NCBI GenBank assembly: GCA_903862465.1
Contig: CAIOYH010000092.1
Span: 1 to 44,062, forward strand
Direction: 5' to 3'
DNA: 44,062 nt
From: an uncultured bacterium
Lineage (GTDB): Bacteria > Bacteroidota > Bacteroidia > Bacteroidales > CAIWKO01
In this document: positions 1-44,062 of the stretch, in pieces
How positions within the stretch are numbered: the first letter of the stretch is position 1
Layout: each line of letters opens with the position of its first letter
Made by a program: the position numbers and the translations under genes
Notes under the pieces: generated by a model
The model's input: only the letters and a program-made list of their open reading frames with translations
Database searches by the model: none
Told to the model about the DNA's origin: nothing

Positions 1-41
1 AAAAGGAGAATCATTAAGAAAGAAAATGTAAAAAAATATAG

Positions 42-49
42 TATCTTTG
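42..49 (+). promoter_or_regulatory. orphan Bacteroidota -7 box
   Basis: TATCTTTG matches the Bacteroidota -7 consensus TAnnTTTG and is followed by GC. No TTG -33 element is seen at the expected distance. No plus-strand gene follows; the next bases are the direct repeats at 74-118. Confidence 0.35.
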
Positions 50-71
50 CAGTCCAATTGTCCTTTGAAAA

Positions 72-121
72 AGTGGCACACTTTGCTCCGGAATCACTGG
101 CATGGTTTGAGCGGAATAGTT
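72..121. mobile_element. possible IS21-type element end (two direct repeats)
   Basis: Two imperfect direct repeats start at 74 and 98. Both share TGGCA, then TTTG about eight bases in, then CGGAAT. Multiple short repeats with this pattern inside the terminal region are, from memory, typical of IS21-family elements of Bacteroidota. No istA or istB gene is in the window, so this would be either an end whose body lies outside or a remnant. The family assignment is recollection, not a search result. Confidence 0.3.
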
Positions 122-397
122 ACATAGTGCGATTCATTGCCAAAATGTCATAACTAATTCTATTATCCATATATCAAAATTTTTATTGATTTGCTAAACC
201 CTATTTAATAAACATTGCGAACAAAATTTCCGTTCCGAAAAACTTGGCAAAGATACACCGATTTTTCTAAAAACCTAATTATTTTTTATAAATATGCAAA
301 AAATAATTTTTAAGCATTGGAATACATTTATTTCCAGACAAATTATTGTTGTATTATTTTTTAGTTTACAGGAAATTGTTGCTAGATAATCGGCAAG

Positions 398-2497
398 CTA
401 CGTTTTTTTATGTAGCAACCCTGCTTTTTCTAAAGCATTTTTCCAACTTCCAAATCTCAGATTATAAGTAGAAACTGCATGTTTTCCATTTTTACGATAA
501 TAGGTCATCAGAGATTCATTGCTTTTTTTAAATTTGTTAGCTTGTTTTAAATCATTAAGTAAATCCTCTTCTGATGCTATGACTTTAGGAATTTTTATTT
601 TATTATCGTTATTTATTCCGGCTTTTTGTAAAGCATTACTCCATTTGTGAAATTTTTTATAAATATGATTTCTGTTGAACTTCCCGTGTTTAATATAAAG
701 TGAGAAGGTCAGTTGGAAGTCGGGAAATTGATTTGCTACTTGTTTGATATCCTCTAAGCAGTCATTTTCTGTAACTTTTTTATTTAGTAATCCTGCTTTT
801 TCTAAAGCATTTTTCCAACTTCCAAATTTTCTATAAAATCCAGAAATTGCATATTTTCCATTTTTAGTATAATAAGATGACAAAGTTTCATTAGCTATTT
901 TATGTTTAGAAGCTTGTATTAAGTCATTTAGTAAATCCTCTTCAGAATTTCTGGGTTTATGAATTATTCTTTTATTTTCGTATTTTATTCCGGCTTTTTC
1001 TAAAGTATTTTTCCAACTTCCAAATCTTATATTAAAAGTAGAAATTGAATATTTTCCATTTTTAAGATAATAGGCACGCAAAGATTCATTGCTTTTTTTA
1101 TGTTTGTCAGCTTGTTTCAAGTCATTTAGCAAATCCTCTTCTGAACTTCTGGGTTTACGATTTTTTATTTTATAGTCGTTATTTATTCCGGCTTTTTTTA
1201 GAGCATTTTTCCAGTTTCCAAATCTCTTAAAATAAGTAGAAATTGCATATTTTCCATTTTTAAGATAATAAACATGGAGCGATTCATTATCTTCATTAAG
1301 TTTGTTTGTTTGTTTTAAGTCATTTAGTAAATCATTTTCTGAAATTTTGAATTTACGAATTGTTTTTTTATTCGAGTTGTCTATTCCGGCTTTTTGCAAA
1401 GCAGAAAGCCAACTGCCAAATTTATGACAAATTTGAGTTCTGCTGAACTTACCGTGTCTGGTGTAAAATGAGCAGTTCAGTTTATCATTGGGAAATTGGT
1501 TTGCTACTTGTCTGATGTCCTCTATATATTGATTTTCAATATTATTTTTATGTGGTAATCCTGCCTTTTCTAAAGCATTGTCCCAGCTTCCAAATCTCGT
1601 ATGATAAATAGAAATTCCATAATTTCCATTTTTACGATAATAAATTTGCAACGTTTCATTGTCTTTTTTATCTTGGTTGGCTTGTTTTAAGTCATTTAGT
1701 AAACTCTCTTCAGAGATTTTAAATTTATAAATGTTTATATTATTATCGTTTATGATTCCGGATTTTTGTATAGCATTGCTCCAACTGCCTAATTTAAAAA
1801 TAATTGCATATCTGCTGAATTTACCGTGTTTATCATAAAGTGAGCAGGTCAGTTTCAGATGAGGAAATTGATTTGCTACTTGCTTGATATCCTCTATATA
1901 GTCATCTGCTTTATTATTTTTATGTGGTAATCCTGCCTTTTCTAAAGCATTTTTCAAACTTCCAAATTTACTATAAAATGTAGAAATTGCATATTTTCCA
2001 TTTTTAGCATAATACGTTGACAAAGTTTCATTAGCTTTATTATGTTTGTAGGTTTGTTTTAAGTCATTTAGCAAATCTTCTTCCGTGATTTCGAATTTAT
2101 AATTGTGTATATTATTAGCGTTTATGATTCCGGATTTTTGTATAGCATTACGCCAACTGCCTAATTTATGAATAATTGCATATCTGGTGAATTTACCATG
2201 TTTTTTATAAAGTGAGTAGGTAAGTTGCGAGTTGGCAAATTGATTTGCCACTTGTTTAATATCTTCTAAATAGTCATTTTCTGTATAAATAGGAAATTGT
2301 TTTAAACCTGCCTGACTCACAATATGTTTCCATGAGCCAAATCTCTTTTCAACAGTTGAAAAAGCATACTTACCTTTAGATTTGTACAAAGATACTGAGA
2401 GTTTTTGACCAGGAGATTCATTTGCTACTCTCGTGATGTCATTAATTAAGTCAGCAATTGAATATTGTTGCTTTTTTCTTCTTGGTTTTTTTTCCAT
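398..2497 (-). CDS. 11-unit homing-endonuclease-associated repeat protein
   Basis: The protein of about 699 residues is built almost entirely from eleven units of 51-53 residues joined by short basic linkers. Each unit reads roughly LL.DLKQ...(N/K)..L..YY.KNGKY..ST...RFGSW.NALEKAGL, which fits the HNH/homing endonuclease associated repeat (PF18780 type), a predicted helical DNA-binding unit. Two subtypes are visible: A (EDIKQVANQFP...LY.KHGKF) and B (LLNDLKQ..K...NESL..YY.KNGKY). The order is N-A-B-A-B-A-B-B-B-A-B, with a divergent first unit. No HNH, GIY-YIG or other catalytic motif is present. A TTG-initiated extension from 2518 is possible, but the ATG at 2497 aligns with the start of the adjacent paralogue and is preferred. 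The N-terminus is very basic (KKPRRKKQQ). DNA binding is inferred from the family; the target is unknown. Confidence 0.85.
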   Translation of the reverse strand: MEKKPRRKKQQYSIADLINDITRVANESPGQKLSVSLYKSKGKYAFSTVEKRFGSWKHIVSQAGLKQFPIYTENDYLEDIKQVANQFANSQLTYSLYKKHGKFTRYAIIHKLGSWRNAIQKSGIINANNIHNYKFEITEEDLLNDLKQTYKHNKANETLSTYYAKNGKYAISTFYSKFGSLKNALEKAGLPHKNNKADDYIEDIKQVANQFPHLKLTCSLYDKHGKFSRYAIIFKLGSWSNAIQKSGIINDNNINIYKFKISEESLLNDLKQANQDKKDNETLQIYYRKNGNYGISIYHTRFGSWDNALEKAGLPHKNNIENQYIEDIRQVANQFPNDKLNCSFYTRHGKFSRTQICHKFGSWLSALQKAGIDNSNKKTIRKFKISENDLLNDLKQTNKLNEDNESLHVYYLKNGKYAISTYFKRFGNWKNALKKAGINNDYKIKNRKPRSSEEDLLNDLKQADKHKKSNESLRAYYLKNGKYSISTFNIRFGSWKNTLEKAGIKYENKRIIHKPRNSEEDLLNDLIQASKHKIANETLSSYYTKNGKYAISGFYRKFGSWKNALEKAGLLNKKVTENDCLEDIKQVANQFPDFQLTFSLYIKHGKFNRNHIYKKFHKWSNALQKAGINNDNKIKIPKVIASEEDLLNDLKQANKFKKSNESLMTYYRKNGKHAVSTYNLRFGSWKNALEKAGLLHKKT

Positions 2498-2557
2498 TTT
2501 GTTTAAATTATATTTCAATAAAATAATAGTACATTAAAACGGTTGATGTTATTTAGA

Positions 2558-2585
2558 AACTCTGAACTATAACCTATGAACTTCC
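2558..2585. repeat. heptamer repeat array (AACTNNR), about 4 units
   Basis: Degenerate 7-bp units beginning AACT, at 2558, 2565, 2572 (degenerate) and 2579. The array contains the TAG stop of the 8-unit repeat protein (2567-2569) and begins 61 bp upstream of the next start codon at 2497. Related arrays lie at 4184 and 5479. Confidence 0.6.
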
Positions 2586-4114
2586 TTATCGTTTTTAGGT
2601 AGTAATCCTGCTTTTTCTAAAGCTTTGCTCCAACTTCCAAATTTTATGTAATAACTAGAAAATGAATGCTTTCCATTTTTAAGATAAAAGGAACGCAACG
2701 ATTCATTGCTTTTTTTAAGTTTGGCAACTTTTTTCAAGTCATTTAGTAAAACCTCTTCGAAATTTTCGTATTTGGAAATTTTTTTCTCAGTATTATCTTT
2801 AATCCCGGCTTTTTCTAAAGCATTTTTCCAACTTCCAAATCTTTTATTAATAGTAGTAATTGAATATTTTCCGTTTTTACGATAATACTTTCTGAGATAT
2901 TCATTATTTATATTATGTTTGTAAGCTTGTTTTAAGTCATTTAGTAAATCCATTTCAGAGATTTTGCATTTATAAATGTCACGATTATGTTCATTTATTA
3001 TTCCGGCTTTTTGAAGAGCATTACGCCAACTGCCAAATGTATACTGAAATTGATTTTTGGTGAACTGACCATGTTGACAATAAAGTGAGTAGGTCAGTAG
3101 TGAGTTGGGAAATTGGGTTGCTACTTTTTTGATATCCTCTAAATAGTCATTTTTGGTGTATTTTTCAAATGGTATTCCTGCTTTTTCTAAAGCATTTTTC
3201 CATTCTCCAAATCTATAATAAAACGTAGAAATTGAATGGTTTCCATTTTTTATATAATAGGTAGAGAACGATTCATTATCATTTTTAAGTTTGTAGACTT
3301 GCTTTAAGTCATTTAGTAAATCCTCATCTGAATCTTTTAATCTACGAGTTCTTGGATTCTTCTGGTTGTCTATTCCTGATTTTTGTACAGCATTATTCCA
3401 ACTGCCTAATTTATAAATAATTGCAAATTTGCTAAATTTACCGTGTTTATCATAAAGTGAACAGCTCATTCGCAAGTTGGGAAATTGGTTTGCTACTTGC
3501 TTGATATCCTCTAAATAGTCATTTTCGGTGTATTCTTCAGATACTATTCCTGCTTTTTCTAAAGCATTTTGCCAACTGCCAAATCTCCTATGTATCGTCA
3601 CAAGTGAATATTTTCCATTTTTACTATAATAATTAAACATAGATATATTCTTATTTTTATGTTTGTTAGCTGTTGTTAAGTCATTCAGTAAATCTTGTTC
3701 AGAGAATTGGAATTTAGATATTTTTATTTTGCTATGGTTTTCTATTCCGCATTTTTGTAATGCATTACGCCAACAGCCAAATCTATAGTAAATTGTATTA
3801 CTTTTGTATTTACCGTATTTATCATAAAAATTCATTGTTAGTGACACATCGGGAAATTGGTTTGCTACTTGTTTGATATCCTCTAAAAAATCAGTATTGG
3901 AATAGGTATGAAATTGGTCTAAACCCGTTTGATTCACAGCCTGGGTCCAAGTCCCAAATGTTTTTAAAATGGCTGAAACAGTGAAGTTACCTTTTAATCT
4001 GTAAAAAGATTCTGTAAGTTTTTTATCAGGAAATTCATTTGCTACTCTTTTGATGTCTTGAATCAGGTCAACGCTTGTATAGTGTTGACTTTTTACATTT
4101 GATTTTTTTCCCAT
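2567..4114 (-). CDS. 8-unit homing-endonuclease-associated repeat protein
   Basis: A paralogue of the neighbouring 11-unit protein, 515 residues, with eight units in the order N-A-B-A-B-A-B-B and the same A and B consensus patterns (EDIKQVANQFP and LLNDLKQ types, each ending FGSW.NAL.KAG). No nuclease or other catalytic domain is seen. The start MGKKSNVKSQHYTS aligns with MEKKPRRKKQQYS of the paralogue. The 60-70 bp upstream of the two start codons are also similar: both hold a stretch like AAAACGGTCGATGCTATT (4154-4171; counterpart near 2536-2553), so gene and leader were duplicated together. It is transcribed just ahead of the 11-unit gene. Likely a DNA-binding protein; whether it regulates, protects or assists another enzyme cannot be read from the sequence. 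Confidence 0.85.
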   Translation of the reverse strand: MGKKSNVKSQHYTSVDLIQDIKRVANEFPDKKLTESFYRLKGNFTVSAILKTFGTWTQAVNQTGLDQFHTYSNTDFLEDIKQVANQFPDVSLTMNFYDKYGKYKSNTIYYRFGCWRNALQKCGIENHSKIKISKFQFSEQDLLNDLTTANKHKNKNISMFNYYSKNGKYSLVTIHRRFGSWQNALEKAGIVSEEYTENDYLEDIKQVANQFPNLRMSCSLYDKHGKFSKFAIIYKLGSWNNAVQKSGIDNQKNPRTRRLKDSDEDLLNDLKQVYKLKNDNESFSTYYIKNGNHSISTFYYRFGEWKNALEKAGIPFEKYTKNDYLEDIKKVATQFPNSLLTYSLYCQHGQFTKNQFQYTFGSWRNALQKAGIINEHNRDIYKCKISEMDLLNDLKQAYKHNINNEYLRKYYRKNGKYSITTINKRFGSWKNALEKAGIKDNTEKKISKYENFEEVLLNDLKKVAKLKKSNESLRSFYLKNGKHSFSSYYIKFGSWSKALEKAGLLPKNDKEVHRL

Positions 4115-4183
4115 TTTGCTAAAATTAAACTTAGTTCAAAATAATTGTATATAAAAACGGTCGATGCTATTCAGACATAGAAA

Positions 4184-4239
4184 AACTCTAAACTCCGAAC
4201 TAGGAACTCTAAACTATGAACTAGGAACTCTGAACTCAA
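4184..4239. repeat. heptamer repeat array (AACTNNR), 8 units
   Basis: Eight consecutive 7-bp units (AACTCTA, AACTCCG, AACTAGG and variants) in perfect phase. The array runs into the stop codon of the 415-residue-frame gene (4236-4238) and starts 70 bp upstream of the 8-unit repeat gene's start codon. It could be an operator array or merely a mobile simple repeat. Confidence 0.75.
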
Positions 4240-5408
4240 AAATCATAATCCCTCGGTTCCCCATTCAACTCCCGTCCGTGAAGAATGGCTTCATATTGCC
4301 ATCCCCAGTCTTCCATTCTAAAAAGAGGTTGCACTTCTTCGAAACCCAAATTCAAATCTATGCTAACGCGATATTGCTTGTAAGCGAATGGCATAGCTTC
4401 GGCAATTTTTTCCCGACGAAATTTGTCGGCTATCTTATGCACTGCCTCTTTCCAATCAAACCAAGCTTCAATCGGTATCAATTTATCGGCTTTGCATAAA
4501 ATGTCGAGATCCTTATCCAAAAATTCATCAAAATCAAAATTTCGCTCTTCGCCACCATATCTGTCAAAAATATCTTGCGTTTGTTTGTCTTCAAAAGTTT
4601 TTACAAACCAAGTCATCCAACCATCTTCAAAGTAGTCCAAATGCGGTCGGCGATCTACATCTATTTGCGGGGCTGCTGCATCAGAGCTTGCGGCTTGTGT
4701 TTCTGCAACTTTCTGTTGTTCAACCTTTTGGACTTCTGCTTCAACTTTTTTCTTTTTGTCATTTTTTACGCGTTCTGCTACCCATAATTTATAATAAAAA
4801 GCTTCTTTATCGCCTTTGATATCAGGAAATTCCATATAAATAGATAAGCCCGTCTGCCCGTTATGAAAATCATACCATTCCGGAAAACTCGCCATTTCGC
4901 TTTCGTCGTTATATTCCTTTTTTCGTTCAGCATAGTTTTGCCATCTGAAGAAAAATCCGTGCCCAGCCTCATAGTTATCTGATAGAAGATAACGAAGATA
5001 CATTTCAACTTCATCTTGATTGATAGGCTCAATAAATGAGCAATTAAAAATATTATCTTCCCAATAATAAAAATCGAAGCCAATGTTGATTTCTTTGATG
5101 TCGAGTTTTTCGGCACGCCACAAACATTGTGCATCGAAAAGTTTTTTCTGCTGAATTTCCTTAAGCCCTTTGGTGGCAAGCTCCACCCATTGCAAATCTT
5201 CGGCATCGTTCCAAGCAACATGCTGTGGACCCCAATCTAACCAATTGACTTTGTCAGAAGCATATTCGTCAATAAACCTTTCGCGAGCATGTGGAGGCGT
5301 CTTTTCAAGATAGGATAAAAATATGGCGTTATTCTTTAATTCCTGCTTAAATTCAATAAGTTTTTGCTGTTTCCAAATAGCTTTTTCTTTTTCTTCTTGT
5401 GGATTCAT
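4236..5408 (-). CDS. conserved charged protein, family unknown (paralogue of 5509-6807)
   Basis: I do not recognise the family. The frame opens at 5483, but the ATG at 5408 (MNPQEEKEKAIWKQQ) is a better start because the upstream codons run through an intergenic palindrome and a heptamer array. The roughly 390-residue product has no signal peptide or membrane segment and is rich in charged and aromatic residues. A Lys/Glu/Gln/Ala-rich linker lies near the middle (KKKKVEAEVQKVEQQ). It is clearly paralogous to the upstream gene: both have KKLFD..C.W..E..D, then C(S/T)F(I/V)EPI.Q.E, and both end near GEP..(Y/F)DF. It lies between that paralogue and the repeat-protein pair, on the same strand, with 100-121 bp gaps. 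A role together with the repeat proteins is inferred from context only. Confidence 0.7.
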   Translation of the reverse strand: MNPQEEKEKAIWKQQKLIEFKQELKNNAIFLSYLEKTPPHARERFIDEYASDKVNWLDWGPQHVAWNDAEDLQWVELATKGLKEIQQKKLFDAQCLWRAEKLDIKEINIGFDFYYWEDNIFNCSFIEPINQDEVEMYLRYLLSDNYEAGHGFFFRWQNYAERKKEYNDESEMASFPEWYDFHNGQTGLSIYMEFPDIKGDKEAFYYKLWVAERVKNDKKKKVEAEVQKVEQQKVAETQAASSDAAAPQIDVDRRPHLDYFEDGWMTWFVKTFEDKQTQDIFDRYGGEERNFDFDEFLDKDLDILCKADKLIPIEAWFDWKEAVHKIADKFRREKIAEAMPFAYKQYRVSIDLNLGFEEVQPLFRMEDWGWQYEAILHGRELNGEPRDYDF

Positions 5409-5429
5409 GGTTTTTATTTTTGATTTGAG

Positions 5430-5459
5430 ACCCGCCTGTCTTACGTCAGTCGGGCAGGT
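5430..5459. repeat. dispersed CCTGCC palindrome, copy 1 (divergent)
   Basis: An imperfect inverted repeat of about 28-30 bp with arms like CCCGCCTG and CGGGCAGG. It is a diverged relative, in inverted orientation, of the two closely matching 27-bp palindromes at 34589-34615 and 37232-37258. It lies in the leader of the gene starting at 5408. It resembles a REP-like or mobile palindromic repeat. Confidence 0.5.
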
Positions 5460-5478
5460 TTTTGAATTATGATTTATG

Positions 5479-5520
5479 AACAACGAACTCTGAACTACGA
5501 ACTATGAACTAGGAACTCTG
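5479..5520. repeat. heptamer repeat array (AACTNNR), 6 units
   Basis: Six in-phase 7-bp units (AACAACG, AACTCTG, AACTACG, AACTATG, AACTAGG, AACTCTG). The array includes the TAG stop of the 432-residue gene (5509-5511) and begins 71 bp upstream of the start at 5408. Confidence 0.75.
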
Positions 5521-6807
5521 AGCTAGATTTTCCTTTTTCAAGAAATCAAAATTTGCCGGCTCGCCCTTCCATACACGAGCCTCCAATATTTTTTTTCGAT
5601 TATCTATAGAATGTTTATGTTTCCCTTCTTCCGTGCCCCAATCGAATTCCTCACCGTTTTTTATACATTGTCGATAGTTATCAAAAATATAAGGAAGAAT
5701 TTCTATCATAGTTCTTTCTTCATATTGGTCATGTGCTTCTTTGATGGCTACACGAAAATCGTTGTTAGAATTTATGGGAACAAATTCATCTAATTCTTGT
5801 AAATAAATCACATCCATTTCTATTTCCTCACCGCCCTCCAATCTACGTTCCCATTCCCGAGTGGCGTGATAATATTTTTCTACCTCACGGGACTCTATAT
5901 TATGAACAAGTTCATCCATAATCTCCTTATTACGAACATGCAAATGAATATATTTTGGATCATTTTTATGCTCTTCTCTATACGCTTCATTAAGTTTTTT
6001 TATATGTTCATCTCTGATTTCTCGATTTTCATAATGTAATTTTCGCATGGCAAGCGATTGATATTTTCTAGTTTTTAAATACTCAGGCGATAGGGTTTGG
6101 GGATGTATATGTTCTTCCCAAATGTCATTATATTTTTCCTCTAGATCGGTGCGCCTACAGGGCAAATCTAGTAGGTAAGCTGTTCCAAACCAAGTATCAT
6201 AATAATAAAACCAAGGAGGAATATGTGTGATCGAATTCTCAATAAAACAAGATTGTTGATTATGATAATATAATATAGGTGCAACACAACTTGCCCATTC
6301 ATCGTCATATTCTTCATCAAATTCAAGTTTTTTTCTATTGCTAGGCACCCAATTTTTCAATTGTTTAAATTGCATATAACAATCCAATTCTTTTTGAGTG
6401 ATAGGCTCCACAAAAGTGCACGAATTCGGGTCATTAGCAAAATTAATAAAATCAACGGATGATTCAATCCCATCCAAATCCATCTCCCCTGCCACCCAAC
6501 GACATTTCATATCAAAAAGCTTTTTTAAAAAAATCTCATTAAACAGTTCCATCGCCTCCTCAAAATAATGATTATCCATGCGCAATCGAAACCGTAATCT
6601 ATCATCCGCATTAGCATACCAATCAGATTTGCGTTGTGCATAATATTTTATAAAGCTTTCAACCGATTGGGGATTATAGCCTTTAAAGAAATTCAAAAAA
6701 CGTTCTTCCGTTTGCAATTGTTTAATGGTTTCTTCATACATTTTACTCTGCTTTTCAGCTTTTTCAACATCTCTGTTTCTTAATTCTTCAAAAGGATTGT
6801 CAGTCAT
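5509..6807 (-). CDS. conserved charged protein, family unknown (paralogue of 4236-5408)
   Basis: I do not recognise this 432-residue protein. It has no signal peptide or transmembrane stretch, so it is probably cytoplasmic. It is strongly charged, with a predicted helical Glu/Arg/Lys-rich centre (EEHIHPQTLSPEYLKTRKY onward). It shares blocks with the next gene: ERFLNFF/IFLSYL near the N-terminus, KKLFD.KC.W..GE.D, C(S/T)F(I/V)EPI.Q, and the C-terminal GEPANFDF. It is the first gene of a four-gene same-strand run (two unknown paralogues, then two repeat proteins). The last codons and the stop lie in a heptamer array, so the extreme C-terminus may be a recent replacement. No promoter box was seen in the 500 bp upstream. 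Confidence 0.7.
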   Translation of the reverse strand: MTDNPFEELRNRDVEKAEKQSKMYEETIKQLQTEERFLNFFKGYNPQSVESFIKYYAQRKSDWYANADDRLRFRLRMDNHYFEEAMELFNEIFLKKLFDMKCRWVAGEMDLDGIESSVDFINFANDPNSCTFVEPITQKELDCYMQFKQLKNWVPSNRKKLEFDEEYDDEWASCVAPILYYHNQQSCFIENSITHIPPWFYYYDTWFGTAYLLDLPCRRTDLEEKYNDIWEEHIHPQTLSPEYLKTRKYQSLAMRKLHYENREIRDEHIKKLNEAYREEHKNDPKYIHLHVRNKEIMDELVHNIESREVEKYYHATREWERRLEGGEEIEMDVIYLQELDEFVPINSNNDFRVAIKEAHDQYEERTMIEILPYIFDNYRQCIKNGEEFDWGTEEGKHKHSIDNRKKILEARVWKGEPANFDFLKKENLAQSS

Positions 6808-7308
6808 TGCTATTGATTATAAAGGTTAATAAATATTTAGTTTACAGTCGTATAAATCATTTGTTTAATAAAGAAATAAATTTAGGAAAGAGCGAAATTA
6901 ATTTGCAATTTCGTATCTAAATCAAAGATGTATAAATTTCCTTATTTCATTTATAAAATGCCACTACAAAATTACAAAATATATTTATTTACAATTAAAA
7001 AAATATTCAATTCATAGTAAAAATTTATATTTCTCCATCATAAAAGTTAATTTTGATTAGAAGTTTTTATGAAACCCTGACAAACAACTGTTCCTAAAAA
7101 AAAAGAAGCAACCATGTTTTTTAACCTTAGAAGAAAGGCTTAGCAATGGTAAAATTTAACCTTATTACCTTATTTTTTTTCGATATTACTTCTATTCCGA
7201 AAAATCTTTATGCTGACATCATGGCTAAAAAAATTCAAAGCCCGAAAATAGAATACAGTCGCCCATGTTGCCGTTTTCATCATTTTTATAATTGATTGAA
7301 TACGTGAA
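6808..7308. other. A/T-rich intergenic region
   Basis: About 500 bases with no credible gene. The first half is very A/T-rich; from about 7060 composition becomes more mixed, leading into the 21-bp array. It presumably holds the promoter of the leftward four-gene run, but no TAnnTTTG box in the right orientation was found near 6807. Confidence 0.5.
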
Positions 7309-7760
7309 GGAAGAGACTTATATTCTCACGGAATTGAATTATATCCTGACGGAAGAGACTTATAAACTGACGGAAATGATTTCAAAACTCACGGAATTGA
7401 TTTCACCGTTTAAGGAAGCAACTTCAAACCTCACGGAAAAGACTTCTAAGCTAACGGAAGAGACTTCGTCCATTAAAACTTGACTGCTATGCTAGCGGAA
7501 GAGAGTTATACGCTAACGGAAGACACTTCACAGCTAACGGAAGAGACTTATAAACTAGCGGAAGACACTTCACAGCTCAAGCGGAGCATACTTTTTGTGC
7601 GGAATTCAATTTAAAATACGCGGAATTGACTTATAAACTCACGGAAGACACTTCTGAATTGACGAAAGAGACTTTAAACCCAACGGAAGCGACTTTAAAC
7701 CCAACGGAAGCGACTTTAAACCTGAAGGAATTGAGTTCAATATTACGGAATTATATAATC
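7309..7760. repeat. 21-bp tandem repeat array, about 21 units
   Basis: The sequence GGAA recurs at 7309, 7330, 7351, 7372, 7393, 7414, 7435 and 7456 at exactly 21-bp steps, and again at 7497, 7518, 7539 and 7560. After a degenerate stretch near 7580-7600 it returns at 7622, 7643, 7685, 7706, 7727 and 7747. The core is CGGAAGAGACTT followed by a TA-rich half. Because 21 is a multiple of three, the array translates as a pseudo-heptad (LTEETSK), but those short frames lack other gene signals. The last units overlap the stop codon of the lipoprotein gene (7743). Confidence 0.9.
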
Positions 7761-8783
7761 TATCGTCGTATTCGTCGTGATATTTTGATTTTCTGTCACG
7801 GCAAACGAGTTCGTGAAGTTCGAACTCATATAATCTCCCGAGAGATATTGCCCGTCGTGGTTCCTATCTATCAACGAATATAAATAGTATTTCCCGGGAT
7901 GGATATTTCGTATCTTATATTGAACGGTGTTAGTCGAAAGATAAACGTATTTCGAAATATATTTTAGATTATCAGGAATATAGGTATAACCATTAAACAA
8001 GGGTTGGGTCGTAAACATCACGAAAACCTCATCATTGGCACTCGTGGTCAAACTACCATCAATCGTGATGTTTACGGTCACGCTGCCCACATAAGGTTGC
8101 GTCACCGAACTATATGGATCGTGTGCAAAATCAAAGAAAATGCTCTCGGTCATACCGTCAAACACATTCGAAAAATCCTTCACCATAATGGGTTGAGGAT
8201 AATTGAAATGCGCAGTGGCTTCGGTGGCATTATCTCTAGTCCCGAGTGTTGCGGTGAAGGTAGAATGAGGCACCAAAGGATACACCGTATTGAATTTATT
8301 GGTAAAAACCTTCATCACCATGCCTTCCGGAGTAAATCTGAACTCCGTGCAAGCGCGTTTTGTCCCCTTCACAAAGTCGCTGAAACGATAATAATTGTCG
8401 TTATCCACAACAGAATCCATCACTTCATACGTTACGCAGCATTGATTCTTAAAACATCCTTCTGTGCGCATTGCCACCTTCAATTTATTTTGATGTTTCA
8501 CAATAAAAAAGCTGATATTGTTGATAGTATTCGTGTCGAGCAAGGAGAATTGCGATATCTGCGCTTCCGAAACGGGACGAAAGTCCACATACCAATTGGA
8601 AAAGCTTCCTGCCGGAGTGGTCGAAGTGACAAGTCCGTGCCACAAGCCGGGTATCTTTTTCAGAAACTCATAACCAAATACTTCGTTTTTAATTTCTGTA
8701 TCTCTTTTGCAGTTGATAAAAAGAAATAAGGTGCAAGCGATGGCAAATAGCGGATAAATAAAAAGGCTGTTTTTGTTTTTCAT
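7743..8783 (-). CDS. predicted lipoprotein, unknown function
   Basis: A 346-residue protein starting MKNKNSLFIYPLFA. Its hydrophobic signal ends in FINC-KRD, a plausible lipobox with Asn before the Cys. The mature part is beta-rich. It has a Cys pair and neighbours at about residue 110-117 (GCFKNQCC) and a C-terminal region (RNIHPGKYYLYSLIDRNHDG) that resembles a carboxypeptidase-regulatory or Ig-like beta domain with an Asp-rich loop (DRNHDGQYLSGD). The frame could extend to 8828, but a near-perfect promoter (8799-8829) overlaps that extension, which fixes the ATG at 8783. Probably anchored in the outer membrane; function unknown. Confidence 0.75.
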   Translation of the reverse strand: MKNKNSLFIYPLFAIACTLFLFINCKRDTEIKNEVFGYEFLKKIPGLWHGLVTSTTPAGSFSNWYVDFRPVSEAQISQFSLLDTNTINNISFFIVKHQNKLKVAMRTEGCFKNQCCVTYEVMDSVVDNDNYYRFSDFVKGTKRACTEFRFTPEGMVMKVFTNKFNTVYPLVPHSTFTATLGTRDNATEATAHFNYPQPIMVKDFSNVFDGMTESIFFDFAHDPYSSVTQPYVGSVTVNITIDGSLTTSANDEVFVMFTTQPLFNGYTYIPDNLKYISKYVYLSTNTVQYKIRNIHPGKYYLYSLIDRNHDGQYLSGDYMSSNFTNSFAVTENQNITTNTTIDYIIP

Positions 8784-8798
8784 GATAAAAAATTTAGG

Positions 8799-8829
8799 CA
8801 AAGATATAGATATTGTGTTGAATGACAAA
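8799..8829 (-). promoter_or_regulatory. Bacteroidota-type promoter (TTTG-N19-TATCTTTG)
   Basis: Read on the minus strand, TTTG (8826-8829) is followed after 19 bp by TATCTTTG (8799-8806), matching the -33/-7 consensus of the phylum. The ATG of the lipoprotein gene follows 15 bp further on, which rules out the upstream in-frame start at 8828. Confidence 0.75.
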
Positions 8830-8847
8830 ATTTATCTTTCACCTTGC

Positions 8848-9996
8848 TTAGACAAGGAATGTCTCGGGATAATCAAACCCATTATAATGCTGCGCTGAAC
8901 TGATATAAGCCCCGGCAGGATAAACCAACATGAAATCCCCTGACTTGATACTGTCCGGTAACCGAACATTTTCGGCAAACACGTCATGGCTGTCGCAGGT
9001 GGGACCCGTAATTATATACTGTTGAAATGAAGTTTCGTTTGGAATGTGATACGGATAAATTATCGCATAAGAAATATGACTCATCACCCATTGAAACCCT
9101 TGAAAGATGCCACTATCCAGAAAAATCCATCGTTTATTTTCCCGCTGAATAACATCCACCACCCTGCAGACCATAGTGGCAGCATTGGCTAATAAAAAAG
9201 ACCCGGGTTCGGCAATAATGCGGATGTCATATTGCTTTTGTATCGCATTGAGCTGTGGTTTTATTTTATGAGCAATAGCCTCAAGCAAAGCATAAGAATC
9301 GCAATTATGAGCAGGGAAACCGCCTCCGATATTAAGGAACTTTAGATGAATATCATTTCGGTTCAATTCTTCAAAAAGTTCCGAAACGATCGCAATAGCA
9401 TTCGAATATGTCTCCGGATTTTTATTATTCCAGCCAACATGAAAGGCAATGCCGTTTGGATTTAGGTTCAGGTCAATGGCTTTTTTCATCAGCCTCACAA
9501 CCTCCGTTTGTGGAATGCCAAATTTGTCGTTCAAAGCCCATTCTGCACCCAAATTGGAAATACTCAAACGAGCAAACACTGATGACTGAGGCGCATTAAC
9601 GGCAATTTTCTCCAATTCTGTTTCTGTGTCGAAAGCAAAGTCTCGAATGCCATAAAGGTAGGCTGCTTGGATATGACTTGAAATCTTAACGGGATTAGAA
9701 AAGATGATGCGCTGACCGGGTATCTTCAACGTTTCTAAGATGGAAAGCTCGCCCAAAGAAGCAATTTCGAAATTAGTGCCCAATTGATTCAAGCAAGTAA
9801 TCACTTCAGGTGTATGGTTTACCTTAACCGGAAAATAGACATTGGAACCAGGAAATTCGAATTGTTGAAGTAGTGTATGAAGATTGGCAGCAATTTGGTC
9901 TTGGCTGCAAATGATAGTGGGAGTTGTGAAGGTGTTTTGCAAGGAAGCCGATAAACTTCGTTCTAAATGTGGAGGTAATGCAGAAAAATCAAACAT
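8848..9996 (-). CDS. PLP-dependent decarboxylase, ornithine/diaminopimelate decarboxylase family (fold III)
   Basis: A 382-residue alanine-racemase-fold decarboxylase. Recognisable features in order: the cofactor lysine in YFPVKVN (Lys58), FHVGW (residues 185-189), the glycine loop GGGFP (224-228), EPGS (263-266), and the ornithine-decarboxylase-like Cys motif GPTCDSHDV (Cys334), followed by AGAY near 361. The CDS.D motif favours an ornithine or related basic amino acid decarboxylase over DAP decarboxylase. Two deviations stand out: the usual EPGR phosphate-binding Arg is Ser here, and the HVGS-type motif is HVGW. Expected role: polyamine synthesis in the cytoplasm, but the exact substrate is not determined. 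It is separated from the dehydratase gene upstream by only 42 bp holding a terminator-like hairpin. Confidence 0.8.
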   Translation of the reverse strand: MFDFSALPPHLERSLSASLQNTFTTPTIICSQDQIAANLHTLLQQFEFPGSNVYFPVKVNHTPEVITCLNQLGTNFEIASLGELSILETLKIPGQRIIFSNPVKISSHIQAAYLYGIRDFAFDTETELEKIAVNAPQSSVFARLSISNLGAEWALNDKFGIPQTEVVRLMKKAIDLNLNPNGIAFHVGWNNKNPETYSNAIAIVSELFEELNRNDIHLKFLNIGGGFPAHNCDSYALLEAIAHKIKPQLNAIQKQYDIRIIAEPGSFLLANAATMVCRVVDVIQRENKRWIFLDSGIFQGFQWVMSHISYAIIYPYHIPNETSFQQYIITGPTCDSHDVFAENVRLPDSIKSGDFMLVYPAGAYISSAQHYNGFDYPETFLV

Positions 9997-10007
9997 AGCA
10001 GGAATTG

Positions 10008-10033
10008 AAAAGGGGCAATCACTTGCCCCTTTT
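10008..10033 (-). terminator. intrinsic terminator / attenuator hairpin
   Basis: GGGGCAA and TTGCCCC pair around a 4-base TCAC loop (10012-10029), flanked by A's on one side and T's on the other. On the minus strand it ends the dehydratase transcript. It stands only 12-16 bp before the decarboxylase start codon, so it may also limit read-through into that gene. Confidence 0.8.
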
Positions 10034-10038
10034 ATGTA

Positions 10039-11844
10039 TTACAGCAATCCGCCGTTTTTATAAATTTGATATTGCGCATCATAAAACTTATTGGTGTGCG
10101 CTGTTTTGTTGTTTTGCAGATTGGTGATTTCGCCACTCAGAAAGTCAATCTTAATGGTATCGCCATCATTCAGTTCAAGCAGGTCGAGCATTTCAGGTTT
10201 GTAAGTGAGTATCGGAAAGGCTGCATTGATAGCATTGCGTTCATAGATGGCGCCATAAGATTCGGCTAAAATACACGAAATTCCTAAAGAAATAAAACAA
10301 TCCACCGCTTGCTGACGTGAGCTGCCTGCACCGAAGTTCTTAGCGGTAATAATGATATCTCCTGCCTTGGCTTTCTTTGCAAAATCCTCATAGCCTTTCA
10401 GATTATCGAAGGAATATTGCCCCATTTCATTGATATTGGTGATAGCCAAATAGCGATTGTGGAAAATCATATCGGTATCAATATCATCTTTTTTAATAAT
10501 CCAAACTTTACCGTGAACCACTGATGGTTTTTCGGTTTTAGTGCCCACTTCAGACTTTGCTGTTGGCTTCATGATACCAAGTTTGCCGAATAGGGCAGGC
10601 TCATCAGGCAGTTGATCAGGAGTGGTGATGAAACCTGCCACCGCTGAAGCTGCTACCACAGCAGGTGAAGCCAAATAAACATATCCTTTGCCTTGTTTGC
10701 CATCAAAATTGCGGTTCCCCGTGCTAATGGTAACTTCTTGAGGACCGTTTTGACCCACCTGTCCGGCAGCACAACCGGCACAACCGGCATTAGAAACCAT
10801 AGCTCCGGCATCTTTAAATATTTTCACCAAGCCTTCGTCCAAAGCTTGATTCCAAATAGCATCCGTTGCAGGAACAACTTTGAGAACCACCTGAGGAGCC
10901 ACTTTTCTACCTTTCAGAATTCCTGCTGCAATGCGCAAATCGTCAATACGACCGTTGGTGCAACTTCCTAAAAAAGCGGAATCAATTTTGGTGCCTTTCA
11001 CCGATTCTACAGATGTATCATCATGTGGATGACCAGGCTTAGCCACCATCTGAACAAATTTGCTGATATCAATTTCATGCGTTTGTTCGTAAACGGCATT
11101 GTCATCAGCCTTGATCAATTCAATAGTATCTCCTGTGATATTTTCAAAATGCTTGATGATTTCAGCATTTGGAGTAAAGAAAATGATGATAGCGCCCATT
11201 TCTGTCGCCATAGATGAGATAGTAATGCGCTCGTCAAGGGTGAGTTTTTCAGCTTCCTCGCCATAAATCTCTACCGATGTTCCTAAGAGTTTATTGGCAC
11301 CAAAAATGCCAAGAAGATTCAAGACGATATCTTTAGCCGATACATTGGCAGGACGTTTTCCTGTGAAGGTAATCTTTACGGATTGCGGAACTTTAAACCA
11401 AACAAAGCCTTTTGCCCAAGCAGCAGCAATGTCTTGGTCGCCCATGCCTTGTCCGAAAGAACCTAAGGCACCCATGATATTAGCATGAGAATCAGTAGAA
11501 ACAAAAGTACTTCCAGGCCAAGCCAAGCCACTGTCAATGGCAAGATGGGTTCCGATGCCCGAATCAACATCATACACTTTAATGTTATTTTCGCGGGCAT
11601 ATTGTCTGCAATAATGTTGGTTGGCTGCATACTTCTGATCCGAACCACCCGGATTACAATCAAAGGTAAATACAGTCTTGCTTGAATCATTTACTGTGAG
11701 ACCATTATCTAAGAGGTTTTTCACCACATTAGCGCCGCCGAAATCGCGAGCAGCTCGGGTGTCTATAATCACATCAATGATATCATCAGGCTTTACTGTT
11801 GATAGATTGGAATGTTTTGCGAGGATTTTTTCTATGAGTGTCAT
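10039..11844 (-). CDS. fused aconitase-superfamily hydro-lyase (LeuC-like + LeuD-like)
   Basis: At 601 residues, a single chain joins a large-subunit-like part (about 1-415) and a small-subunit-like swivel domain (about 445-601). The three [4Fe-4S] cysteines are Cys295 (GSCTNG) and Cys355/Cys358 (CAGC). STDSH (116-120) and the swivel motif GAGSSR (505-510) are also present. The family interconverts citrate/isocitrate, isopropylmalate isomers or homocitrate/homoisocitrate. The specificity loop here (RYLAIT in place of a YLR.T-type sequence) does not settle the substrate. Eighteen bp downstream of an HD-domain gene, and in the same run as a decarboxylating dehydrogenase (14546-15736) that would catalyse the next step. 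This suggests an aconitase/isocitrate dehydrogenase pair or an analogous 2-oxoacid elongation pair. An intrinsic terminator follows. Confidence 0.85.
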   Translation of the reverse strand: MTLIEKILAKHSNLSTVKPDDIIDVIIDTRAARDFGGANVVKNLLDNGLTVNDSSKTVFTFDCNPGGSDQKYAANQHYCRQYARENNIKVYDVDSGIGTHLAIDSGLAWPGSTFVSTDSHANIMGALGSFGQGMGDQDIAAAWAKGFVWFKVPQSVKITFTGKRPANVSAKDIVLNLLGIFGANKLLGTSVEIYGEEAEKLTLDERITISSMATEMGAIIIFFTPNAEIIKHFENITGDTIELIKADDNAVYEQTHEIDISKFVQMVAKPGHPHDDTSVESVKGTKIDSAFLGSCTNGRIDDLRIAAGILKGRKVAPQVVLKVVPATDAIWNQALDEGLVKIFKDAGAMVSNAGCAGCAAGQVGQNGPQEVTISTGNRNFDGKQGKGYVYLASPAVVAASAVAGFITTPDQLPDEPALFGKLGIMKPTAKSEVGTKTEKPSVVHGKVWIIKKDDIDTDMIFHNRYLAITNINEMGQYSFDNLKGYEDFAKKAKAGDIIITAKNFGAGSSRQQAVDCFISLGISCILAESYGAIYERNAINAAFPILTYKPEMLDLLELNDGDTIKIDFLSGEITNLQNNKTAHTNKFYDAQYQIYKNGGLL

Positions 11845-11862
11845 ATTAATCGTTTTAATGAG

Positions 11863-12408
11863 TTACTTTAATCTATCCCGAAAAGGTTCAAAAGTCATAA
11901 AATCCGCATGATGAACCACAAAGGCTTCGGTGGTTCTTTTCACCATATCGCCTTCACCCGCATGAGTAGCAATGATATGACAAACCTCTGCAGGAACACC
12001 ACATTGTTCTGCCAAAGAAACACCGCTAAACGGATGACGCAAATATTTGCCGTATTTACCCTGAACCGATTTGCCGTCTTTCAGTTCGTATTCCAATAGT
12101 TTACCAACATCGGCAAGAATAGCACCGGCAATCAACACATCCATATTAACAGGAAGGTCTTCTTTAAAAAACTTATTCATTTGGTCGCCGCAGTCTTTTG
12201 CAATATGCACCACTGCACGTTTGTGTCCCATGAAAGTTACCTTCAAATCGGGTCCACAGAGCAGTGTGAAGGGAATTGTGTTTAAATCTTTTACTGTGAG
12301 CACGCTTTTTTCAAGGGCAAGCTCCCAAGTTTTGGCTGTTGCTACTCTCAAGGATTCATCTTTAATCCACAAGAGTTCGGGCCATAATTCTAATACTTCT
12401 GCATTCAT
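11863..12408 (-). CDS. HD-domain protein with an altered HD motif
   Basis: A 181-residue protein with the layout of an HD phosphohydrolase: His62 in GHKRAVVH, the doublet position at 99-100 in GAILADVGKLLEYE, His125 in RHPFSG, His149 in IIATHAGEGD, and HHADF (166-170). The doublet reads Ala-Asp instead of His-Asp, so one metal ligand is replaced while the others look intact. It may be a one-metal enzyme, a nucleotide-binding regulator or an inactive member. The gene overlaps nothing and lies 18 bp before the fused dehydratase, implying co-transcription and perhaps a link to that Fe-S enzyme. No substrate can be assigned. Confidence 0.75.
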   Translation of the reverse strand: MNAEVLELWPELLWIKDESLRVATAKTWELALEKSVLTVKDLNTIPFTLLCGPDLKVTFMGHKRAVVHIAKDCGDQMNKFFKEDLPVNMDVLIAGAILADVGKLLEYELKDGKSVQGKYGKYLRHPFSGVSLAEQCGVPAEVCHIIATHAGEGDMVKRTTEAFVVHHADFMTFEPFRDRLK

Positions 12409-12447
12409 TTTCTTTTGTTTTAAGTTAGTATTTTTTATTTATTTCTA

Positions 12448-13557
12448 TCACCAATAATTTGGTTTATAAGGAAAAACATCTACAAGCTCGCCAGAATAAT
12501 AAAATTCATAAGCTAAAGCTCCAAATGTATAATTTTTATCATGGATTTTTATAGTTGAACCACCCACCGACGGATTCTTCTTTGGAACAGACACTGCATA
12601 GCCCACATTATATAAGGTAGCCAATATCTCAGGACGATTGGATATATCAAAACCTGACCGTTTCCATTGCTGCCTGATTTCTTTCAAAATAACGGCGGCA
12701 TATAAATAAGAGTAATAATGATTCCGATAGTTGACAAGCCTATCGTAACGTTCTTTAGTGATATCTCCGGAGTTGAAATCCAACAAATGAACATATTTCT
12801 TCCCGGGATAAAAGATAGAAGCCGAATCTTTCAGATACTTCTCGGCATTGATTGCCGCTTCCTCTTTGATACCCGTCACACCCAACGCGAAATTAGCTTC
12901 CACGGAAAGAATCTTTAAGGGGCTGATAACCTTCTTATACATCTCCCGTGAGGAATTAAACAAACGCATCTGTTCGCCCATCAACACACAAACCACCAAA
13001 CGGGGCTCCACATTCATAGCTGTGGAGGCGCTATCAATCAGCGCCGAATCTTTTATCACAGCAATCTTAAAATCCGACCACTCGGGAATGTTCATCCATT
13101 CGAACAGATTGCAACTTTTCGATGTCGCGCTTGTTTCTCTAGAATATAAGAGATTACATTCACTGATTTTTGAATTATACCCATTGCTATCAATCATGCT
13201 CAGGTTGATGGCATCTATCATGCGTTCAGCTAATGAGATATTTTTGTGTTGCACATAAGCCTTGTGAATTAATTGCGCATTAATCGGGTAATATTCGTTC
13301 AAAACATTGAGTTTTGCATAAAACTTCGCGATGCGCGAAACTTCATTTCTAGAGGTATCAGATTGAATGCTGCCATAATCGTCGCCCATTTTCTGAAAAT
13401 AGCGATCGTTATAATCAACCGCACCCGGATCATTGAACAGATGAAGTTTGATGCCAATAAAAGCAGAAGTGAGCACAAAACCATTCAACGCAAACAGCAA
13501 AATCACCGTTATCGTTGTGTATTTAATAGTTTTGTTCTTCTTTAATCGCTGATACAT
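12448..13557 (-). CDS. membrane-anchored lysozyme/transglycosylase-like protein
   Basis: A 369-residue protein with a basic N-terminus and one membrane segment (about 12-37), then a long helical periplasmic part. A lytic-transglycosylase-like order of motifs is visible: a possible catalytic Glu195 in VLMGEQ, GVTGIK (226-231, cf. the G-x-M/T-Q-I motif) and LYNVG (315-319, cf. AYNAG). This resembles DUF1402-type lysozyme-like proteins, but the match is from motif order only. Likely acts on, or is derived from enzymes acting on, peptidoglycan. It starts 11 bp after the NAGPA-type gene and is probably co-transcribed with it, which fits a shared envelope-sugar role. Confidence 0.55.
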   Translation of the reverse strand: MYQRLKKNKTIKYTTITVILLFALNGFVLTSAFIGIKLHLFNDPGAVDYNDRYFQKMGDDYGSIQSDTSRNEVSRIAKFYAKLNVLNEYYPINAQLIHKAYVQHKNISLAERMIDAINLSMIDSNGYNSKISECNLLYSRETSATSKSCNLFEWMNIPEWSDFKIAVIKDSALIDSASTAMNVEPRLVVCVLMGEQMRLFNSSREMYKKVISPLKILSVEANFALGVTGIKEEAAINAEKYLKDSASIFYPGKKYVHLLDFNSGDITKERYDRLVNYRNHYYSYLYAAVILKEIRQQWKRSGFDISNRPEILATLYNVGYAVSVPKKNPSVGGSTIKIHDKNYTFGALAYEFYYSGELVDVFPYKPNYW

Positions 13558-13568
13558 TATCCTCTAAT

Positions 13569-14447
13569 TTAATTTGTAATCTTTTTATGAAACCCCAAAA
13601 CATTTGGTAGTTTCCACAATTTCGTATTATCATCATCAGGATTTGAACCTGACACATAGTTGCCAAACTTGCATAGTTCAACATCTGCTGCCTTCACATA
13701 AATTGAAGTTTCTGGTCCACCTTCCATGTACATTGCCGTTTGAATATTTAAATCCACACCCAACATAAAATCAATAAACTCATTGGCATTGTAGGGTGAG
13801 TGCGCAAACAAAAACAACACATTGCCTGCTTTATCTTTTGCAAGAACGCACATACTACAACTCAAAATGGGCTTGTGACTCCAATAAATGGCGTTCCCCA
13901 TATTATCTATCATGCGTATAGATTGAAAACAACAATTGTAGTTTTCAAGGATGGCTTTCCAATCCTGATTCGTCATATCCACAATTTGAAACGCGGGCAG
14001 CGACGCATTCTTGGGATTAAATACCGCCAACGCATTAAAACTTTCTTTCACCACGGGATTGTTCACGAATGTATAGTTCTGCATATATCCCATCGCTGTG
14101 ATATTGTCTTTCAAGGAATACATTCCGGCATTTATAGCTCCGCAAAGGTGCTTCAATGTACACCACTCTTTGATGGTTCGCAAGGTCCTGTCGCTTTCGG
14201 TGGCTATTATCAAATCAAAATCAAAATTATCAGGATTAATCTTCACCACTGTAACCTTCGAATCGGAATATTTGGAAACGAAAGGTCCTGAAAGTTCGGC
14301 AATGGCAAGTCCCACATCAAGAGTTTTCCATTGAATGGCTTCCTTGGTTGGCAGCTTATCCTGACTTCTGCCCGAAACACATAAAACTAAAAGCATTGCA
14401 CCCATTAGGGTTGCCGTAATGCACTTAGGTTTTATTGATTTCGTCAT
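13569..14447 (-). CDS. secreted phosphodiester glycosidase-like (NAGPA domain) protein
   Basis: A 292-residue protein with an N-terminal signal peptide (hydrophobic 12-25, cleavage probable near SGRSQ). The body fits the NAGPA/DUF2233 family: INAGMYS near residue 105 and the C-terminal MYMEGGPETSIYV near 239-251, which corresponds to the family's (L/M)DGGxS motif with Glu in place of Asp. Family members remove sugar from phosphodiester-linked saccharides, such as GlcNAc-1-phosphodiesters. Several cysteines (96, 102, 172-173, 197, 200) may form disulfides. Expected in the periplasm. Eleven bp upstream of the lysozyme-like gene. The specific substrate cannot be read. Confidence 0.75.
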   Translation of the reverse strand: MTKSIKPKCITATLMGAMLLVLCVSGRSQDKLPTKEAIQWKTLDVGLAIAELSGPFVSKYSDSKVTVVKINPDNFDFDLIIATESDRTLRTIKEWCTLKHLCGAINAGMYSLKDNITAMGYMQNYTFVNNPVVKESFNALAVFNPKNASLPAFQIVDMTNQDWKAILENYNCCFQSIRMIDNMGNAIYWSHKPILSCSMCVLAKDKAGNVLFLFAHSPYNANEFIDFMLGVDLNIQTAMYMEGGPETSIYVKAADVELCKFGNYVSGSNPDDDNTKLWKLPNVLGFHKKITN

Positions 14448-14470
14448 CGAATTATATCTTATTGATATAG

Positions 14471-14521
14471 CAAAACAGATTGAAGAAGTTCAAAATAAAT
14501 GAAAAACATCAATCTGTTTTG
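14471..14521 (-). terminator. perfect 13-bp inverted repeat between dehydrogenase and NAGPA genes
   Basis: CAAAACAGATTGA (14471-14483) is exactly complementary to TCAATCTGTTTTG (14509-14521), with a 25-bp spacer. It lies in the 98-bp gap after the dehydrogenase stop. With a long loop and no U-tract it is not a classic terminator; it could be a factor-dependent stop, an mRNA-stabilising hairpin or a protein site. Confidence 0.5.
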
Positions 14522-14545
14522 TATGTTATTATAAACGGAAATTGT

Positions 14546-15736
14546 TTACAATTTTGCGATTACCGCGTCCGCCATTGCCTTAGTGGAAGCCGCTCCCTGA
14601 TTGATTACGTCGGGCGTGCCTTTCATCTTCAGCATATCGTAGGCTTTCACCTTGCCTTCTGCCACCACTTCCGACACCGCTTTTTTGATGCGGGCTGCCA
14701 TTTCGCTTTCGCCAATATGGTCGAGCATCATCACAGCCGAAAGTATCATAGCGATGGGGTTGACAATAGAAACAGGATAATCAGCATACTTCGGTGCCGA
14801 ACCGTGCGTAGGTTCAAACACGGCAACTTCCGGTCCAATGTTGGCACTACATGCAAAGCCCAAGCCGCCAACCAGTCCGGCAAATCCGTCGGAAACGATG
14901 TCGCCAAACATATTTCCTGCCACTATTACGTTATAGTTTTCAGGATTCTTGGTCAACCACATCATCATAGCATCTATATTCACGTCTTCAACCCAAATGT
15001 TAGGATAATCGGCTTTCGACATCTCTTGGGCAATTTTCAACATCATGCCCGAAGTTTCACGGATGACGTTGGGTTTTTCGCATACGGTGATTTTGCTGTA
15101 GCCACGATTTTTGGCATATTCAAAGGCAGCTCTCACAATGCGTGTGGTATATTTCTTTGTGAAGATACGCGTGGAAACTGCCAATTCGGGACGTGGACAC
15201 CATGCAAAGTTATCGCGAAACTTGGGGTGTGTCATCAGGGCATCATACACCTGATCACCAGGGTTGGTCCATTCCACCCCACCATAAAGCCCTTCGGTGT
15301 TCTGACGAAAAATCATCACATCCACCACAGGTTCTTCTATCGTAGTGCCTCCACCGCGACGGATGAAATTCAAGGGGTTCGACGGAAAAGTTTTGCACGG
15401 ACGCATACACAAATCCAAATCGAAATGCTGACGCATAGCGACAATAGGGCTATAATATTGTATGTTTTTGCCTTGCAAGTCAGGTGACAATTCGGCTGCT
15501 GCTTTGTCTTTTGGTTTGGACGTGATGGCACCAAACAGTCCAATTTTGTGTTCTTCCAACAGCTTGATAGTTCGGTCAGGAAGTGGGTTGCCTTCTTTGC
15601 ACCAAAACTCCCAGCCGATGTCGCCGTTCACATAATTCGCTTTAAATCCAACGGCATCCAACACGCGGATGCATTCGTCTAACACAGGTTTGCCTATGCC
15701 ATCTCCGGGCATAGTTACAATGGTTCTTTTTTCCAT
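14546..15736 (-). CDS. isocitrate/isopropylmalate-family decarboxylating dehydrogenase
   Basis: A 396-residue beta-decarboxylating dehydrogenase. Visible features: MPGDGIGKPV at the N-terminus, the substrate-loop arginines in AMRQHFDLDLCMRPCK, FRQNTEGLYGG, a catalytic-lysine region KITVCEKPN, the metal-binding aspartates in GNMFGDIVSDGFAGLVGGLG, and the nucleotide-binding FEPTHGSAPKYA. The absence of an IPMDH-specific pattern, and the RQNTEGLY context, favour isocitrate dehydrogenase (NAD type) over LeuB, but homoisocitrate is not excluded. It is the first gene of the same-strand run that ends with the fused aconitase-type enzyme, supporting consecutive steps. A -7 box lies 45 bp upstream. 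Confidence 0.8.
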   Translation of the reverse strand: MEKRTIVTMPGDGIGKPVLDECIRVLDAVGFKANYVNGDIGWEFWCKEGNPLPDRTIKLLEEHKIGLFGAITSKPKDKAAAELSPDLQGKNIQYYSPIVAMRQHFDLDLCMRPCKTFPSNPLNFIRRGGGTTIEEPVVDVMIFRQNTEGLYGGVEWTNPGDQVYDALMTHPKFRDNFAWCPRPELAVSTRIFTKKYTTRIVRAAFEYAKNRGYSKITVCEKPNVIRETSGMMLKIAQEMSKADYPNIWVEDVNIDAMMMWLTKNPENYNVIVAGNMFGDIVSDGFAGLVGGLGFACSANIGPEVAVFEPTHGSAPKYADYPVSIVNPIAMILSAVMMLDHIGESEMAARIKKAVSEVVAEGKVKAYDMLKMKGTPDVINQGAASTKAMADAVIAKL

Positions 15737-15780
15737 ACTATTTTATTTTTTTTAAGTGTTTATGTTTTTAATTGACGCGA

Positions 15781-15788
15781 CAAAATTA
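15781..15788 (-). promoter_or_regulatory. -7 box for the dehydrogenase gene
   Basis: TAATTTTG on the minus strand fits TAnnTTTG. A possible TTG lies 23 bp further upstream. It is 45 bp before the ATG at 15736. Confidence 0.5.
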
Positions 15789-15896
15789 TAACAAATTATC
15801 ATTCGATGATACAAGTTGTGAAAATTTTTTTTTGGGGAAGATTATTTAGTCAATTGAATTGATTGGTTGAATTGTTAAATTGTTGGGATGATAATT

Positions 15897-15926
15897 AAAA
15901 AGGCTTGACAATGGGCAAGCCTTTTT
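15897..15926. terminator. bidirectional terminator-like hairpin
   Basis: AAAAGGCTTG and CAAGCCTTTT pair around an 8-base loop, with A's before and T's after. No gene in the window ends here, so it may be the relic of a lost gene or a block between the divergent promoters. Confidence 0.65.
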
Positions 15927-16138
15927 GTTGATTATATTATAATGTATAGATTTAGGTGGTGAGTTGGAGAAGTTTTTTTCTGTTAGAGGAGGGACGATTT
16001 TTATTAGTTTGATTTGAAATGGGCTATTTGTCTTCGGTGGTGACGCCGTTGTTGATGGTTTGGGAGATGAAGCAAGGAATTCGGCGGTGATGTTCCATAA
16101 AGCAATGGGGAGTTGACCACGAAGTGTTGTTTGTTTTT
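15927..16138. other. intergenic, no gene seen
   Basis: A 62-residue minus-strand frame crosses part of this stretch, but it has no start signal and runs into the tandem array. No domain or signal was recognised. The G-rich, C-poor plus strand contrasts with its surroundings. Confidence 0.4.
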
Positions 16139-16375
16139 GACAAAGGCTTCCGAAACCTTTTGGGGAGGATTGTTCGCTCCTGACAAAGGCATCCTAAACC
16201 TTTCGGGAGGCTTTGTTTGTTTTTGACAAAGGCATCCTAAACCTTTCTAGAGGCTTTGTTTGTTTTTGACAATGGCATCCTAAACCTTTCGGGAGGCTTT
16301 GTTTGTTTTTGACAAAGGAATCCTAAACCTTTAGGAAGTGTTTTTTATTTTTGACAATGGCACACGAATGTGTAA
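16139..16375. repeat. 43-bp tandem repeat array, about 6 units
   Basis: TGACAA recurs at 16139, 16181, 16224, 16267, 16310 and 16352 (steps of 42-43 bp). Units contain GGCATCCTAAACCTTTCGGG and a T-rich tail. They are nearly identical in the middle and diverge at both ends. No unique spacers, so not a CRISPR. Confidence 0.9.
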
Positions 16376-16384
16376 AAAGGGGGT

Positions 16385-16634
16385 GTTCCGTACGGGATAA
16401 AGGGCGTTCCGAACTGGGTAAAGGGCGTTCCGAACGGGCTAAAGGTCGTTATACAACGGGCTAAAGGGCGTTAGGTAACGGGTTAAAGGGCGTTAGGTAA
16501 CGGGTTAAAGGGCGTTATACAACGGGGTAAAGGGCGTTCCGAACGGGCTAAAGGGCGTTATGTAACGGGCTAAAGGGCGTTATACAACGGGGTAAAGGGC
16601 GTTAGGTAACGGGCTATAGGGCGTTTTTGCCACG
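16385..16634. repeat. 21-22 bp tandem array of CGTT/AACG dyads, 12 units
   Basis: GTT of GGCGTT recurs at 16385, 16406, 16427, 16448, 16470, 16492, 16514, 16536, 16557, 16579, 16601 and 16623. Each complete unit holds a small inverted repeat CGTT-core-AACG followed by GGGYTAAAGGG. The core changes between units: CCG (21-bp units), ATAC, AGGT or ATGT (22-bp units). The last unit is degenerate. It starts directly after the 43-bp array and ends about 70 bp before the -7 box of the rightward gene. Confidence 0.9.
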
Positions 16635-16704
16635 ATTTAACCAATAAGAAAAGAAACTTATTCACTTTCGAAATAAATATGCACCGTAGTTTTCAATATT
16701 TGTG

Positions 16705-16712
16705 TAATTTTG
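16705..16712 (+). promoter_or_regulatory. -7 box for the 16739 gene
   Basis: TAATTTTG fits TAnnTTTG and lies 26 bp before the proposed TTG start codon. No clear -33 TTG at the right distance. Confidence 0.5.
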
Positions 16713-16738
16713 GGGATTAATTTCTTAGACCTTCTAGA

Positions 16739-18514
16739 TTGATAACAAAAAAACATAAAGCCTTCTTTCTTCTCCTTCTAACAATTGCTATGATATTTAT
16801 TATAGTAAGATATCGCTGGATGGGCAATGATGGCAATGAATGGAAATCAATTATTGATGGTGATGGCAAAGATTATTATGCCTATTTGGACGAAATATTC
16901 ATCAGTCATAATTTTGGTGATGTTCAACATGATTTCGGGCAAGTTTTTCTGGTGAATGGCAGAACTGTCATCAAATGCTATTGCGGAACAGCTCTCGTGA
17001 TTAGTCCGTTTTTCTTAGCATCACAATTCATTGCCTCAGTAGGTCATCTTCCACAGGATACTTATTCCGAAGTCTTTCAAAAAACGATAAGCTTAGCAGC
17101 TCTAGTTTATGTTTTACTGGGATGTTGGTTTATCATTAGTCTTTTCAGGCATCTAAAAATTAAAAAGTCCTCGACAATATTGGCAATAATCTTAATTCTT
17201 TTCGCCACTAATCTTATTGTGTATAGCATTTTTCATCCTGCTATGTCGCATGTCTATTCGTTTTGTTTCATCAGCGGATTTCTATGGTCGATGCAACGAT
17301 ATATTGCTACGCATAAGCTTAGATTGCTATTGATCAGTGCCATTTTTCTCGGAATCATTTATTTAATTCGTCCCGTAAATATCATCATCATTTGCTTCGT
17401 GCCCTTCTTCTTTTCCAATCTATCCGAATTACTTTTGTTTTTGAAAGCACAATTGAAACGTCTGTGGATGCCATTGTTATTTTTTTTGATGATTATCAGC
17501 CTGCAAAATATCCTTTGGTATGTGCAATGCCGACATCCTTTCCTGGAAATATATCCGCACGAGGGCTTCTATTGGCTGCACCCCGAACTATACAATGTGC
17601 TGTTTAGCTTCCGCAAAGGACTCTTCATTTACACACCTTTGACGATGCTCTGCCTTTTAGGATTGATACCCCTTTTTGGTGAAAACAAATTCAAAGCCAT
17701 TATAAGTACCCTGTTTCTTGTCTTAGTGCTTTATATAATATCTTCTTGGTGGTGTTGGTCTTATTTTGATGGCTTTGGCATGCGTCCTTTCGTTGACTTT
17801 TATGCCGTTTTTGCTTTGCTTTTGGGGATTCTTTTCAACAAAATCAGCCAATGGAAAAGGATATTTTTAATCAGTATAGCGTCCTTATTAATTCCCTTAA
17901 ATCTTGTACAAGCCTATCAATATTCACGAGGCATCATGCATCCCGATTATATGAATTTCGAAAGTTATAAATATGTTTTCCTAAAAACTTCCGATGCATA
18001 TAGAGACTGTGTAGGCGGACAAAATGACCTAGTGCCTTACGACAAGTTTCATAAAAAACTCATTTATCAAAGTGATGTTTTTCCTTCTACAGATGGTCTT
18101 GATAGTTCTAACGTCATCATTACTAAGGGTGAAAATCAAAAAGCATTTATCTACGATGCCAAAAATGAATTCAACTTTCATCTCACCTTGAAAGAAGACA
18201 CAGCCCTGCTCAACTCCAACCAACTTTTTGCAGAGATACATTTGCAGAAACGCGACCTTTCGCCATGTGATTTTCATAATAATTTGATGGTGATTTCTCT
18301 CACTTGCAACGATACGTCTCATATATTTTACGAAACATTCCCGTTGAATTATTTGCCAAATCAAAGCTCAACGCAGTGGCAGCACCTTGATTACAAAACC
18401 ATCTTACCTGCCATTCCTGACAAAGATTTTAAGTTAGAGTTTTATATATGGAATAAAAAGCGAGATTCATTCCTGATAAAAGATTTGCAGATTCGTATCT
18501 ACAGAACAAGTTAA
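16739..18514 (+). CDS. polytopic membrane protein, GT-C glycosyltransferase-like
   Basis: A 591-residue protein with about ten to eleven hydrophobic segments in the first 410 residues and a soluble beta-rich C-terminal domain (about 415-591). An acidic loop after the first membrane segment (DGDGKDYYAYLDEIF) recalls the Asp/Glu-containing first loop of GT-C lipid-phosphosugar-dependent glycosyltransferases. Trp/Tyr-rich loops (SSWWCWSYFDGFGMRPFVDF) are also usual in that group. Expected in the inner membrane, transferring a sugar from a polyprenyl-phosphate donor; acceptor unknown. The start is TTG, the first possible start after an in-frame stop at 16718; an ATG at residue 18 is the alternative. 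A hairpin terminator follows the stop. The polyprenol-phosphate mannosyltransferase at 27363 could supply a donor, which is inference. Confidence 0.65.
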   Translation: MITKKHKAFFLLLLTIAMIFIIVRYRWMGNDGNEWKSIIDGDGKDYYAYLDEIFISHNFGDVQHDFGQVFLVNGRTVIKCYCGTALVISPFFLASQFIASVGHLPQDTYSEVFQKTISLAALVYVLLGCWFIISLFRHLKIKKSSTILAIILILFATNLIVYSIFHPAMSHVYSFCFISGFLWSMQRYIATHKLRLLLISAIFLGIIYLIRPVNIIIICFVPFFFSNLSELLLFLKAQLKRLWMPLLFFLMIISLQNILWYVQCRHPFLEIYPHEGFYWLHPELYNVLFSFRKGLFIYTPLTMLCLLGLIPLFGENKFKAIISTLFLVLVLYIISSWWCWSYFDGFGMRPFVDFYAVFALLLGILFNKISQWKRIFLISIASLLIPLNLVQAYQYSRGIMHPDYMNFESYKYVFLKTSDAYRDCVGGQNDLVPYDKFHKKLIYQSDVFPSTDGLDSSNVIITKGENQKAFIYDAKNEFNFHLTLKEDTALLNSNQLFAEIHLQKRDLSPCDFHNNLMVISLTCNDTSHIFYETFPLNYLPNQSSTQWQHLDYKTILPAIPDKDFKLEFYIWNKKRDSFLIKDLQIRIYRTS

Positions 18515-18531
18515 GCATAAGGAATGAAAGA

Positions 18532-18558
18532 AGGCGATATAATTCGCCTGTATTTTTA
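18532..18558 (+). terminator. intrinsic terminator after the membrane protein gene
   Basis: AGGCGA and TCGCCT pair around a TATAAT loop (18532-18549) and are followed by TGTATTTTTA. It lies between convergent genes, 18 bp after the stop at 18514. Confidence 0.65.
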
Positions 18559-18613
18559 AAAGTTGAATGATTATGGAAGAAGAAAGAGTAGAATGTTTTT
18601 TACAAGGAAATTT

Positions 18614-19204
18614 CTATCTGTACAATTGCAGCATCCCACTACGAGTTTTGGACTCTCCTGAAAGAGTTTTATATCCAATAGTATAATAATAGTACCCTGT
18701 GGGCATATCCTGTCCATTATATTTTCCGTCCCATTTGCCCGCCACATCACTTGTAGCAAAAAGTTTGGTATTGCTTTGGTCGTAAATTTTTAAACTGTAA
18801 TTTTCAGTACTGATATTAGAGAAAAATGGAAACCAATAATCATTTTTGCCGTCGCCATTCGGAGAAAAAGAGTTGGGAGCATAACAATCGCCACCATTAT
18901 TAAACACGACTACTTGGTAGTTGTCAACCCCAGTATGCGTAGTAACTTGAACCGAATAAGCCCCTTCCGAACTCACAGTTATAGTAGCCGTAGTGTCGCT
19001 GTTGGGTGTCCATAAATAATTGGTTGCTCCTGCATCTGTGGCATCCAAAGTCAAGATGGTATTTTCATCCAACGAATACTCCATATAAGGCGTGTTCACC
19101 TCCAAGGTATCATAAAGAGTTACGGTAGGCGGTGTCTCTTGTTTTTTACAAGAATATCCTAAAAGCAGCAAAGCAGGAAGCAAAAATAAGACAGTGCGTT
19201 TCAT
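18614..19204 (-). CDS. lipoprotein with T9SS type B (gliding-motility C-terminal) sorting domain
   Basis: A 196-residue protein. The signal ends in a lipobox LGYSC (Cys19). An Ig/PKD-like beta domain follows (about 27-100). Residues 107-196 form the CHU_C/type B sorting domain, recognised by APNSFSPNGDGKNDYW and the later WDGKYNGQDMPTGYYYY...SGMLQL pattern. Type B domains direct proteins through T9SS. The combination with a lipobox is unusual for a soluble cargo and suggests a surface lipoprotein or a part of the T9SS attachment machinery. It is the third gene of an operon with an ECF sigma factor and an anti-sigma/PorP fusion, 15 bp after the latter. PorP/SprF proteins are known to be linked to type B cargo, so the pair fits. 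Confidence 0.85.
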   Translation of the reverse strand: MKRTVLFLLPALLLLGYSCKKQETPPTVTLYDTLEVNTPYMEYSLDENTILTLDATDAGATNYLWTPNSDTTATITVSSEGAYSVQVTTHTGVDNYQVVVFNNGGDCYAPNSFSPNGDGKNDYWFPFFSNISTENYSLKIYDQSNTKLFATSDVAGKWDGKYNGQDMPTGYYYYTIGYKTLSGESKTRSGMLQLYR

Positions 19205-19219
19205 GAGAAACTAGACTTA

Positions 19220-20941
19220 TTAACGTGTTTTTCCGAATTGGAAGCGTAAACTAACACCGGCATAATCAACAATCCCAAAATTGTCCATCAGGTCTTTGCT
19301 CATTGGAACGCCACCGTGAAGATTTAAGATGAAATTATTCTTAATGTTACATCCTAACACTAATCCGGCAGTCTTTAAGTTCTGAAACTCTAATCCAAAT
19401 AGCAACCATCTGTTATAGGCAAACAACATATTAGGTGTAAAATTCATAGTATGTGCGTTATATTTGAGTTCAACTGCAGGCAGCATATCCACTGATTTGT
19501 TCAACTTAAATGAATATCCTGACGACAAGGTGAACTCACGTGGAAGTCTCGAATTGCTTATCAACCCAACATTCGGGCTGGTCAAATGCGATGCAGAAAC
19601 TCCCACATATAAGGATTTCCAACTATACCACAAACCCAAGCCCAAATCAAATTTACTAACACCATCGTGTCCAGGACCAACTTCATTGGTGTTATAAACA
19701 AATCCTTTATTTCTATCAATCATATCAGGGAAAGTCAAAGCAGCGAAGTTTACACCGCTTGTGAAATAAGATGCCGAAACACCAACCCGCAAATAATGAT
19801 CTTTAGCCAAATAAAAACGATACGCAAAGGTTAAATCAACATCCAATGAGCCTTCTGCGCCACCAACATACCTTTTATAATTTATGCCTAAACCATAATT
19901 ATTTTTTTTGCCGAAGTTAAAATCGTAAGCAATGCCATATTCAAACGGAACAGTAAAATCAGAAGCAGGTTTAAACATTGGCTTATGGACTATTGTTGAA
20001 AGGACAACCGTGTGTTTTTGATTAAATCCTGCAAAAGCGGGATTTGAAACAACCGAATTCACTACACTAACTTTATAGTCAGGTGCTGCTTCCATATTTG
20101 CCTTACTATTTTCCGAAGCGTTTTTAGCCTTAAGTGCAGCATTCTTAAAATGCTTTGCGTCCTTATTTTGTTTCTTAGCTAAATAATCCTCCGTAACCGA
20201 AGTGTAATTCGAATTTTCCTCACTAGATGTTGGATTAAGTTCTGCTTCGCTCAAACCTTTATCGTTTCCCGTTCCAACAGTAGCATTCGCATTTGTTTGG
20301 TTTTGGATGTCAGTATTCGCATTATTGACAACTATATTGTCCGCAACAACATTTTCCGGTTTCGCCTCGTATTCAACTTTCGATTTAATCGTCATTTGTT
20401 GGGTACCATCAGTCTTTACATTCGAAACCGCCAAAGCATTCGAATTTGCTACAACATTGGTTTGAATAAGATTCTTCTTAACAGTGATATTTTTCTTTGT
20501 AGATTTTTGTATAGGTTGAATCGTAGTAGGATTCGATGTTTTAGGATGATTAGCTTCGATAGCTGAATTAGCATGTATTGAATTAGCTTTTTCTGCTTTT
20601 TGTGAGTTTTCAGCAAGAGCCACTACAGAAGTCCTATTCTGATTCAGTGAAGCGGCTTGTTGACAGTTGAGGGTTTGACTTTGAGCAAAAGTTTGGTTTT
20701 TGTTATATTGGGTTTGCAATTTCTCCGATAATGTATAGGTATAAATACCTGTACAAACTATAATAAATGCCGATATTATGAGCAGAATACTGGTAATGCT
20801 TTTGCTCGAAGCCTCACCACCGACTTTGCTTGTATTCTCAAGCGCCGATTTCATCATCTGCCAATGTTCCGGCACATACTCGGGGCTATACCCTTCGAGT
20901 TTTGACCTGAACAAGTCGTCTATATGATTTCTTTTATCCAT
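19220..20941 (-). CDS. anti-sigma-like N-terminus fused to PorP/SprF-type outer-membrane barrel
   Basis: A 573-residue protein. Residues 1-45 (DDLFRSKLEGYSP..VPEHWQMM) look like the short cytosolic helical segment of Bacteroidota anti-sigma proteins. One membrane helix spans about 49-70. Residues 72-290 are a long Asn/Gln/Lys/Thr-rich low-complexity linker. Residues 293-573 match PorP/SprF: the landmark SNPAFAGF (299-306), alternating beta strands such as YGLGINYKRY, LYVGVSASHL, and a terminal strand YAGVSLRFQFGKTR. No signal peptide precedes the helix. As drawn, one chain would run from the cytosol through the inner membrane and periplasm into an outer-membrane barrel. Its start overlaps the end of the sigma gene by 8 bp, so the two are translationally coupled and the N-terminus probably holds that sigma factor. 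Fusions of this shape with other barrels occur in the phylum as far as I recall. Confidence 0.8.
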   Translation of the reverse strand: MDKRNHIDDLFRSKLEGYSPEYVPEHWQMMKSALENTSKVGGEASSKSITSILLIISAFIIVCTGIYTYTLSEKLQTQYNKNQTFAQSQTLNCQQAASLNQNRTSVVALAENSQKAEKANSIHANSAIEANHPKTSNPTTIQPIQKSTKKNITVKKNLIQTNVVANSNALAVSNVKTDGTQQMTIKSKVEYEAKPENVVADNIVVNNANTDIQNQTNANATVGTGNDKGLSEAELNPTSSEENSNYTSVTEDYLAKKQNKDAKHFKNAALKAKNASENSKANMEAAPDYKVSVVNSVVSNPAFAGFNQKHTVVLSTIVHKPMFKPASDFTVPFEYGIAYDFNFGKKNNYGLGINYKRYVGGAEGSLDVDLTFAYRFYLAKDHYLRVGVSASYFTSGVNFAALTFPDMIDRNKGFVYNTNEVGPGHDGVSKFDLGLGLWYSWKSLYVGVSASHLTSPNVGLISNSRLPREFTLSSGYSFKLNKSVDMLPAVELKYNAHTMNFTPNMLFAYNRWLLFGLEFQNLKTAGLVLGCNIKNNFILNLHGGVPMSKDLMDNFGIVDYAGVSLRFQFGKTR

Positions 20942-21503
20942 TAATTACTAACTCCTTTATATTTAAACCTGTTATTTTCTTCATCAAAGCTCTTCGCGCC
21001 GTCAACAAATGCCATTGCGATGTACTAACCGTGATATTCAGTGCTTCGCCAATTTCTTTATGACTGCAATTATCAAACACAAACATATTAAAAACCATTC
21101 TGTTAACAGGGGGAAGTGTCTGAATAATATTTATCAAATCTTCCTCATTAAGATGACTCAACGCGTCATTTTCAAAATAGTATTCATCATCGTTTAAATT
21201 AAGCGGCACTGTTTCCATGTGCCTATTCTTCTCAAAACGAAGTTTATCCAAAGCTGTATTCACCATAATTTTCCGAATCCAACCATTCAACAATGTGCCG
21301 TCTCCATCATATTTGTCAAGGTTTTGAAACACCTTCAAGAATCCGGTATTCAAAATCTCAACAGCATCATCAGGATTTTTAGCATATCGCAAACATACAT
21401 TCATCATTGGACAATAAAATAATTTATACAGCTTTTCCTGTGCAGTTGAATTGTTTTCTCTGCAAAGTCTTACGAGATCTTTCAATTCGTTGCCTGGATT
21501 CAT
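20934..21503 (-). CDS. ECF-type RNA polymerase sigma factor
   Basis: A 189-residue sigma-70-family protein of ECF size. Region 2 is seen at about 25-95 (LYKLFYCPMMNVCLRYAKN.DDA.EILN.GFLKVFQNL, then GWIRKIMVNTALDKLR). Region 4 is at about 125-180, with the helix-turn-helix HKEIGEALNITVSTSQWHLLTARR. No sigma-1.1 or region 3. It is the first gene of a three-gene operon and overlaps the anti-sigma/PorP gene by 8 bp (stop at 20934, next start at 20941), the usual arrangement for a sigma factor and its regulator. Its regulon may include T9SS genes by analogy with P. gingivalis SigP, but that is inference. Confidence 0.9.
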   Translation of the reverse strand: MNPGNELKDLVRLCRENNSTAQEKLYKLFYCPMMNVCLRYAKNPDDAVEILNTGFLKVFQNLDKYDGDGTLLNGWIRKIMVNTALDKLRFEKNRHMETVPLNLNDDEYYFENDALSHLNEEDLINIIQTLPPVNRMVFNMFVFDNCSHKEIGEALNITVSTSQWHLLTARRALMKKITGLNIKELVING

Positions 21504-21868
21504 TTGTTTATGTCTAATATACTAAACGATATTTTTGCCAAATAACTTGGTGCTACCATGAAACTTTTTTCAAAAAAATCACAACAATTGCTTATCGTGT
21601 TGAAAACAAACAATTTATAATTCGTATTTTTTAAATAAAAAAACATCTTTTTTTTCAAATAGTTTATAATATACCTTTTTATAATGATTATAGGTCGCAC
21701 ATTTTTAAAGATAGATAGCGCCCAAAACGCTTGATTCAACAAAATTATAAAAAAATATGACTCCAACCATCAAAATTGATTTTTTTTATTTTTTCCTAGC
21801 GGGATATTTTGCGGGCTGCATTTGATCTTCTGGCAAAAAAAATCGCCGATTTGCCATTTCTAACAGAA
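21504..21868. other. A/T-rich intergenic region upstream of the sigma gene
   Basis: No gene seen. A T/A-rich stretch (21504-21790), presumably with the sigma operon promoter, passes into the 21-bp array. An 85-residue frame at 21809-22066 is mostly translated repeat. Confidence 0.5.
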
Positions 21869-21869
21869 G

Positions 21870-22060
21870 AAATTCAAACCTCGGCTATCGAATTAACAAC
21901 CCCCGATGTCGAAACTCAAACCCCCGATACCAAAACTCAAACCCCTGCTATCGAAACTCAAACCTCCGATGTCGAAACTCAAACCCCCGATATCAAAACT
22001 CAAAAAACGGTAGGCAGAATTCGAACCCCCGTAGGCAGAATTCGAACCCCCGATGTTTTC
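21870..22060. repeat. 21-bp tandem repeat array, about 9 units
   Basis: Motifs AAACTCAAACCCCC or AATTCGAACCCCC recur every 21 bp (about 21871, 21912, 21933, 21954, 21975, 21996, 22017, 22038). The joining half is GATGTCG, GATACCA, GCTATCG or GTAGGCAG. In one frame it reads as TPDVETQ-like heptads. Confidence 0.85.
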
Positions 22061-22135
22061 AAATGAATTTTGTGTATAAAAAGACTATTATGAACGATAT
22101 TTCGACAATAAATACGATAATTATGCATAAAAATA

Positions 22136-23008
22136 TCAGCTAGTGAATCGTTCTATCACTAATAAGGTCAGTTTTTCCATTATAGGCTTATAGTTTTGAC
22201 TAAATTGCCTCGAAATACGATTGCCAATTATCAAACATACGGTCAAAGTCTCATGTCCGAGTACTTTTCCCAATCCATACAATGCAGAGGTTTCCATCTC
22301 AAAGTTAGTTATTCGATGTGTATTATAAGCAAAAGTTGTCATACGCTCATTCATTTCGGGAAAGGCTAACTCAGCTCGCAGTTCTCTCCCCTGCGGACCG
22401 AAAAAACCGGGTGCCGTGGCAGTAATACCCTGCATCATATCTCCGGCAATCTTTTCCATTAGAAATTCTGAAGACTTTATTGCGTATGGCGTTGCCAAAG
22501 TCGGCAACCAATTCGTCTGCCGTATAAATTCGTCGGTCAGTTCATGATCCATCACCTCATTAGTTTTTTTATAGAAGTTCATTACACCATCAATCCCCAA
22601 ACCATAAGAAGAGGCAACAAAACTATCTACAGGAATATCTGCTTGCATAGCACCCGAAGTGCCGATTCTGATGATACTGAGCTTGCGGTGCGTAGCTTTT
22701 GCAGTGCGGGTTTCGAAATCAATATTTGCCAAAGCATCCAATTCGTTCAAAACAATATCAATATTATCGGGTCCCATACCTGTTGACAATGCTGTGATGC
22801 GTTTTTGATTAAAATATCCCGTATGCGTCACCAATTCTCGATTCTGCACCTTCAGCTCAATGCGATCAAAATGTTTTGATATCGTTGCAACCCTTGCAGG
22901 ATCTCCCACAACGATGATATCGTCCGCAATTTCTTCGGGCAACAAATTCAAGTGATAAATCTTTTTATCAGCATTTAAAATCAATTCCGACTCTTCAAAT
23001 ATTTTCAT
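22136..23008 (-). CDS. nucleoside phosphorylase (uridine phosphorylase-like)
   Basis: The product is about 290 residues from the preferred ATG at 23008 (MKIFEESELILN); the frame could open at 23080, but that would cover the promoter zone. PNP/UDP phosphorylase family features: VVGDPARV near the N-terminus (phosphate site), LSTGMGPDN, RIGTSGAMQ, and FEMETSALYGLGKVLGH with the Met-Glu ribose-binding pair. It cleaves nucleosides with phosphate to give the base and ribose-1-phosphate in salvage; uridine is the most likely substrate from overall similarity, but this is not certain. Divergent from the UspA gene. Confidence 0.8.
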   Translation of the reverse strand: MKIFEESELILNADKKIYHLNLLPEEIADDIIVVGDPARVATISKHFDRIELKVQNRELVTHTGYFNQKRITALSTGMGPDNIDIVLNELDALANIDFETRTAKATHRKLSIIRIGTSGAMQADIPVDSFVASSYGLGIDGVMNFYKKTNEVMDHELTDEFIRQTNWLPTLATPYAIKSSEFLMEKIAGDMMQGITATAPGFFGPQGRELRAELAFPEMNERMTTFAYNTHRITNFEMETSALYGLGKVLGHETLTVCLIIGNRISRQFSQNYKPIMEKLTLLVIERFTS

Positions 23009-23055
23009 AGTAAAATAATTTTTCAAAATAAAAGTAATTTCTGCATAAAATGTAT

Positions 23056-23063
23056 TAACTTTG
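23056..23063 (+). promoter_or_regulatory. -7 box upstream of the UspA gene
   Basis: TAACTTTG fits TAnnTTTG on the plus strand and would give a leader of about 120 nt before the ATG at 23193. No clear TTG at -33. Confidence 0.45.
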
Positions 23064-23192
23064 TAAACTTTTTTAAACAACGCTATCTATGTAAGATAAA
23101 AATTATTCACACGATTACTTGGTGTGATTAATTCTTTATACATCATGATAGCTAAAACAAATTAATTACAAAATACAAAAATATACAAATTT

Positions 23193-24065
23193 ATGGAAAC
23201 CTTTAAAAACATTTTAATTCCGTTCGATTTTAGAGAACAATCTGAAATCGCTTTAAGCCAATCTTACAATCTGGCTCGTCTCACGGGGCTTAACATTACG
23301 TTGTTGTATGTTCATGAAGATGGTGGTTTTTTAAATAAATTTTTCTCAGCAGATCAAAGCGATGATTTAGTGAAGAAAATGGAAGTGGAACTGGATAACT
23401 TTGTGAAAGAAAAAAGCAAAGAAACCGGTTTAGACATTAGCTTCATGGTAGCTCGTGGTAAAATCCACACCAAAATAGTGGAAGTTGCCGACATGATTCA
23501 AGCTAAGTTTATTGTGATGGGAACTGCCAGCTCTACCATTCCCGAAGCAAATGTCATTGGGGCTAACACTTCGCGCGTCATCAGAAATGCAAAATGTCCC
23601 GTTATCACTGTTGGTTCAGCTAATCATTATGATGGTTGTCGCAGTATTTTACTTCCACTCGATTTGACAAAAGAAAGCCGTCAGAAGGTGGGTTGGGCTA
23701 TTGAGATGGCAAAGATGTTTGGCGCGACTATTAAAGTTATTACGATTTTATGGTCAACAAATCACAAGGAGATTGCAGGAACTTTACGTGCTCAGGTGGC
23801 TCAAGTACGCGAATTTATTGAACAACGGAATGTGCAGTGCTCGGCAGAGGTTATTGAAGCCAACAAAGAATCGGAAGAAACACCTCTTATCTTTAAATAT
23901 GCACAAGACCAAGGCGATGTTGATTTGATTATGATTATGACGCAACATGAAACGGGATTGATTCCTTTCTTCCTGAGTTCGCAATCAACGGAAATAATTC
24001 GCCTGTCGAGTATTCCGGTTATGTCTATCATTCCAAAAGACACCGGCGATACCTTAGCGCGATAA
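23193..24065 (+). CDS. tandem-domain universal stress protein (UspA family)
   Basis: A 290-residue cytoplasmic protein of two Usp domains (about 1-143 and 147-284). Domain 1 begins FKNILIPFDF and ends with VMGTASS...NTSRVIRNAKCPVITV, the nucleotide-binding edge of the fold. Domain 2 begins RSILLPLDLT and ends IMIMTQH...STEIIRLSSIPVMSI, and has lost the G-rich binding loop, so only the first domain is likely to bind nucleotide. Role: stress response, exact function unknown. It is followed after 6 bp by cinA, so the two are co-transcribed. Confidence 0.9.
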   Translation: METFKNILIPFDFREQSEIALSQSYNLARLTGLNITLLYVHEDGGFLNKFFSADQSDDLVKKMEVELDNFVKEKSKETGLDISFMVARGKIHTKIVEVADMIQAKFIVMGTASSTIPEANVIGANTSRVIRNAKCPVITVGSANHYDGCRSILLPLDLTKESRQKVGWAIEMAKMFGATIKVITILWSTNHKEIAGTLRAQVAQVREFIEQRNVQCSAEVIEANKESEETPLIFKYAQDQGDVDLIMIMTQHETGLIPFFLSSQSTEIIRLSSIPVMSIIPKDTGDTLAR

Positions 24066-24071
24066 GCCTCT

Positions 24072-25322
24072 ATGATTGCTGAAATTATTAGTATTGGCGA
24101 CGAACTACTGATTGGTCAGATTGTCAATACCAATGCCTCTTTTATTGCTGCCGAGTTGAATTTGGCGGGCATTATCGTAAGGCGTATCACCACCATTGGC
24201 GATACGCGCGATGAGATTCTGTCTGCGCTACATCATGCTTCTCAGTATGCCAATCTTGTGATCATCACGGGTGGTTTGGGTCCAACAAATGATGATATAA
24301 CGAAGCATACGCTCTGCGAATATTTTGACTCGCATCTTGTTCTTCATCAAGAATCTCTCGATAACATTCGTGATATATTTTGCAAACGCGGCTATGGGCT
24401 TACCGAACGCAATCGCTTGCAAGCCGAATTGCCTCACAATTGCACAGCCTTCAGCAATCCTTTAGGAACAGCACCCGGCATGTGGTTCGAAAAGAACGCC
24501 ATACATTATATTTCGATGCCCGGAGTTCCTTTTGAAATGAAAAAGATGCTGATGGACGAAGTGTTGCCTGCCTTTGAGAGATTGGGCGTAACAAAATCTA
24601 TCATACATAAGACCATATATACTATAGGTCTAGGCGAATCAGCCCTTGCCGACCGCATCAAGAATTGGGAGGAACAATTGCCTGCTGATATCAAACTTGC
24701 GTATCTGCCCGAACCCGGTATAGTGAAACTGCGCCTTTCAACCTATGATTCTGATGCGGAAAATCCAAAGGAAGCCATCACGATAGAAATCAATAAGCTG
24801 AAAGGGCTTATTCCCGAATTGATTTTTGGATATGATAAAGATACCATTCAGAAAGTGGTTGGGGAGCTGTTGCTGAAATTTGGGAAGTGCGTGGCAACTG
24901 CCGAAAGCTGCACAGGGGGATATATTGCACATTTGATTACCTCGGTGGCGGGCAGTTCGGCATATTATAAAGGTTCGGTGGTGGCGTATGACAATGCTGT
25001 GAAGGTGGAAACCTTGGGCGTTGATGAAAAGCTAATTCAACTGCATGGCGCGGTGAGCCAAGAAGTGGTGAGTGCTATGGCGCAAGGTGTGCAGCGGATT
25101 TTGAAAACAGATTATGCGATTGCTACTTCCGGCATTGCAGGACCGGATGGGGGCACCACTGAAAAACCCGTGGGAACTATATGGATAGCTATTGCATGTC
25201 AGAGCAAAGTGTATGCAGAGAAATTCCTGTTGGGCGATGACCGCGAACGTAACATTCGGCGCGCATCTTTGTTCGCGTTAAATATGTTGCGGAAAGAGTT
25301 GATTTCAATTGAGGGTTGGTAG
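24072..25322 (+). CDS. cinA: CinA: competence/damage-inducible protein, NMN deamidase domain
   Basis: A 416-residue two-domain protein of the usual length. The N-terminal MoaB/MogA-like domain (about 1-170) starts MIAEIISIGDELLIGQIVNT and has the TGGLGPTNDD loop; this part is linked to ADP-ribose pyrophosphatase activity in the family. The C-terminal CinA domain (about 255-410) has TAESCTGG, AGSSAYYKGS and TSGIAGPDGGT, the site of nicotinamide mononucleotide deamidation. Cytoplasmic, NAD salvage. Six bp after the UspA gene on the same strand. Confidence 0.95.
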   Translation: MIAEIISIGDELLIGQIVNTNASFIAAELNLAGIIVRRITTIGDTRDEILSALHHASQYANLVIITGGLGPTNDDITKHTLCEYFDSHLVLHQESLDNIRDIFCKRGYGLTERNRLQAELPHNCTAFSNPLGTAPGMWFEKNAIHYISMPGVPFEMKKMLMDEVLPAFERLGVTKSIIHKTIYTIGLGESALADRIKNWEEQLPADIKLAYLPEPGIVKLRLSTYDSDAENPKEAITIEINKLKGLIPELIFGYDKDTIQKVVGELLLKFGKCVATAESCTGGYIAHLITSVAGSSAYYKGSVVAYDNAVKVETLGVDEKLIQLHGAVSQEVVSAMAQGVQRILKTDYAIATSGIAGPDGGTTEKPVGTIWIAIACQSKVYAEKFLLGDDRERNIRRASLFALNMLRKELISIEGW

Positions 25323-25549
25323 GTTGAAAAAACCGAAGGTGCTAAACCTCCTAACAATAGGAAGTAATTGACTAGCATGGTATAAGACAGAATTAAATTC
25401 AATAATTCACACTAAGTTGTGGCAAGATTCTTTATAGTTATCGTTCTTTTCTGAAGACATTTTTTTCATCTAATAAATCCATTTTACAATTTAAAAATCC
25501 AATCCTTTAAACAATAAATAAACGTATCTAATGAATACTCACTCCCCCC

Positions 25550-25936
25550 CTACTCATCTGATTCTATTTTTGTTTTTTTGCTTATCACAAAACTTTGCAT
25601 TTTGCTAAGCTCTACCACAACTTCTTTGTATATCTTTTGATATTCTTTAATGTTTTGCGTATAGAATTGTAGGCTTTCCCCATATTGTTTACGTGTAATT
25701 CCATGTTTCTTCAACAATGAATAATAATATTGATTCGATACTTGATTCAAATCCATGTTTTTTTCTTGAGCATTGCGAATCACTGCTTCCGCAAGATGAA
25801 AATCAACCAACACACCCACCATTTCCGTTGGTGGAATGATGTTGTTCGGTATTTTAATCGCTTTATCCTTATTGCCACATGCGATGATTAGCATCACAGC
25901 ACCGATGAGCAGCCACTTTTTAGCGATATCGAACAT
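25550..25936 (-). CDS. small lipoprotein, DUF4296-type
   Basis: A 128-residue protein with a signal ending in a lipobox (IIACG, Cys20). The conserved stretch NIIPPTEMVGVLVDFHLAEA and the following helical YYSLLKKHGITRKQYGESLQFY fit DUF4296, known only from Bacteroidota. Predicted outer-membrane-anchored helical lipoprotein; function unknown. It starts 14 bp after the dihydroorotase stop, and I recall this neighbourhood (polyprenol-phosphate glycosyltransferase, dihydroorotase, DUF4296) as common in the phylum. Confidence 0.8.
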   Translation of the reverse strand: MFDIAKKWLLIGAVMLIIACGNKDKAIKIPNNIIPPTEMVGVLVDFHLAEAVIRNAQEKNMDLNQVSNQYYYSLLKKHGITRKQYGESLQFYTQNIKEYQKIYKEVVVELSKMQSFVISKKTKIESDE

Positions 25937-25950
25937 AGTATAGTTGTTTA

Positions 25951-27303
25951 TTATTTGAAGGTAAGGCGTTGGGCATGACGTTGTTCGCTTACTTTATTTC
26001 CGTCAAACACTATTTCGCCATTGACGAATGTTTTTTCGATGCGTCCCTTGAACGTTTTGCCTTCTAGTGGCGACCATCCGCATTTCGATAGGATAGATTC
26101 TTTCGTAATGGTGGTTTCTGCTTCCGGATCAATCAAAACTAAATCAGCATGATAGCCTACATTAATAAAACCGCGTTTCTCGATATTAAAACAGATGGCG
26201 GGATTATGACACATCAATTGAACCAAATCGGGCACCGACATTTTGCGTTCTGCTGCACGATTAAACATGGAAATCAGCGTATGTTGCACCATCGGTCCCC
26301 CGCTGGGCGATTTGAAGTACGATTGGTTCTTTTCTTCCCACGTATGAGGCGCATGGTCGGAGGCAATCATATCAATGGCTAAGTCATGAACGGCATCCAT
26401 TAGCACCTTTCTGTCTTCCTCGGTCTTGATGGCGGGATTCCATTTGATTTTGCTGCCTAAGGATTCGTAATCGTTATCATTGAATAGCAGATGCTGCACA
26501 CAGACTTCTGAAGTAATCTTTCTCTTTTGTGAAGGAATCTTTTTATACAACATTTGAAGCTCTTTGGCTGTCGAGAGATGCAAAACATGCAAGCGGGTAT
26601 GCAATTTCTTTGCCAATTCAATGGCTCTTTGGGTAGAGACAACGCAAGCTTCTTCGCTGCGAATCAAAGGATGGCAAGACATGGGCACATCCTCTCCGTA
26701 TTGAGCGCGAAAGGATGCGATGTTTTTTTGAATGATGTCCTCATCTTCGGAATGAATGGCGATGAGAAAGCGTAAAGCGAAGATTTCTTCTAAAATCTCC
26801 GGCTTGTTAACCAACATGTTTCCCGTGCTAGCGCCTAAGAACACCTTGATACCGGGATACTTCTTTCGATCGAACTTCTTTAATTCCTCGAGATTATCAT
26901 TGGTTGCCCCTAAATAGAAACCGTAGTTGGCATAACTTTTTTCGGCTGCCAATTGATACTTTTCCTCTAGCAGTTTAATTGTAGTGGTTTGCGGATTGGT
27001 GTTGGGCATTTCCAAAAAACTGGTAACGCCTCCTGCGACAGCGGCTTTGCTTTCCGATTGGATGTCGCCTTTGTGGGTCAAACCCGGTTCGCGGAAGTGA
27101 ACTTGATCGTCAATCACCCCGGGAATCAAGTACATACCCTTGGCGTCAATTCTCTGTATGTTATTATCTTGAATATAGTGTAATTTTAACTTGTCCTGTT
27201 TAAAAATTTTCTCAATCTTTCCGTTGCGAACCAAAACCTGATGCCATTGGGTCCTTCCTTCGTTCACAACACGCGCATTGGTTATATAATAACTTGAACT
27301 CAT
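25951..27303 (-). CDS. pyrC: dihydroorotase (amidohydrolase superfamily)
   Basis: A 450-residue class I-type dihydroorotase, which closes carbamoyl-aspartate to dihydroorotate in pyrimidine synthesis. Seen: PGVIDDQVHFREPGLTHKGD (metal site and substrate Arg), the probable carbamylated-lysine region IKVFLGASTG, IHSEDE (metal His), LHVLHLSTAKE (second His) and ASDHAPHT with the catalytic Asp. The first His of the usual HxH pair is Gln (DDQVHF), which I recall from other Bacteroidota dihydroorotases; the site may therefore bind metal differently. Middle gene of a three-gene run, 60 bp after the mannosyltransferase gene. Confidence 0.9.
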   Translation of the reverse strand: MSSSYYITNARVVNEGRTQWHQVLVRNGKIEKIFKQDKLKLHYIQDNNIQRIDAKGMYLIPGVIDDQVHFREPGLTHKGDIQSESKAAVAGGVTSFLEMPNTNPQTTTIKLLEEKYQLAAEKSYANYGFYLGATNDNLEELKKFDRKKYPGIKVFLGASTGNMLVNKPEILEEIFALRFLIAIHSEDEDIIQKNIASFRAQYGEDVPMSCHPLIRSEEACVVSTQRAIELAKKLHTRLHVLHLSTAKELQMLYKKIPSQKRKITSEVCVQHLLFNDNDYESLGSKIKWNPAIKTEEDRKVLMDAVHDLAIDMIASDHAPHTWEEKNQSYFKSPSGGPMVQHTLISMFNRAAERKMSVPDLVQLMCHNPAICFNIEKRGFINVGYHADLVLIDPEAETTITKESILSKCGWSPLEGKTFKGRIEKTFVNGEIVFDGNKVSEQRHAQRLTFK

Positions 27304-27362
27304 ATACTGATAATTTAAAATAGATACTCTGAAACTGTCATCCTATTGCGCACCATCGAAGG

Positions 27363-28100
27363 CTAACTCACCTTTTTGTACTTCCGAAACCAACTTCTTA
27401 TCTTCAATTGGAGTACGCCTAATATGGCTTCCTTGAAAATCCCTTTACTCATCTTGGATTGCCCTTCCGTACGGTCGGTGAAGATGATAGGCACCTCAAC
27501 GATTTGGAATCCATGCTTGAAAGCCGTAAATTTCATCTCAATTTGAAAAGCATAACCGATGAAATGTATCTTATCCATGTCGATGGTTTCTAAAACCTTA
27601 CGCGTATAACACATAAAACCCGCAGTGGTGTCTCTAATCTTGAGTCTGGTTACAATCCGAACATACATGGATGCGTAATAACTCATCAAAACGCGTCCCA
27701 TGGGCCAGTTGACCACGTTCACACCATTGATATATCGCGACCCTATGGAAACATCTGCGCCCTTTTGTGCGCAAGCGTCATACAATCGTATCAAATCGTC
27801 GGGATTGTGCGAGAAATCAGCATCCATCTCAAAGATATAATCATACTGATGTGCCACAGCCCATTTGAATCCGTGAATATAGGCAGTACCTAGCCCGAGT
27901 TTGCCTTTGCGTTCTTCAATAAACAAACGGTCGGGGAATTCTTTCATCAAAGATTTGACGATAGCCGCGGTGCCATCGGGTGAATTATCTTCCACAACAA
28001 GAATATTGAATTCTTTGGATAAAGAAAACACCTTTCGGATGATTTTTTCGATGTTCTCTCGCTCATTATAAGTCGGAATTATGACGATACTATCTCTCAC
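27363..28100 (-). CDS. polyprenol-phosphate mannosyltransferase-like GT2 enzyme
   Basis: A 245-residue glycosyltransferase family 2 enzyme of the Dpm1 type, without the C-terminal membrane domain. Seen: IIPTYNERENIEKII, VVEDNSPDGTA (nucleotide-sugar Asp), the metal motif EMDADFSHNPDD, SIGSRYINGV and the C-terminal F.DR..G.SKM. It makes a polyprenol-phosphate-linked sugar, usually mannose, at the inner face of the membrane, for glycan or protein glycosylation. The start codon is GTG at 28100; a -7 box lies 28 bp upstream. First gene of a run with pyrC and the DUF4296 lipoprotein. Confidence 0.9.
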   Translation of the reverse strand: MRDSIVIIPTYNERENIEKIIRKVFSLSKEFNILVVEDNSPDGTAAIVKSLMKEFPDRLFIEERKGKLGLGTAYIHGFKWAVAHQYDYIFEMDADFSHNPDDLIRLYDACAQKGADVSIGSRYINGVNVVNWPMGRVLMSYYASMYVRIVTRLKIRDTTAGFMCYTRKVLETIDMDKIHFIGYAFQIEMKFTAFKHGFQIVEVPIIFTDRTEGQSKMSKGIFKEAILGVLQLKIRSWFRKYKKVS

Positions 28101-28127
28101 TGAATTATTTTTTGATTAATAACGAAA

Positions 28128-28135
28128 CAAACTTA
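28128..28135 (-). promoter_or_regulatory. -7 box for the mannosyltransferase-pyrC run
   Basis: TAAGTTTG on the minus strand fits TAnnTTTG, 28 bp before the GTG start; this supports the short leader and the unusual start codon. Confidence 0.5.
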
Positions 28136-28293
28136 CACAATATTTTTGATACTTAGCACGCTGTCATTAAAAAAAAGTTTGAACATACTGATATCCTGCA
28201 CAATATTAATGAAGAAAAAATTCATCATCTTACTTGGTTCATAAATATTGATAAAATTTAATACTAAATTAATATTGGTAAATATATTTTTAG

Positions 28294-28301
28294 TACTTTT
28301 G
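28294..28301 (+). promoter_or_regulatory. -7 box for the T9SS cargo gene
   Basis: TACTTTTG fits TAnnTTTG, with TTG 16 bp upstream (28275-28277). It lies 93 bp before the ATG at 28394 and argues against the in-frame start at 28307. Confidence 0.5.
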
Positions 28302-28393
28302 ATTTTTTGAAATGTATTCATAATAATTTCGACTTAAAAACTCGAATCTTTGTCAATATAATCACTAAATTATTAATCAAAAAATTCAAGCTT

Positions 28394-29767
28394 ATGAAAA
28401 AAAATTACCTAATTATGATTATTGCCCTAATGGGTTTGATAATCAACAATGCTTCTTCTCAAACTTTTACAAGCGGATTAGAAACATGGACATCTGTAGC
28501 ACCGATAAAACCTACTGATTGGTTCGGTTCCAAAACAAGTATTGTGGGCGACAGTATATTTCAGTTCACAACAAGTGTCCATGGAGGAACTTATGCATGT
28601 CAATTGAAAAGTAGCACCACTTCTCATAAAAGATTTACTACTGTGGGAGTTCCTATTATTGCAGGAAAAACATATCAAATAAGTTTTTGGGTGCGAGGAC
28701 ATGGCGATATACGCACAGGCTGTTACAAAGGTTTAGGAAGTAATGGCGCGACATATTATGCTTACAATCCTTACATTATTTTAGATACACTTGGTTGGAA
28801 GCATTGCATCCAAAGTATTACTGTTGATACAACTTCTGCTTCTGCGCAATTTATTATCTCTGTAAGAAATACTAGAGTAGATAAAGGTTATATTCAAGTG
28901 GATGATGTTAACATTGATACCGTTTCGGTTGCTCCTGTTTCGATACATGATATTCAATATGCGACAACAGCACCTTATATCTCTCCATATAATGGACAAA
29001 ATGTGATTACCGGAGGAATTGTCACTGGAAGAGCCAACAAAGGTTTCTTTATTCAAAATGCCTCAGGTCCATGGAATGGATTATATGTATATGATTCTGC
29101 TCATGCAGCAACAGCAGGGCTTGTTAGAGGCGATTCTATTATCATCGCTGGGACAGTTTCTGAATATCTAACTTATACAGAACTTGGCAATGTGACCAAC
29201 CTTACCAAAGTATCATCGGGAAATGCACTACATGCTGCATATCCGGTTACAACGGTTAATGCTACTACCGAATCTCTCGAAGGTGTACTTGTATCATTAA
29301 CCAATATGCCATGTGTGGATGCATCAGGTTCGGCTGCTTATGGTGAATGGATCGTCTATAATGGAACTGATTCAACCAAAACGGGTGGGCTTTTATATAA
29401 ATATACTACTGCGATTGTAGGAACACACTATGATATTACGGGTATTGTTTATTTAGCTTATGGCGGTGTGATGCGCGTTGAACCTAGAGATATAAATGAT
29501 GTTCAAGTAAGCTCAGGTATTGCCAAAAACGAACAAAATCTCGTAAATATGTATCCCAATCCTACCTCATCTATTTTAAATATCGGTAACATCGAAGGCA
29601 TCCAACAAATCCGCATCACGAATCTTTTGGGTAAAACGATAGCAGTTCATGCTGTTTCGGGCAACAATTCTAGCATAGATGTGAGCACTTACACCTCGGG
29701 TGTCTATTTTGTTTCTTTTATAAAAGACAATGCTATAAGCGGAACACGCAAGTTTATCAAACAATAA
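28394..29767 (+). CDS. secreted multidomain protein with T9SS type A sorting signal
   Basis: About 457 residues from the ATG at 28394 (MKKNYLIMIIALMG...NASSQT, a clear signal peptide); the frame also opens at 28307, but that extension is not signal-like. A jelly-roll, carbohydrate-binding-like domain follows (TFTSGLETWTSV ... YIQVDDVNID, about 25-180). Next comes an OB-fold region of the DUF5689/YhcR type (GGIVTGRANKGFFIQNASG ... TGIVYLAYGGVMRVEPRDI). The C-terminus is a type A domain with MYPNPTSSILNI and the final KFIKQ. Expected to be exported by T9SS and attached to or released from the surface. No catalytic motif was recognised, so it may be a binding protein. An intrinsic terminator follows. 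Confidence 0.8.
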   Translation: MKKNYLIMIIALMGLIINNASSQTFTSGLETWTSVAPIKPTDWFGSKTSIVGDSIFQFTTSVHGGTYACQLKSSTTSHKRFTTVGVPIIAGKTYQISFWVRGHGDIRTGCYKGLGSNGATYYAYNPYIILDTLGWKHCIQSITVDTTSASAQFIISVRNTRVDKGYIQVDDVNIDTVSVAPVSIHDIQYATTAPYISPYNGQNVITGGIVTGRANKGFFIQNASGPWNGLYVYDSAHAATAGLVRGDSIIIAGTVSEYLTYTELGNVTNLTKVSSGNALHAAYPVTTVNATTESLEGVLVSLTNMPCVDASGSAAYGEWIVYNGTDSTKTGGLLYKYTTAIVGTHYDITGIVYLAYGGVMRVEPRDINDVQVSSGIAKNEQNLVNMYPNPTSSILNIGNIEGIQQIRITNLLGKTIAVHAVSGNNSSIDVSTYTSGVYFVSFIKDNAISGTRKFIKQ

Positions 29768-29783
29768 ACTTTTGGTCCCAACA

Positions 29784-29821
29784 TAAAAAAAGAGCTTGCA
29801 TTGTGCAAGCTCTTTTTTTTT
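29784..29821. terminator. bidirectional intrinsic terminator
   Basis: AAAAAAGAGCTTGCA pairs with TGCAAGCTCTTTTTT around a 3-base loop. It lies between the convergent cargo gene and cytochrome gene and probably serves both. Confidence 0.9.
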
Positions 29822-29837
29822 GAAATAAAATGTTTCC

Positions 29838-30218
29838 TTAATTCTGAACTTGAATTGAAGTAGCCCAAGTGCAGATTTCAGAAATCTGAGTGGCTGTTGG
29901 TTTTGCACCGGTAAATGATTTCGGAGGCATACTGCCGTTGGTAACTGCTTTGCAGATGGCGTTAGCCTTCTTAGCTTGTTTTGCCGGTTTGTATGTATCC
30001 CATAGATTAAGGTTCCAAACGCCCATTGCCATACCGCTGCCGTTGTCACCATGACACTTGGCGCATGAATTCTGAAGAATAGTTTTTACATTCTCAGGAA
30101 TAGATGTCGTTAAAGATTTGGTCGTTTTTTGACTTTGGGCAACCGAAGGATAAAACGAAATAGTAGCAACCACTGACACTATCAGTATTGCCGCTGCAAA
30201 CATGATGATTTTTTTCAT
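29838..30218 (-). CDS. small c-type cytochrome
   Basis: A 126-residue protein with a signal peptide or membrane anchor (about 5-27). It has one haem c motif, SCAKCHGDNG (about 51-60), and a candidate distal Met in GSMPPKSF (about 95). Two further cysteines (ICKAV, ICTWA) may pair. A periplasmic electron carrier or haem-binding protein, alone between convergent and simple-repeat regions. The partner is unknown. A weak -7-like TACCTTTA lies 32-39 bp upstream (30250-30257). Confidence 0.8.
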   Translation of the reverse strand: MKKIIMFAAAILIVSVVATISFYPSVAQSQKTTKSLTTSIPENVKTILQNSCAKCHGDNGSGMAMGVWNLNLWDTYKPAKQAKKANAICKAVTNGSMPPKSFTGAKPTATQISEICTWATSIQVQN

Positions 30219-30320
30219 AGATTAGATTTTAGTTTTTAAAAATAAAGTGTAAAGGTACGAAAAAAACGTGAAGATAGGTAAATTATTTTTATTATTATGA
30301 TTTTTTAAGAATCTTTTTTT

Positions 30321-30380
30321 AGCCATTCATAGTCATTCATAGTCATTGGGCGTCATTTGTGGTCATTTATTGCTATTGAT
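30321..30380. repeat. 10-bp tandem repeat (GTCATTNNTN type), about 6 units
   Basis: Units such as AGTCATTCAT, AGTCATTGGG, CGTCATTTGT and GGTCATTTAT follow each other in exact 10-bp phase. Similar arrays occur at 30828 and 31718. Confidence 0.7.
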
Positions 30381-30427
30381 TGTTACATTAATTTATTGTT
30401 GATGCGCAACCTTCGAACAAAGAAAAC

Positions 30428-30814
30428 CTACAACATTTGTTTTATGCCAATCACAGATACTTCCATTACGCGTGTCAACCACGCATATTTTTCTTTCATC
30501 ATATCAAATTCTGCGCCTGTTTCCAGATATTTCACGGTGCCTTCTATCATGAAACCTGTTCCTTGATAATCCTTATAACCTAACACTTCTTTACTGCCCA
30601 ACGCCATCTTGATTGTGGAATTTACGTCTATGTTTTTTTCCGTTTTTCTGAATCCATAGGCGGGGATTAAAATGCGCTCATCTTCGGTGGTGACCAAATA
30701 GGAATTCCATGTGTTCACTAAATGCGGTTCAACGCCCCACGACATAATGGATACAACACCTTCGTGTTGGAGCACTTCGTGGAATTTTTCTGATAACTTT
30801 TGATTGTTTTCCAT
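30428..30814 (-). CDS. pyridoxamine 5'-phosphate oxidase-like flavin-binding protein
   Basis: About 128 residues from the preferred ATG at 30814 (MENNQKLSEK); the ATG at 30832 lies in the 10-bp repeat array. A split-barrel fold is suggested by HEGVVSIMSWGVEPHLVNTW, DERILIPAYG, NIDVNSTIKMALGS and GTGFMIEGTVKYLE. Small proteins of this family bind FMN, F420 or haem and reduce various substrates. Cytoplasmic; the substrate is unknown. It is close to a flavodoxin-fold gene on the same strand, with a 260-bp gap that holds a MITE-like element and 10-bp repeats. Confidence 0.75.
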   Translation of the reverse strand: MENNQKLSEKFHEVLQHEGVVSIMSWGVEPHLVNTWNSYLVTTEDERILIPAYGFRKTEKNIDVNSTIKMALGSKEVLGYKDYQGTGFMIEGTVKYLETGAEFDMMKEKYAWLTRVMEVSVIGIKQML

Positions 30815-30827
30815 ATTTTTATTTTTT

Positions 30828-30887
30828 GTCATTAATTGTTATTTGTGGTCATTAATAGTCATTGGTCAGTAATGGTCGATGATTGTT
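30828..30887. repeat. 10-bp tandem repeat, second array
   Basis: GTCATTAATT, GTTATTTGTG, GTCATTAATA and GTCATTGGTC follow in 10-bp phase, then degrade. It lies in the leader of the split-barrel gene and covers its alternative start codon. Confidence 0.65.
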
Positions 30888-30920
30888 GAATTGTTCTATT
30901 GTTGTAACTTTAATTTATAA

Positions 30921-31071
30921 GGGGTTCTATAAATTAGATTTTTCGAGGCGGATTAGATTTTTAAAAGCGGAGTTTACTAATGTAAATGAGCATTTTAAAA
31001 ATTGAAGTCCAACGCTGAAAAAGACAACCGAGCCAAAGGCGAGCTCAGCGAAGCTAATTTATAGGACTCCC
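30921..31071. mobile_element. MITE-like palindromic element, about 150 bp
   Basis: The ends are inverted: TATAAATTAG (30928-30937) and CTAATTTATA (31054-31063), with GGGG and CCC just outside. The inside is also a long imperfect palindrome: GATTTTTAAAAGC near 30955-30968 pairs with GCATTTTAAAAATT near 30990-31003 around a TTTAC/GTAAA hairpin. There is no coding capacity. The form fits a miniature inverted-repeat element or IS-derived palindrome; the parent element is unknown. Confidence 0.55.
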
Positions 31072-31077
31072 ATTAAT

Positions 31078-31716
31078 TTATCTTATAAAATGCGTCACTA
31101 TTTTCTGTGTTTTTTCAGGGGGTGGGATGCTGTCTTTTGTCGCTTCTTTCATCTTCAACAGCCACGCCATGTTTCTGCCCAACACTTGCATACATTGCAC
31201 CCCTTCGGCATCTTGCAGCGCTTCTCCCGGTTCACGTCCATGTATCACATTCCAATAATTGGAAGTGGCTATAATCATTTCGGAGATGCTGAGGTAATGA
31301 TTTAAACAATCAAAGGTGGATGAGCCGCCCGAACGGCGCACGGCTATGACAGAGGCACCCACTTTGTGACGAAAGAGTCCTCCGTTGGAGTTTGAGACGT
31401 AATACAACCTATCCATAAAACTCTTCATGGTGCCTGCTATGCCTGCATAATAGACAGGCGAGCCTAACAGAATACCATCTGCCTCATAGATTTGTTGATT
31501 TATTTTATTGAAATCATCGTTGGGAACGCCACTGCATCTCAAATCCATAGTTTCGGCACATTTGCGGCAGGCAGTGCAACCGTGTATCATGCGATTGCCC
31601 ACATGCAGTATCTCGAATTCTATACCTTGTGCTTTCAATTCTTCGCCAACAAGGCGCAAGGCATGGTAGGTGTTGCCTTCTTTTTTAGGACTTCCGTTTA
31701 TGGCTATTACTTTCAT
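31078..31716 (-). CDS. NADPH-dependent FMN reductase / iron-sulfur flavoprotein-like
   Basis: About 212 residues from the ATG at 31716 (MKVIAINGSPKKEGNTYHAL); an ATG at 31722 lies in the 10-bp repeats. The flavodoxin-like start has the FMN phosphate loop NGSPKKEGNT. A Cys cluster C-TACRKC (HGCTACRKC) near residue 50 with a further Cys (LRCSG) matches iron-sulfur flavoproteins and related quinone or FMN reductases. GSPVYYAGIAGTMKSFMDR is the conserved FMN-binding loop. Cytoplasmic redox enzyme; partner unknown. A -7 box lies about 100 bp upstream. Confidence 0.85.
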   Translation of the reverse strand: MKVIAINGSPKKEGNTYHALRLVGEELKAQGIEFEILHVGNRMIHGCTACRKCAETMDLRCSGVPNDDFNKINQQIYEADGILLGSPVYYAGIAGTMKSFMDRLYYVSNSNGGLFRHKVGASVIAVRRSGGSSTFDCLNHYLSISEMIIATSNYWNVIHGREPGEALQDAEGVQCMQVLGRNMAWLLKMKEATKDSIPPPEKTQKIVTHFIR

Positions 31717-31717
31717 G

Positions 31718-31757
31718 GTCATTTATTGTCATTTATGGTCATTTATTTTCATTGATG
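31718..31757. repeat. 10-bp tandem repeat, third array
   Basis: GTCATTTATT, GTCATTTATG and GTCATTTATT follow at exact 10-bp steps (31718, 31728, 31738), then TTCATTGATG at 31748. It directly precedes the flavoprotein start codon at 31716. Confidence 0.75.
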
Positions 31758-31813
31758 GAACTGCTTTATTGTTCTATTGTTTGTGTAGATGTTAGACTAT
31801 GGCTACAAAGGTG

Positions 31814-31821
31814 CAAAGTTA
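31814..31821 (-). promoter_or_regulatory. -7 box for the flavoprotein gene
   Basis: TAACTTTG on the minus strand fits TAnnTTTG. A leader of about 90 nt would carry the 10-bp array at its end. Confidence 0.5.
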
Positions 31822-31914
31822 CAATTTATTTTCATAGGTCGCGCCTGTTGTGATACAATTAACTGAGTTCGATTTGCAAACTTCTAACAACTGATTCAAT
31901 CATTGCAAGTACAA

Positions 31915-32781
31915 TTACGGTATGATGTAATCATAATTATATCTATTCAAAAGTCTTAGCAAATCAATAGGGTCATCGGTTTGGATGATATCTGCTTTTT
32001 GGTTCAGGGCTTCCTTGTTTTGGGCATCATTATTAGGAGACCAAAGCATCACATATAAACCTTTCTGATGGGCAAGATCCACATTGTCATATAGCCATTG
32101 AAAAGAAGTTGAAAAGCCGAAAAAATGTCTTGAGGCAGCATAATCAATAGTACTTGCAGTTAGTCCACTGAAATAGAATAATTTATTTGTCAATCCCAAT
32201 TCTTGTGCTTTAACCAATAAACTATCACTTCCTTCTAGAAAAACATTGTTGCTCATATTATATTTTTCACACAATCGCTTAATTGCCCTCAAGTATTGTC
32301 CGCGATAAGCATCTATGTCAGAAACATCATTATCAACCTTGCTGCAATCGAATGAAAAATACCAATTGTTCAGATTGGGCAAACTTGAAAACAATTCATC
32401 AACAGAATTCACGAATATATTATTCTCCAAAGCATAATATTTACATTGTTTGATTTCAGCCCAAGTCTGGTCATACACTTTGCCACCACAGGTAGTTCGC
32501 CCATCTAACAAATGATCATGAAAGAGCACCAAAACACTGTCGCGTGTCATTTGAACATCCACCTCAGCGCCATCACCGCCAATGCCCATCACAGGATAAA
32601 TAGCCTCATAGGTGTTGCCGGGCATTCTATACAACTCCCCCATGCCGCGATGACCTAGCACCATAACCTTCGAACCAAAATACGTATCATCGGTATAATG
32701 CGTTTTCTCTTTGCATTGCGCTAGAAAACTCAAAGCAACACAGGCTAGCAGCCCATATTTTATAGGGATCTTAAAAAGCAT
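31915..32781 (-). CDS. glycerophosphodiester phosphodiesterase-like lipoprotein
   Basis: About 288 residues from the ATG at 32781 (MLFKIPIKYGLLA); a GTG at 32796 is the other candidate. The signal ends in a lipobox FLAQC. The GDPD barrel begins MVLGHRGMGE and has EVDVQMTRDSVLVLFHDHLLDGRTT, which holds the metal- and substrate-binding E-x-D and H-D-H residues. The end LWSPNNDAQNKE...ADIIQTDDP matches the last strands. It would cleave glycerophosphodiesters at the cell surface or periplasm to release glycerol-3-phosphate. It overlaps the barrel gene upstream by 11 bp, so the two are translated together. Confidence 0.85.
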   Translation of the reverse strand: MLFKIPIKYGLLACVALSFLAQCKEKTHYTDDTYFGSKVMVLGHRGMGELYRMPGNTYEAIYPVMGIGGDGAEVDVQMTRDSVLVLFHDHLLDGRTTCGGKVYDQTWAEIKQCKYYALENNIFVNSVDELFSSLPNLNNWYFSFDCSKVDNDVSDIDAYRGQYLRAIKRLCEKYNMSNNVFLEGSDSLLVKAQELGLTNKLFYFSGLTASTIDYAASRHFFGFSTSFQWLYDNVDLAHQKGLYVMLWSPNNDAQNKEALNQKADIIQTDDPIDLLRLLNRYNYDYIIP

Positions 32782-33475
32782 AGCCAAATTGCACACTTGT
32801 TAACAGCCAAAAGTTTCGATTATTGCTTGTCCATTGCGAATTAAGCGACATAATCTTATTCGTGTTTTTATTAGAATTGTATAGAAACGCTTTACAGAAA
32901 AACATGCTCCGAACCTCCGCAAAGAAATGATGCCCCATAAAATATTTGACACCCAAATCCACGCCAAGCCCTGTGCGAAACTGATGCACCACATCCGAAT
33001 TGGACTCTTGCGTTTGGGAGTTGGTGCTTTGAAGTTTCTTACGATAATAATTCATATCCAAAACGCCGCCCCCATAAAAGCCCTGTCCTTGTTTCCGTTT
33101 TGATTGAAAGAAATAATAGTTGTAGGAAGGCAGCAAATGAAAACCACTGATGCTTGCATCCTGCGTGATGGAATAAAATCCTTGGTTTTGGTTGAAGAAG
33201 TCATAGTACTTTATATAGGTATAATCATCAAACAAACCCACATCGAGCGCGGTAGAAAGAAACCATCGTGGCTGAAACTGTCGTGTGTAGTCTATCCCCA
33301 ATCGAATTTGTTGCCTATAATCAAAGAAATCGTAATAAAAAGGAACAACATCCAATACCACCGTATTTTTATAGGCTCTTGGCTTGCTGTCCTGCGCATA
33401 CAAATGATTACACCACATACCAATAATCAGTAGCAAAACGAAAACAGTTTTTTGTTGAAAACCTAGTATGTTCAT
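32771..33475 (-). CDS. small outer-membrane beta-barrel-like protein
   Basis: A 234-residue protein with an N-terminal signal (hydrophobic 9-26, cleavage near LYAQ). The rest alternates aromatic and polar residues as in 8-strand barrels (VVLDVVPFYYDFFDYRQQ, FHLLPSYNYYFF, GQGFYGGGVLDMNYY) and ends LLTSVQFGYAF, a typical barrel C-terminal strand. No family is recognised. It is coupled to the GDPD lipoprotein gene by an 11-bp overlap, suggesting both act at the outer membrane, perhaps in lipid or phosphodiester handling. Confidence 0.7.
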   Translation of the reverse strand: MNILGFQQKTVFVLLLIIGMWCNHLYAQDSKPRAYKNTVVLDVVPFYYDFFDYRQQIRLGIDYTRQFQPRWFLSTALDVGLFDDYTYIKYYDFFNQNQGFYSITQDASISGFHLLPSYNYYFFQSKRKQGQGFYGGGVLDMNYYRKKLQSTNSQTQESNSDVVHQFRTGLGVDLGVKYFMGHHFFAEVRSMFFCKAFLYNSNKNTNKIMSLNSQWTSNNRNFWLLTSVQFGYAF

Positions 33476-34050
33476 TAATTCGATTGTAAGCTTTTTGTGG
33501 ACTCTTGCAAAAAATAAGAAAATTTTTTATTCTTAAATTGGCTTAATTCAATGGAGATTGAACCTGCAAATTTCGAACAAATGACTTTTTTTGTTTTATT
33601 ATTATATTTCATCCAACAAAATTAAACATTTCCCCAATACATCCCCCCATTTATTTTCATTTTTCCATCATATCACAAAAAAACACCAAAACCCATACAA
33701 CTTATGCCATAATTTATTATTTTTGCAATCAAAAAAAAAGAAATGTAAACGCCCCAACAAAAAAAGTAATTTATTGTTTCATCCCGAAAACTGTTTATTA
33801 TGGAAAGGTTTGAAATTCCATTCAAACAATCATGGAGCGAATGTGATTATACTTGCATTGAAATTCTGTTTGAATAAAAAAGACTTCCTTTCAAGGCAAT
33901 TAGTAAACAGAAAAGTGATTTTATCGGTCAACAAAATTGGGTTCTTTGCCTTATTATTTTGTTTTAAGGCAATTAAACCGATTTTTTATGCCTTTGTAAG
34001 TATCTGTAAATAAACATTAAAAAAATCTCGGGACAGTATTTCTCTGACAT
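33476..34050. other. intergenic region with orphan promoter box and a possible tiny ORF
   Basis: TATTTTTG at 33718-33725 fits a plus-strand -7 box. A 25-codon frame at 33800-33877 (MERFEIPFKQSWSECDYTC...) follows, but support is weak. A 140-residue A/T-rich frame (33591-34013) is probably chance, being Lys/Asn/Phe/His-rich without a recognisable domain. A small RNA or small peptide from this box is possible. Confidence 0.3.
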
Positions 34051-34327
34051 ATGATATCATAAATCTGAGAAATGGTATCATAAATCAGATATATGACATC
34101 ATAAAACTAGGAATGATATCATTCATCAGACACATGATGTCATCACCCTAGAAATGATATCATTCATCAGACAAATGGTTTCATAAAACTGGAAATGATA
34201 TCATTCATCAGACACATGATGTCATAAAACCGGAAATGATATCATCCTTCAGACACATGATATCATCACACTAGAAATGGTATCATCCTTCAGACACATG
34301 ATATCATCACACTAGAAATGATGTCTT
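34051..34327. repeat. 20/21-bp alternating array of ATGATATCAT palindromes, 14 units
   Basis: The 10-bp palindrome ATGATATCAT or a one- or two-base variant begins at 34051, 34072, 34093, 34113, 34134, 34154, 34175, 34195, 34216, 34236, 34257, 34277, 34298 and 34318. After the third unit the steps alternate strictly 20 and 21 bp, giving a 41-bp higher-order unit, with alternating spacers TCATCAGACAC-like and AAAACTGGAA-like. No coding. Confidence 0.95.
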
Positions 34328-34525
34328 TTATGCGATTAATGTGTCGTTTTGAATTATTAGTCTTTTCGTTGATTTTCTAAAATTATCTATTTTGGTTTTA
34401 TATGTTTTTAATCCAAGCTATAATCAAGCTTCATGTCCTTACTATATAAAAATATACATAAGTAGTATATAAATTTTATGTTGGCATAACTATTTTAAAT
34501 TCTTAGATTCGTAGCAAACCATACT

Positions 34526-34615
34526 TATAAGGGTGGGCTTTTTTATTGTTCTATTGTTGGATTGTTCTATTGTTTTCCTATTGTGCTCCCTGCCTGAATG
34601 CTTCACGCAGGCAGG
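34526..34615. repeat. shared intergenic block: TATTGTTC repeats plus CCTGCC palindrome, copy 2
   Basis: GGGTGGGCTTTTTTATTG followed by TTCTATTGTTGGATTG is shared almost unchanged with 37038-37075. The 27-bp palindrome 34589-34615 (arms CCTGCCTG and CAGGCAGG) closely matches the one at 37232-37258 and is a mirror-related copy of 5430-5459. Confidence 0.65.
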
Positions 34616-34645
34616 TTTGTGGTTAAATTTTGTTCTTTACCACAA

Positions 34646-34683
34646 TGCCTAATAGTCTAATAGCCTAAAGTCTAAAAGCCTAT
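34646..34683. repeat. short 8-bp repeat at the 3' end of the metallo-beta-lactamase gene
   Basis: GCCTAATA, GTCTAATA, GCCTAAA, GTCTAAAA and GCCTATAT follow each other. The stop codon (CTA at 34680-34682) lies in the last unit. Confidence 0.55.
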
Positions 34684-35576
34684 ATTTTCTTCTTTATGAT
34701 TTCGATAAAACTATCCATATCTCCTTTGTCCATTATCTGTCCGTGACCATTGATTACGATATCGCTTTCGGAACTTCGCGACGTTATCCATGCAATGGCT
34801 TTACGGTATTGATACAAATGCTGCTTATCGAGCGTATCGAAGGAGGGACGCCCGTATTTGAAGAACAAATCGCCCACCCAAAACATCTTCATTTCAGGAA
34901 TATAGACCATAATGTCGCTTTCGGAATGTGACTTCCCGAAATAAATCATATCCAAATGGATATCGCCCATGGATAGCTGCAAAGTGTCTATGAACAGCCT
35001 ATCAGGATACCTGACCTCCACATGATTCACGGCATCTTCATAGGCACAATTATAGCGTGTTCGTTGGCAAAAAACTTCCTGCCACTCGGAACTTCCTTTT
35101 GGAAAGCCTGCTAGTCTTTCATCAAATTGTTTAAGCGTTTTCTTAAGACCTGCATGCACTTTTGCCGTATCGCTCCATTGGTCGTGTATCTCTTTTATGG
35201 CGTTTTCGTGGGCAATGATAGTCGCTTTGGTGAATGCGGCGTTGCCATACGTATGATCGTGATGCCCGTGGGTGTTGATAACATAAACGAAATCATTTCT
35301 TTTTAATTCCTTCTCCAGGATGACGCGATACTGAGAGGATAATGAGCCCGAAATCCCCGCATCAATAATCACGATTCCTTTCTGCGTGGCAATGGCGGTC
35401 ACAGCATCTGCCGCCAAACCCATTAGGAGTGTTTTGTCATTCAGCCGTGTAATGTTTATAAGAGAATCTGCTACTTGGGGAGCAACGACAGACTGAGCGC
35501 GGGAAAATAGACTTCCCACCAACAAAAGCATCACAAGTGATGTGACCGCACGGACGATTAAAGGTACTTTCTTCAT
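34680..35576 (-). CDS. secreted metallo-beta-lactamase-fold hydrolase
   Basis: A 298-residue protein with a signal peptide (about 8-27, cleavage near SRAQ). The MBL zinc motif is complete: HGHHDH (about 103-108), a later His in GKSHSESD, Asp in WVGDLFF and His in INGHGQ. This is subclass B1-like in layout but without other marks of true beta-lactamases; many such periplasmic hydrolases act on other esters or lactones. It starts 3 bp after the stop of a TPR protein gene and is probably its partner. No resistance role should be assumed. Confidence 0.85.
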   Translation of the reverse strand: MKKVPLIVRAVTSLVMLLLVGSLFSRAQSVVAPQVADSLINITRLNDKTLLMGLAADAVTAIATQKGIVIIDAGISGSLSSQYRVILEKELKRNDFVYVINTHGHHDHTYGNAAFTKATIIAHENAIKEIHDQWSDTAKVHAGLKKTLKQFDERLAGFPKGSSEWQEVFCQRTRYNCAYEDAVNHVEVRYPDRLFIDTLQLSMGDIHLDMIYFGKSHSESDIMVYIPEMKMFWVGDLFFKYGRPSFDTLDKQHLYQYRKAIAWITSRSSESDIVINGHGQIMDKGDMDSFIEIIKKKI

Positions 35577-35579
35577 AGT

Positions 35580-36887
35580 CTATCTTTTTTGTTGTTGTTT
35601 GAGTTTGATTTCCGCTATGCGGCGGCGGGCATAAGCTTCATAGGTGGTTTCGGTACCTGTTTCCTTAACGGGAATGGCTTCGGGCACATCTTTCACAAAG
35701 AGCTCGTAATATTCCAACGACTGATCCACATTGTGGAAATAATAATCATGTTGATAGCCAAGGCGGAAAAACAATCTTTTGTTTTCGGGATATATAGCAT
35801 GTATCTTTTCGAGGATTTTTAGCGCGTCTTCTTCCCTATCTTTATTGTTGTAAGCTTCTGCCAATTCTACATAAATGTTGGTCAAAAACTGTTCGGGAGG
35901 CATCATGAGTCCCAGGGTCTTGTTGAGATAGACGATACCCGTGTCGGCAAGAAACGACCGTGTTGCCGCAACGCCATAATAGAAACATGTTTCGGCATCG
36001 GAGGTATCCATGATGAAGGCTTGGGCAAAAAACATTTCAGCAGAATCGAAAACCTCTTGTTTGTAATAGGACAAACCCAATTTCCGATACACAAACAAGG
36101 AACTATCGCCTGCACGAAGACATTGATGAAAACGGGAAACCGCAGTTTTATAGTCTTTCTGTAGATGATAGAACCATGCATTGAGTTTCATGACGGGATT
36201 CAGCAGGGTGTCTTGTTTCAAATAATTCTCTGTCAGCAGCAGCCCTTTATCATACTCGGCAGTGCGGATATAAATGTTGGCAAGTTTTTGTGTGGCGTAG
36301 GTGTCGAAAGGGGAAGCAGCGAGCATTTGTTGATACCAATATGCCGCTGTATCATTGCGCTTCATTTCATAATAACTATCGGCAGTGAGTCGCAAGGCAT
36401 AAAGGTTTGCAGGGCTTTGGTTGCATAAGGACTTGAGGAGGTCAATACAGTTTATATAATCTTCATCCCCAAAATACAAACCTGCAAGTTGCGATAGAAA
36501 ATAGATATTCTGCGGAGAGAGCCTGCAAGCTTTTGCACAATAAAGAATGGCATTTCTGCTGTCGCCCCTCTTCTGACAAAGGTTGGACAACTCAACAATA
36601 AGCTGTAGGTTGACTGAGTCGTTCGAAAATGCTTTCAAAAGCACCTCATAGGACTGTTTGTACTGATAAAGCCCTGTCAGCGCCCTCGATTTTAATAACA
36701 GCAGATGGCTGTTGGCGGTGTCAGCACCCACTAGACTGTTATCTGCAAGTTCAATGGCTTCGCTGAATCTGTAGTTATCCATCAAAGCAGCGATTTTCTT
36801 TTCGGCATCCGAAGCCTGAGCAAACAAACTACTCACGCCGCTAAAGCAAAAAATCAATAGTATAATTTGGTATCTAATCCTTTTCAT
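35580..36887 (-). CDS. secreted TPR-repeat protein
   Basis: A 435-residue protein with a signal peptide (MKRIRYQIILLIFCF...FAQ). About nine to ten TPR-like helix pairs fill the mature part, for example NAILYCAKACRLSPQNIYFLSQLAGLYF, DTAAYWYQQMLAASPFDTYATQKLANIY and DALKILEKIHAIYPENKRLFFRLGY. TPR proteins are scaffolds; this one is probably periplasmic. The C-terminus ends in a Lys/Gln-rich tail. Three bp before the metallo-beta-lactamase-fold gene and translated with it. A -7 box is 18 bp upstream. Confidence 0.85.
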   Translation of the reverse strand: MKRIRYQIILLIFCFSGVSSLFAQASDAEKKIAALMDNYRFSEAIELADNSLVGADTANSHLLLLKSRALTGLYQYKQSYEVLLKAFSNDSVNLQLIVELSNLCQKRGDSRNAILYCAKACRLSPQNIYFLSQLAGLYFGDEDYINCIDLLKSLCNQSPANLYALRLTADSYYEMKRNDTAAYWYQQMLAASPFDTYATQKLANIYIRTAEYDKGLLLTENYLKQDTLLNPVMKLNAWFYHLQKDYKTAVSRFHQCLRAGDSSLFVYRKLGLSYYKQEVFDSAEMFFAQAFIMDTSDAETCFYYGVAATRSFLADTGIVYLNKTLGLMMPPEQFLTNIYVELAEAYNNKDREEDALKILEKIHAIYPENKRLFFRLGYQHDYYFHNVDQSLEYYELFVKDVPEAIPVKETGTETTYEAYARRRIAEIKLKQQQKR

Positions 36888-36904
36888 AATGAATTAATTT
36901 GATA

Positions 36905-36912
36905 CAAAGATA
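36905..36912 (-). promoter_or_regulatory. -7 box for the TPR / metallo-hydrolase pair
   Basis: TATCTTTG on the minus strand fits TAnnTTTG, 18 bp before the ATG at 36887. No clear TTG at -33. Confidence 0.55.
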
Positions 36913-37021
36913 CAACATTATGAAACTATTTCAGTGGTCAAAAAAGTTAGCGGCAGGAGATAATCAGTTAACGGCAAAATTCTTGCTATTTCGATTCAAA
37001 AAAGGCGAGAAATGATAGATG

Positions 37022-37258
37022 AAAAGCTCACTTTTTATGGGTGGGCTTTTTTATTGTTCTATTGTTGGATTGTTTTATGGTTGAGGATTCTTAGTGTTTC
37101 TTGGTGGTCTTAGTGTCTTTGTGGTTTTTTCTTCTTTTGTTACACAGAGATACACAGTGATAAAGAGTTACACAGAGATATTGGAAAGGCACGGCAACCC
37201 TTGGTATTTGGGTTTTGGTATTTGGTATTTGCCTGCCTGACTGCATCACGCAGGCAGG
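37022..37258. repeat. terminator-like hairpin, low-complexity stretch and CCTGCC palindrome, copy 3
   Basis: AAAAGCTCAC (37022-37031) pairs with GTGGGCTTTT (37041-37050), a likely terminator for the leftward giant gene. It is followed by the block shared with 34526, then simple stretches (CTTAGTGT, ACACAGAGATACACAG and TTGGTATT repeats) and the 27-bp palindrome at 37232-37258. No gene. Confidence 0.6.
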
Positions 37259-37282
37259 GAACTTGGTATTTGGTTCTTGTCC

Positions 37283-40200
37283 TTACTTCTGAACTATTAT
37301 CTTCTTCGTCACCAGCCCCAACGCCGTTCGAATACTGACGAAATAGATACCCGAGTTCTTATCCCCTAAATCTATGGAGATTACTTTCGTGAAGACTCCT
37401 TTTTCCGTGCGCTGCATCACCTGCTTGCCTTGTATGTCGAATACTTTGATGTCAACATCCTGCATATTGGGCAAAGCCAAATCTAAAGTAAACTTTCCCG
37501 CAGAGGGATTCGGATACAACTCTATGCTTTCCACAGGCGTCACCTCATTATGATTGAGATAATAACCCACCGTAAATTGACAATACACCTGCGAACCGAA
37601 GTCGGCATTGAAGGTCTTTATCACCACACCGTCGCTCGCCCGACGGATGCGGATATAGCCTGCACCATCGGAATTCGCCCAAAAAGACAAGCCATCATCA
37701 TCGTTATCTAAAAGCGTGAATTCATAGCAGCCATTGGTCAGATGAACGGTATCCTTATACACGGTGTTCGCCGCAAATGTGTTTTTATACAAGAGGGTAT
37801 TGCCTTGGTCGTCCTTCAGCATATAGGAGTTTTCGTTGGGGTAGAGATTGGATTTAAACTCGATGATGATATCGTTAGGGAATTGCGGCGGAGCGCTATA
37901 GGTGGTTTTGACGGTGTTGTTATAGGAATATTGGTCAGCGCCGCCATTGGGAGCCGAAACGGTGGCATAGAAGGTTCCGTTGGAGCCTGTCCATTGGATT
38001 GCAGCCAGTCGGACGTCTTGGAGTTCCATAAACTTCAGATTGCCCGTCCAATGATACACCGAGGGCGTGGTGCCGATGCCTTCCACGCCGTAGATAATAT
38101 CGAGCGAGGTTAAAGTGGTGGAGCCTGTGTTGCGAATCGTCACCAGCGGATTGTTGCAAATTGGGTTCTTGCGCGAATAGATTTGCGCTTTGGTGGGCGT
38201 TTTGATTTCGTACAATTCAGCATCGAGAGTGAAGTTGGCAGCGCCATAGGACACCAATTGCGTCTCAATTTGAAAGTTGGGCGCCGAACCTTGTCCATTC
38301 CAATTATACGCATCAATGTTATAATCCAAAGAAGTGGAATCGCCAGGCGTTACGTAAGGCGTCAATTCAAAATCGTAGGTGTTGGCAATGCCGCCCGGGC
38401 ACCAATTGGCGCGGCTATAGACCCAGGTACCGCCTTGCGGAAAAATGGGATTCACGCCGCAATCGTCGCGCCACACCGACTTGCTAAATCGTTGCGTCCC
38501 ATCCACGAATATATAATGCGTTTTGGCGCAGAACTCTGCACAGTTTTCCAAATCACCCATGCCATGCCCTGTGGGACGTATTTTAATGCGAGTAGAAAAG
38601 GCATCCGAAGCAATCTTCACCTTGCGGGCAGACAACACAGTTTCGGTGTTGGAGTTATACCAATAGGTGGAGCACCACAAGTTTTTTATCGTCTTGGGGT
38701 CGCGGGGCGGCGTTCCTTTGATAAATTCAAAACGCAGGTCAAGCAGCTCCTGCCAATTGCCGGCAGACAATTGCACGGAGTCGTGAAGCAGCGTCCGATA
38801 ATCAGACACATCAAACACCCAGGTGAAACCATTGCCCAAGCTGAGCCCGTTGCCGTAAGGGGTAATCAGTCGTTCCAATTCGTAGCGATTCACCACCTCG
38901 AAATGCGGACTATAATAATACCAATGTTTCAGGTGTATCGTCGAATCGGCTTGCACCAAAGTGGAATCTGTGGCAACGCCCAAATGATTATACGCATAAT
39001 GATTGTAATACGGTGTCCAAACTGTCATGGTGTCGTGACACACCAAGGGCTGCAATGAATCCGTATAGAAAAAGATTTGCATAGGATCGGATGGCAACGA
39101 GTCTATCGTGATGAGGGTATCAATTTGAGCTGTGTAAACGCCTTGCTCAAAAATCAGGTTCGGACGCAGTGACGTTTCCTGAAAGTTGCGCACGATCTCG
39201 CTGCCTTTTGTATAGGTGAAAACAGGCAGACCGAACAAATTGCCCGTATGCGCTCCGTTGCTCGAATCGGCGGCTGTGTTCGGAGTGTTGTCGTTAAACT
39301 TATAATACAATTGCAGTTTGTTGCTAAAGGGATGCGACGCATTCAGGTCTTTATACATCCATTTGTGTATAGTAGCCGAGTCGAGTTCTACATTCCAAAC
39401 CGCAAACTCATCCATAGAGCCATCGTAATTATAGCCAATATCGGTCCACAAACAGGTGCCGATTCTGAACTTCTTGATGCCGCGCATGCATTTGGTTAAG
39501 GCGGTGCCCGAATGCCACAACAGACCGTTGAGATAAATCTTTTGATTGCCCGTGGCAGCGTTTTTGGTAAAAGTCCAATAGTTCCATTTGCCTTCAATTT
39601 CGGCAGTGGTGGCGGCTTTGTTGATGCGGTCATACGACCCGGTGTTGTTGTTGCCGGCATCCCAATACACATTGCTGTTCGACCAAGGCAAATGCACATT
39701 AATCACGCGATTGTTCAACGAATCATACGCTTCAAAAGCAGATTGGTCTTGAGGCTGAAAAGCGGGATTGCCATACGCCCAGAAGGAAACGGTGATGGCG
39801 CTGTCAATGGCTGCTGTTGCCTCTTTCGGCACGTTGATATAATCGGCGCCCATAAAGAACAAAGCCTTATCGTTGCCCGCCGAGGTGATGCCGCTCTTGC
39901 TGCCCGTGTTTTCCGCATAAACGCTATTGGAGGTGCCCGATGCGCCATTGTCGAATGAAATATCAATCAATATATTTTGCAGACCATCCCAGTTGAAGGC
40001 GTTGATAAAATGGATGATATTCCAACCGTTAGCCGTGAAGGTGGTGGTATTAGAATATACCGTAGTGAAGCCCGAATTCTCAAATTGTGAGGAGGTCAGC
40101 GAATCTAAAGCGGAATGTTTTATGCGTATGGTGAGGTTTTTCAGTTGACTGCCATGTCCTTGCAGATTGAAACGCAAGCCGCTGATGTCGCCCGCATGTA

Positions 40201-40723
40201 ATCCTGCTGAAAGGAGTTCAGGGACTTTCCATAGAAACTGCGAACGACTCTCAGCATAAGCGGAATTGAAAGGCGTGGTAGAAATTTGATTTCCATTACC
40301 CATATAAGTTGAATCGAAAGACGTGATGCCTGTGTAGTTTATGTTTGTGTTGAAGTGGGGGGAATATTTCCATGAGGGTTGAAACATAAACTTCAATGAA
40401 TCGGGACTCGCACCATTGACCACATAGCTGGGCGCGTTCAACAAAGTGGAATCCAACATGCCTGTGTGTTCATACACGTATGTCGAGGTTTGGTAATCCC
40501 ATTCGCCGCAAGCGGGACTTTGAGCCGGATTGCATTTAAGGGTGTAATACATCAATATTTTGTTGGTGCGCATCGTGTCGGATGGAAACACATACCACGA
40601 GTTTTGAGGGCTGCCAAAGGTGAATGTTTGCACTTTTACGGTATCACCCGGGCTTGCCTGCACTATAAAAGTGGAAAAACAACACAGAAATACAAATACT
40701 TTAAAGAGGATAAATTTAGTCAT
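37283..40723 (-). CDS. PNGase F-like glycosidase with LamG domain and T9SS type A signal
   Basis: An 1146-residue secreted protein. A signal peptide (1-24) is followed by a PNGase F N-terminal-like start with CGEWDYQTSTYVYEHTG (about 72-88), where Asp76 is placed like the catalytic Asp in the CD.WDR motif of PNGase F. A LamG/concanavalin-like domain lies at about 285-475 (KALFFMGADYINVP ... GSMDEFAVWN...YYKFND). The peptide-N-glycosidase-like region at about 530-860 includes ENCAEFCAKTH and WRDDCGVNPIFPQGGTW...NWCPGG, the most distinctive block of the family. The C-terminus has LYPNPSAGKFTLDL and ends KKIIVQK, a type A domain. Expected at the surface or secreted, removing N-linked glycans from glycoproteins. 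Compared with classical PNGase F (about 314 residues) it is more than three times longer. Confidence 0.85.
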   Translation of the reverse strand: MTKFILFKVFVFLCCFSTFIVQASPGDTVKVQTFTFGSPQNSWYVFPSDTMRTNKILMYYTLKCNPAQSPACGEWDYQTSTYVYEHTGMLDSTLLNAPSYVVNGASPDSLKFMFQPSWKYSPHFNTNINYTGITSFDSTYMGNGNQISTTPFNSAYAESRSQFLWKVPELLSAGLHAGDISGLRFNLQGHGSQLKNLTIRIKHSALDSLTSSQFENSGFTTVYSNTTTFTANGWNIIHFINAFNWDGLQNILIDISFDNGASGTSNSVYAENTGSKSGITSAGNDKALFFMGADYINVPKEATAAIDSAITVSFWAYGNPAFQPQDQSAFEAYDSLNNRVINVHLPWSNSNVYWDAGNNNTGSYDRINKAATTAEIEGKWNYWTFTKNAATGNQKIYLNGLLWHSGTALTKCMRGIKKFRIGTCLWTDIGYNYDGSMDEFAVWNVELDSATIHKWMYKDLNASHPFSNKLQLYYKFNDNTPNTAADSSNGAHTGNLFGLPVFTYTKGSEIVRNFQETSLRPNLIFEQGVYTAQIDTLITIDSLPSDPMQIFFYTDSLQPLVCHDTMTVWTPYYNHYAYNHLGVATDSTLVQADSTIHLKHWYYYSPHFEVVNRYELERLITPYGNGLSLGNGFTWVFDVSDYRTLLHDSVQLSAGNWQELLDLRFEFIKGTPPRDPKTIKNLWCSTYWYNSNTETVLSARKVKIASDAFSTRIKIRPTGHGMGDLENCAEFCAKTHYIFVDGTQRFSKSVWRDDCGVNPIFPQGGTWVYSRANWCPGGIANTYDFELTPYVTPGDSTSLDYNIDAYNWNGQGSAPNFQIETQLVSYGAANFTLDAELYEIKTPTKAQIYSRKNPICNNPLVTIRNTGSTTLTSLDIIYGVEGIGTTPSVYHWTGNLKFMELQDVRLAAIQWTGSNGTFYATVSAPNGGADQYSYNNTVKTTYSAPPQFPNDIIIEFKSNLYPNENSYMLKDDQGNTLLYKNTFAANTVYKDTVHLTNGCYEFTLLDNDDDGLSFWANSDGAGYIRIRRASDGVVIKTFNADFGSQVYCQFTVGYYLNHNEVTPVESIELYPNPSAGKFTLDLALPNMQDVDIKVFDIQGKQVMQRTEKGVFTKVISIDLGDKNSGIYFVSIRTALGLVTKKIIVQK

Positions 40724-40861
40724 AGTATGCTATTTTTTAGATTAATACCTTGGATGATAAATTACAATCGTGAAATAAATCAAGCCGTTTCAATTCGAAT
40801 ACGAAATTAAGAATATTTTTCGACATAGAACGATAATTGATACAAATAATGATATTATTCA

Positions 40862-40869
40862 TATATTTG
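40862..40869 (+). promoter_or_regulatory. -7 box for the phosphatase gene
   Basis: TATATTTG, followed by CACC, fits TAnnTTTG, 40 bp before the ATG at 40910. TTG at 40837-40839 is 22 bp upstream. Confidence 0.6.
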
Positions 40870-40909
40870 CACCAATATTATTATTTCTTTTAATCTTAGA
40901 AACACCAAT

Positions 40910-43693
40910 ATGAAAAAACTTTTACTGTTTGTCGGCTTACTTATAGCCTTTGCACCTTCGTATGCACAAATAAATATGCCCGCAGGGCTAACAGGCAGAT
41001 GGACGTTTGATGATGCGTCGAATCCACTACATGCTAGCGTTGGAAACGACCTCGTGGTGACGGGTTTTCAGATGCCTATTGCGGGTCCCACAAATGGCGA
41101 CAACGCCATACAGATTGCACAAGGCAGTTATTTGCAATGTCTGCATAACATCCCCATCAATGGCAACGGTGCTCCAACAATGGTGAACAAATATAGCATC
41201 ATGATTGATTTCCGCATCAAACAATTCGGGATGTGGCGCTGTTTTTATCAAGCGGATCCAAACAATACTTCGGGCAACGATGGAGAAGTTTTCATCAATC
41301 CAACAGGAAAGATAGGCGTGAGCGCTAGCGGTTATTCGTCTTATTCCGTGATGGCTGACCAATGGTATCGGCTCGTGATTACAGCCAATTTGGGGAATCA
41401 TTTTGATTACTATTTGGATGGACATCTCTTGGTGAGCGGTGGCGCACAGACCTTGGACGGCAGATTTGCCCTATCCCCTTCATCAGGAATAGGCAAGGTC
41501 TTGCTTTTCGCAGATGATGATGGGGAAGATTATATCATAGATGTGGCGCAAGTTGCCATCTTCGATAACGACCTCACGGCGATGCAAATTGATTCGCTCG
41601 GAGGATTTGGCCACGACATCACCACTCACCAAACGGGCATCAATACTTATTTGCAAACGCCTACGCCAACATCCATGTATATCAATTGGCATTCTACACA
41701 AACTGCAAGCACTTCGATACAATACGGCACCACTACCGCTTTAGGACTTACGGCTACAGGCACCTACGAAAGCATCTCTACCAAACAATGGCATACGGTG
41801 AAACTTAGCGGACTCACACCCGACACACATTATTATTATAAAGTCATCAGTGGCACCGACACATCGCAGGTCTATGAGTTTCGCACTCCCTTTGCGCAGG
41901 GAACACCCGGCAAACATCTGCGTTTTCTCATTATGGGCGATTCACAAAGCGACATCAATATGCCTGCCGTTGTTTCGAATTCGATGGAGGAAAAACTCAC
42001 GGAAATCTACGGCTTGAATTGGATTGACTCTATTTCATTGTTCATGCGCATAGGCGATTTGACGGGAGATGGCACTGTGGTAGATAATTTCGAAAAAGAG
42101 TATTTTAATCCTTTTGGCAATATAATGCACTCGATTCCCTCCATGAGTGCTATTGGAAATCATGAAGGGGAAAGCAATAATTATTATCAATATATGAAAT
42201 ATGAAGATGTTTCAGATTATGCTTATCCTGATACCCGCTGCGAGCGTTATTATAATTTCTCCTTAGGCGATTGTCAGTTTATAGCGCTTAACACCAATGG
42301 GACGTATAATAATTCAACCCAAACAACTTGGCTCCAGAATAAACTTGACCAGAGCAATGCAGATGCTGCGAATGATTTCGTGTTTGTGTTTAACCACCAA
42401 CCTGGACGTTCTGAGGTATGGCCCGATGGCAATAACTCTTATGTGCAAAATACCATACAACTTGCTTTGAAAAACTATCCCAAAGTGATGTTAGAATCCT
42501 ATGGACATTCGCACAATTATGAACGTGGCGTGCTGAAGTCAACCCACGGACAGCCACAAGATACCCGTGTGTTGTGTGTGGGCGGAGCAGGTGCAGCATT
42601 GGACAGATGGGGCATGTATGCCAACCAAACGGATTATCCGGAGGTTCATAGAGCCTTGGACCACTATAGTTATGTGATTGTAGATGTGGATATAGATCAG
42701 AAAATCTATACGGCAAAAACCTTCAGCTTAGGACATCCCGACAAACGTCTGAATAATTTGGAGATGGACTCATGGTATTTTTCGGTCAATCAGCCCAAGC
42801 CTGAAACGCCCCTGACTTTAAGTCCTACGTCGCAAGCTTCTCTCACTCCTACCCTCGCGGCATCTCCTTTCGCAGGTATAGACTCTTTGATGACATCCCA
42901 GTTTCAACTCACTGCAAGTCCGGGAGATTATAGCAGTCCATTGATAGACATTACCCGCGATTGGGAAGACTTGTATGGCGACAGTGGCGCTCCGAATTAT
43001 GTTCCCATTAATTTGAATTCAGGTATTAATTTGAGACGATTAGCCGTCACTTCGGGCATCGTAAGCGAAGGACAAACCTATGGATGGCGTGTGCGCTATC
43101 GCGATTTCAACATAAAATGGAGCGATTGGTCTGCCGAAGCCACTTTCACCGCAACAAGTTCGCTTGCCAATGCAGCCGATTTTGTGGCAGATATAACTAC
43201 AGGAACTGCACCCTGTACGGTGCATTTCACCGATCTTTCCAACAACACACCCACAGCATGGTCGTGGGACTTTAACGATGATGGCATCAGCGACTCTCAA
43301 CAGCAAGACCCTGTTTGGGTGTATACCTCGGGAGGTCTATACACAGTAAAACTAACCACCTATTACGGAAGCGACAGCAACCAAAGCACCAAACTACAGT
43401 ATATTCAAGTTGATAATTCGGGTGGCATCGTTGATATATCAGATAAGACAACTTCAATCACTGTGTATCCGAATCCTGCAAAAAATTATATGATTGTCAA
43501 CCTAACATCAAAAAACATTACGGTTTGCAGCATCGAAATGTATAATTATCTGAATCAAAAAATCAAATCCCAATCTCTATATATAGGCGAGAACATGATT
43601 TCGCTCAAGAACATGCCTTCAGGATTATATATGTATAGAATTATAGCTGAAAACAAAGTCCTGAAAGCGGATAAGGTGGTGATTCAAAAGTGA
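40910..43693 (+). CDS. purple-acid-phosphatase-like metallophosphoesterase, T9SS type A cargo
   Basis: A 927-residue protein with a signal peptide (MKKLLLFVGLLIAFAPSYAQ). A LamG-like domain spans about 25-235 (GLTGRWTFDD...). A fibronectin-III-like PAP N-terminal domain lies at about 240-325 (TPTSMYINWHSTQ...SGLTPDTHYYYKVISG). The catalytic domain follows with IMGDSQSD (about 342), RIGDLTGDG, AIGNHEGE (about 417), FNHQPG and GHSHNYER (about 531), which together give the two-metal site. A linker leads to another Ig-like stretch, a PKD domain (WSWDFNDDGISD, about 755-835) and the C-terminal type A domain (VYPNPAKNYMIV ... VVIQK). It would hydrolyse phosphomonoesters outside the cell. The 42-bp array follows its stop. 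Confidence 0.9.
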   Translation: MKKLLLFVGLLIAFAPSYAQINMPAGLTGRWTFDDASNPLHASVGNDLVVTGFQMPIAGPTNGDNAIQIAQGSYLQCLHNIPINGNGAPTMVNKYSIMIDFRIKQFGMWRCFYQADPNNTSGNDGEVFINPTGKIGVSASGYSSYSVMADQWYRLVITANLGNHFDYYLDGHLLVSGGAQTLDGRFALSPSSGIGKVLLFADDDGEDYIIDVAQVAIFDNDLTAMQIDSLGGFGHDITTHQTGINTYLQTPTPTSMYINWHSTQTASTSIQYGTTTALGLTATGTYESISTKQWHTVKLSGLTPDTHYYYKVISGTDTSQVYEFRTPFAQGTPGKHLRFLIMGDSQSDINMPAVVSNSMEEKLTEIYGLNWIDSISLFMRIGDLTGDGTVVDNFEKEYFNPFGNIMHSIPSMSAIGNHEGESNNYYQYMKYEDVSDYAYPDTRCERYYNFSLGDCQFIALNTNGTYNNSTQTTWLQNKLDQSNADAANDFVFVFNHQPGRSEVWPDGNNSYVQNTIQLALKNYPKVMLESYGHSHNYERGVLKSTHGQPQDTRVLCVGGAGAALDRWGMYANQTDYPEVHRALDHYSYVIVDVDIDQKIYTAKTFSLGHPDKRLNNLEMDSWYFSVNQPKPETPLTLSPTSQASLTPTLAASPFAGIDSLMTSQFQLTASPGDYSSPLIDITRDWEDLYGDSGAPNYVPINLNSGINLRRLAVTSGIVSEGQTYGWRVRYRDFNIKWSDWSAEATFTATSSLANAADFVADITTGTAPCTVHFTDLSNNTPTAWSWDFNDDGISDSQQQDPVWVYTSGGLYTVKLTTYYGSDSNQSTKLQYIQVDNSGGIVDISDKTTSITVYPNPAKNYMIVNLTSKNITVCSIEMYNYLNQKIKSQSLYIGENMISLKNMPSGLYMYRIIAENKVLKADKVVIQK

Positions 43694-43750
43694 GGGTTAG
43701 ATATCAGAGAAACAGCGAAGAGAATTAATCAATATCGTAGTTTTTTTTGA

Positions 43751-44062
43751 GAATATGCTACCGCCAAAAGTTGCGGATGCATAAACTTTCAGGAATATGC
43801 TACCGCCAAATGTTGCGGATGCATAAACTTTTAAGAATATCGCTCTGCAAATATCTGCATACGCATAAACTTTTAAGAATATCGCATTGCTAAAAGTTGC
43901 GGACGCATAAACTTTCAGGAATATGCTACCTCCAAAAGTTGCGGATGCATAAACTTTTAAGAATATCGCTCTGCAAATATCTGCATACGCATAAACTTTT
44001 AAGAATATCGCATTGCTAAAAGTTGCGGACGCATAAACTTTCAGGAATATGCTACCTCCAAA
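43751..44062. repeat. 42-bp tandem repeat array, at least 8 units, runs off the window
   Basis: GAATAT recurs at 43751, 43793, 43835, 43877, 43919, 43961, 44003 and 44045, always 42 bp apart. Units fall in three types: A (GCTACC.CCAAA), B (CGCTCTGCAAATATC) and C (CGCATTGCTAAAAG), in the order A-A-B-C-A-B-C-A. The 126-bp block B-C-A at 43835-43960 is repeated without visible change from 43961 to the edge, a recent duplication. Every unit ends in GCATAAACTTT. Confidence 0.95.

What the first reader, a model, noticed from the sequence alone, without database searches (positions are those of the whole stretch)
18614..21503. Sigma factor, anti-sigma/PorP fusion and T9SS type B lipoprotein in one operon
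The sigma gene overlaps the next gene by 8 bp. That product joins an anti-sigma-like tail and inner-membrane helix, through a linker of about 220 residues, to a PorP/SprF barrel. The third gene carries a lipobox and a type B sorting domain. This arrangement could sense whether a type B substrate or the T9SS is engaged at the outer membrane and release the sigma factor, a trans-envelope feedback loop. Sequence shows the domains and overlap; the sensing model is inference.
Basis: partly seen in the sequence, partly recalled or inferred. Interest (0 to 1): 0.85.

Follow-up and report, generated by a model that had tools for sequence, protein, structure and literature searches.

The report
Cargo carrier fused to sigma-factor switch
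An uncultured bacterium of the order Bacteroidales has a protein that seems to tie a gene-switching sigma factor inside the cell to an outer-membrane carrier of secreted surface proteins, and the switch's likely promoter also lies in front of genes for such surface proteins, so the cell may be able to read its own secretion status.

Summary
The three minus-strand genes are real: sigma (20934-21503), fusion (19220-20941, 8-bp overlap) and a type B CTD protein with a lipoprotein-like start (18614-19204). Two of three other genomes of the genus share the arrangement (one sigma gene is cut by an assembly gap); the third, 81% complete, shows none. The fusion (anti-sigma-like N-terminus, one helix, ~215-residue linker, PorP/SprF barrel) has the layout of the published Dma anti-sigma factors, with a different barrel.

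(2) A promoter-like motif conserved before the sigma gene occurs exactly 11 times in the genome (reversed-pattern control 0); 4 of the 10 other sites precede type B cargo genes or operons. (3) Some relatives of this sigma adjoin anti-sigma-like proteins that carry a type B CTD.

Best reading: a Dma-type switch coupling a type B carrier's state to cargo transcription. Sigma binding, the signal's direction and barrel-lipoprotein contact are untested; structure prediction failed.

The parts
21523..21550 (-). promoter-like site CCAAGTT-N15-CGTTTA, 20 nt before the sigma start codon
   Evidence: shared with G001 in an otherwise diverged upstream region; exact whole-genome search
20934..21503 (-). 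ECF-type sigma factor gene, 189 aa
19220..20941 (-). fusion gene, 573 aa; overlaps the sigma gene by 8 bp (20934-20941)
20801..20941 (-). anti-sigma-like cytoplasmic N-terminus, residues 1-47
   Evidence: profile of 49 sigma-adjacent N-termini; function inferred
20732..20800 (-). predicted inner-membrane helix, residues about 48-70
   Evidence: hydrophobicity maximum at residue 48
20087..20731 (-). periplasmic linker, residues about 71-285, poorly conserved
   Evidence: alignment of 3 orthologues
19223..20086 (-). PorP/SprF-family barrel without C-tail, residues 286-573
   Evidence: TIGR03519; tail comparison; tree
18614..19204 (-). type B CTD protein with lipoprotein-like start, 196 aa
19148..19204 (-). 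lipoprotein-like signal, Cys at residue 19
   Evidence: invariant CKKQ in 3 orthologues; lipidation inferred
18617..18880 (-). T9SS type B CTD, residues 109-196
   Evidence: TIGR04131 and PF13585

Best explanation
The operon encodes a Dma-like (dual-membrane-spanning) anti-sigma switch whose outer-membrane end is a T9SS type B cargo carrier. SHOWN by sequence: an ECF sigma gene; a fusion of anti-sigma-like N-terminus, one helix, long linker and a tail-less PorP/SprF barrel; a short type B CTD lipoprotein that accompanies this barrel clade in 8 of 8 cases; and a motif at the sigma gene's promoter that also lies before several type B cargo genes. INFERRED: residues 1-47 hold the sigma factor; the lipoprotein's CTD is the barrel's resident ligand and reaches it through the T9SS or another surface route; a change in the loading of the barrel passes along the linker to the inner membrane; the freed sigma factor transcribes its own operon and type B cargo genes. 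Cargo production would thus be matched to the state of a type B carrier. The sign (loaded frees, or empty frees) is unknown; I lean to 'loaded frees', since in SprF loading with SprB is needed before its periplasmic tail bonds to GldK (PMC12635249).
For: Fusion and neighbours conserved in 3 genomes. N-terminus like 49 other sigma-adjacent proteins. Barrel clade: one side of a branch, support 100/99; 8 of 8 members followed by a type B CTD lipoprotein, the eighth found after the rule was seen; 0 of 37 other PorP-like genes have a type B CTD gene downstream. Fused barrels lack the C-tail. Exact motif: G000 11 against control 0; 4 of 10 non-self sites before type B genes or operons, P 2.9e-6, or 1.1e-4 with the tandem C73 pair counted once, for an assumed 3600 genes. 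Literature passages: type B CTD proteins bind PorP-like barrels (PMC9143113, PMC12618676).
Against: No test of sigma binding or signalling. G003 has 6 motif sites (3 before type B genes or operons) but no detectable copy of the fusion; G002 has no exact site (control 2; its sigma promoter lies in a gap). In 39 type B genes of G000 whose upstream was scored, only 3 have the full 11-letter core at spacing 15, and the C32 operon has it before its first gene: at most a minor share of type B cargo. Motif sites also precede type A cargo, a Usp protein and a 198-aa protein, and 3 of 10 have no proper target. The motif-to-sigma link rests on position alone. All 5 unfused members of the barrel clade score below the TIGR03519 cut-off or miss it. 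Structure prediction failed.
Confidence: 0.5

Rival explanations
1. A generic Dma-type anti-sigma: the barrel is only the outer-membrane end and senses envelope stress or a ligand unrelated to T9SS cargo; the lipoprotein is an accessory lid or plug.
For: In the 30 order loci examined, 22 downstream proteins are neither PorP-fused nor CTD-bearing, many with barrel-like ends, and published Dma proteins act on vesicles and polysaccharide loci (PMC13088901, sections read). The fused barrel lacks the C-tail of ordinary carriers.
Against: The partner gene is a type B CTD protein in 8 of 8 clade members, and motif sites lie before type B cargo genes.
Confidence: 0.27
2. The motif belongs to another ECF sigma factor (or several), which transcribes both type B cargo and this operon; the fusion's own sigma has other targets.
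For: G003 has the motif without a found copy of this operon. G000 has 12 to 14 sigma matches. ECF motifs can be shared: PMC9723704 (passages) suggests overlapping regulons in Flavobacterium.
Against: None of the 11 exact sites lies on the contigs of the 4 other G000 sigma genes placed in my listings (C170, C29, C184, C27); two of these (C170, C29) have GCAACC-type sequences upstream by eye. The remaining sigma genes were not checked.
Confidence: 0.3
3. The fusion works mainly as a carrier and anchor for the lipoprotein, tied to the inner membrane; sigma control is incidental or lost.
For: [quoted passage not shown] unfused clade members exist without a sigma gene in the fetched stretch in 4 of 5 loci.
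Against: The N-terminus is the best conserved stretch by eye (residues 23-34 invariant in 3 orthologues) and matches anti-sigma N-termini; the genes overlap as in a co-translated pair.
Confidence: 0.1

Closest known systems
Dma (dual membrane-spanning anti-sigma) family of Bacteroides thetaiotaomicron, Dma1-3 (PMC13088901: abstract, introduction, discussion and part of the references read; the first Dma paper was not held)
   Same: Protein reaching from the outer membrane into the cytosol, beside a cognate ECF sigma gene (Dma1, Dma2), only in Bacteroidota.
   Different: Here the outer-membrane part is a T9SS PorP/SprF-family barrel with a type B CTD lipoprotein beside it. I did not compare Dma sequences directly.
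PorP/SprF carriers and their type B cargo: PorP-PG1035, SprF-SprB (PMC9143113, PMC12618676: abstracts and passages; PMC12635249: passages)
   Same: Same barrel family; carrier gene next to a type B CTD gene.
   Different: Fused to an anti-sigma-like N-terminus in place of a signal peptide, no C-tail, partner is a short lipoprotein-like protein rather than an adhesin.
PorA to PorXY-SigP in Porphyromonas gingivalis (PMC7712824: abstract and passages)
   Same: A small CTD protein is reported to relay a surface signal to an ECF sigma pathway controlling the T9SS.
   Different: Goes through a two-component system; no carrier-anti-sigma fusion; PorA's CTD binds PorV.
FlgM-FliA flagellar checkpoint and FecA-FecR surface signalling (recalled, no call)
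   Same: Sigma activity tied to the state of an export machine (FlgM) or of an outer-membrane barrel (FecR).
   Different: Different proteins; an analogy of logic only.

Membership tests
Dma anti-sigma factors | Cognate ECF sigma gene adjacent | tested here: met
   8-bp overlap in window and G001; end of the sigma frame with the same overlap in G002
Dma anti-sigma factors | Cytosolic anti-sigma N-terminus and single inner-membrane helix | tested here: met
   Sequence level only: profile match and hydrophobicity
Dma anti-sigma factors | Outer-membrane barrel at the C-terminus | tested here: met
   By family match only; fold prediction failed
Dma anti-sigma factors | Sequence or fold kinship with Dma1-3; sigma of group ECF21 | not tested
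Dma anti-sigma factors | Inhibits its sigma factor | not testable with these tools
   needs experiment
PorP/SprF family | Curated family model above cut-off | tested here: met
   Window, G001 and G002 at 109.6, 107 and 98.2 bits (cut-off 90.55); the unfused clade members fall below it or miss
PorP/SprF family | N-terminal signal peptide directly before the barrel | tested here: not met
   replaced by anti-sigma-like N-terminus, helix and linker; model match starts at position 23
PorP/SprF family | Periplasmic C-tail, usually with cysteine | tested here: not met
   absent in 3 of 3 fusions; 24 of 31 unfused relatives have Cys in the last 25 residues
PorP/SprF family | Binds a type B CTD protein | not testable with these tools
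   only gene adjacency shown
T9SS type B CTD proteins (gene 3) | Type B CTD above cut-off | tested here: met
   orthologues
T9SS type B CTD proteins (gene 3) | Exported by the T9SS | not testable with these tools
   needs experiment

The most novel reading that the evidence does not exclude
Some Bacteroidota couple transcription of T9SS type B cargo to export status through anti-sigma factors that carry either the secretion system's type B signal or its type B carrier: a T9SS counterpart, in logic, of the flagellar FlgM checkpoint. In this genus a module that also exists unfused elsewhere (tail-less carrier plus sentinel CTD lipoprotein) was joined to an anti-sigma, turning a cargo carrier into a sensor.
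Probability: 0.42. Interest if true: 0.9.

Novelty: new variant of a known kind. Interest (0 to 1): 0.78.

Why it matters
How Bacteroidota sense the state of their type IX secretion system is poorly known; the PorA paper calls the details of the PorXY-SigP pathway still unknown (PMC7712824, abstract). This operon names a candidate sensor, ligand, sigma factor, promoter motif and targets, so the question becomes directly testable. It also points to a small clade of carriers that lack the tail by which SprF is joined to the gliding track, each paired with a short type B CTD lipoprotein: a two-gene module whose purpose is unknown.

Tried and rejected
AlphaFold2 on the fusion (4 rows) and on gene 3 (3 rows) failed: mean pLDDT 37.4 and 37.6, so I made no fold search. 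Solved structures: 0 matches for the barrel profile; one weak match (9ncf_S, E 0.0011, an Ig-like protein) to the middle part of gene 3. My first PorP profile was contaminated by neighbouring genes and was rebuilt. A possible fusion in G429 proved to be an over-long frame with no anti-sigma N-terminus by eye; N-terminal matches in G582 and G543 are sigma-adjacent proteins without a PorP match. The first motif search (1 mismatch) gave 8 sites against 8 controls in G000 and proves nothing by count; the longer form gave 13 against 5 and the exact core 11 against 0. The module CTDs group together on a quick tree, but with support of 20 only. CTD-bearing anti-sigmas in the phylum sample: 3 of 30 loci matched my own 5-sequence CTD profile, but by NCBIfam only the window genome's own is above cut-off (L252/L173), L230 is far below and L229 has no match. 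The 'tail-less' label is narrow at its edge: L043 has 6 residues beyond the last fusion column and L003, counted as tailed, has 7; the tree, made after trimming, separates them. Rows dropped: 9 of 58 sigma-adjacent N-termini left out of the N-terminal profile for doubtful starts or odd layouts; 2 of 41 type B hits (gene 3 itself and C184) not scored for the motif. P values quoted earlier for 8 and 7 sites used site numbers that I later found wrong; one search replaces them.
Full report
OBSERVATION. Gene 1 is an ECF-type sigma factor. Gene 2 has a PorP/SprF domain over about residues 286-541 (TIGR03519 109.6 bits, cut-off 90.55), a hydrophobic helix from residue 48 and a linker of about 215 residues between them. 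Gene 3 ends in a type B CTD and starts like a lipoprotein (LLGYS-CKKQ). Of the 4 genomes of the genus in the sample, 3 have the fusion at full length; G003, 81% complete, gave no match. G001 shows all three genes with the same 8-bp overlap. G002 shows fusion and gene 3; before a run of N the end of the sigma frame (QWHLLNARRILMNRIQKLNSKKAIING) remains, with the same 8-bp overlap.

DISTRIBUTION. A search with the whole fusion in 393 order genomes gave full-length matches only in G000, G001 and G002 (at most 3 candidates scored per genome, only the best rows printed). A profile of the three in 198 phylum genomes gave no further full-length match (at most 6 candidates per genome). In what I searched the fusion is rare.

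ANTI-SIGMA END. A profile of 49 N-termini of other sigma-adjacent proteins matches the fusions at E 2.1e-13, 8.5e-13 and 5e-12 in a small test set; the best decoy scored 0.0036. In the 30 order loci that the sigma search handed out the downstream gene is PorP-fused in 2 (window, G001), carries a type B CTD in 6 (L014, L015, L018, L025, L026 intact; L030 with its CTD piece after an in-frame stop), and is something else in 22, many with barrel-like ends by eye. Pfam puts CHU_C above cut-off in the 5 intact ones; of 5 other such proteins from the sigma neighbourhoods, 3 matched Pfam outer-membrane barrel families, 1 of them above a cut-off, and 2 matched nothing. In three loci the CTD-bearing protein is followed on the same strand by very large ORFs: 1079 and 2545 aa (L068/L103), 3021 aa (L101), and at least 2716 aa running off its contig (L102). 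TIGR04131 matches the first above cut-off (49.5 bits) and the next two below it (30.6 and 30.8 against 35). The window's own genome also has a CTD-bearing anti-sigma-like gene beside a sigma gene (L173 7362-8381, TIGR04131 53.6 bits).

BARREL END. Conventional PorPs end in a short tail, and 24 of 31 unfused relatives have a cysteine in their last 25 residues; the 3 fusions end at the last aligned strand. In SprF two tail cysteines serve the bond to GldK, which forms only once SprB has been exported and loaded (PMC12635249, passages); the relatives here have single cysteines and no CxC, so that their tails do the same is inference. Four unfused relatives, from families f13, f27 and f28 (two), have no or a very short tail (0-6 residues; the shortest 'tailed' one, L003, has 7), and each is followed directly by a short type B CTD gene with a lipoprotein-like start: 121, 127, 198 and 125 aa. 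TIGR04131 is above cut-off in 3 of these 4 and below in the fourth (26 bits); the 4 barrels score 67 to 90 bits, just or well below the TIGR03519 cut-off. Of 37 other PorP-like genes none has a type B CTD gene downstream in the fetched flank (1.5 kb in most, less at contig ends); 3 have one just upstream and one (L088) has one about 1.9 kb upstream (my own 5-sequence CTD profile). Fisher for 4 of 4 against 0 of 37 is 1e-5, though kinship makes the cases not independent. On a tree of 44 barrels, made after cutting 12 residues from the tailed ends, the 3 fusions and 4 tail-less barrels lie on one side of a branch with support 100/99; three end branches are long, two of them in this group. A profile search of 393 order genomes found these 7 and one more, G238:C23 (E 6.6e-75), before a drop to 9.4e-33. 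This eighth barrel also lacks the tail and is followed by a 133-aa type B CTD gene (36 bits, cut-off 35), although NCBIfam does not recognise the barrel. So the pairing holds in 8 of 8, the last seen after the rule. In G238:C162 a sigma/anti-sigma-like pair lies convergent beside the module (L264).

PROMOTER AND LIKELY TARGETS. Upstream of the sigma gene the window and G001 share CCAAGTT-N15-CGTTTA in an otherwise diverged region. Exact CCAAGTT-N15-CGTT occurs 11 times in G000 (reversed-pattern control 0), 7 in G001 (control 2), 0 in G002 (control 2) and 6 in G003 (control 2). G000: the operon itself; two tandem type B genes on C73 (1007 aa, and 1070 aa below cut-off); a type B gene of about 1056 aa on C198; a small gene plus an 871-aa type B gene on C32; a 1329-aa type A gene on C110; a Usp-family gene on C23; a 198-aa gene on C68; C51 with no ORF before the contig end; C152 across the start of an opposite ORF; C186 inside an ORF. 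With 41 type B matches (38 above cut-off) among an assumed 3600 genes, 4 of 10 non-self sites has P 2.9e-6, or 1.1e-4 (3 of 9) if the C73 pair counts once. The gene number is my assumption, and counting the C32 operon is a choice. G001: itself, one type B gene (891 aa), two type A genes, one gene of at least 581 aa cut by the contig end, one site inside an opposite ORF, one unclear. G003: two type B genes (1073 aa; 1072 aa below cut-off), the small-gene/871-aa type B operon (47.1 bits), the 198-aa gene, a 317-aa gene, one site inside an ORF. Of 39 type B genes of G000 whose upstream was scored, 3 have the full core at spacing 15 directly before them and 2 have 10 of 11 letters at spacing 14, so the motif would serve only part of the type B cargo.

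MECHANISM. Type B CTD proteins bind and stay on PorP/SprF-like carriers (PMC9143113, PMC12618676: abstracts and passages). A carrier without the track-linking tail, tied instead to an inner-membrane anti-sigma, could report whether it is loaded; the lipoprotein is the natural candidate ligand. Freed sigma factor would raise its own operon and type B cargo. I lean to 'loaded frees' from the SprF case; PorA suggests the other kind of logic, in which uncleaved CTD protein that builds up when secretion falls raises T9SS expression (PMC7712824, passages). The sign is open, as is the way by which a lipoprotein's CTD would reach the surface. The odds in Best explanation reflect this.

NOVELTY. Dma anti-sigmas are published (PMC13088901). 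My searches of the held open-licence library listed no paper that, from its title, abstract start or the passages I read, describes a PorP/SprF-anti-sigma fusion or a CTD-bearing anti-sigma; most subscription papers are not held, and I did not read every listed paper.

Noticed in passing
L173:7362-8920 (G000:C29): The window's own genome has a second sigma gene beside an anti-sigma-like gene (339 aa) ending in a type B CTD, with an 868-aa type B gene about 3.6 kb away.
   Followed up: partly
L068/L103, L101, L102: Sigma, CTD-bearing anti-sigma-like gene, small gene of 142-190 aa and very large type B-like ORFs lie in a row on one strand; the small genes match no Pfam family in the two tested.
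   Followed up: partly
L264:7548-10574 (G238:C162): A tail-less PorP plus type B lipoprotein module lies convergent with a sigma/anti-sigma-like pair: neighbours but not fused.
   Followed up: partly
G000:C23:27573, G001:C18:31730, G003:C489:32204: The motif, or a near form of it, precedes a Usp-family gene in three genomes of the genus (Usp family confirmed by Pfam in G000 only).
   Followed up: partly
window 4184-4237, 5463-5525, 7309-7722, 16127-16625, 21870-22052, 34046-34322, 43745-44062: Tandem arrays with periods of about 21, 42 or related lengths lie mostly between genes, one of them upstream of the sigma operon; similar low-complexity ORFs turned up on other contigs of this genome.
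   Followed up: no
window 791-2277 and 2808-3887: Long tandem repeats (periods about 198 and 372) within the two large minus-strand ORFs at 398-4114.
   Followed up: no
window 28307-29767, 37283-40723, 40910-43693: Three genes of the window end in type A CTDs; the genome search listed 150 type A (the number scored, so a lower bound) and 41 type B matches.
   Followed up: no
L071:8018-9331 (G050): A CTD-bearing anti-sigma-like frame is interrupted by an in-frame stop before the CTD; real or assembly error is unknown.
   Followed up: no
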